Virus record (IMG/VR): IMGVR_UViG_3300050821_001427
Location: 1 to 50,119 of that record
Length of the DNA: 50,119 nt
From: a virus
Direction: 5' to 3' (one strand)
How positions within the stretch are numbered: position 1 is the first letter of the stretch; every line of letters starts with the position of its first letter. Made by a program: the position numbers and the translations under genes. A model generated the notes under the pieces. That model had not been told where the DNA came from. It did not search any database and was given only the letters and a program-made list of their open reading frames with translations. Below are positions 1 to 50,119 of the stretch, in pieces.

Positions 1-14
1 GTAATGGGTTAATC
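1..14. repeat. terminal 14-bp overlap of a circular sequence
   Basis: GTAATGGGTTAATC at the start is repeated exactly at 50106-50119. Joining the ends through one copy keeps a minus-strand frame open for 63 codons; keeping both copies shifts the frame and gives an early stop. This is seen in the sequence. That the molecule is circular or circularly permuted is inference. Confidence 0.85.
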
Positions 15-87
15 TTACATTCATGAATATTCTACGCTCACCGTCGTGGTAGGTACGGTCTACCGACTCGTAGACGGTCCCTTCCAC
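1..87 (-). CDS. small hypothetical protein, 5' part (gene continues at 50105)
   Basis: This is the first 29 codons of a gene that crosses the artificial ends of the window. The likely start is GTG at 87-85, with AGAGG about ten bases upstream in the primase-helicase stop region. After the 14-bp overlap is merged it runs on from 50105 to a TGA at 50006-50004, giving 62 residues. I recognise no family; the middle reads NVRLTHYNHCEGYWSDHF. It sits between the primase-helicase and uracil-DNA glycosylase genes and overlaps the latter's start by 17 bases, as expected for a translationally coupled operon. Confidence 0.6.
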   Translation of the reverse strand, partial: MEGTVYESVDRTYHDGERRIFMNVRLTHY

Positions 88-100
88 CTCGGTAGGACCT

Positions 101-1672
101 CTAAGACGCCAGTTGATAAGCTGGGAAGTTATTGTCGTTGACAGCCGTGTTTTGTGGTAGCCCATAACCTAGGTCCTCCGACAGCGTATATGTCTCTGGG
201 TTGAACAGCAGTGTCCCTGCAGGTCCTGTCCGCCCACAGAAACGGTTCTTGCTGATTGTGAGATGGGTTGTACGCCTTACTACCGGATCGGCCGACTTGA
301 TGTCTCTCGCTAGGTCGATCCGCATATCAGCGATCTTGCTGATGTTACGTGAACCTCGGGTTAGACCTTCGTCATTGACGTGACTAACGACAATGAGGGC
401 GAAGTCTAACTCCTTCACCATCATTTCGAGTCTTGTCGAAAGATAGTCGAGCGCACGGCGTTCGTTATCTCCTCCCAATCCGCTAACAACCATAGTGATG
501 TGGTCCAGCAGAATATAGCGACACAGGCGCGCGGATACCAGAAATCTAATGGTATCGAGAATGACTTCAGGATCATCTGATCCAAAATGACTATAGACAT
601 GAAGACGGTCATCCGTCTGTACCACACGGCGTAGCGCTTCGAATGTTTCTCCATCACTGACACCGCTGTCTGGAAGGTGGACTGGGCGTTTAAGATCAAT
701 CCCGGCAATTGCTTGGAGAAGTCTCTTCTTAGGCTCTTCAAGGAAGATACTACCGACTGCATCTTTCGTCTCCGTCAACAGACTGTGAAGAATTGAATGC
801 ATCACCTCCGTCTTACCTACACCTTCCTGTGCGGTAATAAGAACAGACTCGGCTGTCCTGATACCATAGGTCATGTAGTTAAGCGTAGGCCAAGGGTAAC
901 TTACCCCTGTCTTCGGTACCTCATGGATGATCTTCTCGAACTCTGAGAAACCTGAGACGATCTGCTCCGGAAGATACCGCTTCGCATTCGCGAATAACTG
1001 AGCTAGTTCGTCTCTTTCTCCGGCACGGAGGTAGTCGTTGGCGTCCTTTCGGGTGCCTCCGGGGAACCTGATGTCGAAGACTTTGTTCGGATCGAAAAGT
1101 TTAGCCACCGCCGCAGCTGCTCGTCTCCCGGCTTCGTCGCCGTCAAACGCGAGATATATTCTCTCGAACTCGTTAAGCCAGGATCTCTCCAAGCCAGCGT
1201 CAGTCCCAGCAGTAGAAGCAGATTTAACAGAAACGACAGGCGAGCGAAGGACCTCGTAAAACGATAGCGCGTCCAACTCACCTTCCGTAACAACAATTGT
1301 TCTACGTGGGGAGGCATTCCATCTGTCTCTGGCATATAGCGTTCCTCTCTGCTGGTTGCCACTAAGATAAGACCAATAAAATCCTTTCTTGTCTAATGTT
1401 CTAACTTTATACGTGTCACCATACTGGAAGCCGATGCTGACTGGTTTACCGTCTGCATCCACCTTCGTCTTGGCATCAAATAATCTAAATGTGTCTGCCG
1501 ATATGCCTCGCCAAGGTAAGTATTCAAACGTAAAACCTGTCATAAGGGCTTGTGCAGACGGGGTATAGGTTAAACAGCTGAAGCAATAACTGTGGCCATC
1601 CGCGTAGGTACATCTAGCATCGGATGAACCACAGTCAGGACATGGTTGATGGAGCTCAATTATTTCTGACAT
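101..1672 (-). CDS. T7-like bifunctional DNA primase-helicase
   Basis: This enzyme unwinds the phage replication fork and makes primers. The N-terminus has a zinc-binding domain (Cys11, Cys14, Cys30, Cys33). A TOPRIM primase core follows, with EGELDA at about 130-135 and DGDEAG at 177-182. The C-terminal RecA-like helicase has Walker A EGVGKTE at about 283-289 and a hydrophobic Walker B strand ending in LLDH. The order and length (523 aa) match T7 gp4. The start is supported by AAGGA six bases upstream of ATG. It overlaps the 3' end of the next gene upstream (stop at 1660) by 13 bases. The 19-bp dispersed motif at 1533-1551 lies inside its coding sequence. Confidence 0.95.
   Translation of the reverse strand: MSEIIELHQPCPDCGSSDARCTYADGHSYCFSCLTYTPSAQALMTGFTFEYLPWRGISADTFRLFDAKTKVDADGKPVSIGFQYGDTYKVRTLDKKGFYWSYLSGNQQRGTLYARDRWNASPRRTIVVTEGELDALSFYEVLRSPVVSVKSASTAGTDAGLERSWLNEFERIYLAFDGDEAGRRAAAAVAKLFDPNKVFDIRFPGGTRKDANDYLRAGERDELAQLFANAKRYLPEQIVSGFSEFEKIIHEVPKTGVSYPWPTLNYMTYGIRTAESVLITAQEGVGKTEVMHSILHSLLTETKDAVGSIFLEEPKKRLLQAIAGIDLKRPVHLPDSGVSDGETFEALRRVVQTDDRLHVYSHFGSDDPEVILDTIRFLVSARLCRYILLDHITMVVSGLGGDNERRALDYLSTRLEMMVKELDFALIVVSHVNDEGLTRGSRNISKIADMRIDLARDIKSADPVVRRTTHLTISKNRFCGRTGPAGTLLFNPETYTLSEDLGYGLPQNTAVNDNNFPAYQLAS
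1533..1551 (+). repeat. 19-bp dispersed motif, copy 1
   Basis: AAACCTGTCATAAGGGCTT. Copies with one mismatch each occur at 6011-6029 and 37071-37089, all in the same orientation. This copy lies inside the primase-helicase gene, where its complement encodes ALMTGF. Confidence 0.6.
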
Positions 1673-2310
1673 TTATTCCTTGCTTGAGGATAACGATAGT
1701 ACTTCGGTAGCCATATCGTGGGTTGTTGGGGGAAGGTAGGGATTTCTCTGGGGAGATGGGTGAAGTCTTCATACTCCCAGTGTGCACGCATCGCTACGTA
1801 CATGTACATACCAACCAGCCCTACCAGCGGATTGGATGTGTAATGCCTGATACCTAGCTCGGGCATGGTGCGTATCATGCCGGGCGGCAGATGACGCAGG
1901 AACTCCTCGTTGCCGATACTCATGATCTGATGATCACGGTCGACAACAATGATGTGGGTCCGCACCCTGGCGAACTCTACACCATTCCTGTAGTGGTTGT
2001 CAAGGATAGGGATTGCTCTGCTCTCTACGGCACAGATCTTACCCTTCACCTTCAGTCCACCATCTTTGTTGACGTGGAAAGGAACAGCCTTGCCGGTATG
2101 TTTACCGACACGGTAATCGAAATGCTGCTGTGTGAATCCTCGGCTCACCACCTTCAGATGCTTCTCAATCTTGTGATGGTGCTGATACCCTGGCAAGATA
2201 TCGTCGTTAAGGAATACCAGCTTGTGTTCGCTGTCCTCCACCTTGCTCATGTCGGGAGTGAACTGTTGTCCCAATGATTGTATGAACTTGCGCTTGCGAA
2301 AGAAGAACAT
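1660..2310 (-). CDS. gamma-glutamylcyclotransferase/AIG2-like protein
   Basis: This 216-residue protein appears to have the gamma-glutamylcyclotransferase (GGCT/AIG2-like) fold in its middle: an LPGY...HHHKI segment after an N-terminal strand, a VKGKICAVES segment, then LDNHYRNGVEFARV, which resembles the family's LD..E....Y.R pattern. At the position where that pattern has its catalytic Glu the sequence reads NHY, so activity is doubtful. I chose ATG at 2310 because GGGAG lies six bases upstream; a GTG at 2346 is in frame but has a poorer site. It lies between the amidotransferase-like gene and the primase-helicase. Assignment is from pattern alone; it could be another small alpha/beta fold. 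Confidence 0.45.
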   Translation of the reverse strand: MFFFRKRKFIQSLGQQFTPDMSKVEDSEHKLVFLNDDILPGYQHHHKIEKHLKVVSRGFTQQHFDYRVGKHTGKAVPFHVNKDGGLKVKGKICAVESRAIPILDNHYRNGVEFARVRTHIIVVDRDHQIMSIGNEEFLRHLPPGMIRTMPELGIRHYTSNPLVGLVGMYMYVAMRAHWEYEDFTHLPREIPTFPQQPTIWLPKYYRYPQARNKCQK

Positions 2311-2453
2311 CTTTAGCTCCCTGAATAAACTAAGACTGGCCCGCACCCTGGGGGTTCCTGATGCGAGCCAGCCCTACGCTAGAGTTCGGACGGGAGAGGA
2401 TGACGGACCCGTCGTACTACCTGCGTAGCTCTATGTCAGTAAGTGACCGACCG

Positions 2454-3995
2454 TTAAGCTGCAACGCCCTTCGCCCTCGCAAGTCTCCCGCCTTTGGCAG
2501 CAGGAGTTCCAGGCTTAACCGGTGGAACTTCCACCTGTTTCTTCTCGGTGTCACCTGGCTGTGCCTCGACCTGATCGAACTCCTTGTGCTCATCAAGTTT
2601 GATCAGCAGTTCAGAGATAAGTCGGGCGGCATCGTTCGGGCATTTCTTCGCGAACATCTTCTTCTCGGCGATACTCCACCGAGCGACGTTGGCGAGGGTG
2701 ATGCCACGACTGGTAGTGAACAACGGCCACTTCTTCTCGATGGTCATAACTTCCTTGGCCGTAGGTGCCTTCGGATTGGTTGCCCACTCCGTGACAAGAT
2801 CAGCCGCGATCTTGCTTTCATCGGCTGATACCTCCGGCAGAAAGTCCGACGGTGGACGCTGTTCATCCGGCTTGGGCTGGGCTACAGGTTGTGCATCCTC
2901 TTCGCTTTCAGGCGAACGAAAGCGAGTGATGCGATCCTGCAACCTCTTGACCTCGTCGTTGGTTGAGACGTCCTCCTGAGCGAAACCAATCAGCTCGAGC
3001 GGGACAGGCATCTTCCATCCCTTCCGATCATAGCCCTTCGGAAGTTCTGCTTGAGACGACAAACCGAGGAACGTTCGAACCCAACGGTTCCTGGCGTTGC
3101 CTTGCAGACCAACAGGTACTTCCATCATCTGATGAGTATCAGCGGACGTACCTTCGAACTTCTTGAAGGGATCGTTGTCATCCCCTACCTTGGCCGGCAC
3201 GTTCGGCACGTTGTGCACGCCGGGAGGATTCTTCGTCTCGTGCTTCTCTGGCTCCGGCACCGTCGTCGTTGAGACAGCAGTTGATCCCATCGCACGGGCA
3301 AGACGACCGCCCTTCCTGGCGACAGCAACAGCTGCTTCGGCTGCCTTCGCCAGTGTACCTTGGCTGCCCCATCCAAACGTATTGGATGTGTTGCCCCACT
3401 CGAATGCACCGCCGAGTTCGTTGCGTCCGAAGCGGATCGGTTCACCAGTCAATGGAATGAAGACACAGGCTGCACGATGAGACACCGTGTTCATCACCGC
3501 CTGTTCGAAGTTGGATGCACGCAGACGCCGAAAGAAGTCCTCGATGTCTTGTGATGCCTCGAACTTGTCGAGCAGCGTCGGGAAGATGAAGTCCTCCCAA
3601 AGATGATACTCGTCGGTGTGTCCCTTGTCGGGCTTGCTGTAGTTTGGGAAGTCACCTTCCAAATGAACAGCAAGGATGTCTTGCGTGCCGCCTTCCGCTG
3701 ACTGCTGGAATACGAACGGCATCATGTCAGTCTCGGGATTGAAATCCTTCACTACATGGCCGAATGACAGCGTGACATCCAGATCCTTCAGCTGTGCCAA
3801 TGTCTTGCACATCGCATCGAGATCGAACACCTTGTGATCCGCCGACGTTTCCAACAACGGCTTATCCGGATGATCTTCCTCGACACTACGGATCGTCAGT
3901 CCGTGGTATGTTGGACAGTTCTTCTGGATGGTTTGAAGATAGCCACGCGGTATATCGTGGCCAGCCTTCTTCTCTACGATGACTTGTATATTCAT
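2454..3995 (-). CDS. class II glutamine amidotransferase-like (Ntn fold) protein with a long C-terminal extension
   Basis: Residues 1-210 follow the layout of phage class II (Ntn) glutamine amidotransferase-like proteins: an early strand and helix, LSFGHVVKD where the family has its HxRIATHG strand, DILAVHLEGDF where it has AxxHNG, a HTDE at 126-129 like its SDT, and AFEWGNTSNTFGW near 197-209. The nucleophile Cys that should follow Met1 is missing (MNIQ), so a binding or structural role is more likely than catalysis. The C-terminal 300 residues are hydrophilic and unrecognised. KGGRLARA occurs twice, near residue 230 and at the C-terminus. Start ATG at 3995 has GAGAGAGGA upstream. Codon choice looks strongly biased, suggesting high expression. 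Confidence 0.45.
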   Translation of the reverse strand: MNIQVIVEKKAGHDIPRGYLQTIQKNCPTYHGLTIRSVEEDHPDKPLLETSADHKVFDLDAMCKTLAQLKDLDVTLSFGHVVKDFNPETDMMPFVFQQSAEGGTQDILAVHLEGDFPNYSKPDKGHTDEYHLWEDFIFPTLLDKFEASQDIEDFFRRLRASNFEQAVMNTVSHRAACVFIPLTGEPIRFGRNELGGAFEWGNTSNTFGWGSQGTLAKAAEAAVAVARKGGRLARAMGSTAVSTTTVPEPEKHETKNPPGVHNVPNVPAKVGDDNDPFKKFEGTSADTHQMMEVPVGLQGNARNRWVRTFLGLSSQAELPKGYDRKGWKMPVPLELIGFAQEDVSTNDEVKRLQDRITRFRSPESEEDAQPVAQPKPDEQRPPSDFLPEVSADESKIAADLVTEWATNPKAPTAKEVMTIEKKWPLFTTSRGITLANVARWSIAEKKMFAKKCPNDAARLISELLIKLDEHKEFDQVEAQPGDTEKKQVEVPPVKPGTPAAKGGRLARAKGVAA

Positions 3996-4513
3996 GTAGT
4001 CCTCTCTCTCAGTTTACCCCGAGCTACCCAAACTTTACGTTGGGTTACCACTGCAACTACGGGGATATCGTTGCGTGGGTTCTGGATCGGACGATCACCG
4101 GGTATCTTACCCACCGTGCTCGGTGTGTGGTGAATGTCCTGACAATTACGGATGATGCGATAACGCATCCCTCGCTTCGGGTTCTTCCGCGTCAGCAGAT
4201 CACCCAACCTGTAAGCAATACCAAATCGCTTGCAGTCACGGCGGTATTCGTGACGGGTGATTACCCCATCGTGAAGCTTCTGGAATAACACATCGCCGAA
4301 CGCATCAGCATACATCTGATCCAGCACTGCCCGGCGCTTCATGTCATTGTCCGCTCGCTGCTTGTCTTGATGTTCCTTCCAACGAAGGACAGTCCATGCC
4401 ATGACACCAGACGTGATGATACACGTGGCTATCAAGACAGGGCCAGGGTAATGGTTGAGAACATCAACCGTTCTATTAACAATCTCCATATCCATGTCAC
4501 TGCTCCAATCCAA
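3992..4513 (-). CDS. hypothetical protein with one N-terminal membrane segment
   Basis: This 173-residue protein has one clear membrane segment at about 24-42 (PVLIATCIITSGVMAW), followed by a highly basic, charged domain. That suggests an inner-membrane anchor with a cytoplasmic C-terminal part. No family is recognised. Its stop overlaps the start of the following gene by four bases, and its own start overlaps the HNH gene by 17 bases. It therefore belongs to the same leftward operon and may be translationally coupled. Confidence 0.75.
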   Translation of the reverse strand: MDWSSDMDMEIVNRTVDVLNHYPGPVLIATCIITSGVMAWTVLRWKEHQDKQRADNDMKRRAVLDQMYADAFGDVLFQKLHDGVITRHEYRRDCKRFGIAYRLGDLLTRKNPKRGMRYRIIRNCQDIHHTPSTVGKIPGDRPIQNPRNDIPVVAVVTQRKVWVARGKLRERTT

Positions 4514-4838
4514 TCTGGATGAGATAACTCACCGCTTTGATGCGAGAGAGGTTCTTGTTAATGTCTTGCTGAAGTTCTTTGTTTCTTTGTTGAAGAGACA
4601 ACACGAACTCATCTAATGTCATATCAGCCTTCATGAAATTACATTGGCTGCATACAACAAGAGTACGCTCGGGTTTACGTTTGTAATTATTTTCTTCTTT
4701 CAACAACTGAAGTCTTGGCCGTCTGGACTTGGCTCTGATGTGATCGGTAGTGGGTTTCAAATAATGATCTGTTTTATCCATCGGATAGAGGCAGTACGGG
4801 CATGGCTGCCCGTCCCGCTCTAGCAACATAGGTTTCAT
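4497..4838 (-). CDS. HNH endonuclease
   Basis: This is a short HNH nuclease of 113 residues. CPYC at about 13-16 and CSQC near 58-61 form the zinc pair that frames the fold. TTDHI supplies the catalytic His, and the CSQCNFMKADMTLDEF segment is typical of the final helix of the motif. The rest is a charged helical tail. Such genes in phages act in packaging (next to terminase), as homing nucleases or in recombination. This one lies in the early block far from terminase, so a role in homing or host DNA breakdown is possible; I cannot choose between them. Confidence 0.8.
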   Translation of the reverse strand: MKPMLLERDGQPCPYCLYPMDKTDHYLKPTTDHIRAKSRRPRLQLLKEENNYKRKPERTLVVCSQCNFMKADMTLDEFVLSLQQRNKELQQDINKNLSRIKAVSYLIQIGLEQ

Positions 4839-4846
4839 GGTTCACC

Positions 4847-5293
4847 TCATATGAGGCGCTTAAACACCCACTGGATTGCGTCCATACCCCAACACATAAG
4901 TAGTAGTTCTTTGCTGGAATACGTCGTGGACCTTCGTTCGATGCCGAGTGTTAAGTCCTTATGGACAACAACGAAACAATCCTTGCGTGAGTTGTGGTAG
5001 GTGAAACATTCCTGGAACGGATTGTTCGGACCCGGACCGCTGAACCGCATGTTACAACTGTCCGGCAACCAACCCTCCAATTCACCTTGTATTTTTAGCG
5101 CCTCTCTGTTTCTGACCTTGATCGTATCAGCGACACGATCGACGAACTCTTCGTCCTGTAATCCTCTTGCTGCCAGTGCATATTGTTTGATGACATCCCG
5201 GTTAGGTTGCATCATGCCACGTCTAGACAAAGACTTCGCCCATGCGCGACGCTGTCTGGCTAGCTTGATGACGTTTGGTTTCTGTCTAGCCAT
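4847..5293 (-). CDS. hypothetical early protein (148 aa)
   Basis: No family recognised. The N-terminal third is basic and Arg-rich (LARQRRAWAKSLSRRG). The C-terminal part is mixed and contains a FTYHNSRKDCFVVVHKDL strand-like section and a hydrophobic end (LLLMCWGMDAIQWVF). The start at 5293 has GAGGA six bases upstream. The gene overlaps the previous gene's end by eight bases and is separated by only eight bases from the HNH gene downstream. Confidence 0.7.
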   Translation of the reverse strand: MARQKPNVIKLARQRRAWAKSLSRRGMMQPNRDVIKQYALAARGLQDEEFVDRVADTIKVRNREALKIQGELEGWLPDSCNMRFSGPGPNNPFQECFTYHNSRKDCFVVVHKDLTLGIERRSTTYSSKELLLMCWGMDAIQWVFKRLI

Positions 5294-5567
5294 GGCTGAT
5301 CCTCAGCAGAGTTACCTTCACGGTGCTGACGAACGTGGTGTAAACACCAGCACGTTCACGACGATAACGAGAAAGCATCTCGTCCATAAGTATCTCTCGG
5401 GTAGGAGATTTCTTATCGACGTCATCGTCTAGTGCATCCTTGCCCATCAGCTGTTGCCAAGCACGATGCTTCACAGCATTGATGCCACGCTTCTCTACGA
5501 CATCGGCAGGGATGGATACGAACATCCTGCCACGCTTATGGTAAACGACGTAATGATTTACGATCAT
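5286..5567 (-). CDS. hypothetical early protein (93 aa)
   Basis: A small basic protein with no recognised family. The first 25 residues read like two beta strands (VNHYVVYHKRG, MFVSIPADV), followed by charged helices. The ATG is preceded by a strong GGAGGAAGG site. It is the first gene after the promoter-like sequence at 5588-5616, so it probably heads a sub-operon running to the primase-helicase. Confidence 0.75.
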   Translation of the reverse strand: MIVNHYVVYHKRGRMFVSIPADVVEKRGINAVKHRAWQQLMGKDALDDDVDKKSPTREILMDEMLSRYRRERAGVYTTFVSTVKVTLLRISHG

Positions 5568-5587
5568 GACCTTCCTCCGATTGTACC

Positions 5588-5616
5588 AGATTAGTACAGT
5601 GGATTTGTTAAGTCAA
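5588..5616 (-). promoter_or_regulatory. sigma70-like promoter, TTGACTT type
   Basis: On the minus strand: TTGACT (5616-5611), a 17-base spacer, then TAATCT (5593-5588), 20 bases before the ATG at 5567. The -35 and following bases, TTGACTTAACA, match the promoter at 8130-8157. Confidence 0.6.
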
Positions 5617-5627
5617 ATCCTAGGCTA

Positions 5628-5990
5628 CTAATTCGTTTTCCTTGCTCCATATCCGCAGATGAATCCAACACCTGCTATGAAAACAAGGAGGACAGACGTT
5701 GTGATGACCAGCCGTTCATCCACCTCTTTCACCAGCACCTTCAACGGTTCCTGAGGTTTTTCCCACGTGCGTAGCCCAGTGTAGTCCTTAAACTCAATGA
5801 ATTGCGGTGGTTGTACCGGCTTCGCATCCGTGATGGGACGGACATGGATGGTGCGAATACGATGGACGTAAGTAATAGGTACAACAGCATTCTCGGCTCC
5901 CCTGACCTTGCGCAGTGCATGAACATTAAACGTGATGGCCAACAACAGACCAGCACTAAGTAGTAGTAACACCTTACTAGACGTAGTCAT
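5628..5990 (-). CDS. hypothetical protein with N- and C-terminal membrane segments
   Basis: A 120-residue protein with an N-terminal hydrophobic segment (VLLLLSAGLLLAITF, about 7-21) and a second near the C-terminus (VITTSVLLVFIAGVGFICGYG, about 94-114). Between them is a hydrophilic stretch with Pro-rich parts. Two membrane passes would place the middle on one side of the inner membrane. Start ATG at 5990 has GGAGGG upstream. The role is unknown; superinfection exclusion or membrane remodelling are only guesses. Confidence 0.75.
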   Translation of the reverse strand: MTTSSKVLLLLSAGLLLAITFNVHALRKVRGAENAVVPITYVHRIRTIHVRPITDAKPVQPPQFIEFKDYTGLRTWEKPQEPLKVLVKEVDERLVITTSVLLVFIAGVGFICGYGARKTN

Positions 5991-6010
5991 TTCACCCTCC
6001 GTAGTCGTTG

Positions 6011-6029
6011 AAACCTGTCATAACGGCTT
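6011..6029 (+). repeat. 19-bp dispersed motif, copy 2
   Basis: AAACCTGTCATAACGGCTT differs at one base from the copy at 1533-1551. It lies in the intergenic leader of the gene at 5628-5990, directly upstream of a plus-strand promoter-like sequence. Confidence 0.55.
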
Positions 6030-6037
6030 ATTTCCTG

Positions 6038-6066
6038 TTGACAAGCGACGGATCACGTGCTATAAG
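6038..6066 (+). promoter_or_regulatory. sigma70-like promoter pointing against the genes
   Basis: TTGACA (6038-6043), a 17-base spacer, then TATAAG (6061-6066) on the plus strand, a near-consensus promoter. No plus-strand gene lies downstream, so a transcript would be antisense to the early genes. A perfect hairpin, GCGGCG-ATC-CGCCGC (6066-6080), begins at the edge of the -10 element. Confidence 0.45.
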
Positions 6067-6080
6067 CGGCGATCCGCCGC
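6066..6080. other. perfect hairpin next to antisense promoter
   Basis: GCGGCG, loop ATC, CGCCGC: a six-pair perfect stem in the 130-base intergenic region between 5990 and 6124. It could be an operator or an RNA 5' hairpin. Confidence 0.5.
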
Positions 6081-6123
6081 CAGGTTAGATATACATAGAC
6101 TTAGTGCCCGCGTCAGCGGCTAC

Positions 6124-6327
6124 CTACAGCGGATAGTCCCTAGCTCCGTATCTGGCGTGCATCATCAGTACCTTCTTACGATACTGACGAAGTGACTCAC
6201 GATCTCTAGCTATCTCTGCCGCAGTACGAGGATGCTTGTCCCGTACATGCTTCTTCAGTTGATTACCGTTCTTGAAGAAGATGGTGATACCAACCTTGTG
6301 GCAGAACAGACAGATACGCTTATTCAT
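6124..6327 (-). CDS. small C2H2-type zinc-finger protein
   Basis: The 67-residue protein starts with CLFC (residues 6-9), then has a hydrophobic and basic spacer and HVRDKH (28-33): the Cys-x2-Cys...His-x4-His spacing of a single zinc finger. A basic helix follows. It probably binds DNA or a host protein. GGAGAG lies upstream of the ATG, and the start overlaps the end of the preceding gene by eight bases. No closer family assignment is possible by eye. Confidence 0.7.
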   Translation of the reverse strand: MNKRICLFCHKVGITIFFKNGNQLKKHVRDKHPRTAAEIARDRESLRQYRKKVLMMHARYGARDYPL

Positions 6328-6505
6328 CGTTGCTCTCCGAGTTGACGATGTTGGTCATGAAGTAGACATCACCCGTCCGCAACGACTCGAAGACATCCAA
6401 CGGGATAACATCATCACCACTGATGAAGAACACGGTCTGCTCCATACTGGTATGACCAATCTTCTCCATCGCTTTCAGATGAACAAGTAATTCCTTCCAA
6501 GTCAT
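6320..6505 (-). CDS. small hypothetical acidic protein (61 aa)
   Basis: An acidic small protein (MTWKELLVHLKAME..., ending NSESNDE) with no recognised family. Open frame extends further upstream to 6685, but I place the start at ATG 6505, which has a strong GGAGGAG site; the upstream part reads as the complement of the NYN gene end. A coupled overlap links it to the zinc-finger gene. Confidence 0.65.
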   Translation of the reverse strand: MTWKELLVHLKAMEKIGHTSMEQTVFFISGDDVIPLDVFESLRTGDVYFMTNIVNSESNDE

Positions 6506-6540
6506 ATTCTTTCTCCTCCACTCTTCAGCTAATGAGATAA

Positions 6541-6558
6541 GTCTACCGGATGGTAGAC
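6541..6558 (-). terminator. hairpin after the NYN gene, weak terminator candidate
   Basis: GTCTACC-GGAT-GGTAGAC, a seven-pair perfect stem between the NYN gene (ends 6582) and the next gene (starts 6505). On the minus strand it is followed by TTATCTCATT, which is only moderately T-rich. It may be an attenuator rather than a full stop. Confidence 0.4.
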
Positions 6559-6581
6559 GACGACAGCTAATTGTATTGTCT

Positions 6582-7124
6582 CTATCCAATACGACGGATG
6601 TCATCTGCGATATCCGTAAGATTGATGAACTTGTCTGCCTGTCGACGTAGATCATTGCTGACCATGCCGATGGCAGACACAACATACACCTTCATTGCGT
6701 ATTGTTCCTGAAGTTCTTTCACCATCAACGTGAAGTCACCATCACCAGAGAACAACCACAACTCACTCAGCTTCAACCTCGCTGACTGAATGAAAGCGTA
6801 ACTCGCAATCTCGATGTCGACATTACCTTTCAACTTCTTGATCGTTCTCGATCTGACGTGACCACTCTCATCGATGTAATTCTCAACGACAGGATATTCC
6901 TTCGCTTCCTTGGTTACACAGATGTAACCGTTGTGACTGAGCCAATCCACAGTCTTGCGCACGTTACTCTCGATGGATTTATCCATCAGTGCTGTGAAGT
7001 AATACGCACGAAGCAGATCACCATCTTCGTTGAGTAGATCAAGCAATCGTGCGTAGTCGATTGTGATACGAGCGCTACGTGCACCCTCGTATAGATTACT
7101 TCCGTCGATAAGAACTAAGCGCAT
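6582..7124 (-). CDS. NYN-domain (PIN-like) putative ribonuclease
   Basis: This 180-residue protein has the NYN/LabA-like fold of the PIN nuclease superfamily. It shows the N-terminal strand with the first metal-binding Asp (LVLIDGSNLYEGAR), a middle acidic position in KGNVDIEIASYAF, and SGDGDFTLMV near 130, the acidic cluster of the active site. These enzymes cut single-stranded or structured RNA. The start is ATG at 7124, overlapping the stop of the upstream gene as TAATG, with GAGGA upstream; an in-frame ATG 15 bases earlier lacks a site. The substrate could be host tRNA or mRNA; that is inference. Confidence 0.8.
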   Translation of the reverse strand: MRLVLIDGSNLYEGARSARITIDYARLLDLLNEDGDLLRAYYFTALMDKSIESNVRKTVDWLSHNGYICVTKEAKEYPVVENYIDESGHVRSRTIKKLKGNVDIEIASYAFIQSARLKLSELWLFSGDGDFTLMVKELQEQYAMKVYVVSAIGMVSNDLRRQADKFINLTDIADDIRRIG

Positions 7125-7420
7125 TAGAAGTCCTCGCATTGCATGCCGTATCGTTCAGACCACCAATACAGCATGGATTTACCTTCCCAGAAATCCCAGC
7201 CACGCACCATCATCGGATCATCTTCGCCATTGCTCAGATCATCGATGTACACACAGCCAAGATATCCATCGCTTGGCCATACAGTCAGCAATGGAATAGC
7301 AGGCACAGGATACCGTGGCTCACGATAGCCACGGATATAAGCAAGACGCCAAGCTAGATGATCTTTCAATCTACGCTCAGCGTTGTATTCCCATGCAGGA
7401 ATATCATTCATGTGTACCAT
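7124..7420 (-). CDS. hypothetical protein, paralogue of the next gene upstream
   Basis: A 98-residue protein sharing the REPRYPVPA / KKPRYPVPA segment and flanking layout with the 78-residue protein at 7420-7656. The two look like tandem duplicates that have diverged. It is rich in Trp and Tyr with an acidic middle (YIDDLSNGEDD). Start ATG at 7420 overlaps the preceding stop as TAATG, with GAGAGGA just upstream. No function assigned. Confidence 0.7.
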   Translation of the reverse strand: MVHMNDIPAWEYNAERRLKDHLAWRLAYIRGYREPRYPVPAIPLLTVWPSDGYLGCVYIDDLSNGEDDPMMVRGWDFWEGKSMLYWWSERYGMQCEDF

Positions 7421-7656
7421 TAATCCTCTCCAGATATAGGTGTCTCCCAAAACACACCATAGGTAATGAGAACAACTTCAATCTCACCCGTACCTAAGTT
7501 CTTGTACCAATCCCATTCATAACGCACAGCAGGTACAGGATAACGTGGCTTCTTACGTCCAAGCTCGTACAGGTATTGGTTGGCTAACCTAGATGCCGCA
7601 CTCTGATATGAACGTTTAATAGCTTTGTTTGAACGGGTGTCTATCCCAACAGCCAT
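7420..7656 (-). CDS. hypothetical protein, tandem paralogue
   Basis: A 78-residue protein that contains the KKPRYPVPAVRYEWDW segment, resembling EPRYPVPAIPLLTVW in the following gene. ATG at 7656 has GGAGG four bases upstream; the frame is open further upstream but with no ribosome site. It follows a probable terminator at 7680-7714. No function assigned. Confidence 0.7.
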   Translation of the reverse strand: MAVGIDTRSNKAIKRSYQSAASRLANQYLYELGRKKPRYPVPAVRYEWDWYKNLGTGEIEVVLITYGVFWETPISGED

Positions 7657-7679
7657 AGTTACCTCCAGACAAAGAAATA

Positions 7680-7714
7680 GCCCCGTCAATAAACACACGG
7701 TCTACTGACGAGGC
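7680..7714 (-). terminator. probable intrinsic terminator/attenuator
   Basis: On the minus strand GCCTCGTCA pairs with TGACGGGGC (nine pairs, one G-U) around a 17-base loop and is followed by TATTTCTTT. It lies just after the stop of the small gene at 7721-7843. Confidence 0.5.
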
Positions 7715-7720
7715 TAATGG

Positions 7721-7843
7721 TTAACGCGGTGGTCTTAGTAAGACAAATAGTTCTTTGCCGACGTAGATGTAGTCAGTTGCCCTCCATCCACGAAGTAAGA
7801 ACTCCATATATAGATATGATTGCACGCTGACTACAACGCACAT
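7721..7843 (-). CDS. small hypothetical protein (40 aa)
   Basis: A 40-codon frame that starts by overlapping the stop of the gene at 7843-8091 (TGATG). The protein (starting MCVVVSVQSYLYMEF) is mildly hydrophobic at its N-terminus and ends LLRPPR. Coupling to the upstream stop and the terminator just after its own stop are the evidence that it is a gene. Function unknown. Confidence 0.55.
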   Translation of the reverse strand: MCVVVSVQSYLYMEFLLRGWRATDYIYVGKELFVLLRPPR

Positions 7844-8091
7844 CACAGCTTCTCTCCGTATGCACCGAACAACGGTTCGATGTAGTGATCACCTCGAAAC
7901 TCATGCGCATGGTTCACAGGATGGAAGTTACCAAGCGCACGGCAGAATGCGTCGATACGTGGCTGTAGCTTGCTCTGAACTACAGCAAGTCTTTCACCAC
8001 GGTACACACCTTGCAGATCGTTGCTATTGCTGCAAGGCACACACGTTGGAAGCCAAAGCTGCCAACCATTTGCAGTCATGATGTAGAGCAT
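7843..8091 (-). CDS. hypothetical early protein (82 aa)
   Basis: The first gene after the strongest promoter-like sequence on this strand (8130-8157). ATG at 8091 has GAGAGGA upstream. The protein is 82 residues with CVPCSNSN near 16 and no recognised domain. Its position, first in an operon behind a near-consensus host-type promoter, suggests immediate-early expression and perhaps a host-takeover role, which is inference. Confidence 0.7.
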   Translation of the reverse strand: MLYIMTANGWQLWLPTCVPCSNSNDLQGVYRGERLAVVQSKLQPRIDAFCRALGNFHPVNHAHEFRGDHYIEPLFGAYGEKL

Positions 8092-8129
8092 TTCGTCCTC
8101 TCGATTTATGGCGAGATTGCCATTCTACC

Positions 8130-8157
8130 ATTATAAGCTGATGGTCTGTTAAGTCAA
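8130..8157 (-). promoter_or_regulatory. strong sigma70-like early promoter
   Basis: On the minus strand: TTGACT (8157-8152), a 16-base spacer, TATAAT (8135-8130), followed by GGTAGA. The gene it would drive starts at 8091. The -10 with TATAATGGTAGA is repeated exactly at 47845-47872. Confidence 0.75.
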
Positions 8158-8180
8158 GCCGAGGACTGTTAGTGCGTTAA

Positions 8181-8209
8181 TTGTCAAGACATTTATTGAA
8201 CGGTATAAA
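8181..8209 (+). promoter_or_regulatory. promoter-like sequence on the plus strand
   Basis: TTGTCA (8181-8186), 17-base spacer, TATAAA (8204-8209). It points toward the convergent gene at 8415-9458, so a transcript would run into the terminator at 8366-8399 and then antisense. It may be chance in AT-rich DNA. Confidence 0.3.
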
Positions 8210-8365
8210 TGATTTACTAATTGACATTACGATTTATACGTTGGCTACAGCGCGCGTGCATGAAAACCTATCACTAAACGGTAGTTTAGTGTGCAGTGCA
8301 GTATGTGCATCGCAGCATAGAACATAACGGCAACGCAATATTGGTATCATGTTACCTCCATCGGA

Positions 8366-8399
8366 CAAAGAAAAACCCTGTGACATTGCTGCCACAGGG
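8366..8399 (-). terminator. rho-independent terminator
   Basis: On the minus strand CCCTGTG and CACAGGG form a perfect seven-pair stem with a ten-base loop, followed directly by TTTTTCTTTG. It lies 15 bases beyond the stop of the gene at 8415-9458. The 8092-8414 intergenic stretch holds this terminator and the promoters, with no other gene seen. Confidence 0.85.
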
Positions 8400-8414
8400 T
8401 TGAGTTGGTATACG

Positions 8415-9458
8415 TTATGCCGCGTTCTTGATCTTCTCTTCTTCGATATCAGCAATCGATCGGATGGTATCAAGTTGCATGATACCATTGATTGCGCGTT
8501 GGATACCACGCAATGTAAGCACCGCTTGCCGTCCTCCGTCACTGGTAAGGTGACGAATGTATGCGGCGTACTTGTCGCCCTTCCGATCAGCCATCAATTC
8601 GGCTAGGTATGAGTGCCATACCGTCGCCACCTTGTCGCTGCTCTCGGGAGTGGCAACGGCATTGAGTTTGAGTTCCGTTCCCTTCACCCCGTTGCTGCCA
8701 CCTTGCTCACGCTTGGCGGTAGCCTCAAGAGCAGCATAGCTGCCATCCGTTTCGCTTGCCTTAAGTGGATCAAGCTTAAGGAAGGCGCCGATTGAATACT
8801 CTTTCCACTCGGCCTTTGGTTTGAGCTTGTTCGAAACGATGACATAGTTTTCATCGTCCTCAATCTCAGCGATGCAGCCATCCAGCTCGTTCACCATTTC
8901 GAGTTGAACAATCAACCGAACTGCATCCTTGTATGCCTTCCGGATTGTACCCCGCCGGCCTTCAAGATACTTGCGGTATTTCTTGAGTGTCTGAGGCGTG
9001 GCGTTGTGTTGCTTCTGCCAAGCCGACGGAATGTCGTCAATCTTCATACCCTCCGCGTTGATACGCGAACAGTAGTCAAGTTCCTTGATGACGTTCACGC
9101 CTTCCGGCGTATTGTCAGACCAAACAACATAGAACGATTGTTCCTTGGCCTTGCCATCCGGCTTGGAGGGGTCCTTCCACAGATTGATATCTGCCATCTC
9201 GTTGCTGGCCACAACCTCAGCATCATTGTAACGGCTGTTCGGCCGTGGCAATGCGTCGATCTCCTCTTGAGATAGAGTGGATCGAATAGCATTCATCAAC
9301 CTGGATGGTGCTAAGCTGAACTCATGCTTGGCATTAGCTGACTTGACCACAACAAGGTCAATGGCAGTGCCAGTCTTAGCGGCGTAGCTAAGAGCAGCCT
9401 TGCGCATTGCATCGCCAAGAGCGAGGGCAACATCGGTTTTAACTGTAACTGTATTCAT
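8415..9458 (-). CDS. hypothetical abundant-type early protein (347 aa)
   Basis: A 347-residue soluble protein, rich in Ala, Lys and Glu, with no recognised family. It forms its own transcription unit: an upstream leader with a hairpin (9487-9509), AGAGGA before the ATG, and a strong intrinsic terminator just after the stop. Monocistronic layout plus strongly biased codon choice suggests a highly expressed product, perhaps a DNA-binding or host-takeover protein. That role is inference; nothing in the sequence names it. Confidence 0.8.
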   Translation of the reverse strand: MNTVTVKTDVALALGDAMRKAALSYAAKTGTAIDLVVVKSANAKHEFSLAPSRLMNAIRSTLSQEEIDALPRPNSRYNDAEVVASNEMADINLWKDPSKPDGKAKEQSFYVVWSDNTPEGVNVIKELDYCSRINAEGMKIDDIPSAWQKQHNATPQTLKKYRKYLEGRRGTIRKAYKDAVRLIVQLEMVNELDGCIAEIEDDENYVIVSNKLKPKAEWKEYSIGAFLKLDPLKASETDGSYAALEATAKREQGGSNGVKGTELKLNAVATPESSDKVATVWHSYLAELMADRKGDKYAAYIRHLTSDGGRQAVLTLRGIQRAINGIMQLDTIRSIADIEEEKIKNAA

Positions 9459-9486
9459 GGTCTATCCTCTCATGTAATGACAATAA

Positions 9487-9509
9487 CCAGTCAAGCTTAT
9501 GCTTGCTGG
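9487..9509. other. leader hairpin before the 347-aa gene
   Basis: CCAG(T)CAAGC-TTAT-GCTTGCTGG: nine pairs with one bulged T, about 30-50 bases upstream of the start at 9458. It could be an operator or an mRNA 5' hairpin. Confidence 0.45.
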
Positions 9510-9522
9510 CTGTTGTCGTGTT

Positions 9523-9624
9523 TCACTTGTCAAACAACCTGTTCGATACCAATGCACGCTGGCTAGGTATTCCCGGAACAGATGGCCTTCCGACCATGGT
9601 GAAAGTATAATCCCTGCCATCCAC
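9523..9624 (-). CDS. possible microprotein (33 aa)
   Basis: A GTG-started frame ending RALVSNRLFDK reads like coding sequence, but no clear ribosome site precedes it and the frame is closed by a TAA a few codons upstream. A second short frame just upstream (about 9659-9709) encodes MQHMANKGWLIRFNDD. Both may be remnants of a decayed gene. Listed at low confidence. Confidence 0.25.
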   Translation of the reverse strand: MDGRDYTFTMVGRPSVPGIPSQRALVSNRLFDK

Positions 9625-9752
9625 TAATTCAAGCCATCTAGTTTAGAATAACTCTAATCATCGTTAAATCGTATAAGCCAACCCTTGTTGGCCATGTGTT
9701 GCATGAAAGCCTCATAGTTTTCTTTGTGCTTTCTTTACCACAGGCCGGACTA

Positions 9753-9894
9753 CTAAGGATATTACTTAGTAACTAAGCTATTACCTAAGTATCTTACGGT
9801 ATCACTGTCTCATAGAGCAAGTGTCTTAGCTATTACTACAGTACACTACGTAAGTATCTTAGGGACTAAGTAATCAGCGAGCTTAGAGTCTTAG
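9753..9894. repeat. CTAAG/CTTAG array, candidate origin or regulator array
   Basis: About nine copies of CTAAG or its complement CTTAG lie within about 140 AT-rich bases. Longer direct repeats are TAAGTATCTTA (9786-9796, 9851-9861) and AGCTATTAC (9776-9784, 9828-9836); CTTAG-TAA-CTAAG is an inverted pair at 9765-9777. The array lies in the noncoding stretch 9625-9949, near the point where the two gene blocks diverge. An origin, or a binding array for a phage regulator, fits the arrangement; this is inference. Confidence 0.5.
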
Positions 9895-9949
9895 GGTGCA
9901 TAAGGGGGTATAGGGGTACCTTCGCGCGCCTTGAATTACACCTCGTAAA

Positions 9950-10099
9950 TTACTCACCAAAAATTTTAACATGGTTAGCATCGTAGATAGGATTAGGATC
10001 TATTCCTTCCTCTTTAAGAAAATCTTCCAAGATTTCTATTTTCTTAGATAGAATCTCTACGGTTCTATTTAATCTTTGTATTTGGTATAGTTCAGTCAT
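9950..10099 (-). CDS. small coiled-coil-like protein (49 aa)
   Basis: A 49-residue protein whose first 30 residues form a strongly heptad-like helix (LNRTVEILSKKIEILEDFL), ending NHVKIFGE. GGTGAG lies just before the ATG, which overlaps the upstream gene's stop. No family recognised; a small dimerising adaptor or regulator would fit. It lies directly beside the CTAAG array. Confidence 0.65.
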   Translation of the reverse strand: MTELYQIQRLNRTVEILSKKIEILEDFLKEEGIDPNPIYDANHVKIFGE

Positions 10100-10275
10100 T
10101 GTCTCACCAATATATGAAAACTACCGAAAGGATCCCAAGCATAGTAAACACGATAGCCAGAAAACAACATCCAACCCATAAACAGCATCGGAAGGCACAA
10201 AACCTCCAGCAAGGCCAAGGAGATATTTTTTAGGGGGGTCAGGTACTTAGTATCATAAATACGATTAAAACGCAT
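10096..10275 (-). CDS. small membrane protein (59 aa)
   Basis: A 59-residue protein with a hydrophobic run at about 20-40 (LALLEVLCLPMLFMGWMLF), probably one membrane pass, with a basic N-terminus. Its TGA overlaps the ATG of the following small gene. It is the middle of a three-gene minus-strand operon behind the promoter at 10514-10541. Confidence 0.6.
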   Translation of the reverse strand: MRFNRIYDTKYLTPLKNISLALLEVLCLPMLFMGWMLFSGYRVYYAWDPFGSFHILVRQ

Positions 10276-10307
10276 CCACGGCCTTCCCTCGGCTTCCTAG
10301 GGGCATT

Positions 10308-10490
10308 CTAGTACACATTCCTCGGTCTCCATTCCAATTGCCGGATTTTAAAGTCATAAGCATCATAAACCAGATCGCTTTCTTGGATCTCGGTAAGATC
10401 GGGACCAACCACATGTTTCCAGAAAATACGCCTAGGTTTATTATTTAGGTATTCTAGCTCTTCAATTGTTTCTGTATTCTTCTTTTTCAT
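10308..10490 (-). CDS. small hypothetical protein (60 aa)
   Basis: First gene of a three-gene minus-strand operon. The 60-residue product is charged (starting MKKKNTETIEELEYL, ending EWRPRNVY) with no recognised domain. GGAGAAAG lies before the ATG, and a TTGACTT-type promoter lies 25 bases upstream. Confidence 0.7.
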   Translation of the reverse strand: MKKKNTETIEELEYLNNKPRRIFWKHVVGPDLTEIQESDLVYDAYDFKIRQLEWRPRNVY

Positions 10491-10513
10491 TTACTTTCTC
10501 CTACAACTCTGTC

Positions 10514-10541
10514 ATACTAATGCACTTCCGGAGAAAGTCAA
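10514..10541 (-). promoter_or_regulatory. sigma70-like promoter at the divergence point
   Basis: On the minus strand: TTGACT (10541-10536), 16-base spacer, TAGTAT (10519-10514). The -35 element abuts the GTG start at 10542 of the first plus-strand gene, so this short region separates the leftward and rightward blocks. Confidence 0.5.
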
Positions 10542-10643
10542 GTGAAAAGCAACTGGGACCACAAAAAAGGTAAGAGAGTGAAACCTATCGAAAGACCCAA
10601 GAACTTACGTCGTTCTAAGTGGGATAATGCTTCCAATGCCTAA
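10542..10643 (+). CDS. lysine/arginine-rich microprotein (33 aa)
   Basis: First gene of the rightward block: GTG start with GGAGA eight bases upstream. The 33-residue product (VKSNWDHKKGKRVKP...) is very basic and would bind nucleic acid or be disordered. It overlaps the next gene by eight bases. Confidence 0.5.
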   Translation: MKSNWDHKKGKRVKPIERPKNLRRSKWDNASNA

Positions 10644-10770
10644 GGGATACGAAGAGATTAGAAATAGCTTTGTAGCTAAGGGCTTATCACTAAAGGCAGC
10701 TAAGACAAAGGCTGCTAAGATCTGGAACTCTAAACATAAAGGTAAATCTGCTGTAGGAAGAGGTAAATGA
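10636..10770 (+). CDS. small lysine-rich phage protein (44 aa)
   Basis: The 44-residue protein (MPKGYEEIRNSFVAKGL, then a Lys/Ala helix, ending KGKSAVGRGK) follows a pattern common among small phage proteins near the start of morphogenesis blocks, with a KAAKIWNSKHKG core. The function of the family is unknown to me. It overlaps genes on both sides. Confidence 0.7.
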   Translation: MPKGYEEIRNSFVAKGLSLKAAKTKAAKIWNSKHKGKSAVGRGK

Positions 10771-10856
10771 ATATCCACGGTGCTTCCTATATGCTTGCAG
10801 CTTTAGCTACAGTAGTTATAATTCTAGCATTAACTATAGGATTTATACATGCCTAA
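10767..10856 (+). CDS. single-pass membrane microprotein (29 aa)
   Basis: A 29-residue peptide that is almost entirely one membrane helix (MLAALATVVIILALTIGF) flanked by MNIHGASY and IHA. It is coupled to the preceding gene through an ATGA overlap and overlaps the following ATG. Role unknown. Confidence 0.5.
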   Translation: MNIHGASYMLAALATVVIILALTIGFIHA

Positions 10857-10959
10857 AGGCAAATGGACTAAGTCATCTGATGCTAAGGATGACAAAAAGA
10901 AAGGTATCAAGCTAGGCTCTGCTAAAGACAAAGCTCTTGATAAGAAACGCGGTGTTTAA
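10849..10959 (+). CDS. lysine-rich microprotein (36 aa)
   Basis: A 36-residue, extremely Lys- and Asp-rich peptide (MPKGKWTKSSDAKDDKKKG...) that begins MPKG like the 44-residue protein two genes upstream. The two may be related. Disordered by composition. Confidence 0.5.
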   Translation: MPKGKWTKSSDAKDDKKKGIKLGSAKDKALDKKRGV

Positions 10960-11032
10960 CCTTGACCGCGAACCCAACCTAGAAGATATACATAAACTTC
11001 TCAAGATAATTGAAATAAGGACTTCATTCATA

Positions 11033-11233
11033 ATGACTGCTCTCGACGACCTCAATGCTGCCGTAGCTACCCTCACCACATCGATCTCCGCCGAGATCGC
11101 AGCTCTCTCTGCTGCTCAGGCTGGTAACGATTCCGTTGGTGTGGAAGCTGCCGTAGCTAACCTGAATGCTCTGAATTCTCAGCTTCAGAACTCCCTCAAT
11201 CCAGCCCCAGCTACTCCTACAGTGACTGCCTGA
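11033..11233 (+). CDS. small alanine-rich helical protein (66 aa)
   Basis: A 66-residue protein with an Ala-rich helical repeat (LDDLNAAVATLTTSISAEI...) and a Pro/Thr-rich tail. The pattern is common in phage virion-associated or coiled-coil trimer-forming small proteins. The frame is open upstream to a TTG at 10937, but the ATG at 11033 with AAGGA upstream and an immediate coding-like start is preferred. Confidence 0.6.
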   Translation: MTALDDLNAAVATLTTSISAEIAALSAAQAGNDSVGVEAAVANLNALNSQLQNSLNPAPATPTVTA

Positions 11234-11382
11234 TGAACACTCATCCAGACAACACTAAACCACAATTCACTGAACATCTAAACAAGAAGCCAGCAAAGGT
11301 CAAGGAAGTCTCTCCAGCTCTGGACAAGGCTATCTCGGATGAACTGGCTAATAAACCATCAATCATGAAGGAAGAGAAATGA
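11233..11382 (+). CDS. small charged hypothetical protein (49 aa)
   Basis: A 49-residue charged protein (MNTHPDNTKPQFTEHLNKK..., ending SIMKEEK) started by TGATG overlap with the preceding gene. No family recognised. A further 18-codon frame overlaps its stop (11379-11435) but is not supported otherwise. Confidence 0.55.
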   Translation: MNTHPDNTKPQFTEHLNKKPAKVKEVSPALDKAISDELANKPSIMKEEK

Positions 11383-11413
11383 CCTGCGTATACCCATGGA
11401 TGTGGCGTACTAA

Positions 11414-11428
11414 GTCAGCTTCGCTGAC
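11414..11428. other. perfect hairpin between small genes
   Basis: GTCAGC-TTC-GCTGAC, six pairs, between the genes ending at 11382 and starting at 11448. There is no T-run after it, so it is probably not a full terminator; an mRNA processing or stability hairpin would fit. Confidence 0.4.
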
Positions 11429-11447
11429 GGGCTAAGTAAGTAAGCTT

Positions 11448-11717
11448 ATGATCTTCGACAGTCTTACTCAACAGACAGCAACTATCTTAGCTGCTATCTT
11501 TACTGGTCTTATATCCGTTCAGACTTTTATTCTAAACAGAGTAAACCATAAATTCGATAGACTTGGTACAGCCATACAAGAAACAACCATCAAGACACAA
11601 GAGTGGCTCCGAGAACACGAAGAGAAAGACTCCGAACGTCATATCGAGAATCTCTCCAGATTTGAGAAAATAAGCATCGCCCTGGCTAAGCTGGGTCATT
11701 ACAACGGAAATAACTAA
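11448..11717 (+). CDS. small membrane protein with a coiled-coil tail (89 aa)
   Basis: An N-terminal membrane segment (ATILAAIFTGLISVQTFIL, about 10-28) is followed by a charged helical tail with many Glu, Lys and Arg residues. It could be a holin-like or spanin-like accessory, but the main lysis genes lie at 22.3-23.8 kb, so the role is open. The stop is followed directly by the next ATG (TAATG). Confidence 0.65.
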   Translation: MIFDSLTQQTATILAAIFTGLISVQTFILNRVNHKFDRLGTAIQETTIKTQEWLREHEEKDSERHIENLSRFEKISIALAKLGHYNGNN

Positions 11718-12025
11718 TGTCTATCATGTATATCAGGGAATACCCTGATTCAGGAGCTTACCAGAATGGTAATATCCTCCCAGCTGAACCAGGTACAGAC
11801 CAAGCTCCAGTCTCATTCACAGCTACCGCTGCACAATCAGCAACGTTTAAAACTAATACTCGTGTGGTAAGGATTACTGTAGATGGCACTGCATCAATCT
11901 TATTTGGTACTAACCCTACCGCTGTTGCTAATACCAATCTGCGCATGGGTGCTGGCCAGACTTCTGATTTTCTTGTCTTACCGGGATCTGGACTGAAAGT
12001 CTCAGCCGTAACTACCACAGTATGA
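11717..12025 (+). CDS. small beta-rich virion-associated protein (102 aa)
   Basis: A 102-residue protein of predicted beta strands, with TRVVRITVDGTASILFGTNP followed by a Met-Gly-Ala loop and a FLVLPGSGLKVSAV end. This is a layout common in small structural proteins encoded just before phage terminase. The exact place in the virion is unknown. It is coupled to the upstream gene and lies 12 bases before the terminase gene. Confidence 0.6.
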   Translation: MSIMYIREYPDSGAYQNGNILPAEPGTDQAPVSFTATAAQSATFKTNTRVVRITVDGTASILFGTNPTAVANTNLRMGAGQTSDFLVLPGSGLKVSAVTTTV

Positions 12026-12037
12026 TTCGATAACTGG

Positions 12038-13612
12038 ATGGCTAGACCTAAGAAATCAGCTATCAACGAAGCACGGGAAGAACGTCGTAAACTTGCTGAA
12101 TCTTCCCTGGAAGAGTTCATCAAGGTTGTGCATCCTCACCGTGTACTCGGTAATATCCACAGGGAAGTAATCAAATGGTGGACAGCAAGCAACGCCAACA
12201 ACCATCAACTACTTCTTCTGCCTCGCGATCATATGAAATCAGCTTTGATAGCATATCGGGTTGCTTGGGAACTTACACGGGACCCTACGTTACGTGTCCT
12301 GTACATTTCTTCGACAGCCAACCTTGCAATCAAGCAGTTGAAGTTTATCAAGGACATTCTTACCGATCCTAGATACCGTCTTTACTGGCCAGAAATGGTT
12401 ACCAAGGAAGAAGCTAAGCGAGAGAAGTGGACAGAGAGGGAAATATCACTAGATGACCCACGGCGACGGGCCGAGTCGATCCGCGACCCTAGTATTTTCA
12501 CTGCTGGTCTTACTTCCAATATTGTTGGTATGCATTGCGATATTGCTGTCCTAGATGACGTCGTTGTCTCTGACAACGCCTACATCGAGATGGCTAGAGA
12601 CAAGGTAGAAGATCAATACTCCCTTCTTTCATCCATCGAAACCGTCAATGCCCGTGAATGGGTAGTCGGGACTAGATATCACCCACTCGATCTATATTCC
12701 AAACTAATTGAACTAGAGATACCCCACTATGATGAATTTGGTAACGTCACCACTCGCGAACCATTATTTGACACTAAAGAATATCCTGTGGAAACAGCTG
12801 GCGATGGAACAGGAGAATTTCTCTGGCCTCGTCAACAACGAGCTGACGGGAAGTGGTTCGGATTCGACCAAGGAATTCTTAACGAAAAGCGAAGTAAGTA
12901 TCTCAACCAGGTGCACTTCCGAGCCCAATACTACAACGATCCACACAGTAGTAACGAGAGCGTCTTCCGACGAGAACTCTTCCAATACTACGAACCCGCC
13001 AAGCTCCTCCGAAGAGACTGGGCCTGGTTCTACGACCGAGAGCGTATCAACGTCTTCGCAGCCGTCGATTTCGCGTACTCGACAGGCAAGAAAGCGGACT
13101 ACTCCAGCATCGTCGTCGTAGGCGTCGATGGCCGTAATAACTTCTACGTCTTAGAGATAGACAGATTCAAAACAGACAAACCGAGCGAATACTTCTCCCA
13201 CATACTGAACCTTTATCAGAAATGGGGTTTTCGAAAGATTCGATGCGAAGTAAGTGTGGCTCAACAAGTTATAGTCAACGATTTGAAGGACAACTACATC
13301 CGTCCCTACGGTCTCTCCCTTTCTATCGACGAATACCGTCCTAGCCGTTGGACAGGTGCCAAGGAAGAACGAATCCTGTCTATCCTAGAACCCAGATATG
13401 CCAACAAACAAATCTGGCATTATCCATCCGGCAATACCCAAATATTAGAAGAAGAACTGATGTACGCCAACCCAGCTCACGATGACGTCAAGGATGCACT
13501 AGCATCCGCCATCGACTTCGCACAAGGCAAGGCTCCGTTGGACATGTACAGACTCAAGAAAGAAACAATGCCTTCCTTTAACTTCCACTCCAAGTTCGGC
13601 GGTGTTGCATGA
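12038..13612 (+). CDS. terL: terminase large subunit
   Basis: This is the motor ATPase and nuclease that packages DNA into the prohead. Walker A-like LLPRDHMKS is at about 60-68, Walker B IAVLDDVV at 169-176. The C-terminal RNase H-like nuclease begins with VFAAVDFAYSTGKKADYSS near 345 and continues to late acidic residues (HDDVKDALASAID, about 487-499). Length (524 aa) and motifs fit the T7-like/podoviral group. No separate small terminase gene is obvious; one of the short upstream genes could fill that role. It overlaps the portal gene by four bases. Confidence 0.95.
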   Translation: MARPKKSAINEAREERRKLAESSLEEFIKVVHPHRVLGNIHREVIKWWTASNANNHQLLLLPRDHMKSALIAYRVAWELTRDPTLRVLYISSTANLAIKQLKFIKDILTDPRYRLYWPEMVTKEEAKREKWTEREISLDDPRRRAESIRDPSIFTAGLTSNIVGMHCDIAVLDDVVVSDNAYIEMARDKVEDQYSLLSSIETVNAREWVVGTRYHPLDLYSKLIELEIPHYDEFGNVTTREPLFDTKEYPVETAGDGTGEFLWPRQQRADGKWFGFDQGILNEKRSKYLNQVHFRAQYYNDPHSSNESVFRRELFQYYEPAKLLRRDWAWFYDRERINVFAAVDFAYSTGKKADYSSIVVVGVDGRNNFYVLEIDRFKTDKPSEYFSHILNLYQKWGFRKIRCEVSVAQQVIVNDLKDNYIRPYGLSLSIDEYRPSRWTGAKEERILSILEPRYANKQIWHYPSGNTQILEEELMYANPAHDDVKDALASAIDFAQGKAPLDMYRLKKETMPSFNFHSKFGGVA

Positions 13613-15483
13613 CCGGTAAAGTCCTACCGTTAGAGAATGTAATCTCCCCGGATCTACTGGCCACTCGTCTCACTGAGAAGTATATCCAGTGGGATACGAT
13701 GCGTGGTGTGAAGAAACAGGATTGGGAGGAAGTACGTCGTTACGTCTATCAGACAGATACGACTCAAACAAGTAACGTCCAACTACCCTGGAAGAATAAA
13801 ACTACCATTCCGAAGTTGTGTCAGATTCGCGACAATCTATTTGCGAACTACACCGCTACCCTCTTCCCGAAACGGAAGTGGTTGGAATGGGAGGCAGATG
13901 ACCAAGCAAGCATGGATAAGCGTAACGCTATTGTTAATTACATGCGTTGGTGTGTTGAACAACCTACTTTTAAGTCGGAAGCTGAAAAACTTATACAAGA
14001 CTATATCGATTTTGGAAACTGTTTTGCGACAGTTGAATGGAAGGATATGAGGGTTGAGCAAAAGAACAAAACTCAAGTTGGGTTTGTCGGTCCTGGTCTT
14101 CGGCGGATATCTCCTCTTGACATCGTATTCAATCCCACTGCAGAATCATTTATTGAATCTCCTAAGATCATAAGATCAATCATTTCACTAGGAGAATTGA
14201 AATCTCTTCTGGAACGTATCTCCAACGACGAGAACCAGAAGGAATATGAAGAACTTTACAACTACCTCCGCGAAATCCGCTTCCACGCCCAGCAATTTCA
14301 AGGCGATTGGATACAGAAAGACCGTCTTTACGCGATGGATGGCTTCACATCCTTCCGAGCGTATCTACAATCAGATTTCGTAGAGATATTAACCTTTTAT
14401 GGAGACTGGTATGATCCATACCAAGACACCTTTGAGAAAAATCGAGTTATCACTGTCGTTGATCGCCATAAACTCATCAATAATCGCCCTAACGATAGCT
14501 TTTATGGGTATCCTGCAATCTATCACAGCCCTTGGCGTCGTAAGCAAGATAATCTCTGGGGGATGGGTCCACTAGACAATCTAATCGGTATGCAATACCG
14601 GATAGACCATGTCGAGAACATGAAAGCTGATATCTGGGACCTCGTTACCTACCCAGTCCAGAAAGTGAAGGGCTTCGTTGAAGATTTCACTTGGCAACCC
14701 GGAGAAAAGATCTTTGTCTCCGAGGAAGGTGACGTAGAACTTGTAGTTCCTGATGTTAACGTCTTCCAATCCAATATGGAGATAAATAGCTACGCCAACG
14801 AGATGGAAGAGATGGCTGGCGCACCTAAGGAAGCTATGGGCATCCGTAGTCCGGGTGAAAAGACTAAATACGAGGTACAACGGCTTGAAAATGCCAGTTC
14901 TCGTATGTTCCAGAACAAGATTTATCAATTCTCTGATTTCCTAGACGCTTGTCTCAACGCAATGCTTGAGATGGCTCAACGTAACCTTCAATCCATAACT
15001 TCTATCAAGGTATTCGATGACGACTTTGACGCTGCTACGTTCCAAACCCTCACCGTGGATGACATCACCGGAGTGGGTCGTATCAGGGCGGTCGGTGCCA
15101 GGCACTTCGCGGAACAAGCGGAACTCGTCCAGAATCTCACCTCGCTCACCGGAAGTGGTCTCTGGCAAACTGTCATGCCCCACTTCTCCGGCATTAAACT
15201 GGCCCAAATACTCGAATCCGTCTTCGACTTGAAAGACTTCAACGTCGTGACACCGTATGTGCAACTAGCTGAACAAGCAGATGCACAACGCTTCATCCAA
15301 GCGATGCAGGAGCAACTCCACCAAGAGATGGGTACAGCGACAGGCATGGGAGGTGACTACGACGTAGATCAGCAAGGTAACTTCTCTCCACCTCCACAAC
15401 AAACCAGACCCGGTCAACAACTAGGTCTTCAGCGTAATCCACCAGCTAACGCCACACCGACAGGTACGATAGGCACGCAGTGA
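13609..15483 (+). CDS. portal (head-tail connector) protein
   Basis: At 624 residues and directly after terminase, this is the dodecameric portal through which DNA enters and leaves the head. The N-terminal region (LTEKYIQWDTMRGVKKQDW... PWKNKTTIPKLCQIRD) and the long central alpha/beta part match podoviral portals. The C-terminal 50 residues are Gln/Pro/Gly-rich and probably disordered. Start ATG overlaps the terminase stop (ATGA). Confidence 0.9.
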   Translation: MTGKVLPLENVISPDLLATRLTEKYIQWDTMRGVKKQDWEEVRRYVYQTDTTQTSNVQLPWKNKTTIPKLCQIRDNLFANYTATLFPKRKWLEWEADDQASMDKRNAIVNYMRWCVEQPTFKSEAEKLIQDYIDFGNCFATVEWKDMRVEQKNKTQVGFVGPGLRRISPLDIVFNPTAESFIESPKIIRSIISLGELKSLLERISNDENQKEYEELYNYLREIRFHAQQFQGDWIQKDRLYAMDGFTSFRAYLQSDFVEILTFYGDWYDPYQDTFEKNRVITVVDRHKLINNRPNDSFYGYPAIYHSPWRRKQDNLWGMGPLDNLIGMQYRIDHVENMKADIWDLVTYPVQKVKGFVEDFTWQPGEKIFVSEEGDVELVVPDVNVFQSNMEINSYANEMEEMAGAPKEAMGIRSPGEKTKYEVQRLENASSRMFQNKIYQFSDFLDACLNAMLEMAQRNLQSITSIKVFDDDFDAATFQTLTVDDITGVGRIRAVGARHFAEQAELVQNLTSLTGSGLWQTVMPHFSGIKLAQILESVFDLKDFNVVTPYVQLAEQADAQRFIQAMQEQLHQEMGTATGMGGDYDVDQQGNFSPPPQQTRPGQQLGLQRNPPANATPTGTIGTQ

Positions 15484-15491
15484 CGACCAGA

Positions 15492-15605
15492 ATGAAGAAG
15501 ATGGGTAAGCTTCCCAATCTTACCTGGCATCCTAAACCTAAACTGAAACCTACGTCATCTCGAGGCAACGATGGCGCAGCAACGATAGGAAAACGATATG
15601 TCTGA
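15492..15605 (+). CDS. small basic protein (37 aa)
   Basis: A 37-residue Lys/Pro-rich protein (MKKMGKLPNLTWHPKPKLK...) between portal and scaffold. It overlaps the following gene by eight bases. Gene status rests on position and overlap; no function seen. Confidence 0.5.
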   Translation: MKKMGKLPNLTWHPKPKLKPTSSRGNDGAATIGKRYV

Positions 15606-15783
15606 CACCATGTCTGAACCTGAAGTAAATTCGTATCCTCCGATGGGTACTCCGATGAATCCCGCCGATCATCCAGATACCAACTTTCAAAGTGGTAGTA
15701 TCAGGATGCAAGGGATCAAAGACGAGATAGGCGCATTCCGCCGTACATTCAACAACGCTAAGAAAGTAACAGGACAAAACTGA
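15598..15783 (+). CDS. small Pro/Met-rich protein (61 aa)
   Basis: A 61-residue protein with repeated Pro-Met-Gly-Thr turns in its first half and a basic helix at its end (IGAFRRTFNNAKKVTG). Its stop overlaps the next start (TGATG). Possible minor head or assembly factor, from position only. Confidence 0.6.
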   Translation: MSDTMSEPEVNSYPPMGTPMNPADHPDTNFQSGSIRMQGIKDEIGAFRRTFNNAKKVTGQN

Positions 15784-15944
15784 TGGCCGAAAAGAAGATG
15801 AAACACTCCCGTCCTCCGATGAAGATGAGCAACGTACAACCACATCAGATGCCAGCTCCTGAGCATGATGGTACTCCGATGCCTACCGATCAGCCAGTTC
15901 CGCAGCCGATGGCTCAACAACCTCAAGGAATGCAAGGTTACTGA
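15783..15944 (+). CDS. small Pro/Gln/Met-rich protein (53 aa)
   Basis: A 53-residue low-complexity protein (MAEKKMKHSRPPMKMSN..., ending QQPQGMQGY), coupled by TGATG overlaps on both sides. Probably disordered. It resembles the preceding protein in Pro/Met content; no function recognised. Confidence 0.55.
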   Translation: MAEKKMKHSRPPMKMSNVQPHQMPAPEHDGTPMPTDQPVPQPMAQQPQGMQGY

Positions 15945-16243
15945 TGGCCGTCTCAGCTTGGACTAAACATCTTAAGACTGAGGCTGAGAAGGAACGCTAC
16001 CTAGCTACGCTACGTCGCGCACATAAATTATTTGATCATATCCTCGATTTGATCCACCAAAACGAAGCATCTCTGGAAAACCAGGAAGTTTCGCCCAAGT
16101 CGTATGACAATCCTAATTGGCATCACAGACAAGCCCATGCCAACGGATACAAACAATGTCTACGTGATTTCAAGAAATTATTCACCTTAGACCACAAGGA
16201 AACAAATGAACGACCTGTTAGGACCCAACAGCCAGAACTCTAA
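15944..16243 (+). CDS. hypothetical helical protein upstream of scaffold (99 aa)
   Basis: A 99-residue helical, charged protein (WTKHLKTEAEKERYLATLRRAHKLFDHIL...). It overlaps the scaffold gene by 38 bases, which implies coupled expression. Position next to scaffold and portal suggests an assembly role. Confidence 0.65.
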   Translation: MAVSAWTKHLKTEAEKERYLATLRRAHKLFDHILDLIHQNEASLENQEVSPKSYDNPNWHHRQAHANGYKQCLRDFKKLFTLDHKETNERPVRTQQPEL

Positions 16244-16937
16244 CCCAGCCGTAGACCAATTAGTCGGCGAAGGTAAGAAGTTCAAAGATGTAGAAGCTCT
16301 GGCTAAGAGTAAAATCGAATCTGACAACTACATCCAGATCTTGACAGCTAGGATGGATGAGCTTCGTGCTGATCATCTAAAGCTTCAGGAAGAAAGAAAT
16401 ACGAGTGCCCACCTAAACGAATTGATAGACCGCCTAGACAATCGTAGGAACGACACCCCCGCAACACCTCCTGGGAACGACGTAAAGCCTCTACAACAGG
16501 AAGATATCCAAAGACTTCTCGATAGTGAGTTGACTAAGCGTGAAAGCGCCGCCAAGCAAGCCGAGAACCTCCGTATCTCCCAAGCCAAGCTTCGCCAAGC
16601 ATTTGGTGAAGACTATCAACCAATACTTAAACAGAAATTAGAAGAACTAGAAATAACCCCTGAGTTCGCCGATAATCTGGCAAAGACTAATCCTAACGTC
16701 TTTTCCCGAACTTTCGGTCTCGAAGAACAACCCCGTCCTAACGCTTATAACCTTCCACGCAGTTCTGTTCGACAGGAACAGTTCTCTCCGAAGATTCAGA
16801 AGAAGGATTGGTCTTACTACCAAGAACTCAAGAAGGGTGATTCTAGGATGTATCTAGACCCCAAGGTGTCACTGGAAATGCACAATTCCTTGATGGAATT
16901 AGGCCCTGAAGCATTCTGGGGTAATAATCAACCCTAG
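16206..16937 (+). CDS. capsid assembly scaffolding protein
   Basis: A 243-residue, highly charged, coiled-coil-rich protein directly before the major capsid gene, the position of T7-like scaffold. Long helices fill 40-160 (ILTARMDELRADHLKLQEE...), with a basic/aromatic C-terminal tail (WSYYQELKKGDSRMYLD) of the kind that contacts capsid subunits. GGAAACAA precedes the ATG. Confidence 0.85.
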   Translation: MNDLLGPNSQNSNPAVDQLVGEGKKFKDVEALAKSKIESDNYIQILTARMDELRADHLKLQEERNTSAHLNELIDRLDNRRNDTPATPPGNDVKPLQQEDIQRLLDSELTKRESAAKQAENLRISQAKLRQAFGEDYQPILKQKLEELEITPEFADNLAKTNPNVFSRTFGLEEQPRPNAYNLPRSSVRQEQFSPKIQKKDWSYYQELKKGDSRMYLDPKVSLEMHNSLMELGPEAFWGNNQP

Positions 16938-16947
16938 GAGATAACTT

Positions 16948-17907
16948 ATGGCAGGTTTTACAGACCTGAACACTCAGAATCTCATTAGGACGCAACTCTG
17001 GTCTCGAGAGATCAAAGAATTGCTTCTTGATGAGCTGAATGCCATGAAGTTTGTCCGAATCATCCAAGACTTCCCCGATGGCTTTACGTTAAACATTCCG
17101 TCGATTGGTGAGGCTGAAACTGCTGATTTCCAAGAGAATCAACAGATCAAGTACAACAACATGGCGACCGGTAACTTCCAGTTCCAGTTCGACCAGTACA
17201 AGTACTCAGCTAACGCAATCAGCGAAAAGTTCAAGCGCGATAGCTATTACTCGCAGGACGTTATCGCGGCATTCGTGCCACGTCAACATCGTGCGCTTAT
17301 GGAAGCCGTGGAATCTCGCATCTTCGCGCAAGCGAATGCAGGACAAACTGCTGGCTCTACAAATATCATCAACAATGCAGATCACAGATGGGTAGCATCT
17401 GGCACTGGTCAATCTATTGCTCTGGCGGATTTCGCTCGTGCGCAATATGCTCTGACCAAGGCTAACGTGCCTCTCATCAATCTTTGTGCTGTTGTCGATC
17501 CGTCCGTGGCGTATACGCTGCAGACGCAAGCTAACCTTGTCAACCTCTTGACACCGAATCCCATGTGGGGTGACGTGACTCGTGATGGCATCGTTACCGG
17601 CTTTAAGTTCCGGTTCAACGTCTATGGCTTCGACATCTATGTGTCGAATTACCTGCCGGCGATTGCTTCCGAAACGATTAGCTCGACGACTGTCACTGGT
17701 GGTGTGGCTAACTATTTCTTCTCAGCAACCCCCGGCGATACTTGCCCGTGGATTGGTGCGTTCCGTCAGGAACCAACTGTTTACTCGGAGTTCAACAAAG
17801 ATCTCCAGCAGACAGAGTATCTGACGATCGCGGAATACGGCTTCAAGCTGTATCGTCCTGAGAACATGGTTACTGTCCTCACCGCTACCTCTGCCGTTCC
17901 AACTTAA
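16948..17907 (+). CDS. major capsid protein
   Basis: A 319-residue protein in the major capsid position after scaffold, with a strong TAGGAG site. It shows the HK97-fold layout of podoviral capsids: an N-terminal arm, a spine helix region (RQHRALMEAVESRIFAQ near 115), a P-domain with RFNVYGFDIYVSNYLP, and a C-terminal strand (EYLTIAEYGFKLYRPENMV). Its strongly biased codons fit the most abundant virion protein. Confidence 0.9.
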   Translation: MAGFTDLNTQNLIRTQLWSREIKELLLDELNAMKFVRIIQDFPDGFTLNIPSIGEAETADFQENQQIKYNNMATGNFQFQFDQYKYSANAISEKFKRDSYYSQDVIAAFVPRQHRALMEAVESRIFAQANAGQTAGSTNIINNADHRWVASGTGQSIALADFARAQYALTKANVPLINLCAVVDPSVAYTLQTQANLVNLLTPNPMWGDVTRDGIVTGFKFRFNVYGFDIYVSNYLPAIASETISSTTVTGGVANYFFSATPGDTCPWIGAFRQEPTVYSEFNKDLQQTEYLTIAEYGFKLYRPENMVTVLTATSAVPT

Positions 17908-17919
17908 TAGGAGTATAGA

Positions 17920-18684
17920 ATGGTTGCAGGTTTTTGGTTTAACCAAGATGGCCTTCCGATCCAATATGGAGTACAGAAGGTTATCCCCGAGATGGGTGGT
18001 GATTACCAGTATCTCGGTCCTAATCGCGTCTTCGAACAATACATCAGCCTTGGGGCTCTGTCGAATGGCAACGGTGTTGTGCAGGTTCCTGCGCTTCCAT
18101 CGTCGTTCTCCGGCACCGGCTTCCCAATCGCTGCTGGTATTCAGTCGATGACGAATCAAATTCCGTTGCAGATTACTGCACCGGTAACTGCCGCTAACTC
18201 TAGCGGTGTCCTTACCTACGTCAATCCTCAAATCTACTGGGCAGAAGTCCAGGTAGACTGCCTTGTCTCCGCTAACGCGGGTACGGGTGCTGCTACGGGT
18301 ATTGCCGTCGGTCTCGTCACTTCGGAGAATGCTGCGCAGGCAGGCACGTCGAATGGTCAGTTCGTTCAGGTAACCCCGAACGCTGGCACACAGATCGTCT
18401 CTCTCACGAATGCTGCTATGGTCGCTGGCCGTACGTGGCATATCGCTGCAGATGGTACGATCACCGGCAATGCTTCCACCACGGGCGTAACTGCCGGCAA
18501 CTGGATCAGCAATGGCTTCCAGCTTCCCGCGATTACGAATACGTTCTCCCCAGCCAACCCACAGCCAGACAATAACGCTTGGGTTTCCTCTATCGCTGCT
18601 GGCGGTACGTATACTGGCTCGTCCGGTGGCGGTCTGCTACGTCTCCGTATCTACTACGGCGTCTACGGCCCGATTAACGATTAA
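17920..18684 (+). CDS. virion-associated protein downstream of capsid
   Basis: A 254-residue beta-rich, Ala/Gly/Thr-rich protein (MVAGFWFNQDGLPIQYG...) with GGAG before the ATG, co-transcribed with capsid and sharing its codon bias. It is probably a head decoration or head-fibre protein, by position and composition; no family identified. Confidence 0.7.
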   Translation: MVAGFWFNQDGLPIQYGVQKVIPEMGGDYQYLGPNRVFEQYISLGALSNGNGVVQVPALPSSFSGTGFPIAAGIQSMTNQIPLQITAPVTAANSSGVLTYVNPQIYWAEVQVDCLVSANAGTGAATGIAVGLVTSENAAQAGTSNGQFVQVTPNAGTQIVSLTNAAMVAGRTWHIAADGTITGNASTTGVTAGNWISNGFQLPAITNTFSPANPQPDNNAWVSSIAAGGTYTGSSGGGLLRLRIYYGVYGPIND

Positions 18685-18695
18685 CGGAGGATCAA

Positions 18696-19124
18696 ATGTC
18701 CGTTATCGCTAATTACCAAGGAGACGTCCTCGAAGTTGAAGACGCAGGTGTTCTCGTAATTCCTTACGAGTTCGTTCTGGGTACCAACATCTCCGCAACT
18801 GCTGGAGCAACTACTATCTTTCTGATGCCTAACGTCCCAGAGACGTTTCAGGTAGCAGGAGCATCGGTGGTCTTCGGCACGGCGAGTGCTTCCGGCACTC
18901 TCCAGGTGACTGTTGAAAGTGGAACTACCGCCCCTGGCGCTGGTACTGCTCAACTTACGGGAACTGTCTCTTTAGCAGGAACTGCAAATACCGTTATCAA
19001 TGGCACTGTCATTGCTTCCCCAACCAATATTACTGCTGGTTCTAGGATCAGCATTCTTACGGCGGGAACTGTTACTGGCCTTGTAAATGGTACACTTACC
19101 GTCCTCGTCAAGAGGACTGCATAG
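18696..19124 (+). CDS. virion-associated beta-rich protein
   Basis: A 142-residue Thr/Ala/Val-rich beta protein (TLQVTVESGTTAPGAGTAQL...), last gene before the strong terminator at 19129-19150. It completes a capsid transcript with the two preceding genes. Probably a minor head or decoration protein. Confidence 0.7.
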   Translation: MSVIANYQGDVLEVEDAGVLVIPYEFVLGTNISATAGATTIFLMPNVPETFQVAGASVVFGTASASGTLQVTVESGTTAPGAGTAQLTGTVSLAGTANTVINGTVIASPTNITAGSRISILTAGTVTGLVNGTLTVLVKRTA

Positions 19125-19128
19125 AATA

Positions 19129-19150
19129 GGGGGCTTCGGCCCCCTCTTTT
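19129..19150 (+). terminator. rho-independent terminator after the capsid genes
   Basis: GGGGGC-TTCG-GCCCCC, six perfect pairs closed by a UUCG loop and followed by TCTTTT. It separates the capsid genes from the tail fibre genes. Confidence 0.92.
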
Positions 19151-19160
19151 AGGAAAATAA

Positions 19161-20669
19161 ATGACTGTACCTATTACGTTAAACAACGTCTCAACATTCC
19201 AAAACGATACCACAGCTGTGACTCTTGTTAACAACAACAGTACAGCCATTACTACAGCCTTCGGCAGTGCTCTAGATACCTCTGGAGATACCATGGGAGG
19301 CAACCTCAATATGAATTCCAACAGGGTGTTGAATCTCCCTGCCCCGGTTACAGTAGACGAACCTCTCCGTCTAGCCGATGCCCATACTCTCAACGGAGGT
19401 GGAACAATCTCTGGTCTGCCTGCCGGTGGAACTACAGGCCAAGTACTTACTAAGACAAGCAATTCCGATTTCGCCGCCAACTGGCAGAGCGGGTCTGGCG
19501 CAGGTGTCTCAGCTGGTACTAACATTTCAATCGCAGGTTCAGCTCCTGCTGTGATATCAACTACCAATAACCCAACATTTGCTACCGTCAATGGAGTAAC
19601 AATAACTCCTACAAGCGGTACGTTGAATATCGCTAACACTAAAACATTACAAAGTAACAACAGTCTTATTTTAGCTGGTACAGACGGCACTACGATGACT
19701 TTCCCAAGTACATCCGACAGTGTTGTAACTGCAAATTCCACGCAGACATTGAGCGGTAAAACTCTTACTTCACCTACTCTAACTACTCCTGCACTTGGAA
19801 CTCCTGCTTCTGGTATTCTTACCAATGCAACAGGTCTTCCATTAGCTACAGGTGTAACTGGCAATCTTCCAGTAACTAATCTCAACTCAGGTACTAACGC
19901 CTCCTCTACGACCTTCTGGCGTGGAGATGGTACTTGGACTACTCCTGCAGGATCGGGGACGGTAACAAGTATTACCGCTGGTACAGGTCTCTCAGGAGGC
20001 ACTATCACTTCAACAGGAACTATTGCTCTTTCTACAGCTAGGCAAACTCTTCCTACAACTCAAAATTTAACTACAGTAGGCTCTGCAACTTATACAACTC
20101 CAGCTAATGCTCTTTGGCTTGAGGTATTTATCCGAGGTGGAGGCGGCGGAGGCGCAGGAGCACCTAACTCTGGTGTAGTTATTGTATCAGGAACAGCCGG
20201 TTCAACCTCAACATTCAACAGCATCAATGCCGCTGGTGGCGGAGGTGCCTTAGGAGGCAATGGACAAACCTCAGGCGGTGCAGGGGGTACTGGTGGAACA
20301 GGCTCTGCAACTAGACGCACCCCCGGACATCCCGGTCAAGGTTGCTTCACTGGAAGCGCAACTATTGCCGCTTCTTCAGGCGGTGGCGGTGGAGACGGAG
20401 CAGGCGTAGGTTTAACAGGGACTGGCGCAGGTAATGCTGGCGTTTCTAATGCAGGAGGCGGCGGTGGCGGGGCTGCTAACGGAGGAGGGGCTAATTTCAA
20501 CACCGGAGGTGGTGGAGGCTCTGGAGAACTAGCTTACTTAATAATAAATAATCCCGTTTCAACATATTCCTTCACAGTAGGTGATGGTGGTGCAGGCGGT
20601 GTAGCCACATCTGCAGGTGGTAAAGGTGGCAGCGGAAGTATTTTCGTAATTGAACACTATGGATCGTAA
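19161..20669 (+). CDS. tail fibre protein with glycine-rich tip
   Basis: A 502-residue fibre. The N-terminal region has the phage fibre pattern [18 protein letters not shown] near 46-63. A long Ser/Thr/Gly beta region follows. The last 175 residues are a glycine-rich domain with runs of five or six Gly, like the polyglycine-II receptor-binding tips of some phage adhesins. It likely binds the host surface. The next gene shares the N-terminal pattern. Confidence 0.85.
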
Positions 20670-22298
20670 ATGGCCGATAAAATTACACTAGCTACAGTCA
20701 GCAATCCTCAGAATCTGACATCGCTGGCGACTACTCTCAATAGTAACTTCGCTGTCATTCAAACAGCATTTGATAACAATCTATCTAGAGACGGCACCCA
20801 ACCAGATCAGATGGAATCTAATCTGGATATGAATAGTAACCAGATACTAAATCTTCCTCCGCCTGCTACCCCAAACAGTCCAGCGCGTCTTGTAGATGTA
20901 AACAGTACTATTCCTATTATGTTCCCTCCGGTAGGAACCTCCGGAGCGGTTGTAGGACTTTTAAACACAAATAAGATTGACAGCGGTAACGATACCTTTA
21001 CTGGAATTGTTAATTTCAATAGTGGTGTCGCTTTCAACGGAGGGGTTACCTTTCCCGTAGGTGTGATTGGTACTTCTCAGATTGCTAACGGCGCGGTGAC
21101 TTCTGCCCAGATAGCAACCAACGGAGTTAGCAATTCCAATCTAGCTCAGACGCCTGCGCTGACAATGCTTGGCAATAACACAGGAAGCACAGCCAACGTA
21201 CAAAGTCTTACTGTATCCCAGATACAGGCAATGCTTGGAATAGGTTGGTCAAACACACGTTCTGCTCAGACAGCCGCTTATACAGTTCTAACTACCGACA
21301 TTGGTAAGACTATTGCACTAGGGGGTAATGCTTATTACACAGTAACCCTTACAGCTGCTTCAGGATATCCTAGCAACTTCGTTGTATTGCTTCTTAATGA
21401 AGATACAGCTAGAGCTAAACTTGTATCTCCTAATGGAGTAACTTCGTTCTATCTCTATCCGGGACAGAGCTGTTTTGTCTTTAATGACAATAACAATTGG
21501 GTTGTTCACGGTTCAGGTAGATGGAAAAAAGCTGGCGCTGCTTTCTTCGTAGACGTTAACAACGGTTCGGACACTAACGATGGTTTAGTCGCTGGGGCAG
21601 GTGGTGCTTTTAAGACCATCAATATGGCGTATAATACATTACAGAATAATGTAGACTGCCAAGGTGGTCAACCTACTATCAATATAGCCGCAGGCACTTA
21701 CACAGAGAGCGTAGTAATTCAAAGCCAATTAACAGGCTTTAATTTCGTTTTATTCCAAGGCGCTGGTAGCAGTGGTGTTCTTTGGAAACCTGCTACAAAC
21801 GTATGTTTGTTGGTCGGAGACGACGCAGAGTGTCAAGTCTCTGGAATTAAGTTTGATAATTCAGGTGGTGCTAATAACTGCGTTGCCATAAGTATGCACC
21901 AAACTTCTGTTATAGATATCCTTACCGACATAAATTTCGGTAACTTCCCCGGTAGCACGAGTGCCCATATTAGTAATGACAAAGGTGGGTATATAAATCT
22001 TCCCGCTAGTTATATAATCTCAGGAAGTGCTGCTTTTCATGTTCAAGTATCTTCCGGGTGTGTGGTCACACAATCTGGAGGTGGTACAGTAACACTTAGT
22101 AATAATACATTTACAGTTATGTATGAGGCTATTCTTAACTCTGTAATAGCTTTTGATGGTGTTGTTACATACAGTGGAGCAGTAACTACAGGCACACAGA
22201 AGTATAGTATCGATTTCTTATCTTGTTTTTCCTCTAATGGTAGTGCAGTTCCCGGTTCAGTAGCCGGTGCATTAGGACATGGAAGCCAATTCTCATGA
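20670..22298 (+). CDS. tail spike/fibre protein with predicted beta-helix
   Basis: A 542-residue fibre paralogue of the preceding gene: both carry the NLDMNSNQILNLPPP type N-terminal segment. Residues about 290-500 look like a right-handed parallel beta-helix of the pectin lyase type (NNGSDTNDGLVAGAGGAFKT..., INIAAGTYTESVVIQ). Such folds occur in tail spikes that bind or cut surface polysaccharide. Active residues cannot be assigned by eye. Its stop overlaps the endolysin start. Confidence 0.8.
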   Translation: MADKITLATVSNPQNLTSLATTLNSNFAVIQTAFDNNLSRDGTQPDQMESNLDMNSNQILNLPPPATPNSPARLVDVNSTIPIMFPPVGTSGAVVGLLNTNKIDSGNDTFTGIVNFNSGVAFNGGVTFPVGVIGTSQIANGAVTSAQIATNGVSNSNLAQTPALTMLGNNTGSTANVQSLTVSQIQAMLGIGWSNTRSAQTAAYTVLTTDIGKTIALGGNAYYTVTLTAASGYPSNFVVLLLNEDTARAKLVSPNGVTSFYLYPGQSCFVFNDNNNWVVHGSGRWKKAGAAFFVDVNNGSDTNDGLVAGAGGAFKTINMAYNTLQNNVDCQGGQPTINIAAGTYTESVVIQSQLTGFNFVLFQGAGSSGVLWKPATNVCLLVGDDAECQVSGIKFDNSGGANNCVAISMHQTSVIDILTDINFGNFPGSTSAHISNDKGGYINLPASYIISGSAAFHVQVSSGCVVTQSGGGTVTLSNNTFTVMYEAILNSVIAFDGVVTYSGAVTTGTQKYSIDFLSCFSSNGSAVPGSVAGALGHGSQFS

Positions 22299-22909
22299 AG
22301 AATAATTACAACGATTGTCTCGCTAGAGTTCTTAAATATGAAGGTGGGTACACGAATAATGCAGCAGATCCTGGTGGTCCTACTAATTTCGGTATTACTC
22401 TTACCGATTATAGGAAGTATATTAATGGTGCGGGGACTGCTGAAGATGTTCGTCGAATGACCGTCGATCAAGCTAAGGTCATCTACAAAGCGAGGTATTG
22501 GGATGCCCTTGGATGTGACGATCTACCTTCTGGTGTTGATTTTACCTGTTTTGATTATGGCGTCAACTCGGGACTAAGACGTCCTCAGAACGATCTAAAG
22601 AAGTTCTCTAATCTTTCAGGCGTCCAACTAATTAATGCCATCAACGATGAACGTATGTCCTTTCTACGTGGCTTACCTATCTGGTCAACCTTTGGTGGCG
22701 GCTGGAGTAAGCGTGTCGCTGATGTCCGTTCCCATTCGATACAACTAGCTACCCAAACTACAAGCCCTGTCGCTCCTGCGGTAGTTGCTGGTAGCGCTGG
22801 TGTTGGATTGTCACAGTACTTTCATAACCATGAGACATTAATCCTTATTGCAACTGTCGGTGTAGTAGTAGCCGTGGCTGCGCTAATTCATTGGATAAAG
22901 AATAAATGA
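22295..22909 (+). CDS. endolysin, GH108-type muramidase with C-terminal membrane anchor
   Basis: This 204-residue protein is a glycoside hydrolase family 108 N-acetylmuramidase by its N-terminal signature: KYEGGYTNNAADPGGPTNFG at 14-33 with the catalytic Glu16, then FDYGVNSG near 90. It cleaves peptidoglycan in host lysis. Unusually it ends in a membrane helix (LILIATVGVVVAVAALI, about 180-197) followed by HWIKNK, so it may be tail-anchored in the inner membrane. The start overlaps the spike gene stop by four bases. Confidence 0.9.
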   Translation: MKNNYNDCLARVLKYEGGYTNNAADPGGPTNFGITLTDYRKYINGAGTAEDVRRMTVDQAKVIYKARYWDALGCDDLPSGVDFTCFDYGVNSGLRRPQNDLKKFSNLSGVQLINAINDERMSFLRGLPIWSTFGGGWSKRVADVRSHSIQLATQTTSPVAPAVVAGSAGVGLSQYFHNHETLILIATVGVVVAVAALIHWIKNK

Positions 22910-23208
22910 TCGATAACGAACTATATGCAGCGTATGTTCAACACGTTGCTCCTGCTGCGCCCACTATGGCCCAGCTTCAAACCATGATTCAAACGACTGT
23001 GAAGACGTCAGTTGAATCTTCTATTAATGCTTATTTCACTTGGAGATTACTGATGGATGCTGCAATTGCGGGTGTTGTTGCCCTAGCTGCTGGCTTCGGA
23101 CTTGGCTGGTATGTCAAGGGCCGCGGTCTTACTGGAGTTCAAACGGATGCCACGAATGTCGCGAACGAAACCAAAACAGTCGTTGCCGACGTCAAAGCCG
23201 CTGTATAG
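22906..23208 (+). CDS. holin-like membrane protein
   Basis: A 100-residue protein with one strong membrane segment (LLMDAAIAGVVALAAGFGLGW, about 48-68), a polar N-terminal region and a polar, Thr/Val-rich C-terminal tail. It overlaps the endolysin stop (ATGA). A holin or lysis regulator is the likely role. Confidence 0.65.
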   Translation: MIDNELYAAYVQHVAPAAPTMAQLQTMIQTTVKTSVESSINAYFTWRLLMDAAIAGVVALAAGFGLGWYVKGRGLTGVQTDATNVANETKTVVADVKAAV

Positions 23209-23425
23209 GCGGCTATGGGAAGATAGCCAGACTAAGATTCTGGCTTACTCTCAAGCTATAACAGGCTCCGTATTATTCGCTGCTTCTTCGTTGAATGATG
23301 CCGTCACATCTCCTGTTATCAACGGGCCGATGAGTCAGCTTCATCTTCCACATTGGTTTCCTTGGTTTCTACTTGGTCTAGGTGCGCTTACGTATCTAGC
23401 TCACGGACGTTCCCAGAATGCTTAG
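23147..23425 (+). CDS. second holin-like membrane protein (92 aa)
   Basis: This gene begins inside the preceding one in another frame, at ATG 23147 with GGAG nine bases upstream. The 92-residue product has a very basic N-terminus and two hydrophobic stretches (about 31-53 and 69-86, WFPWFLLGLGALTYLAHG). The nested start with a 62-base overlap suggests coupled lysis genes. Confidence 0.6.
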   Translation: MPRMSRTKPKQSLPTSKPLYRRLWEDSQTKILAYSQAITGSVLFAASSLNDAVTSPVINGPMSQLHLPHWFPWFLLGLGALTYLAHGRSQNA

Positions 23426-23816
23426 CTGGATTCCACTCCTTGGTCCTATCTTCCAAGGTATATCTTCAATCATCGGTAACTTCACTTCTCTGAAAGCTGT
23501 TCAGCTACAAACTGCCGCGCAAACAACCATCGCGGAGACGAATGCTTCGGTTCAGATTATACAAGCTACCAATGATGATATCGGCCTTAGAATTATGCGA
23601 GACGCAATCTGTCTACCAGTTGCACTGTGGTGCATGGCGATGGGTTGGGATACGATAATCTCTGGAAGAGATAAGGCTGGTAATCTTTACCATGCCTGGG
23701 CTGCAGACTGGATTTGGCATACACCTGACTTTCCAGCTTCTGTTGGATACATACCTTATGCAGTTATAGTCTTCCTGTTTGGAAACATCGGACTTAATAT
23801 GTGGAACCGTAAATAA
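23418..23816 (+). CDS. third lysis-cassette membrane protein, holin-like (132 aa)
   Basis: The 132-residue protein has an N-terminal amphipathic region (WIPLLGPIFQGISSIIGN), a membrane segment near 70-80 (AICLPVALWCMAMGW) and a C-terminal one (GYIPYAVIVFLFGNIGLNMW). This pattern is seen in phage holins encoded next to muramidases. The start overlaps the preceding stop; its stop overlaps the tail tubular A start (TAATG). Confidence 0.7.
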   Translation: MLSWIPLLGPIFQGISSIIGNFTSLKAVQLQTAAQTTIAETNASVQIIQATNDDIGLRIMRDAICLPVALWCMAMGWDTIISGRDKAGNLYHAWAADWIWHTPDFPASVGYIPYAVIVFLFGNIGLNMWNRK

Positions 23817-24724
23817 TGCAACTAACTCTACTTCAATACGTTCAGAGCATACTTGCTAGTATGAACTCCGATGAGGTCAACAGTATCTCAGATACTCCTG
23901 AAAGTCTTCAGGTTGCTGAGATCATACGACAGACTTACTTCAACGTAGTAACTAGAACGCACCTACCTGAACACAACCAGTTCCTTCAGTTCGAACCTTC
24001 CCTGAACCCTGCTTCTCCGGTGTTGATGACTATCCCTGATGGTATCACGAAGATACGTTGGGTGAAGTACTTCAACAACAATACCAGTAATACATCTACA
24101 GGTACTGATGGTTTCTCCCACGATCTGAACGTGGACATTCCTGACGAGAATGTATCTACACTTACTCCTCCTCCGGGATACCAAGATGTGAATGTCATTC
24201 CTGTTACTGACTTCATGAATATAGTCACTAGCTATAACCCAGAGGACAGTGATGTCGAATCGTTTACTTTTACTGATAGCAGCAATAGTTTCCCTGGTAA
24301 TTTCACTATCTATTACCTTAATGATCAGCAACCTACGTACTGTACAATAATCAGTGACTACTACGTTCTATTCAACAGCTTCGATAACACCGTAGATAGT
24401 ACGCTGCAAGCTAGCAAGTGTATGGCATACGGCCAGATCATTCCTCGTTGGAGCATGGTTGATACGTTCATTCCGTTGATAGACGAAGCACAGGTTCCTC
24501 TTCTTCTCAACGAAGCTAAGTCGTTAGCTTTCTACGAGTTGAAGCAGACGTTGCATCAGAAGGCTGAGCAGGAGAACAAGCGGCAGTGGAGTTCCGTCCA
24601 GAAGGATAAGAGCAAGTCAGACAAGCCTAGTTACTTCCACCAACTTCCTAACTTTGGCAGGAATGCCAGATCGTCCTACTCAGGACTTTCCTACTTCAAA
24701 TTACGTGGATGGGATGCCCAATGA
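23816..24724 (+). CDS. tail tubular protein A-like (adaptor)
   Basis: A 302-residue protein in the position of T7 gp11. The N-terminal LLQYVQSILASMNSDEVNSI helix, the SLQVAEIIRQTYFNVV segment and a long beta section match podoviral tail tubular A proteins, which form the ring joining portal and nozzle. The TGA overlaps the next ATG. Confidence 0.85.
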   Translation: MQLTLLQYVQSILASMNSDEVNSISDTPESLQVAEIIRQTYFNVVTRTHLPEHNQFLQFEPSLNPASPVLMTIPDGITKIRWVKYFNNNTSNTSTGTDGFSHDLNVDIPDENVSTLTPPPGYQDVNVIPVTDFMNIVTSYNPEDSDVESFTFTDSSNSFPGNFTIYYLNDQQPTYCTIISDYYVLFNSFDNTVDSTLQASKCMAYGQIIPRWSMVDTFIPLIDEAQVPLLLNEAKSLAFYELKQTLHQKAEQENKRQWSSVQKDKSKSDKPSYFHQLPNFGRNARSSYSGLSYFKLRGWDAQ

Positions 24725-25029
24725 TATCCGAATTACTTGAAAGCGAAGGCAACCTTCGCGCTACCGATCGTATCCTACAGCTCGAGGTTATCGACGGTAA
24801 AGCTGCTAAGAATAGCATAGGTCTGTTAGACCCACGTCTATTCGATGGCAGACAGAAGCTACATCTGAAGATGGACATCTCGTCTAATCTCTGGAGCTTC
24901 CAATACGAAACTAACGGACTTCTTCCGGAACCCCTGAAAGGAAGGTTCACTTCCTTCAATAAGGGACTGGAGCATGCGCAGCAGTACTTCCTGAAACGAA
25001 ACGTACGAGTGACTGAAATCATCGACTGA
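24721..25029 (+). CDS. small structural protein between tail tubular A and B (102 aa)
   Basis: A 102-residue protein coupled by overlap to genes on both sides (ATGA at 24721, TGATG at its stop). No family recognised. Its place inside the tail operon suggests a tail accessory or assembly factor. Confidence 0.65.
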   Translation: MISELLESEGNLRATDRILQLEVIDGKAAKNSIGLLDPRLFDGRQKLHLKMDISSNLWSFQYETNGLLPEPLKGRFTSFNKGLEHAQQYFLKRNVRVTEIID

Positions 25030-27380
25030 TGCCACAGCAGCTAACTACCGAGACGGAAAACAACTTCATCAAAGGCCTCGTCACTGAGGCTACCGGTATG
25101 AACTTCCCAGAGAATGCTTGCACGCAGACAGAAAACTGCGTGTTTTCTCTGATTGGGGATGTCACACGTCGTTTCGGTTTCGACTTCGAACCTAACTTCA
25201 AATACAACACCGTAGCTAACAGCAACGCCGCTATCAATACGTATAAGTGGAATAACGCTGGTGGTGACGGCGAGTCCCAGATAGTCGTTGTACAAATCGG
25301 CACTACTATCTACTTCTACCTATCCAGTGCTGTAACTGCTACCACTTCTACCAGCAGCAACCTTCTATCTAGCACTGTGGATATCGCTACGTATGTGGCA
25401 CAAGGAGGGACATTCGATGCTACTCAGGAATGCCAGTTCACAGACGGCAACGGCTACCTGTTCATAACTCATCCTAGTATCGATCCTGCGTACTGCACAT
25501 TCATCAACGGTGTCATTGCTAGTAATCCAATCACCATCCAGATTAGAGACTTCGTAGGCGCTGTAGAGTCCGGTAATCCAGCGGTTACAGCTCGTCCGCT
25601 TACCCTGACCTCAACCCATAACTACAACTTAATCAATCAAGGTTGGAGTTCCGCTACAGCTTGGAACTTTACCAGTACCAGTCGTATTAATAACATCATA
25701 CAACCCGGGGGTAGTATGACGTTTAATGATGCTCCGTCAGGACTTCCCATAACTCCCGGTACACAAATACAGGTTACTGGTGGTATTGCTACGCCAAATG
25801 GCACCATGACCTTCTCTATGCTGTGTGTAGCTCAGACTTATAGTGGAACAACGTTATTCTGTCTCATCTCTGGGTTTTCCCAAACAGGACAATTCAACGG
25901 TCCATTCCTTTCCGAGATCTGGTACGTCCAACCTGCTGCGTCAGCTAACTACATCTCTGAATGGAGTCAGCAAGTTGTTAACTTCCCGAGTAATGCAGAC
26001 GTATGGTGGCAGTTCAAGAACAGCAGCGGTGTCTTCAATCCGGCAGTAACAATCGCTAACGTAACTCTCTCATCTCCTGCTCCTCAGGGCAGTCTGATAC
26101 TAAATGCATTCAACCAAAACTTCTCTGCTGTATCAGGCGTCCCAGGATTGGGAACGACTATAACAACCGCACGTCCTAGAACTTGTGCATGGTTCCAAGG
26201 TAGAACATGGTACGCCGGTTGCGATGCTTCCGAGAACAACGCTGGTCCCGGAGCTAACGCATTCTACACATGGACTGAGAATATCTATTTCTCCCAGATC
26301 ATCACCCAAGGAGATAGCAGTTCCTTCGGTAAGTGTTACCAGACTAACGATCCTACATCAGAAAACTTATTCGATCTGCTTGACACAGATGGTGGTGTTA
26401 TAACCATCCCTGGCTGTGGTGCTATCTATAAACTATTCCCTATCGCGAATGGCATGATTGTATTCGCTGCCAACGGTGTGTGGTTCATCACCGGTAGCCA
26501 AGGCATAGGCTTTGCAGCTACCGACTACACAGTGACTAAACTCTCTCAAGTGCAAAGTATATCCGGGACTTCCTTCGTGAATGTCCTAGGTCTTCCATAC
26601 TTCTGGAATGAAGAGGGCATCTACGCAGTCACGCCATCGCAGGGTGGTCAACTATCGGTAGAGCCTATTACAGTAGGTACTATCCTTACCTTCTACAACA
26701 ACATACCGCAGTCTAGCAGGAAGTACGCTAGAGGTACGTACGATCCTATCAACTACATCATCCAATGGTGTTACCTCAGTACTGTGGAAACAAGCGTAAC
26801 TAACCGTTACCAGTTCGACTCCATACTGACACTCAATACGTATAATAAGGCATTCTATCCGTACAGCTTCGTAGGTACTACGCCTAAGATCTGTGGGATA
26901 CAGTACATCTCCAGTCCAGGCGATAGCAACGCACCTGATCCTATTATCCAGTATCTAGTTCAGACACCTAGCAACCAGTTCACATTTGCGGAAGAGTTCA
27001 ACGAAGACTACCTCGATTACTTCTCCTTCGATGGTGTCGGGGTTAACTACACCAGCTTCTTCGTAACTGGGTATAAGATACGTGGACAGGCGATCAAACG
27101 ATTCCAACCGCAGTATATCCGTGTACTGTCGAGAACTAACGCAGCGGAATCGGCTTACACATTCCAAGTTATGTGGGACTACGCGAACCAGACTAACTCC
27201 AATCGTTGGTCTACTATCCAGTACGTATACCTTACAGACACTCGCTTCGACTTCCTAGCACGTAGACACAAGGTCCGTGGCAACGGATACGCTCTTCAAT
27301 ACAAGATTTCTTCCGTCCAAGGTCAGCCCTTCGATATCATAGGCTGGTCCGCGATAGATACAGTTAATACAGGTACGTAA
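25029..27380 (+). CDS. tail tubular protein B-like (nozzle)
   Basis: A 783-residue beta-rich protein in the position and of the size of T7 gp12. The N-terminal section (ENNFIKGLVTEATGMNFPENA..., VFSLIGDVTRRFGFDFE) is the typical start of podoviral nozzle proteins. It forms the distal tail tube. Confidence 0.88.
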   Translation: MPQQLTTETENNFIKGLVTEATGMNFPENACTQTENCVFSLIGDVTRRFGFDFEPNFKYNTVANSNAAINTYKWNNAGGDGESQIVVVQIGTTIYFYLSSAVTATTSTSSNLLSSTVDIATYVAQGGTFDATQECQFTDGNGYLFITHPSIDPAYCTFINGVIASNPITIQIRDFVGAVESGNPAVTARPLTLTSTHNYNLINQGWSSATAWNFTSTSRINNIIQPGGSMTFNDAPSGLPITPGTQIQVTGGIATPNGTMTFSMLCVAQTYSGTTLFCLISGFSQTGQFNGPFLSEIWYVQPAASANYISEWSQQVVNFPSNADVWWQFKNSSGVFNPAVTIANVTLSSPAPQGSLILNAFNQNFSAVSGVPGLGTTITTARPRTCAWFQGRTWYAGCDASENNAGPGANAFYTWTENIYFSQIITQGDSSSFGKCYQTNDPTSENLFDLLDTDGGVITIPGCGAIYKLFPIANGMIVFAANGVWFITGSQGIGFAATDYTVTKLSQVQSISGTSFVNVLGLPYFWNEEGIYAVTPSQGGQLSVEPITVGTILTFYNNIPQSSRKYARGTYDPINYIIQWCYLSTVETSVTNRYQFDSILTLNTYNKAFYPYSFVGTTPKICGIQYISSPGDSNAPDPIIQYLVQTPSNQFTFAEEFNEDYLDYFSFDGVGVNYTSFFVTGYKIRGQAIKRFQPQYIRVLSRTNAAESAYTFQVMWDYANQTNSNRWSTIQYVYLTDTRFDFLARRHKVRGNGYALQYKISSVQGQPFDIIGWSAIDTVNTGT

Positions 27381-27916
27381 TGAATCCACTATCGATAGGT
27401 ATAGGCATAGCAGGGTTTGGGGCTTCCCTCTACGGAGGGCTTGCTGGAGCTAAGGTAGCTGGGCAAGAGACTCAAGTATCTGAGAACATAGCTCAGAATG
27501 AGCAGGCTATCAACCAACAGAAGAACCAACAGATGCAGCTGCAAGCTAGCAGAGCTCAGCTACAGAATTTCCGTAACGCGCAGCGGCTGCGTGCACAAGC
27601 TACAGCAGCTTCCGTGCAAGGTGGTTCGCAGTATGGTTCCGGTCTTGGTGGTGGCTACGGCGGTATCTCTGGACAAGCTGGCACTAACTCTCTAGGCATC
27701 AACCAGAACGAACAGATAGGACAGAACATCTTCGGACTCCAGAATAACATCTCTGCCGATAAGATGCAGATGGCTAAGCTGCAAGGTTACGCTGCTGAAG
27801 ACCAAGGCATATCTTCCCTAGGTGGTGCGCTGACTAAGGCAGCTCCCACGTTAAGTCCCGCTGGTACTACCCTATTCTCAATGGCTTCCAATTTCATTGG
27901 TAGCGCAGGTGCGTAA
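27380..27916 (+). CDS. internal virion protein, gp14-like
   Basis: A 178-residue protein with a Gly/Ala-rich hydrophobic N-terminus (SIGIGIAGFGASLYGGLAG), a Gln-rich central helix and a second hydrophobic end. In T7, gp14 is the first core protein ejected and forms a channel in the outer membrane. Position after the nozzle gene and composition fit this role. Confidence 0.75.
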   Translation: MNPLSIGIGIAGFGASLYGGLAGAKVAGQETQVSENIAQNEQAINQQKNQQMQLQASRAQLQNFRNAQRLRAQATAASVQGGSQYGSGLGGGYGGISGQAGTNSLGINQNEQIGQNIFGLQNNISADKMQMAKLQGYAAEDQGISSLGGALTKAAPTLSPAGTTLFSMASNFIGSAGA

Positions 27917-30900
27917 TGGATCCAGTTAATCTCGATACCAACGTACAACCACCTAACCCAGTTAACCTGGATTTAGGTACCGACACCACACCTCCGTCAG
28001 CTCCTGTAGCTGCCAACCGTGCCTACAAGACTAGCGTAGGTTTGGGTAAGTACATCGATCAGTCTGAACCTGAACTGTACAACGCGTACATGCAAGGTCA
28101 GGAACAGAACATCCGTAACCGTGCAGCTGAGCTTAAGGATATGGAGAATGAAGGCAATCGTCGTCAGTCAATCATAAACAGTGCTCAGCAAGCTGGACAG
28201 ACCCTGTCTATCGAAGACTGGGAAAAGATGCAGCAACAGCCTACCGATCCTAATTCGGTAGTGGAGGATGGATACTCCGGTGCATTCCTTAACAATATCT
28301 ACAAGTCTATGGTTAACTTCGGCGGATGGGATGCTGTCAAAGCTATGGAGGTAGTTCCAGAGGTAGTATCCAAGGACATCGACAACGCCGTAGGCGCCAT
28401 GTCTAACCGTGAATATGCTGTACGTGGCGTAGAAGATCTGCAAGACACCGTCTCTAGCCAAGGTATTGTTCCTTGGGCACTAGACCAAGCTAAGTCTCTC
28501 GTTCCTTTCTATAACGATGTCAAGCTCCGTGGCTGGATGGAACATACGTCTGCTGTTCAAGGTGTTCTACTCGGCAACAACTTATACGATCAAACTCGTG
28601 AACTGCTGCGGCTTCCGGGTCCGCAGTTCCGAGACAAGTACGATCAAATCAAGAACAGTCTTGCTAATGACAACCCTGCCCTAGCTCTGTACTGGGCTAA
28701 CGCAGTTGTTGGCATGTCCTCTGGCGAACAGTTACTGGCTAACATCAACAATGTCATAGACACTACAGCTGTACCTGGTATCGCCAAGGGAGCTATGAGT
28801 GTACTCCGTGGTGTCAATACCGTTCGTAAGGGACTGACTGATGCTATCCGCGAATCAGCTACTGTCAACCCAGTCAAGGGTGCGGCAGCGGAAGGCTTCG
28901 GAGATACAGCTACAGCAGCTGTTGAAAAATCAGCAGATGATGCTGTTCAACGGATGACTGGTCAACCCAAGCCTAGCGGCACTGGTGTTGATGTCAATGC
29001 CGTAAATGATCCAATCCAGAGGGCTCAACAGACCCTTCCTACAGGCTTCCAGCTTGATCGTAACAAACTTAAATCTAACCCAGGTCCTCTATCCAGAGAA
29101 CTGATGAACAGGTTGGAGGAGCAGTCCTACACCAACGAGTTCAACGTGATGGACGCGATAGCTAACGTAGCTAAGGTCCAACGTATATCTCTGGAAGAAG
29201 CATCTACCCAAGTCTACACAGCACTAAAAGACAGTGTTCGTAATCAATACCCTGGGTTGAAGAATGCCATAGCTGACATCGGAGATCCTGTTTGGAATCC
29301 CTACGGCAACAACTATAACTTCCCTGTTCGTATCTTCGCGGAGACTGGTGAACAGTTCTCTTCCGAGGAGGTAGCTAGACGCTTCGCTTCCGAGAAGGGT
29401 ATCCTTGAGTATGAGCTGAAGGGTAAGCCAGGTGCTACCCACTACATCCCTGAAGCAGCTATCAAGCGCTCATGGGAGACCACTCCACGTCTAGGTGCAG
29501 TAACATATAAGAACGGTGAGCTTCGTGTATTTACTGATGATGGAGCTGAAGTCGCAACTACCATTACTCCACAGGCTGGCCATGTTCCTATTGAAGTTCG
29601 TCCTGATGGGACTGTTAAGTTTCATCCTACTCTTAAGTCTGATGAAGAAGTTGCTAAAGCTGTTATTCAACAACAAGGACTAGGCTTCCACCTTATCACT
29701 TGGAAACCTTTGGATGAGACACAGTTCGTAATCAAAGATCTGATGTCTAGACTGGATAGTACCAAGTCTATCGCAAGCAATGACGGCATCCGTGGCTGGG
29801 TTAACTCCATTCCGTTTATTGGCTACACCAGAACGTCCGAGGCAACACTGTCTCCGTTCGAGGTACGTCAACGTAACATCGCTAACGATTCCGTATCCGT
29901 CTATCACAAGCTCCTGCAGGAGCAGATGAAGTATGTGGAAGACGTAGCTCGTGGGCGTGTCCGAATCGATGAAGCTACAGGACAACCAGTCAACGCTGTC
30001 TGGTCCTACATCAAGACACTCAATCCTATAACCAAGTTCAACAACAGGCAGATCTATAATGAGTTTTCTAGAGCCCTTGATCTTGGTCGCTTCACTCCAA
30101 ATGAAGCCACAGGCAAGCTTGGGAAGTTCGCAGAGAATCCTGCCGAGCTATACCAGATCTACCATACCAACTTCCAAAGAGATCCTACCTTTCGAGAGGT
30201 GCAAGGATATTTCGCGTTCACAAGGAATTACGAGAATGACCGTGTCTTCCGGTCGCTCCGTGAGTACACCAACAAAGTCAGACTAGGTGCTGAACAACAT
30301 CAGGTAACCTTCAAGGACAACCTGGGCAACACCACGCCCAGTGGTTTCTTCGAAGGCATCATTCACCGCACCCTCCCCGGCGGTGAAGATCCTATCCTTC
30401 TCTTACACGATGGGCATAACGATATCCGTCTTACCTCCAAGATAGGTGGTACGTATAAGGATCTGGATAAGGAAGTAAAGACTGGTAAGTACACGGTCAT
30501 CGAACTCTACAACCCTGAGCTTCGTCCGTTGAAGGATATCCCAGGAGTAGGACGTAACTACATCCGATACGTACTGGCAGATAGTGCCGAGACGAAGGGA
30601 CTGGATTGGAACCAAGTCAACAAACTAGGTGGTGGTCACTTCGAGTATAACTACTCCCACTACATCAAGGAAGCTAAGATTGAAGCGACTCATGCTGGCT
30701 CCACGACCATCCACAGATATGAAGGGGACAGGACGTTTATGCCGGTGGCTAACCAAGCCCAAGGCAGAGCTATCGTCAGAGTCCTCAACATGGTTAAGCA
30801 CCATCTGAAGGAAAACGATATCGACAAGGCAAGGGATGTCTTCGAGAATGGTCTCCGTGGTGAACACGGTCCTGCGATGGAGTGGAAAGACTTCTATTCC

Positions 30901-33192
30901 CAGACACAGCCTGCCAAGGATGGAACGGTGGGTGTTGATATCCACGAACCATACCGGGTAGTTCCCAAGGGTAAGTCTATCCTAGACTTGGATGATGCCC
31001 TACGTAATCGCTACGGCAAGCTTAATGAACAAGGACAATGGCAGTCTACGTTTAAGGATGGCACCAAGTCCGGTAGCCTCGCACGTCAGTACCAGGTAGC
31101 TTACACTACCGAGCGTGACAGCGAAGCACTGAAGACACTGAACGCCTATGGTACTAAAAACAATCCTATCTACAAGTATGAACCAGCCGAGTTCGTAGAT
31201 CCTATCCAAACTATGAACCGTGCTCTGAACCAGATCTCTTCCCAGTCGTTCATGGACGACATGAAGATAGCTGGTGTTGAGTCATGGCTACGTGAAGCTG
31301 AAAGGTATCTGAAGGCTCCTGATATCAACGATATCCGATCTTCTCCGTGGTGGTACTTCCATAACAGTAATAACGAGAAAGCATTCACTGCTGCTGCTGA
31401 TAGACAGACGGTAAGTAACCTCCTATCTAATCGTTTCAAGACGATGCAGTTCATAGGCATTCCTAGCAGGTACGACATCTTCATGCACGATACTGCACAG
31501 AAGTTGGCTGACTTCAGCTATGACAAGCTAGGTCCTAGCGGCAGTAAACTAGTTCCTACCTGGCTACTAAACCATACGAAGTCACCTGTCCAGATGCTAC
31601 GCTCATTGGCGTACCATACCAAGATGGGTTTATTCGCATTCCCGCAGCTGCTGACCCAGTCACAGACGTATCTTACTATCGCAGCTATTGCACCACGATC
31701 GGCGGTATCGGGAACTGTCGGAGCTATGCTTCATCAATGGAGTAAGTTCAGCAGAGATCCTGCCTTCCTATCCAGACTAGATAACATCGCTACCCATATG
31801 CAGATCCCCGGTTTCCATACCTGGAAGCCCGGTGAGTTTCTGGAAGCTATGCGGGAGATGAATAACCGTGGCTTCGCCAACTATGGTTCTACCAGTAATG
31901 CCCTGAAGACACAGCTGAAACACTCCTTCGTTAAGAGTGAGTTCGATTCCTTTCTTGACCTAGGTCAGATGTTCTTCAACGCTGCAGACCAGAACGTCAA
32001 GTACGGAGCATGGTATACAGCTTACAAGGAATACCGAGCACTGAAGCCAGAGCTTGGTACCCTGGCTAGAACAGACTGGGACAAGATACACACACGAGCT
32101 AATGCTCTATCAGGCAGTATGACCAGAGCTTCCGCTTCGATTATGCAATCAGGACCACTTGGTCTATTCAATCAATTCCTTACATACCAAACCCATCTCG
32201 CTGAATTCTTCTGGGGTAAGAACATCGAGACCGAAGGTAGTACTGTATTCCAACGTTCGTTAGCTCGAGCTAGGATGTACGGTATGTATGCAACTATGTT
32301 CGGTCTCCCTGGTGCTATCGGTGTAACCGGTCTCCCAGCTACCCAGACCTTCCGACAGTACGCCATAGACAACGGCTACGTCGTAGGGGATAAGTGGATA
32401 CAGAGTATGATGGTGGAGGGATTGCCTGCTGCCTTCCTTGCATGGATGACATCCGACAAGGACAAGAAGAATGGTAATTGGTATAACATCAATGACAAGC
32501 TTGGCGCTGGCGGTCTCACTCAATTTAACGAAATTCTTAACTCTGATCCTAAGTGGTGGACTCTCATTGGTGGTGCTAGTACTAGCATTGCGGCTAATAC
32601 GATGAACAATGCCCGAGGTTGGGTACGTTCCAACTGGAGCATGATGACTGGCAAGCAAGGTGATGAAGCCTTCCCTGCCAAGATCGATGACTGGACTGAT
32701 ATCTTCAAGGAGATATCCTCCGTCAATCAAATCCAGAAGATGATTACCGGTGTCGCATTCGGGAAGTGGTTAAGCAAGAACGAGTTGTACCAAGCAGATG
32801 TATCTAAAGCTAATGCGATCTTTATGGGACTTACTGGTCTCAATCTCCAGAACTCTGGCGATAACTACATCATCGGACTTGATTTGGCAGCACAGAAGGA
32901 TTCCGAGAAGCAGGGACTGAACCGGTTCATCCGGGAGTTCCATCGTGGTATCACATCTGCCAACAACAACGACTACCCCAGCTATAAACAATACATGACC
33001 CGAGCATACACATTGCTGAAGGCTTATGAATACCCAATCGATAAATATGCCACAGCTATCAGCATAGCTAGCAAGGGATACGAAACCCAGATCGATAGTA
33101 TCCGGGAAGAATTCTATACCAAGAATGTACCGCAAGGTAAGGAACCGATGCGCTACGATGCTTACCAACGGTTCCTGAAGACTACGAGGTAA
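27916..33192 (+). CDS. large internal virion protein, gp16-like
   Basis: At 1758 residues this is the largest gene, in the position of T7 core proteins. It is mostly helical, with hydrophobic stretches in the C-terminal third (LGLFNQFLTYQTHLAEFFWG; MYGMYATMFGLPGAIGVTG near 1450). I see no lytic transglycosylase motif at its N-terminus, where T7 gp16 has one. It probably is ejected to form part of the DNA translocation channel across the envelope. Its stop lies one base before the next ATG. Confidence 0.75.
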   Translation: MDPVNLDTNVQPPNPVNLDLGTDTTPPSAPVAANRAYKTSVGLGKYIDQSEPELYNAYMQGQEQNIRNRAAELKDMENEGNRRQSIINSAQQAGQTLSIEDWEKMQQQPTDPNSVVEDGYSGAFLNNIYKSMVNFGGWDAVKAMEVVPEVVSKDIDNAVGAMSNREYAVRGVEDLQDTVSSQGIVPWALDQAKSLVPFYNDVKLRGWMEHTSAVQGVLLGNNLYDQTRELLRLPGPQFRDKYDQIKNSLANDNPALALYWANAVVGMSSGEQLLANINNVIDTTAVPGIAKGAMSVLRGVNTVRKGLTDAIRESATVNPVKGAAAEGFGDTATAAVEKSADDAVQRMTGQPKPSGTGVDVNAVNDPIQRAQQTLPTGFQLDRNKLKSNPGPLSRELMNRLEEQSYTNEFNVMDAIANVAKVQRISLEEASTQVYTALKDSVRNQYPGLKNAIADIGDPVWNPYGNNYNFPVRIFAETGEQFSSEEVARRFASEKGILEYELKGKPGATHYIPEAAIKRSWETTPRLGAVTYKNGELRVFTDDGAEVATTITPQAGHVPIEVRPDGTVKFHPTLKSDEEVAKAVIQQQGLGFHLITWKPLDETQFVIKDLMSRLDSTKSIASNDGIRGWVNSIPFIGYTRTSEATLSPFEVRQRNIANDSVSVYHKLLQEQMKYVEDVARGRVRIDEATGQPVNAVWSYIKTLNPITKFNNRQIYNEFSRALDLGRFTPNEATGKLGKFAENPAELYQIYHTNFQRDPTFREVQGYFAFTRNYENDRVFRSLREYTNKVRLGAEQHQVTFKDNLGNTTPSGFFEGIIHRTLPGGEDPILLLHDGHNDIRLTSKIGGTYKDLDKEVKTGKYTVIELYNPELRPLKDIPGVGRNYIRYVLADSAETKGLDWNQVNKLGGGHFEYNYSHYIKEAKIEATHAGSTTIHRYEGDRTFMPVANQAQGRAIVRVLNMVKHHLKENDIDKARDVFENGLRGEHGPAMEWKDFYSQTQPAKDGTVGVDIHEPYRVVPKGKSILDLDDALRNRYGKLNEQGQWQSTFKDGTKSGSLARQYQVAYTTERDSEALKTLNAYGTKNNPIYKYEPAEFVDPIQTMNRALNQISSQSFMDDMKIAGVESWLREAERYLKAPDINDIRSSPWWYFHNSNNEKAFTAAADRQTVSNLLSNRFKTMQFIGIPSRYDIFMHDTAQKLADFSYDKLGPSGSKLVPTWLLNHTKSPVQMLRSLAYHTKMGLFAFPQLLTQSQTYLTIAAIAPRSAVSGTVGAMLHQWSKFSRDPAFLSRLDNIATHMQIPGFHTWKPGEFLEAMREMNNRGFANYGSTSNALKTQLKHSFVKSEFDSFLDLGQMFFNAADQNVKYGAWYTAYKEYRALKPELGTLARTDWDKIHTRANALSGSMTRASASIMQSGPLGLFNQFLTYQTHLAEFFWGKNIETEGSTVFQRSLARARMYGMYATMFGLPGAIGVTGLPATQTFRQYAIDNGYVVGDKWIQSMMVEGLPAAFLAWMTSDKDKKNGNWYNINDKLGAGGLTQFNEILNSDPKWWTLIGGASTSIAANTMNNARGWVRSNWSMMTGKQGDEAFPAKIDDWTDIFKEISSVNQIQKMITGVAFGKWLSKNELYQADVSKANAIFMGLTGLNLQNSGDNYIIGLDLAAQKDSEKQGLNRFIREFHRGITSANNNDYPSYKQYMTRAYTLLKAYEYPIDKYATAISIASKGYETQIDSIREEFYTKNVPQGKEPMRYDAYQRFLKTTR

Positions 33193-33193
33193 C

Positions 33194-35395
33194 ATGGCTA
33201 CATTCGCACCACAACTACAGCCGATGGGAGCTCCGGACTGGACCCGGGAAGCTAAACCGATATCAGATATAGTACCTGACAAGAGTGCTGGCTTAACATT
33301 AGCAGCTGCAGGGGAAGCTCTAGACAGCGGTGCTTCCCTGATAGACACCACTGCGAAGAACTACCTGAAGGATAAAGCAGAGACTGGGGTTAACAATCTC
33401 CGTGATGCCCAGACTGAAGCGTTGGTCGCTACCAGGAATATGCAGATAACTCAGGGTGGGGATACCTCCGCTCCTACCAGCTTGATGCCCGATACAGGTC
33501 CTGCTGTACCGCAAGGTGTACAGAATGGGGTAGCTAAGCTTAACCAACTATCCGCTGCGCAAGCTCAGGGTGGTGGTAAGATCAATGACACGCTTTACAC
33601 CGGTGCAGTAAACGCACTGGCGAAGCAGATGCGTGCGCAATACCCAGGGTATAAGGACTACATCGACGAACAGATTAAGAAGGTATCCGGGATAGACCCA
33701 GCCAATGCTTTCATGAAGAACCTCATGGAAGACATCAACCGGGATAACGAGAACAAGAAGACCGAGGTTAATGCTACCCGGACTATGCTTCGTGGCTTAG
33801 TCACCGATGGTGTAACAGACCATTCAGGTGTCAAAGCATCCGATGTCTTAGCAGCATACGATGCTGGTAAGATAGACATCAATCAAGCTAACAAGTGGGT
33901 TAACCAAACACAGTCACTGAACTACCTAATCAAGCAGAAGGCTGCTGTACGTGCAGATCAGAACGCTGATCAAGCCGATGCCAAGACACAAGCTCAGAAA
34001 GATCTCTCAGATATATCAGGCAAGGCTGTATCCAATGCTTGGACTTCACTCAGCATCGGTAAGAACACCGACACCCCTCAGAAGCTAGTTGCCTTTCTTC
34101 AATCACATGCTGGCAAGGGCGATGTCTCAGATGAACAAGCACAAGCTATCGGTCAACAGTTGGTAGCGATGCGTCAGCAGCTATTCCAATCCCAGATGGC
34201 TGTAGCCAACCAAGGTGGTAAGAACAGTCTTATCTCTAAACTAGGCGGAGATCCTACCGAGGCTGCCAAGACAATCAACGGTCAGTTGTCTACCCTAGAC
34301 CTAGCTATCCAAGACGTATTCAATAAGAACTGGGGTTCAGCTTACAGCCACATGAACTTCAACAACGCTATCAAGGCTGACACAACCAGTAAGCTTTACA
34401 ACGTACCAGACGATGAAGTTAGGAAGTACAACCGAGCGGTAGGAGCTATCAATGAGATCAGCCCACAGTTCGCTAGGGACTTCTTCCAGCAATCCCTGGT
34501 AGGGGACGTTCCTCAGCATTCAAAGGAATGGCTGAAGTCTACCAAGATGAACATCCTTGTACCTGACGAGAACGGTAAACTTACCTATGTTCAGGAAGCT
34601 ATCGCCGATGGTAAAGGAGGCCAAGGTGGTGCCGTGACTTCACCTAAGACATGGCGTGATCTTATCAACTTCTCCAGCAACATATCCAATCCTAAGATCA
34701 ACGAGGAACAACGCTACAACATCGCTCGTGGCTTCTACGATCCCAGCCATAACAGCACTCTCTTGTCTGATGACAACTTCCAGCTAGACAGAGTTATCAA
34801 CGGTAAGCAAGTACCGGGTAAGTACTCAGTCTGGAGCCAGCTTACATCTCAAGGTAACATGGAGGGTGTGGCTCAGTTAGCTAAGACCCATCCAGATGTC
34901 ATACCTATGGTCAGAGCATTCGGTGAACAACAGTTCGGTGAACAGTTATTCTCCCGAGAGATCCTAGATCTTAGAGGTGCAGCTGAAGACCCAAGCAAGT
35001 TCAAGATCAAGTACATAGACCAACCTGGACAACCACCTAGGTTTGAAGCACTCAATCCTGATGGTACTCCCCTGAATACACCATACCGTGGTAACACCAG
35101 TCCAGTTACTGGACCGATGTCTGCCAGCAATAACATGGGTTACACCAACCACATCCAAGCCACAGTCAACCGTCTTAACCAAGGCATGACTGGGTTGTAC
35201 AACGTCTACAAGACTACAGGCAGTACCGATCCTAACGCTGACATTCTTGGTACTATGAATAAGTACGGCTTCTCCCGTAATGAACAAGAGCCAGGTGGCT
35301 TCGTCAGTAAGCTGTGGAATGCCATCATCGGTAGTCAACAGGATACTCTAGAGAAGATAAGTAAGCGACGTGAGAACTTCCAGGAGAAAGAATAG
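33194..35395 (+). CDS. internal virion protein, gp15-like
   Basis: A 733-residue helical, Gln/Asp/Ala-rich protein between the 1758-residue protein and the polyvalent zincin protein. Size and place match T7 gp15, although the order relative to the larger protein is swapped. It has no membrane segment. Assigned by synteny and composition only. Confidence 0.65.
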   Translation: MATFAPQLQPMGAPDWTREAKPISDIVPDKSAGLTLAAAGEALDSGASLIDTTAKNYLKDKAETGVNNLRDAQTEALVATRNMQITQGGDTSAPTSLMPDTGPAVPQGVQNGVAKLNQLSAAQAQGGGKINDTLYTGAVNALAKQMRAQYPGYKDYIDEQIKKVSGIDPANAFMKNLMEDINRDNENKKTEVNATRTMLRGLVTDGVTDHSGVKASDVLAAYDAGKIDINQANKWVNQTQSLNYLIKQKAAVRADQNADQADAKTQAQKDLSDISGKAVSNAWTSLSIGKNTDTPQKLVAFLQSHAGKGDVSDEQAQAIGQQLVAMRQQLFQSQMAVANQGGKNSLISKLGGDPTEAAKTINGQLSTLDLAIQDVFNKNWGSAYSHMNFNNAIKADTTSKLYNVPDDEVRKYNRAVGAINEISPQFARDFFQQSLVGDVPQHSKEWLKSTKMNILVPDENGKLTYVQEAIADGKGGQGGAVTSPKTWRDLINFSSNISNPKINEEQRYNIARGFYDPSHNSTLLSDDNFQLDRVINGKQVPGKYSVWSQLTSQGNMEGVAQLAKTHPDVIPMVRAFGEQQFGEQLFSREILDLRGAAEDPSKFKIKYIDQPGQPPRFEALNPDGTPLNTPYRGNTSPVTGPMSASNNMGYTNHIQATVNRLNQGMTGLYNVYKTTGSTDPNADILGTMNKYGFSRNEQEPGGFVSKLWNAIIGSQQDTLEKISKRRENFQEKE

Positions 35396-37071
35396 TGGGG
35401 GTAGGTACTGACGACGGGCAATACTACGCCGACGAAAGAGAATACCATGCAGACAGCTTCCAGTCCCGCTTCGGTGGTGCTGAAGAACGACCGTTGGTCT
35501 ACATAGGAACGCCTCCAGGAAGCCCAGCGGAGGCCACTGGTGCGTTAAAATCTGATGGAGGTACCAACCCCCCAGAAAAGGTTCCCCAGCAAGATTATGA
35601 CTACGGCTCATGGCAGGCAGCTAACCCTGGTGTAGAGATGGCTCCCGGTCAACACTACCCGGATACGTATAAACTTCCTAATCACATGACCTTCTCCGAT
35701 GAGAGTATCTACCACGGAGTCAACGGTGCCCAAGGAGGACACTGGGGCACAGACGAGAACGGTGCCGATACCTTCACTCCTGGTGTAACTAATCTACAAC
35801 AACATAGCATGGGTGAGCTGAAGGACTACTTCGCTAAGGTAGAACCTAATGCTAAATTGTTACCTCCAGACATCGATGATGTCATGAAGGCTATGGATAT
35901 AACTCAACAAGCTAATCAACCTAAACCTAACACTGTTGCAACAGCGCATACAACTACAGGTCGTAACATAGACATCACTGACCAAGACATCGACAAGAAC
36001 ATGGGCCTAGCGATGGCCTTCTCTGGTGGTGGTCTTACCTTCGGCGGAGTCGGAGCCAAGGCAATCGATAAGATGGCTTTGTATAAAGCCCATACTATGG
36101 AGATGAATGGCGTTCATCCAGATGATATATTTCACGATACTGGGTGGTTCCGTGCTGCCGACAATAGATGGAAATTTGAAATACCAGATCAAGGAGCCAA
36201 GATAAAAGACGAAGTTCTTTCACCAACGATGTACGCTGGTGAACATTTGAAAGATCTTTCAGGTAAGCCTCGTTATGAATTGTCAGAGCCTAAACTAGAA
36301 GTCAACGGGGCTAATGAGATGGGAGATTTACATCCACATACATTGGAACATGTTCTAGACCATCCTGAATTATTTAAAGCTTACCCTGAGTTGAAAGGTG
36401 TAGAAGTAAAACCTGTTGGTCCCTTCGATAGAATGGCTGGTGTGAAGGGGTACTTCAATCACGTGACTAATACACTAGCACTATCTCCTGCCAGTAAAGA
36501 AGACATGTTGAGTACTGCTCTTCATGAAGTACAGCATGCTATTCAAGCTAGGGAGGGTTTCTCCAAAGGAGCTTCTCCTCAGATGTTTGAGACTCCTAGG
36601 TGGAAAGATCTTAGTAAAGAATTCAACAAGATGAAAAACACCGCTGAGAAGAAAGCCCTGGAAGGTGTCAAGGGTAGTTTTACTGATATGTGGGATATGA
36701 AAAGAGCTATTGAGAATGAACCTAAGATACCTGAATGGGAGAACAGAGATGCATCCGGATGGTCATCTACTTGGTCTAAGCAAGAATTACAAAATGCCAA
36801 AGAGAACATAGCCAAGGCTAAAGAACTTGGTGTGTACGACGACTTCAAGAAAATAATCCGTGGAGAACAACTAGCTAACCAATACTACGAGTTGACACAT
36901 GCTAAGTATGAATCTGTGAAGGGTGAAGTAGAAGCCAGGAATGTTCAGAATAGAATGGCTTATAAAGATAGAGAACGTAGAATGGTAGCTCCAAGATCTT
37001 CTCAATCACATAGGAATGAAGATCAATTATGGTCTCCTCTAGATCCTGCTTCGTTGACAGACTTCCCTTAA
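35395..37071 (+). CDS. polyvalent protein with zincin-type metallopeptidase domain
   Basis: A 558-residue protein starting with GTG (overlapping the preceding stop; GGAGAAAG upstream). Residues about 220-270 resemble the polyvalent-protein domain with TGWFRAADNRWKFEIPD. A zincin site, LHEVQHAIQAREGF at about 375-388, follows, then a segment with KGEVEARNVQNRM near 525. Such mixes occur in large proteins that phages inject with DNA. It may therefore be ejected with the core proteins and cut a host target. From about 36.05 kb the DNA is visibly more AT-rich than the gene's first part, which suggests domain acquisition. Confidence 0.75.
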   Translation: MGVGTDDGQYYADEREYHADSFQSRFGGAEERPLVYIGTPPGSPAEATGALKSDGGTNPPEKVPQQDYDYGSWQAANPGVEMAPGQHYPDTYKLPNHMTFSDESIYHGVNGAQGGHWGTDENGADTFTPGVTNLQQHSMGELKDYFAKVEPNAKLLPPDIDDVMKAMDITQQANQPKPNTVATAHTTTGRNIDITDQDIDKNMGLAMAFSGGGLTFGGVGAKAIDKMALYKAHTMEMNGVHPDDIFHDTGWFRAADNRWKFEIPDQGAKIKDEVLSPTMYAGEHLKDLSGKPRYELSEPKLEVNGANEMGDLHPHTLEHVLDHPELFKAYPELKGVEVKPVGPFDRMAGVKGYFNHVTNTLALSPASKEDMLSTALHEVQHAIQAREGFSKGASPQMFETPRWKDLSKEFNKMKNTAEKKALEGVKGSFTDMWDMKRAIENEPKIPEWENRDASGWSSTWSKQELQNAKENIAKAKELGVYDDFKKIIRGEQLANQYYELTHAKYESVKGEVEARNVQNRMAYKDRERRMVAPRSSQSHRNEDQLWSPLDPASLTDFP

Positions 37072-37089
37072 AACCTATCATAAGGGCTT
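37071..37089 (+). repeat. 19-bp dispersed motif, copy 3
   Basis: AAACCTATCATAAGGGCTT differs at one base from the copy at 1533-1551. It begins at the last base of the stop codon of the last plus-strand gene and is followed by a GGGCT-TATG-AGCCC hairpin (37084-37097). Confidence 0.6.
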
Positions 37090-37111
37090 ATGAGCCCGCA
37101 TAGACATGAAA

Positions 37112-37147
37112 AAACCCCAGCGGCCTTTCGGCTACTGGGGTTTCTCT
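37112..37147. terminator. bidirectional intrinsic terminator between convergent blocks
   Basis: CCCCAG pairs with CTGGGG, and an inner GGCC/GGCT helix is closed by a TTTC loop. A-runs before and T-runs after give T-tracts on both strands (TTTTTT on the minus strand, TTTCTCTTT on the plus). It sits where the rightward and leftward blocks meet. Confidence 0.88.
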
Positions 37148-37226
37148 TTGCTTCTATGTCTGGGTTACAACGCCCGATCCCATGCTGGCATTATGTTGTA
37201 ACTTGGTAGCTTGCTACGGGACTCAG

Positions 37227-37481
37227 TTATCTTCGGGCAGATCCTCGTGCCTTGGTAGGTGGCTGACGGACACGATTTGCATGACGACTGACAGCACGAA
37301 CGCGGACATGATCCAAACTTCCGGTACGATGGTATCCGAGGTGGTCGAGTTCTTTCCCGTCTCCCTTGTGGACTGTACCCTTCGACATCGCCTTCCGGCG
37401 AGCTGCGTTCCTTGCTTCTCGTCTCTTGACTTGGGCAGGGCTATCCTCCCATGCTGTCTCTTTACCGTAGTTCCGTGCCAT
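37227..37481 (-). CDS. HNH-like small phage protein
   Basis: An 84-residue protein of a pattern widespread in phages: ETAWEDSPAQVKRREARNAARR, then HKGDGKELDHLG and a C-terminal RAVSRHANR. The DH and HxN-like residues suggest a degenerate HNH fold without the zinc cysteines. Last gene of the leftward block. It overlaps the preceding gene by 20 bases. Confidence 0.7.
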   Translation of the reverse strand: MARNYGKETAWEDSPAQVKRREARNAARRKAMSKGTVHKGDGKELDHLGYHRTGSLDHVRVRAVSRHANRVRQPPTKARGSARR

Positions 37482-37689
37482 CTACTTTATAATAAATCTT
37501 GACATTCACTGGGTTGGTCAACCCCTCGATATCGATGTCAATAATTTCCTTTCCTTTAAATATTGGGAGGTGTTCTAGATACTCAACCAGCGCTAACTGG
37601 ATGTGCGCCAGGTTCATGGACTTCTGCTCGAATGCAGACGTCCTCTTCATTCGTCGTTTCATTAATTCTTCCAGAGACAATTTCGTCAT
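37462..37689 (-). CDS. small hypothetical protein (75 aa)
   Basis: A 75-residue protein: basic N-terminal helix (EELMKRRMKRTSAFEQ), then mixed helix and strands ending VNVKIYYKVDGTELR. AAGGG lies before the ATG. No family recognised. Another coding-like frame overlaps its first 107 bases. Confidence 0.6.
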   Translation of the reverse strand: MTKLSLEELMKRRMKRTSAFEQKSMNLAHIQLALVEYLEHLPIFKGKEIIDIDIEGLTNPVNVKIYYKVDGTELR

Positions 37690-37777
37690 CGCTCAAGCCC
37701 TTTCGGCGAGGATAGTTTAACGAATGTCTTTTCTTTAGTTTGATGCGCTCTGCTCTAGAGCTAGGGTGTTTAGTCAA
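37583..37777 (-). CDS. possible overlapping small gene, TTG start
   Basis: A 64-residue frame with a TTG start that overlaps the stop of the 47-residue gene upstream. Its first half (HPSSRAERIKLKKRHSLNYPRR) reads like a small basic phage protein; its second half lies fully inside the 75-residue gene in another frame. It could be a true overlapping gene or a gene broken by a small indel. Confidence 0.35.
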   Translation of the reverse strand: MTKHPSSRAERIKLKKRHSLNYPRRKGLSDDEIVSGRINETTNEEDVCIRAEVHEPGAHPVSAG

Positions 37778-37913
37778 AGTCTAACGGCTTTACTTCAGGT
37801 AGGTTAACCATGTGGTGTCTGACTAAGAACTCAAGCAACTCCTCTTCTGTAAGATCGTTCATCTCTAGGATCTCAGTGAGGGTGTATGCGTCGAGGTAGG
37901 CAGACAGTGACAT
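37770..37913 (-). CDS. small conserved-type phage protein (47 aa)
   Basis: The 47-residue protein has the pattern TEILEMNDLTEEELLEFLV ... LPEVKPLDFD, which resembles small acidic proteins in many tailed phages. Function unknown. No good ribosome site precedes the ATG; instead a perfect hairpin (37916-37930) sits two bases upstream, which may control its translation. Confidence 0.7.
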   Translation of the reverse strand: MSLSAYLDAYTLTEILEMNDLTEEELLEFLVRHHMVNLPEVKPLDFD

Positions 37914-37915
37914 AA

Positions 37916-37930
37916 GAAAGCGAAGCTTTC
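37916..37930 (-). promoter_or_regulatory. hairpin at the translation start of the 47-aa gene
   Basis: GAAAGC-TTC-GCTTTC on the minus strand, six perfect pairs ending two bases before the ATG at 37913. It replaces the usual ribosome site, so it may block or position ribosomes. Confidence 0.45.
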
Positions 37931-37934
37931 GTTC

Positions 37935-38075
37935 TCAGTGTTTCAGTGGGAGTACGAAGTAGTGGAAGCCCGGACCATCCAGGAAGAAGCCTAGGCTTGC
38001 GAGGAGTAGGGCTAACCCATAAGCTCCGACAGCAATACCAGTGAGAAGAAATATCACGTTCCAGAAATAGTTCAT
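37935..38075 (-). CDS. small membrane protein (46 aa)
   Basis: A 46-residue protein that is nearly all membrane helix (NVIFLLTGIAVGAYGLALLL, about 6-25, then ASLGFFLDG). It overlaps the end of the endonuclease VII gene by four bases. Role unknown. Confidence 0.6.
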   Translation of the reverse strand: MNYFWNVIFLLTGIAVGAYGLALLLASLGFFLDGPGFHYFVLPLKH

Positions 38076-38398
38076 CGTCGTTTCTTTCTTCGTTTCTTCT
38101 TTACTTTATTCGGGACAACCCAGCCCGGGTAATCGCGGCTGAGATATTGGTAGGCCGCAAGGAGAAGTTCTGCGCCTCTTTCTCTACGATGTCTGCCGAC
38201 AACGTATCGGTTACAATGGATACAGAGTAAACCTCGGATGAGGCCAGATGCGTGATCGTGGTCGACTGCCAAGCGCTTGCGGAACGCAGTTGCAGGGCGG
38301 TTGCAAACCGCACAACGTCCATCTTGTTTCCGTAGAAGATCATCGTACTGTTCCTCTGTTATTCCGAAACGTCGCTTAAGGTGGGCAGCTCTAGTCAC
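38072..38398 (-). CDS. recombination endonuclease VII family nuclease
   Basis: The 108-residue protein matches the endonuclease VII group of HNH nucleases: RFGITEEQYDDLLRKQDGRC, CAVC, VDHDHASGLIRGLLC, then CIHCN. The cysteine pairs bind zinc and the DHDH segment is catalytic. In T4, gp49 resolves branched DNA before packaging; T7 uses an unrelated enzyme. It starts with GTG, three bases after the preceding stop, and has a Lys/Arg-rich tail. Confidence 0.85.
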   Translation of the reverse strand: MTRAAHLKRRFGITEEQYDDLLRKQDGRCAVCNRPATAFRKRLAVDHDHASGLIRGLLCIHCNRYVVGRHRRERGAELLLAAYQYLSRDYPGWVVPNKVKKKRRKKRR

Positions 38399-38401
38399 TG
38401 G

Positions 38402-39256
38402 TTAGTGTACCACAATATTACCTAATCTGTCAACTTCCGTTACGTCTGGCAGACGTACTACCTTGGTGAGGTAGATGGGTCCTCCGGCGTAGAGGAACTT
38501 CCTAACTGTAGGGTTACAGCAATACTTGTAAGGGTTGTATGAAGCTTTAACATCAAGCTTGATATTTCCGCTTTTACCGTCGGGTCCTGTTCCGCATGTG
38601 CACCTAGGAGGGGATCGTAGCCCAACAATTCGTTGATACTGTTGTATACGATTTCGGATACTCTCAGGTCTAACTCTGTGCTCATATAATTTAAGATGTC
38701 CTAATACTTTATCGATGAAGAGGATGTAGCCTCTGTCCTTTACTTGAACAAGAGGATCCTCATGGGAAGCCACAACATACCCGTCCAGCTGATCCAGATA
38801 GTCCCGTAGAAAGATGTCCGTAGCCACCAAGCCAGACTTGACCTTCTGAAAGCCCAGGCTGTTAATAGACTTGACGTCAACAATACAGCCATCAATAACG
38901 CAATCGCGATGTCCCTTGACACCATCGAGTATGAGCTCATCTTGCTCTCCTGTGACTGTATGGCCTGCTGCCTTGGCTAGCTCTAGAACGAGAGCTTCTG
39001 TGATGTACCCGTAGGTGAACTTGATCCTTGCCCAGGGTTCGACTGGCTCCTCCATACCCACGCTATGAACGGAGTGCCACAGCTGACTAGGGCAGTGTTC
39101 TCCCAGTTTCGACAGGCGTAGGCTCGGAACTCCTCTGGTTTGGTTGAGAGAGACTGATAGCGCAGCACTGAAATCAGCCAGTCTGGCAGGGTTGAACCAG
39201 CCTTCTTGCGCGACGACTTCATAGATGTCCTTAACTAATGTGTTGATTGATTTCAT
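38402..39256 (-). CDS. PD-(D/E)XK exonuclease-like protein
   Basis: A 284-residue nuclease of the RecB/Cas4-like PD-(D/E)XK group. The catalytic part is GHRDCVIDGCIVDVKSIN (Asp, then D-x-K), preceded by a helix of YGYITEALVLELAKAAG. An N-terminal EHCPSQLW and C-terminal CTCG and YCC could form an iron-sulphur or zinc site as in Cas4/AddB-type nucleases; that part is inference. It probably serves as the replication/recombination exonuclease. I place the start at ATG 39256; a TTG three codons upstream is possible. Confidence 0.75.
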   Translation of the reverse strand: MKSINTLVKDIYEVVAQEGWFNPARLADFSAALSVSLNQTRGVPSLRLSKLGEHCPSQLWHSVHSVGMEEPVEPWARIKFTYGYITEALVLELAKAAGHTVTGEQDELILDGVKGHRDCVIDGCIVDVKSINSLGFQKVKSGLVATDIFLRDYLDQLDGYVVASHEDPLVQVKDRGYILFIDKVLGHLKLYEHRVRPESIRNRIQQYQRIVGLRSPPRCTCGTGPDGKSGNIKLDVKASYNPYKYCCNPTVRKFLYAGGPIYLTKVVRLPDVTEVDRLGNIVVH

Positions 39257-39267
39257 AATGTCCAAAG

Positions 39268-39283
39268 GGAGGCCTAAGCCTCC
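39268..39283. other. perfect hairpin between nuclease and membrane-protein genes
   Basis: GGAGGC-CTAA-GCCTCC, six pairs. On the minus strand it is followed by CTTTGG, a weak T-tract, and it lies directly before the ATG at 39256. It is an attenuator or mRNA-processing candidate. Confidence 0.4.
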
Positions 39284-39286
39284 AAG

Positions 39287-39565
39287 TTATTTCAGCAGTA
39301 CATAAAGCACTGCCCAGTTAATCGGTGTCAGAGCTAACAAGAACATAGCTATGTGATCTACCGACCATACCTTTTTCTTTTCCTCAGCGTTCTGCTTCTT
39401 CATGATCTTCATGAACTCATCGAACTTAGCTCGACGCTGGACTTCAGCTACCCACATATCTTCCAATGAGGGAGGCTTCTCTTTCTTCTCAGCTTTAGTT
39501 GCATGTGGCTTCGCTTTAGCCATGTTCATTCCATACTCTATCAGCTGAATTGGATCGTGTTTCAT
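39287..39565 (-). CDS. small protein with C-terminal membrane anchor (92 aa)
   Basis: A Lys/Glu-rich cytoplasmic part is followed by a C-terminal membrane segment (IAMFLLALTPINWAVLYVLL). I place the start at ATG 39565, which has GGAGA upstream; an ATG 12 bases earlier has no site. It is the first gene after the large noncoding region. Confidence 0.65.
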   Translation of the reverse strand: MKHDPIQLIEYGMNMAKAKPHATKAEKKEKPPSLEDMWVAEVQRRAKFDEFMKIMKKQNAEEKKKVWSVDHIAMFLLALTPINWAVLYVLLK

Positions 39566-39599
39566 GGTTGTCTCCATGATTAGAGTAATGAACTAATGT

Positions 39600-40955
39600 G
39601 GGGATAAGCTCTGTCACAGCCGTACCCCACTAGTCTTATGGCGGCTGGGGCTCCAGCGCGATTGCGACTAGTATATTCATGGGGTGTACTCCTGCTCGTG
39701 GTACCCTCTGATCTGGAGGGAATGAGACTAGGTTCGGACGAACTGTAACAACCGGCGGTGTACTTCAGCTATGTAGGAGCTTAGAATACAGCTATGGTCG
39801 TCCCTCAAGATAAGGATTATCCAGCCTCGTCTTGGGCAATTACAGAACATCGATCAACATGGGTTAGACATGTGTTTGGTAAGACGTGATCACTTCCTTC
39901 CGACAAGCTCCTTGCTACGCCCTTGAGGCTTACTAATCCTCGGTGTAACGGTGATGCTGCACGGCCGATATACTTCTTACCCCTCCGATGTCGGAGTCTA
40001 TTGAGCCTCACGGTAAACCACCGCTGCTCCGATGCTTCTCGCATCTTGGTATGCTTTCATCTGCCCAAGACTTTCGCACATACTGCTGCTAAGGCACATG
40101 GTGTACATCCCTTTAATACCAGGACCATGCTGTGCAGTCGATGACATCTGCGTCTACGCTTCCAGCTGTTCAGGGTCGTCTAGGCTGCCGTCAAACAGTT
40201 AGAGCTTCGGCTCGGTCTTCTTGAGGCCTACCCCTAAGCTACAGCTTGCTCGAACAGAACAATCAGTGTTGGGTGTAGTAGTTAGCTACACTTACCCTAA
40301 GCTTCCTGATATTCCAACCATCAGGTACGGTCTCTCTTACCAGCATTTATCTGATACACGGTAACAGGGTCGGACTTGAACCGACATTAGGCAGGTTGCA
40401 ACCCACCCACGTGACCTTGAGCGTCACGGAACCTCCTCAGCTTGATCTTCTCACCCCGTCCCACGGGGCCGGTCGAGTTACACCACCGAGCCTTCTCCGC
40501 TAGATACGACGTCTCCTATTCCGTCACCTTCTCCCGCTTATACCAAAGCCATTGGCACTCCACCTGGCATGTCTGATAAGCTTTCATATCTCGTTATCCT
40601 CTCCGTGTGTTTATCCACTTCATCGAGGTCAGCATCGCGACCGGACTATTCTGTTTCCCGGAACATGTCCACGGGTGTCAGCCCGTGTAATGCATAACGG
40701 ACGTTGTAGGCAGCGTTGCTGCCGTGTCTGTTTGATCTCCCGTGAATGGACGGGTGCGCTCGGATGAACTGCTGTACGGTGCATCTCACCCACCGTAGTA
40801 GACACTCGCACAGCGAGCAGATTACGCTCTCGCGAGAACAGTTGCTCAGCTGGGTCATCGGGACGCGCTTGGTGCTATCGCCCTTCCTGAAGGGGCCATC
40901 TCACGGGTTGGACACCGGTATTGATGAAGCGTTTAGGTTTCATTAAGCTAATGGT
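39600..40955 (-). ncRNA. candidate large structured RNA (or RNA cluster), block 1
   Basis: About 1.35 kb with no credible gene, inside an otherwise tightly packed leftward operon. Perfect or near-perfect hairpins include 39704-39720, 39983-39996, 40031-40045, 40202-40213 (C(UUCG)G loop on the plus strand), 40273-40291, 40369-40385 (T-arm-like), 40411-40427, 40454-40468, 40709-40723, 40805-40817 and 40880-40896. The density suggests a folded RNA of the large ornate kind known from phages (GOLLD, ROOL) or a cluster of small RNAs. Strand is assumed from the neighbours. No covariance evidence is available here. Confidence 0.35.
40369..40385 (-). other. tRNA T-arm-like hairpin
   Basis: On the minus strand GTCGG-TTCAAGT-CCGAC is a perfect T-arm with a canonical T-loop. 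Upstream, GTTGCAA could be an anticodon loop and CTCAAGGTCA a D-loop, but the anticodon stem has two mismatches and the acceptor strands do not pair. I therefore call a T-loop element or tRNA remnant, not a working tRNA. Confidence 0.5.
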
Positions 40956-40958
40956 TAC

Positions 40959-41153
40959 TCATGTTCTATCCCTTAGTGCTTTTAGGTAATCTAGCCAAAG
41001 GCATTGATAAAACTGAAATTCAGCATCTAGGGGTTTTGTTCTGTCTTGTATACGCTCACAAAGCCAATCAGTTAATGTCTGAAATGTAATTTTAACTAAA
41101 TTGTATGGGGCAGTCTCTGGGTCGGAGATGTAATACGCGCGGTTAAGTTTCAT
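40959..41153 (-). CDS. small hypothetical protein inside the noncoding region (64 aa)
   Basis: A 64-residue protein (MKLNRAYYISDPETAPYN..., ending WLDYLKALRDRT), the only credible gene between 39.57 and 41.55 kb. ATG at 41153 has GGAGA seven bases upstream; an ATG six bases earlier is too close to the site. Its position between two structured noncoding blocks suggests it may act with the RNA, which is inference. No family recognised. Confidence 0.65.
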   Translation of the reverse strand: MKLNRAYYISDPETAPYNLVKITFQTLTDWLCERIQDRTKPLDAEFQFYQCLWLDYLKALRDRT

Positions 41154-41169
41154 TTTCATTCTCCGGTGG

Positions 41170-41530
41170 TGCCAGACGATAAAACTTCTTGGTTACTCGG
41201 CAGGAACCCGTCTTATAGCTTGAGCTTATCTCCACACGTCACAGCTGCCGGGTCTTTCAACTAAACAGCCGCCGGGTTTATGACGTCAGATTTCCCGACG
41301 TGTGGCCTTATCTCACGAGAGCAGGACTTTCAACCTGCCGAGAACTGAGTCGCTAGGCGTAGCCCACCTAGCTAGGATCGCCAAGGCTACGCCGTAGCTA
41401 TAAGGTATGGTGCTCTTCCGAACTTTTACCGGAGACTAGTACGGTGCCGGATTTCCTGCTCCATGTCTAAGGTCGACCTGACATTCCGACGTGCTTTGGG
41501 CAACGATGCGGTTTTTACGCTGCTGCATAT
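41170..41530 (-). ncRNA. candidate structured RNA, block 2
   Basis: No gene here, but nested perfect helices. 41306-41311 pairs with 41400-41405 (CCTTAT/ATAAGG) and encloses a hairpin at 41321-41338 and a nine-pair helix 41356-41364 with 41385-41393. Another nine-pair helix joins 41232-41240 to 41297-41305 (CCACACGTC/GACGTGTGG). ACAGCYGCCGGGT is directly repeated at 41241 and 41265. Two GCACCA ends on the minus strand (near 41170 and 41409) recall tRNA 3' ends. Cloverleaf-like, but no standard tRNA could be built. Confidence 0.4.
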
Positions 41531-41556
41531 AGCGCTGGTCACCAACCTCAACCTTA

Positions 41557-42051
41557 TTAGAATAGTTGTTCAGGCTGTTCCTTCAGCCCTTCACTTGCTT
41601 CCTTCTCGAAGGAGTTAAGATCCTTCTCTGGATTGAATGGAATAAGATTATCTATCCGTGCCGACTGCCATCGGATAGCCTTGGCTGTACCACCACCGGG
41701 AGTACCGTGGGAGTACACTTCCAACTTTAGAGTAACGTCACTACCGTTACCGACGTTTCCATCATAAGGCTTACCCTCGGCGTCGAATACCTCGACAGGG
41801 GTAAAAGATAGAATACGTCCAGCGGCTGTCTCCTTGGTGACTGGTCTACTGAAAGTAGTAAAATATCCATCGTCATCTTTCTTTAGTTGGTTCTTGATCC
41901 CCTGTGCTTGGAGGTCTCGGATTAGTTCCAGACCCTTAGCGTTGGGATGTATCTGGACAGACCACTTGTTCCACTTATTGGGAACCTTCGGTCGGAACCA
42001 AGATACCTTTCCTTGAATGTATACGTATTCTGTTTTGCTGTAATTAGCCAA
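41557..42051 (-). CDS. single-stranded DNA-binding protein, T7 gp2.5-like
   Basis: A 164-residue protein directly after the polymerase region. Strands such as EYVYIQGKVSWFRPKV and WSVQIHPNAKGLELIRDLQ, rich in aromatic residues, suggest an OB fold. The C-terminal tail is acidic and ends in Phe (EGLKEQPEQLF), as in gp2.5, where the tail contacts polymerase and helicase. The start codon is TTG at 42051. Confidence 0.75.
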   Translation of the reverse strand: MANYSKTEYVYIQGKVSWFRPKVPNKWNKWSVQIHPNAKGLELIRDLQAQGIKNQLKKDDDGYFTTFSRPVTKETAAGRILSFTPVEVFDAEGKPYDGNVGNGSDVTLKLEVYSHGTPGGGTAKAIRWQSARIDNLIPFNPEKDLNSFEKEASEGLKEQPEQLF

Positions 42052-42052
42052 T

Positions 42053-42190
42053 TTATATATCCATATTAGTTTTGTAATAAACTAGAGCTTCGACGATGAG
42101 GTCTCGCTCTGCTTCGTTGAGTAGGAAGGACTCCTTAGTTGCTCCTACCAAAGGCATTCCTTCAAGATCTTCAATAAGATAGTTAATCAA
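42053..42190 (-). CDS. small acidic protein, TTG start (45 aa)
   Basis: A 45-codon frame that begins with TTG overlapping the polymerase stop (CATTGA), with GGAG upstream, and ends one base before the SSB start codon. The product (NYLIEDLEGMPLVGATKESF..., ending YKTNMDI) reads as a real acidic protein. Role unknown. Confidence 0.55.
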   Translation of the reverse strand: MINYLIEDLEGMPLVGATKESFLLNEAERDLIVEALVYYKTNMDI

Positions 42191-44067
42191 TGTGTTCTGC
42201 TCCAGTTGATATCAATAGTGTAGTCTTTTAAATCATCATTCCAATACGATCCCGCCAAAGGACATCGTAAATCCAAATCGTTTCCAACCTCCTCTAAAGA
42301 TGATGCCATCATACGTGCAATACATAAAGCTATCTCCATATCGTTTGGACATTCCACCTGCCATTCATCGTGTACAAAATTAACTAGCTTTGCATCATAA
42401 TCGTCTAGTCGCTGCCACCACTTAAGAGTGGCAGACTTCATTACCACGGCCTCGCCATTTTGGAGATAGCCCGACATCGCGAGGTGACGCCTACTGCTTT
42501 CAGTGTCGCCTGGTATCCTAACCCTGCGATTGTCCAGTCCTGTAAGCCACCCACGTTTCGCATCCTTTGGGAATACGTTCTCCTTAAGATATGCCCAACC
42601 AGAGTATCGGGACATGAGACGATCAAGAGCTTCTTCTGTCTCGGGTATTGAGCACCCCAATATCTCAGACAGCTTACCCAATCCTGCACCCAGAAGTAGG
42701 GCATATATGAAGCGCTTTGCGGCGGCTCTACTCTTACAATGATCGCCAAGAATTCGCTGGTTAAGACTATGCGGATCGGTCTTGTCATCTTTGCGTCCCT
42801 TCACTAGTGCGTCGGTGAACTCAGGATCATTGATGTAATGAGCAAAGATGCGTAGCTGTATACCTTCAGCGTCAACCCCAACGAGCAGTCTATTCTTCGG
42901 AGCCATCCAAAGACTGCGTAATTCCTTACCCAGGATCTTTTTCTTCCCCGCTGTATCTAGCTCGTTGGGGATGTTGGCTGTGTTGGGATGTTGATGGGAC
43001 ATCCGGTGGGTCCATGCCCCAAGCCCTTGGAAGCGTCCATGAATTCTGCCGGTACCATCAACTAAGTCAAGCCACTCGGTGAGTGTTCGACGTCTGCTTT
43101 CCAAGAGGATCCGTTTTGCTAGAAGTCTAGCTGGCTTGGGTGCATTACTTGGAAGAGTTTCCAGATTGGTTTCGTTAACCTTCCAACCTGTCTGCTCTAA
43201 TACTTTAAGTTTATCTTTGTCCTTGTTACGGACAGCTTCTACATGTGTCTTGGTCTTGTCGGTAGGTTTCCATCCTGCTTCGTTGAGGACTCGGATGATT
43301 TGCTTATGGCTGGATGGATTAAACACTTCCTTTCTAGTGTGTCGATAAGTTGTACCAATAGAATAATCGGCAATGCAAGGCCATAAAGAACGAGGAACAG
43401 AAGTTTTGCTAATGGTTCCAAACTTAGTACCCTTAGGAGTGAACTCACGAATAAGGGTTTCTCGTGGCGGAAATGCATCAAGGATATCCTTGTCTAGAAC
43501 TGCAAGCTCTGCTGTAACCTTTTCAAGGAGGCCGCTCGCTTTCTTAGTATTGAAAGCAAACCCATCTGTGTGCAGCTTATTACAAACCAACTGAAAGTGA
43601 TGCTCAAGAGCGATAGATCTTTTGTGCTCGGGCTTATTAATGTACCTAAGATACTTAAGGTAAATGCGATAGCAGATGTCCACGTCGCGAATACAGTAAG
43701 TTTCCAGAGCTTCTGAATACTTGGAGAAGTCATTGTGCTCTAGCTTTTCTTCGCCGAACTCTTCCCCGTAGTCTTCGATCGAGTGGCCTTGTCTGGGGTA
43801 GTCGACAAGCTTGCTGATGACCAGGGTGTCAAGTACCACGTCAACGTCGAGCGGATGTCCGACAATACGCTGTAGATGGATACCGTCATAGCCAAGGTAA
43901 TTATGCCCAATGATAAGACGGCAATTTGATAAGAATGTTCGAAGTTCATCGTATTGATTTTCCTTAAAGATATGATATTTACCGGTGTCGATGTCCTTGC
44001 AGACTACGACCCAGATACGGGTAGGATTAAATAATGCATTGCCTTCGATGTCTATAACTACGCGCAA
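42187..44067 (-). CDS. T7-like family A DNA polymerase
   Basis: A 626-residue replicative polymerase. The 3'-5' exonuclease has D6/E8 in VIDIEG, the GHNYLGYDG segment at 54-62 and YCIRDVD with D128. Polymerase motif A is GVDAEGIQLR (397-406), motif B RAAAKRFIYALLLGAG (447-462), motif C HDEW (566-569). All catalytic carboxylates are present, so it should be active and proofreading. It starts with TTG, AGGA upstream, overlapping the kinase-like gene by 41 bases. It is shorter than T7 polymerase (about 700 aa). Confidence 0.95.
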   Translation of the reverse strand: MRVVIDIEGNALFNPTRIWVVVCKDIDTGKYHIFKENQYDELRTFLSNCRLIIGHNYLGYDGIHLQRIVGHPLDVDVVLDTLVISKLVDYPRQGHSIEDYGEEFGEEKLEHNDFSKYSEALETYCIRDVDICYRIYLKYLRYINKPEHKRSIALEHHFQLVCNKLHTDGFAFNTKKASGLLEKVTAELAVLDKDILDAFPPRETLIREFTPKGTKFGTISKTSVPRSLWPCIADYSIGTTYRHTRKEVFNPSSHKQIIRVLNEAGWKPTDKTKTHVEAVRNKDKDKLKVLEQTGWKVNETNLETLPSNAPKPARLLAKRILLESRRRTLTEWLDLVDGTGRIHGRFQGLGAWTHRMSHQHPNTANIPNELDTAGKKKILGKELRSLWMAPKNRLLVGVDAEGIQLRIFAHYINDPEFTDALVKGRKDDKTDPHSLNQRILGDHCKSRAAAKRFIYALLLGAGLGKLSEILGCSIPETEEALDRLMSRYSGWAYLKENVFPKDAKRGWLTGLDNRRVRIPGDTESSRRHLAMSGYLQNGEAVVMKSATLKWWQRLDDYDAKLVNFVHDEWQVECPNDMEIALCIARMMASSLEEVGNDLDLRCPLAGSYWNDDLKDYTIDINWSRTH

Positions 44068-44851
44068 TTACATTCCTAATGATTAAAGGTTGGGGAACTA
44101 AATCCCCAACACGAAGTCTGTTGTACTTGTCTTCGCCACGGCTTACCGGGTCTACAATTACGAATGACCCATCGCTGCGTAGCATCAGGTTACCGTCATG
44201 GAAATCGAAATTCCGAATTGGAATCTTCCACTGGGCTGCCATCTTTGCTAGGTAGTCCATCAGTCCTGGTGCCAGGGTTTCGATGAACTGCCTTGCCATC
44301 GGGTTCTCTGCACGCCAGATCAATGAGGGGATGATCTTCAGTGCATGTTCTTCCGGAGCATCTTCGAGAGTATACTTCAAACGCTCCACAACCGCAACAG
44401 CAAAATCTTTCTTTCGACCTTTAATCTTCTTATAAGAGAAGACCTTAGGTGCGAAGTGACCGGCTTCCCCGGCCTGCGCCGCCCAGTGGATGTAGTTGAT
44501 CCATCCATCAGGACGCCGGATGACCTTGATGACTCGCTTACTTCCGTCCTTAGCTAGGACGGTGGCGAATTCACCTCGGCCGATGATCTTGAAGCCTCGT
44601 TTCTCAAGGCCTTTGATGAAGCCTTCCGCATTATCGAACGGCTTCTTCTCGAACTTACGGAAGATGAACTTCGGACCGAACTCGTGGTTCAGTTCTACGA
44701 CACCTACCTTGCCTTGGGGATTGTCCGTCCTCGGCATATTAGCGATCATCTTCTGCATCGCATCCAGCCGAGCACCCCAAGCTTTGAAGTTAATAGCTCC
44801 AGTGGGGTCTGTAGTAGGACGAATGATCTTCTTCAGGTTTTGCCAGAGCAT
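44027..44851 (-). CDS. protein kinase-like protein
   Basis: A 274-residue protein with kinase-fold motifs: a Gly-rich loop GRGEFATV (91-98), a Lys in VIKVI (about 107-111), a catalytic NFDFHDGN (214-221) and a metal-binding VDP (233-235). The spacing is that of small eukaryotic-like or APH/choline-type kinases. T7 also encodes a kinase (gp0.7) that shuts off host transcription, but this gene lies in the replication module, so the target is open. Start ATG 44851 has GGAG upstream and overlaps the preceding gene by 62 bases. Confidence 0.75.
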   Translation of the reverse strand: MLWQNLKKIIRPTTDPTGAINFKAWGARLDAMQKMIANMPRTDNPQGKVGVVELNHEFGPKFIFRKFEKKPFDNAEGFIKGLEKRGFKIIGRGEFATVLAKDGSKRVIKVIRRPDGWINYIHWAAQAGEAGHFAPKVFSYKKIKGRKKDFAVAVVERLKYTLEDAPEEHALKIIPSLIWRAENPMARQFIETLAPGLMDYLAKMAAQWKIPIRNFDFHDGNLMLRSDGSFVIVDPVSRGEDKYNRLRVGDLVPQPLIIRNVIARSYRHRRQCII

Positions 44852-45866
44852 CTTCGCGCTCCTTGTCTGTCATTTTGGGGAATGCAGGACAACCCTGCAA
44901 TCTTAATTCCCTAACAATTGCATTCAATCCCGTAGTTGCAGACATATCCATATCTTTGAACATGGATGCCTTGATGGGCTGACCAGCCGAGGAGATGGTA
45001 TAGATTTGTTCCTCGTTGTGTTCCTTCAGCGCACACATCGATGCGGCACCACCAAGTCCCTCGCCGATCTCCTTAAACTCATGGTGGCGTTGCATGTCCG
45101 CGAAGAACAATCCACGGAACATCGCTGCATGACCTAGACCGAACGCTAACCGGTTGATGTCTACCGGATGGTGACTCTCTTTCACACGAACGAATTCGTA
45201 TGCGCGGATAGTACCACGGCTACCGGTGTGGAAGTCATAACCATTCGTTACTACCGAAGCAATCACCTCGACTGCGAAACCCTTCGCTTCGATCTCATCG
45301 ATCAGAGCTGCAGTCACAGCAGCCTTGTTGGTAATCATGTCGGCATCGGTACCACCATTCTCACACATGTTGTAGATGATGGTGATGGTTTTCTTCTTCA
45401 TGCTAGCCGTTGGTTTCGGCTGTCGCATATTCAGAAGGTTGCCAGCTATGGCACGAGGGACGTTCGGTGTCGTCCCTGCGATACCATACTTCACTAGCTT
45501 GGGAGAGATCGGATTTAAGGCCTGGATGTAGCCTCGTGCCTTATCACAGGCCACGCCGCCCTCTTCCCAGCCGTGTACTGCCATATCTAATGCCTCATCG
45601 AATGAGTCACAGCCGTTGAATTCCTTACTCCAACGATTACGTACGTTGTTCCTAGCCCACCAACCTGAACCGTTGTCACCCTTGAATTGCTTCGCAAAGA
45701 CTTCAAGGGAGGACCAGCTTGCAATGACTGTCTTCTTCAACGGATAGCTTGCAGGAATGCTGGTATCTTCCGCATCACTCTGCACACGGATAGTACGTGT
45801 CAAGTCCGGGGCATCCCCGAGCTCGACAACGGGAGGGGAGTTACCCCCTCCGTTATCTTCTGCCAT
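44790..45866 (-). CDS. probable VWA-like partner of the MoxR ATPase (DUF7192-like)
   Basis: This 358-residue protein has an N-terminal part with SWSSLEVFAKQ, SFDEALDMAVHGWEEG and DUF7192-like spacing, then TITIIYNMCENGGTDADM ... ALIDEIEAKGFAVEVIA at about 165-210, which looks like a von Willebrand A core with a degenerate metal site. MoxR ATPases usually work with a VWA-type protein encoded beside them, as here. I place the start at ATG 45866 with GGAG upstream; nine extra codons upstream lack a site. The C-terminus overlaps the kinase-like gene. Confidence 0.6.
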   Translation of the reverse strand: MAEDNGGGNSPPVVELGDAPDLTRTIRVQSDAEDTSIPASYPLKKTVIASWSSLEVFAKQFKGDNGSGWWARNNVRNRWSKEFNGCDSFDEALDMAVHGWEEGGVACDKARGYIQALNPISPKLVKYGIAGTTPNVPRAIAGNLLNMRQPKPTASMKKKTITIIYNMCENGGTDADMITNKAAVTAALIDEIEAKGFAVEVIASVVTNGYDFHTGSRGTIRAYEFVRVKESHHPVDINRLAFGLGHAAMFRGLFFADMQRHHEFKEIGEGLGGAASMCALKEHNEEQIYTISSAGQPIKASMFKDMDMSATTGLNAIVRELRLQGCPAFPKMTDKEREDALAKPEEDHSSYYRPHWSY

Positions 45867-45867
45867 A

Positions 45868-45946
45868 TTATTCTCCTGCAGCTTCTTGTGCAAGTTTCAG
45901 TGCATACGCGAAGAAGTCATCCCAGTATTCTTGCTCGGTGGTAGGA
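45868..45946 (-). other. coding-like +1 frame tail after the MoxR stop
   Basis: Directly after the MoxR stop the +1 frame stays open and reads like protein (TEQEYWDDFFAYALKLAQ..., then a stop at 45870-45868, one base before the next ATG). No ATG, GTG or TTG starts it. The MoxR gene ends in an A-rich run (GCAAAAAGAAG). Either a frameshift or a one-base assembly error could fuse this 27-residue tail to MoxR. Confidence 0.45.
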
Positions 45947-46915
45947 TTACTTCTTTTTGCTTTTAGACTTCAGCTCAGCTTCAGTCTTGACGCCAGCCGC
46001 TCGGTCGACGATGCGCTTCTTCAGCTCACCATCGATACCCTTCCAGATCGTACGCTCTTCCACCAACTCCTGCTTCCAACCGGCAGCGAGAAGCTTCGCG
46101 CCATTGATGGAGGCTCGGGGAGAGATAACGATACGTGCCTTCTCGACCTGGGCAGCAGCACGCAGTTCCTGCACACGCTTCACCCAATCGATGTTACCTG
46201 CCAGCGCAGTCTCCAACTTCTCGTCGTAACCGAAGTCGAAGAACACGAACCGATCCAGCGTCGAAGCATCGAGCTGGTTGGCACCGACATACAGTCGGTC
46301 GGCACCGGTACCGAACGTGTTAGCTGCAATCATCACCCTGAACTTCGGATGACGGTTCACCGGATCAGGCTTGTCCGGGAACATCGCACGACCATTCGCG
46401 AGGGCAGAGTTAGCCCACTTCAACGCACCGGGATCGGAGGTATCCACCTCGTCGATGAACAGCAGTCCACCGTGTTCGAATGCCTGACGGAACGTAGTCG
46501 TGTTGTACTTGCCGTTGGCATCCATGTAGCCAGCAAGCTCATGGGTACCAGTGACGGCGTTCTGGAGGTAGAACTTGAAGTCCAGAGCTTCAGCAACCTG
46601 CTCACCGACAGTCGACTTACCGGAACCGGCAGGACCAATCAGAGCGGTCGGGACGTTGGCATTAACCGTGACGAGGATGTCCGGGAACAGATGATGCCTA
46701 GGCTCATCCTTCAGTTCCTTCACGACATCGTTGTTCTTCAGCTCAATCTTGTTGAGCATGTTCATGTTGATGATCTCTTCCTGGATCAGACGTTTCGTCT
46801 CTTCCAAGGACGGAGCGTTGAGAGCCTTGCGCAGATGCATCATGGCATCGCCGCTCACCGGCGTGACACCAACCAGCTCCTTCTCGAAGTTATTCAGCGC
46901 TGCAAACCCAGACAT
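45947..46915 (-). CDS. MoxR/CbbQ-type AAA+ ATPase
   Basis: A 322-residue AAA+ protein: Walker A GPAGSGKS (94-101), Walker B LLFIDEVD (151-158), sensor 1 IAANT (196-200) and an arginine-finger LDRF (220-223). These ATPases act as chaperones that insert metals or remodel partner complexes through a VWA-domain protein; the next gene is the likely partner. In a phage it may reshape a host complex or a replication protein, which is inference. AAGGA precedes the ATG. The C-terminus is Lys-rich and may be extended by frameshift (45868-45946). Confidence 0.9.
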   Translation of the reverse strand: MSGFAALNNFEKELVGVTPVSGDAMMHLRKALNAPSLEETKRLIQEEIINMNMLNKIELKNNDVVKELKDEPRHHLFPDILVTVNANVPTALIGPAGSGKSTVGEQVAEALDFKFYLQNAVTGTHELAGYMDANGKYNTTTFRQAFEHGGLLFIDEVDTSDPGALKWANSALANGRAMFPDKPDPVNRHPKFRVMIAANTFGTGADRLYVGANQLDASTLDRFVFFDFGYDEKLETALAGNIDWVKRVQELRAAAQVEKARIVISPRASINGAKLLAAGWKQELVEERTIWKGIDGELKKRIVDRAAGVKTEAELKSKSKKK

Positions 46916-46942
46916 TGGCTGTCCTTTCTTGTTGGTATTGAG

Positions 46943-47224
46943 CTAACTACAATGATACTCCGTAAATGTTTCTCTTGTCCCCATCAGTCCACAGTTGATG
47001 CAGTGGAAGTGTCCAGAGATTACACGTAAGGGAGGACAGCTGTGGTTGACATTGACACAGTGCCATACCAGTTCGACACGGTGCCCGTCACCCATGCTGG
47101 CAGGTAATAGTTGATAGCGTACGAATGGTGTTCCATCTGTTAATCCCATAGTTAGAATATACGGCTGATCAAATGCCTTGTGCTTCTCAGGAAATCTAGC
47201 TGCCACAGTTTTGGTCCTAGACAT
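46943..47224 (-). CDS. small hypothetical protein with Cys/His cluster (93 aa)
   Basis: A 93-residue protein with a strong GGAGG site. The C-terminal half has CPPL ... HFHCINCG ... YHC, which could bind one zinc ion. No family recognised; it lies directly upstream of the MoxR gene in the same operon. Confidence 0.65.
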   Translation of the reverse strand: MSRTKTVAARFPEKHKAFDQPYILTMGLTDGTPFVRYQLLPASMGDGHRVELVWHCVNVNHSCPPLRVISGHFHCINCGLMGTRETFTEYHCS

Positions 47225-47288
47225 ATACCCTCCAAAGGTATGCCCACGCCGGGAGAGGAGACCGACGTGGGCTGTGCTGCGTGGATAG

Positions 47289-47477
47289 TTACGCTGCTGA
47301 TCTATTCCTAATGTCTTCGTGGAATGATCTAAGTGCTGCCTCGTTACGAGCTATCGCCTCGGCGTTGTCGTCATTGGCAGGTAATTTCTTAAGTGTACTG
47401 ATATGTTTCTTGACCATGTTCATCACGAACCAGTCTGATTTGCTTTGCATCCAAATGATATTACTAATGTTGTCCAT
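47289..47477 (-). CDS. small helical protein (62 aa)
   Basis: A 62-residue, helix-rich protein (MDNISNIIWMQSKSD..., LPANDDNAEAIARNEAALRS). AAGGA lies before the ATG, which overlaps the preceding stop (TAATG). No function recognised. Confidence 0.6.
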   Translation of the reverse strand: MDNISNIIWMQSKSDWFVMNMVKKHISTLKKLPANDDNAEAIARNEAALRSFHEDIRNRSAA

Positions 47478-48034
47478 TAATTTTCCTTCGGCGGTGGGAA
47501 CTCCGCCATCAACTCCCAGTAATCCGTGAATGCCTTACTCTCTACCGGTATCCACTCACGGTCATCTGCTACCTCGTTCTCGTCTCCCTTCATCGGAACC
47601 AGAAGGAATACATCTCCCTTCCGTCCTGCAAGCAGAAACTTCACCAGCATCCATGTCTTGCTGCCACGGTGACGTACATAGAACTGTGTACCCCACGGCA
47701 TGTTGACGAGATAGTTCACACGTCCGTTGCCACCACCCTTGCCACCACGACGGCGGCGTATCTCCATCAATTCCTCGTTGGTTACGAGGTTGCTGTCGAT
47801 GGTGCCATATTCCTTCACAATATCCTCCTGTCGATCATCTACCATTATACTCTGATACTTCCTTAAGTCAAATTCCAGTTCCATAATTCGTCCTGCTTGT
47901 CTGATGTTGCGGTCGTAGACTGTTGCATCGTCTCGTCGCATCCTGATGAGTTCCTTGATCCAGTATACCAGCTCCGCGTAGGTACATTTGTATATCTCAG
48001 TGTCGGATGGAGGGTCTCGGTATACTGTCCCCAT
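47477..48034 (-). CDS. hypothetical protein with an internal promoter and internal start (185/113 aa)
   Basis: The full frame encodes 185 residues: an N-terminal helical part (YAELVYWIKELIRMRRDD), then RRRRGGKGGGNGR, a basic Gly/Arg linker, and a beta-rich C-terminal half. Inside it lie a consensus promoter (47845-47872) and AGGAGG six bases before a GTG at 47818, which would give a separate 113-residue C-terminal protein beginning before the RGG linker. GAGGTG precedes the full-length ATG. Both forms may be made. Confidence 0.7.
   Translation of the reverse strand: MGTVYRDPPSDTEIYKCTYAELVYWIKELIRMRRDDATVYDRNIRQAGRIMELEFDLRKYQSIMVDDRQEDIVKEYGTIDSNLVTNEELMEIRRRRGGKGGGNGRVNYLVNMPWGTQFYVRHRGSKTWMLVKFLLAGRKGDVFLLVPMKGDENEVADDREWIPVESKAFTDYWELMAEFPPPKEN
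47845..47872 (-). promoter_or_regulatory. sigma70-like promoter inside a gene
   Basis: On the minus strand: TTGACT (47872-47867), 16-base spacer, TATAAT (47850-47845), then GGTAGA, the same -10 extension as at 8130-8157. A GTG start with AGGAGG follows 27 bases downstream of the -10. Confidence 0.65.
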
Positions 48035-48037
48035 GGC

Positions 48038-48529
48038 TCACCTCGGATTGACGATGGTATACCTGCTTATGTCTACCGCGTGGTACCTAGACATGTGACC
48101 ACCGCTGTTATAGTCGTTGGCCATCCAGATGTTACCACTGAGCTGTTGCTTCAGCACGAAGACGTGGTGTTGTCTGACACCTACCATGCCAGGTGCTGGC
48201 GTAGCCCTAGGGAATGCAAACCAGTTGGCAGCAAGCCAGAGACGACGGACATCGTGTCCGAATACCTCAAGCGCTGCACCACAACCACAGAAAGCTACGT
48301 GTGGACAACCACTGGGATGAGGTAGCATCGTTACCGGTGCTAGCCTATGAACAGCATGTACCCGGTGAATGCCGTGATGGTGATGGTGACGATAAACACC
48401 TCGATGAGAATTATGATGATGTCGATGTATCTGATGGTGCCCATAGTGACCTCTGTGTCTAGCCTCGGCTTGGCTGTTAAAACCTGTCAGGAGAAGAAAA
48501 CCTACGATGAATGCGACCGACCACTTCAT
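48038..48529 (-). CDS. secreted His-rich CHAP/NlpC-like hydrolase homologue
   Basis: A 163-residue protein with a signal peptide (WSVAFIVGFLLLTGFNSQAEA, cut after AEA at about 22-23), a His-rich linker with about 20 His, and a C-terminal region with CPHVAFCGCGAALEVFG and QHHVFVLKQQ, which resembles the Cys and His of CHAP/NlpC-type cell wall hydrolases. I know similar proteins from Rhizobiales, so it may have come from the host. It would act in the periplasm or at the surface. The His stretch could bind metal. AGAGGG precedes the ATG. Confidence 0.6.
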   Translation of the reverse strand: MKWSVAFIVGFLLLTGFNSQAEARHRGHYGHHQIHRHHHNSHRGVYRHHHHHGIHRVHAVHRLAPVTMLPHPSGCPHVAFCGCGAALEVFGHDVRRLWLAANWFAFPRATPAPGMVGVRQHHVFVLKQQLSGNIWMANDYNSGGHMSRYHAVDISRYTIVNPR

Positions 48530-48616
48530 TTAAACACCCTCTAGGAAGCCCAGGGAAGCCCGCTGGTGCGTTTATTTCTAACTCTGGTAGTTGGGTAGCT
48601 TAAAAACTGGTGTAGC

Positions 48617-48638
48617 AGAAAACGGCAGCTTTGCTGCC
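48617..48638 (-). terminator. rho-independent terminator after the HTH gene
   Basis: On the minus strand GGCAGC-AAA-GCTGCC is followed by GTTTTCTGC, five bases past the HTH gene stop. The region 48530-48616 beyond it holds no gene on either strand that I can support. Confidence 0.7.
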
Positions 48639-48642
48639 TTAA

Positions 48643-48819
48643 TTACTTACGGTTCCAGAAGAACAACGGCCAATTATCTCGTACTCTTTGGACTGCCGAG
48701 ACAGACAGACGATGCTTCTTCGCTACCGTCTTAACCTTAAGCATCTCTAATAAATCATGGACTATCCGGAACTCCAACCACATGTCTTTTATTGGACGAT
48801 ACCTACGAGGTTTAGTCAT
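48643..48819 (-). CDS. small helix-turn-helix DNA-binding protein (58 aa)
   Basis: A 58-residue basic protein with a helix-turn-helix segment at about 30-48 (KTVAKKHRLSVSAVQRVRD), where Ala, turn and recognition-helix positions fit the motif. Preceded by TAGGTG near the ATG and followed by a strong terminator, it forms a compact unit. It is a candidate transcription regulator of the leftward block, possibly for the CTAAG array at 9.8 kb; that link is speculation. Confidence 0.65.
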   Translation of the reverse strand: MTKPRRYRPIKDMWLEFRIVHDLLEMLKVKTVAKKHRLSVSAVQRVRDNWPLFFWNRK

Positions 48820-48875
48820 AATTCACCTATTAGGTGTTTTACCCTTAACTGCCCTGTAAATTTTCTGGCAAATTT

Positions 48876-49193
48876 TTAATCGATATCCACACAGACTTCG
48901 CCATGCACTTCACACCACCACCAGTTTCTAACGTGTGGTATTGAGCATGTGCATTTGGCTTCTGCCAATCGCCTGCTGTTTAGAACCAACCAACTATGTT
49001 GGTAGCCTTTCATAAGAAAGGAATGACCTTTATTCTTGGTACGCGGAAACCCTCGTCTATTACCGGGGCTGTACCTCAGACCTCCTTCTTCGAAGGTCCA
49101 CCCCGATCCGTTCTCGCTCCAGCAAGTTACATGTTGAGGACAGGCAATTCTATTAGATTGCCAGACTTTCTCCATTCTTTCTTTCAAAGTCAT
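48876..49193 (-). CDS. small Cys/His/Trp-rich protein (105 aa)
   Basis: A 105-residue protein with scattered Cys and His pairs (CPQHVTC, KCTCSIPH, WWWCEVHGEVC), probably zinc-binding. No family recognised. Its start overlaps the end of the 62-residue gene upstream by 41 bases. Confidence 0.6.
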   Translation of the reverse strand: MTLKERMEKVWQSNRIACPQHVTCWSENGSGWTFEEGGLRYSPGNRRGFPRTKNKGHSFLMKGYQHSWLVLNSRRLAEAKCTCSIPHVRNWWWCEVHGEVCVDID

Positions 49194-49341
49194 GGCGCAC
49201 CTCAGAACTCGAGACTGGCATAGATATTAGGCGATGTTCCCTGCCGCTTCCGTCCACCCAGATCGGCTCCGGTAACGTTTTGAAGAACATTGCCTCCACC
49301 CACTGTTGGTTTTTGTACCGCACCTGGACTAGTAGTGTCAT
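49153..49341 (-). CDS. small protein overprinted on the end of the UDG gene (62 aa)
   Basis: The ATG at 49341 has a strong GGAGG seven bases upstream, itself inside the uracil-DNA glycosylase gene. The 62-residue product (LVQVRYKNQQWVEAMFFKTL...) is read in a different frame from the last 46 codons of that gene, a 140-base overlap, and also overlaps the next gene by 41 bases. Function unknown. Confidence 0.6.
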   Translation of the reverse strand: MTLLVQVRYKNQQWVEAMFFKTLPEPIWVDGSGREHRLISMPVSSSEVRHDFERKNGESLAI

Positions 49342-50020
49342 CGTCCAGCCTCCAGTTTACGACTTCTTGGTCAAGCTCTCTAAGTTTTGCATTGATCGTA
49401 GAGAAGATTCTTGACCCGGTGAAAGGTGTCTTCGAGGCCCGTATTCCACGTGGGGAAGGGTGGCTGGTTCGGATGACTCGGTTTCTTTCGAGGTCGACAC
49501 GCTCTGCATACCTTGATGCGACATTTCCGAGGAAAGCAAAGACAATACCTTTCTTCGATAGTCGATCGACGATCTCTCCTGTGAGAAAAGACCACTCGTC
49601 CCAGTCATTAGAAAGAGGCATACCTCGCTGTACAGAAGGGATCGCGTTCCAGAGAAGGACCCCTTGAGCTGTCCATCTTCCGAGGTCACCGTGATCTGGA
49701 ATTGGGTGGTGGAGGTCGGAAGTATACTCGCCGAGGATGATCTTGAGTGTATGGGGGAAGCTTTCTTTTCCGACTTTTTCTGGGATTGCAAAAGCCACTC
49801 CCGTCGCGAGCGACGTGCCGTCTGACGTGGTTCCAGGGTACGGATCTTGGCCAATAATCGCGACACGGACTGTTCGCTCTGGTGTTGCAGATAAAGCTTT
49901 GTACAAGCTTCGCTTCTCTGGGTAACAGGTAATGCCAGTAGCTCTAAGATCATCGATCTTCTCCTCTACGACTTGGCGTTCACCGCAGTCCCACCATTTC
50001 AGCTCAGGCCACGGATGCAT
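49202..50020 (-). CDS. ung: uracil-DNA glycosylase, family 1 type
   Basis: A 272-residue enzyme that removes uracil from DNA. It carries GQDPYPG (57-63), the family 1 water-activating motif, LLWNAIPS (122-129) in place of the usual LLLN segment, and HPSPRG (187-192), the DNA-intercalation motif. The glycosylase core ends near residue 225; the last 46 residues are low-complexity (TVGGGNVLQNVTGADLGG) and are overprinted by another gene. It may protect phage DNA or counter uracil arising from deamination. GCGAGAG precedes the ATG. Confidence 0.9.
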   Translation of the reverse strand: MHPWPELKWWDCGERQVVEEKIDDLRATGITCYPEKRSLYKALSATPERTVRVAIIGQDPYPGTTSDGTSLATGVAFAIPEKVGKESFPHTLKIILGEYTSDLHHPIPDHGDLGRWTAQGVLLWNAIPSVQRGMPLSNDWDEWSFLTGEIVDRLSKKGIVFAFLGNVASRYAERVDLERNRVIRTSHPSPRGIRASKTPFTGSRIFSTINAKLRELDQEVVNWRLDDDTTSPGAVQKPTVGGGNVLQNVTGADLGGRKRQGTSPNIYASLEF

Positions 50021-50119
50021 CTTGATCTCTCGCTAGTAACATAAAGTGATATCCTGTCTCGGTGCTCATCACGAAGTGATCTGACCAGTATCCTTCGCAG
50101 TGATTGTAATGGGTTAATC
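50004..50119 (-). CDS. small hypothetical protein, 3' part (gene begins at 87)
   Basis: Remaining codons of the junction-crossing gene described at 1-87, ending TGA at 50006-50004. The 14 bases 50106-50119 duplicate positions 1-14. The C-terminal part reads TETGYHFMLLARDQDASVA and overlaps the uracil-DNA glycosylase start. Confidence 0.6.
   Translation of the reverse strand, partial: LTHYNHCEGYWSDHFVMSTETGYHFMLLARDQDASVA

Follow-up and report, generated by a model that had tools for sequence, protein, structure and literature searches.

The phage genome and its MoxR-type gene pair

The window analysed here, the whole 50,119-base stretch of a virus record, carries the gene set of a tailed phage, including a primase/helicase, a family A DNA polymerase, a gp2.5-like protein, a Cas4-type exonuclease and a uracil-DNA glycosylase. 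The primase/helicase gene (101–1672, minus strand) and the uracil-DNA glycosylase gene (49202–50020, minus strand) lie at opposite ends of the window, and their likely counterparts adjoin in relatives such as locus L007. The record, although classed as linear, is therefore probably a nearly complete, circularly permuted genome. An open reading frame of 1758 aa is found at 27916–33192, in the structural region.

The ATPase gene (45947–46915, minus strand, 322 aa) is followed by the gene for a DUF7192 protein, its partner (44790–45866, minus strand, 358 aa), and both are intact. The partner starts with an ATG at 45866 that is preceded by a good Shine–Dalgarno sequence; translation probably does not begin at the TTG listed at 45893. 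Next comes a gene for a T7 gp0.7-like protein kinase (44027–44851, minus strand; phrog_15752, 4e-10), which overlaps the partner gene by 62 bases and contains a Gly-rich loop (GRGEFATV) and the motifs VIK, HDGN and VDP. The family A DNA polymerase (42187–44067, minus strand; PF00476, 2e-34; phrog_17, 2e-100) completes the order and is a neighbour only. A kinase-like gene and then the polymerase had been described after the partner in the first-pass annotation, and the profile matches agree with this.

The ATPase matches Pfam AAA_5 (9e-12) and phrog_249 (3e-55). It contains Walker A (GPAGSGKST), Walker B (LLFIDEVD), sensor 1 (ANT), arginine finger (LDRF) and sensor 2 (SPRA) motifs, in which K100, D155/E156, N199, R222 and R267 are invariant or at least 90% conserved among 83 relatives. 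Its AlphaFold2 model (pLDDT 89.7) aligns best with CbbQ2 and NorQ, with a Z-score of about 20 (17–21) over the full domain (217–235 residues aligned). The model also contains the short helix-2 β-hairpin insert of clade 7 (EE-----EE), located between helices 125–128 and 141–148. The protein is a complete MoxR-clade AAA+ ATPase, having both the catalytic motifs and the helix-2 insert, and the earlier description of an intact MoxR/CbbQ enzyme was correct. By sequence profile its nearest solved proteins are midasin and CobS, of which CobS (5e-22) is the nearest with a single module.

A predicted VWA fold with an altered metal site

The second protein had been described as having a VWA-like core and a DUF7192-like start. 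Its match to PF23822 (DUF7192; 1e-30, 107.1 bits against a cut-off of 27) covers residues 71–287. DUF7192 therefore spans most of the partner, so that the family assignment stands but its restriction to the start does not. All 79 aligned members of the partner family match PF23822. The N-terminal region of the partner contains a conserved block (FxGxxSxxEA..GWxEG), after which the predicted VWA-fold domain begins.

The AlphaFold2 model of the partner, made from the alignment of 79 sequences (pLDDT 86, pTM 0.85), has a VWA fold. Its top structural match is the VWA domain of NorD in the NorQ complex (Z 6.7, 176 residues, r.m.s.d. 6.0), and the MIDAS domain of midasin MDN1 aligns similarly (Z 6.5, 162 residues, r.m.s.d. 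4.1). Foldseek also matches the model to NorD (5e-5). The VWA-like core was thus recovered in the prediction, and independent fold searches with the two models arrive at two halves of one known complex, a CbbQ2/NorQ-type ATPase and NorD bound to NorQ. The VWA α/β fold assigned to the partner is not final, because the model is predicted and the Z-scores are modest (5–7, below 8) and could partly reflect a common α/β arrangement.

Profile–profile comparison matches DUF7192 to the VWA domains of 13 phage CobT proteins (E = 1.5e-4; reversed-profile controls gave 0.27–0.35, and with an unrelated profile the range was 0.21–0.35). In this alignment N165 (residues numbered as in P0002, which omits Met1) falls on the MIDAS Asp and an upstream motif also lines up. 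The match came only with the 13-sequence profile, S-PM2 CobT alone giving none. The partner appears to be a phage CobT relative of reduced length. It could be argued that DUF7192 is no VWA homologue but merely a Rossmann-like arrangement, paired with the ATPase for another joint task, as Z-scores of 5–7 are within reach of unrelated folds, the partner has no sequence match in the PDB and the metal motif is mostly absent. Such a coincidence of folds is improbable, however, as nearly all rows in the structure-match table are VWA proteins with those that partner AAA+ ATPases at the top, the CobT alignment places N165 at the MIDAS position, and five family members keep the full motif.

The MIDAS of the window partner is degenerate, with N165-x-C167-x-N169 (NxCxN) in place of the classical DxSxS. 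The full DxSxS is found in 5 of 138 DUF7192 family members and its first Asp in 16. As read from these sequences, the classical metal site is gone in nearly all members, unlike in classical VWA partners. After the MIDAS position, in contrast, R250 is near-invariant (133/138), and K228 (115/138) and H245 (105/138) are also conserved.

Conservation and genomic setting of the pair

Loci were collected by the ATPase from IMG/VR, annotated phages and bacterial genomes. When viral contigs were searched with the ATPase alignment, a route that orphan DUF7192 genes escape, the DUF7192 gene was present in 90 of 95 loci, a set in which a few records are duplicates and one is the window. In the remaining five the stored DNA ends within the ATPase gene or about 300 bases or less past it, so that the partner is present, beside the ATPase or one gene away, in 90/90 loci for which the DNA is long enough. 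In bacterial genomes it accompanies 50 of 53 ATPases; one of the other loci ends at the ATPase and two hold distant ATPases of another kind, which leaves 50/50 of the loci long enough to show it. Conservation of the two genes together had been set beforehand as a check on the pair, and it holds in both sets. The partner also occurs in each of seven additional phage isolates (Alteromonas, two Listeria genera, Acinetobacter, crAss-like, Gordonia and Sinorhizobium). In Mycobacterium phage DirkDirk the ATPase is truncated and the partner was likewise undetected.

The partner usually lies directly downstream of the ATPase in the same orientation, sometimes farther off by one or two genes; an Enterococcus phage and a single IMG/VR locus have it upstream. 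Clustering of the neighbouring genes placed the ATPase and partner families in 132 loci each, the next commonest family occurring in 14 of the 132. Such close linkage far exceeds what chance would give, and the two genes form a fixed module. The distance matrices of the two families also correlate (r = 0.52, against a maximum of 0.16 in 500 permutations), which by itself is no proof of contact because the carriers of both families share ancestry. The pair is not peculiar to the window phage; it is common in tailed phages, with several hundred phage records that include Staphylococcus and Listeria phages, and also occurs in bacterial chromosomes. In seven Bacteroidota loci the chromosomal pair is preceded by a LytTR response regulator gene (in L116 at 6756–7511), which hints at regulated expression.

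Strict adjacency is not universal among distant relatives. DUF7192 is found in 6 of 149 Flavobacteriaceae genomes. Five genomes of this family (L160–L164) hold a divergent subfamily of about 339 aa, encoded 2–12 kb from a divergent MoxR ATPase, except that for L163 no such ATPase was found. The long gene clusters that contain these divergent genes may be mobile elements.

No third conserved gene that would name a client was found among the 132 loci; the genes nearby vary from terminase and portal at some loci to primase and polymerase at others. The kinase was considered as a third component and rejected, as its neighbour cluster (c58) holds only two other loci, the nearest relatives L007 and L009. 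A gene similar to the overlapping kinase gene is kept in L007 and L009 and is absent in L010, L018 and L020. The kinase and polymerase lie outside the conserved module and therefore give no pointer to the client.

The genomic setting also bears on two other functions that may be considered. The pair could be a virion-assembly chaperone that matures or remodels structural proteins, for example those of the tail or head. A metallopeptidase–vWA pair of group 2.2 jumbo phages has been proposed to act as an assembly chaperone, for which a two-tailed archaeal virus offers a precedent (PMC7824862). At some loci the genes next to the DUF7192 pair indeed encode terminase, portal or head morphogenesis proteins, and Rhizobium phage P106B has the pair among its structural genes. 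In the window and its nearest relatives, however, the pair belongs to the replication cluster, and in a crAss-like phage it lies beside Sak4, helicase and primase genes. The chromosomal pairs adjoin housekeeping genes in ordinary bacterial chromosomes, where no virion is built. A dedicated role in virion assembly is thus unlikely. As the contexts span replication, packaging and housekeeping genes, the client is probably not the product of a neighbouring gene.

The second possibility is counter-defence by the phage or, in chromosomes, a MoxR–vWA defence or conflict module resembling the ternary conflict systems. MoxR–vWA pairs form the core of known conflict systems, in some of which the vWA protein has a degenerate MIDAS (PMC7159879). 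The patchy spread of DUF7192 in Flavobacteriaceae and one locus beside a type I restriction gene would fit such a role. Against this, the module has no conserved third component or effector. The PF20030 bpMoxR model scores 14.4 bits with the ATPase against a cut-off of 27, which places the pair outside the MoxR–vWA β-propeller ternary systems. A known defence family was also sought and rejected, since with the PADLOC models DUF7192 gives no match and the ATPase matches weakly, which is not convincing. Defence or counter-defence is therefore a doubtful explanation of the pair.

The porphyrin label and a proposed remodelling role

The phrog_249 family carries the name porphyrin biosynthesis, which many phage records copy. 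According to this name the pair would be a viral cobaltochelatase helper (CobS–CobT) that works with the CobN of the host to insert cobalt and supply the phage with more vitamin B12. CobS is the nearest single-module solved relative of the ATPase, DUF7192 resembles phage CobT, and viral cobST pairs have been proposed as B12 boosters (PMC8651126). Nevertheless, the ATPase scores 23.9 bits with the NCBIfam CobS equivalog TIGR01650, whose cut-off is 558.55, and does not qualify as a CobS. The partner does not qualify as a CobT, given its distant profile match, its lost MIDAS and its much shorter length. Among the 49 cellular genomes with the pair, some of which are draft MAGs, 3 yielded CobN (PF02514), compared with 5 of 14 control genomes in the same search; none was found in the window. 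Many carriers infect Staphylococcus and Listeria, and S. aureus is not known to make B12. A role in cobalamin or porphyrin synthesis was rejected on the CobS cut-off and the absence of CobN, and is highly improbable.

Phages with a genuine CobT-like partner and an intact MIDAS form a separate set, which the B12-booster proposal (PMC8651126) may fit; on present evidence it does not fit the DUF7192 family. The porphyrin/cobalamin label is misleading and has been taken up in the literature, for example in a report that counts the ATPase of Alteromonas phage R22Y, as CobS, among auxiliary metabolic genes (PMC11705849). The R22Y ATPase has a DUF7192 neighbour. The evidence recasts the pair as a protein-remodelling machine and gives DUF7192 a predicted fold and a testable role.

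Comparison with known systems points most strongly to NorQ–NorD, the MoxR ATPase and VWA adaptor that serve nitric oxide reductase (PDB 9qh6, 9qhd), whose halves are matched by the predicted folds of the ATPase and DUF7192. NorD differs in its size (69 kDa), its full MIDAS (DxSxS-T-D) and its large N-terminal domain, whereas the partner has 358 aa and a degenerate MIDAS. Midasin (Rea1/Mdn1) likewise combines an AAA+ ring with a MIDAS domain, matching the ATPase profile well and the partner by fold, but is a single giant eukaryotic polypeptide with an intact MIDAS that acts on pre-60S ribosomes. RavA–ViaA and CbbQ–CbbO are functionally of the same class, each a MoxR ATPase with a VWA adaptor, and CbbQ2 is the top fold match of the ATPase; their adaptors have other domains and their clients are known (respiratory complexes and rubisco). 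The CobS–CobT pairs of cyanophage S-PM2, Vibrio phage ICP2 and Pseudomonas phage hairong are also two-gene ATPase and VWA modules of tailed phages, with distant profile similarity to both proteins. Their CobT proteins are longer, however (about 680–860 aa in several full-length phage examples), and have a canonical DxSGS MIDAS. The ATPases of these pairs are much more distant, with E-values of about 1e-23 to 1e-27 when compared with the family profile; most members fall below 1e-60.

By analogy, the pair is most likely a NorQD-type remodelling machine, in which DUF7192 would probably be a dedicated adaptor that docks on the ATPase ring and through which the client is handled. Computation shows that the genes are intact with their catalytic residues, that they are obligately paired, that the MIDAS is lost and that a link to CobN is missing, and it yields the predicted folds; complex formation, a hexamer, client handling and the identity of the client are inferred. 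In NorQD the VWA domain inserts a finger into the central pore formed by the ATPase, and the adaptor is twisted as ATP is cycled (PMC13036017). Similarly, the phage ATPase would form a hexameric ring on which the adaptor docks via its VWA-fold domain, with a protruding loop probably in the central pore as in NorQ–NorD and midasin. The long hairpin 197–228 of DUF7192 is a candidate for this finger. ATP cycling would then pull or twist the adaptor and, through it, the bound client protein. Because the classical metal site is lost in most members, the face of the adaptor that binds the client would have to differ, and the grip would probably involve a substituted surface that includes R250, K228 and H245, or the DUF7192-specific N-terminal block.

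The likeliest client would be a complex of host or phage proteins on which the machine acts while the phage takes over the cell or replicates its genome. Remodelling had been proposed in the first-pass annotation and is favoured by the analogy with NorQ–NorD and midasin; its choice of a host or replication complex as the target is a guess. A bolder and tentative extension is that DUF7192 founds a class of VWA adaptors in which an arginine-centred, metal-independent grip replaces the metal-dependent one, and that the two genes form a mobile cassette for protein remodelling, sufficient in itself, whose client is a conserved cellular one even though the phages that carry it infect very different hosts.

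MoxR–VWA pairs are already known in phages, having been described for jumbo phages (PMC7824862). The literature searched yielded no paper mentioning DUF7192. As far as it shows, what is new is that DUF7192 is assigned as a VWA-fold adaptor, that in phages and bacteria alike it is obligately paired with the phrog_249 ATPase, that its MIDAS is lost, and that there is a case against the porphyrin label. The results also point to easy model phages in which the client of the pair could be found. At several loci two DUF7192 genes lie beside one ATPase (L005, at 3856–4704 and 7556–8404, and also L047, L134, L135 and L139), and in Mycobacterium phage Itos the two are gp138 and gp129. This suggests duplication of the adaptor, possibly with different clients.
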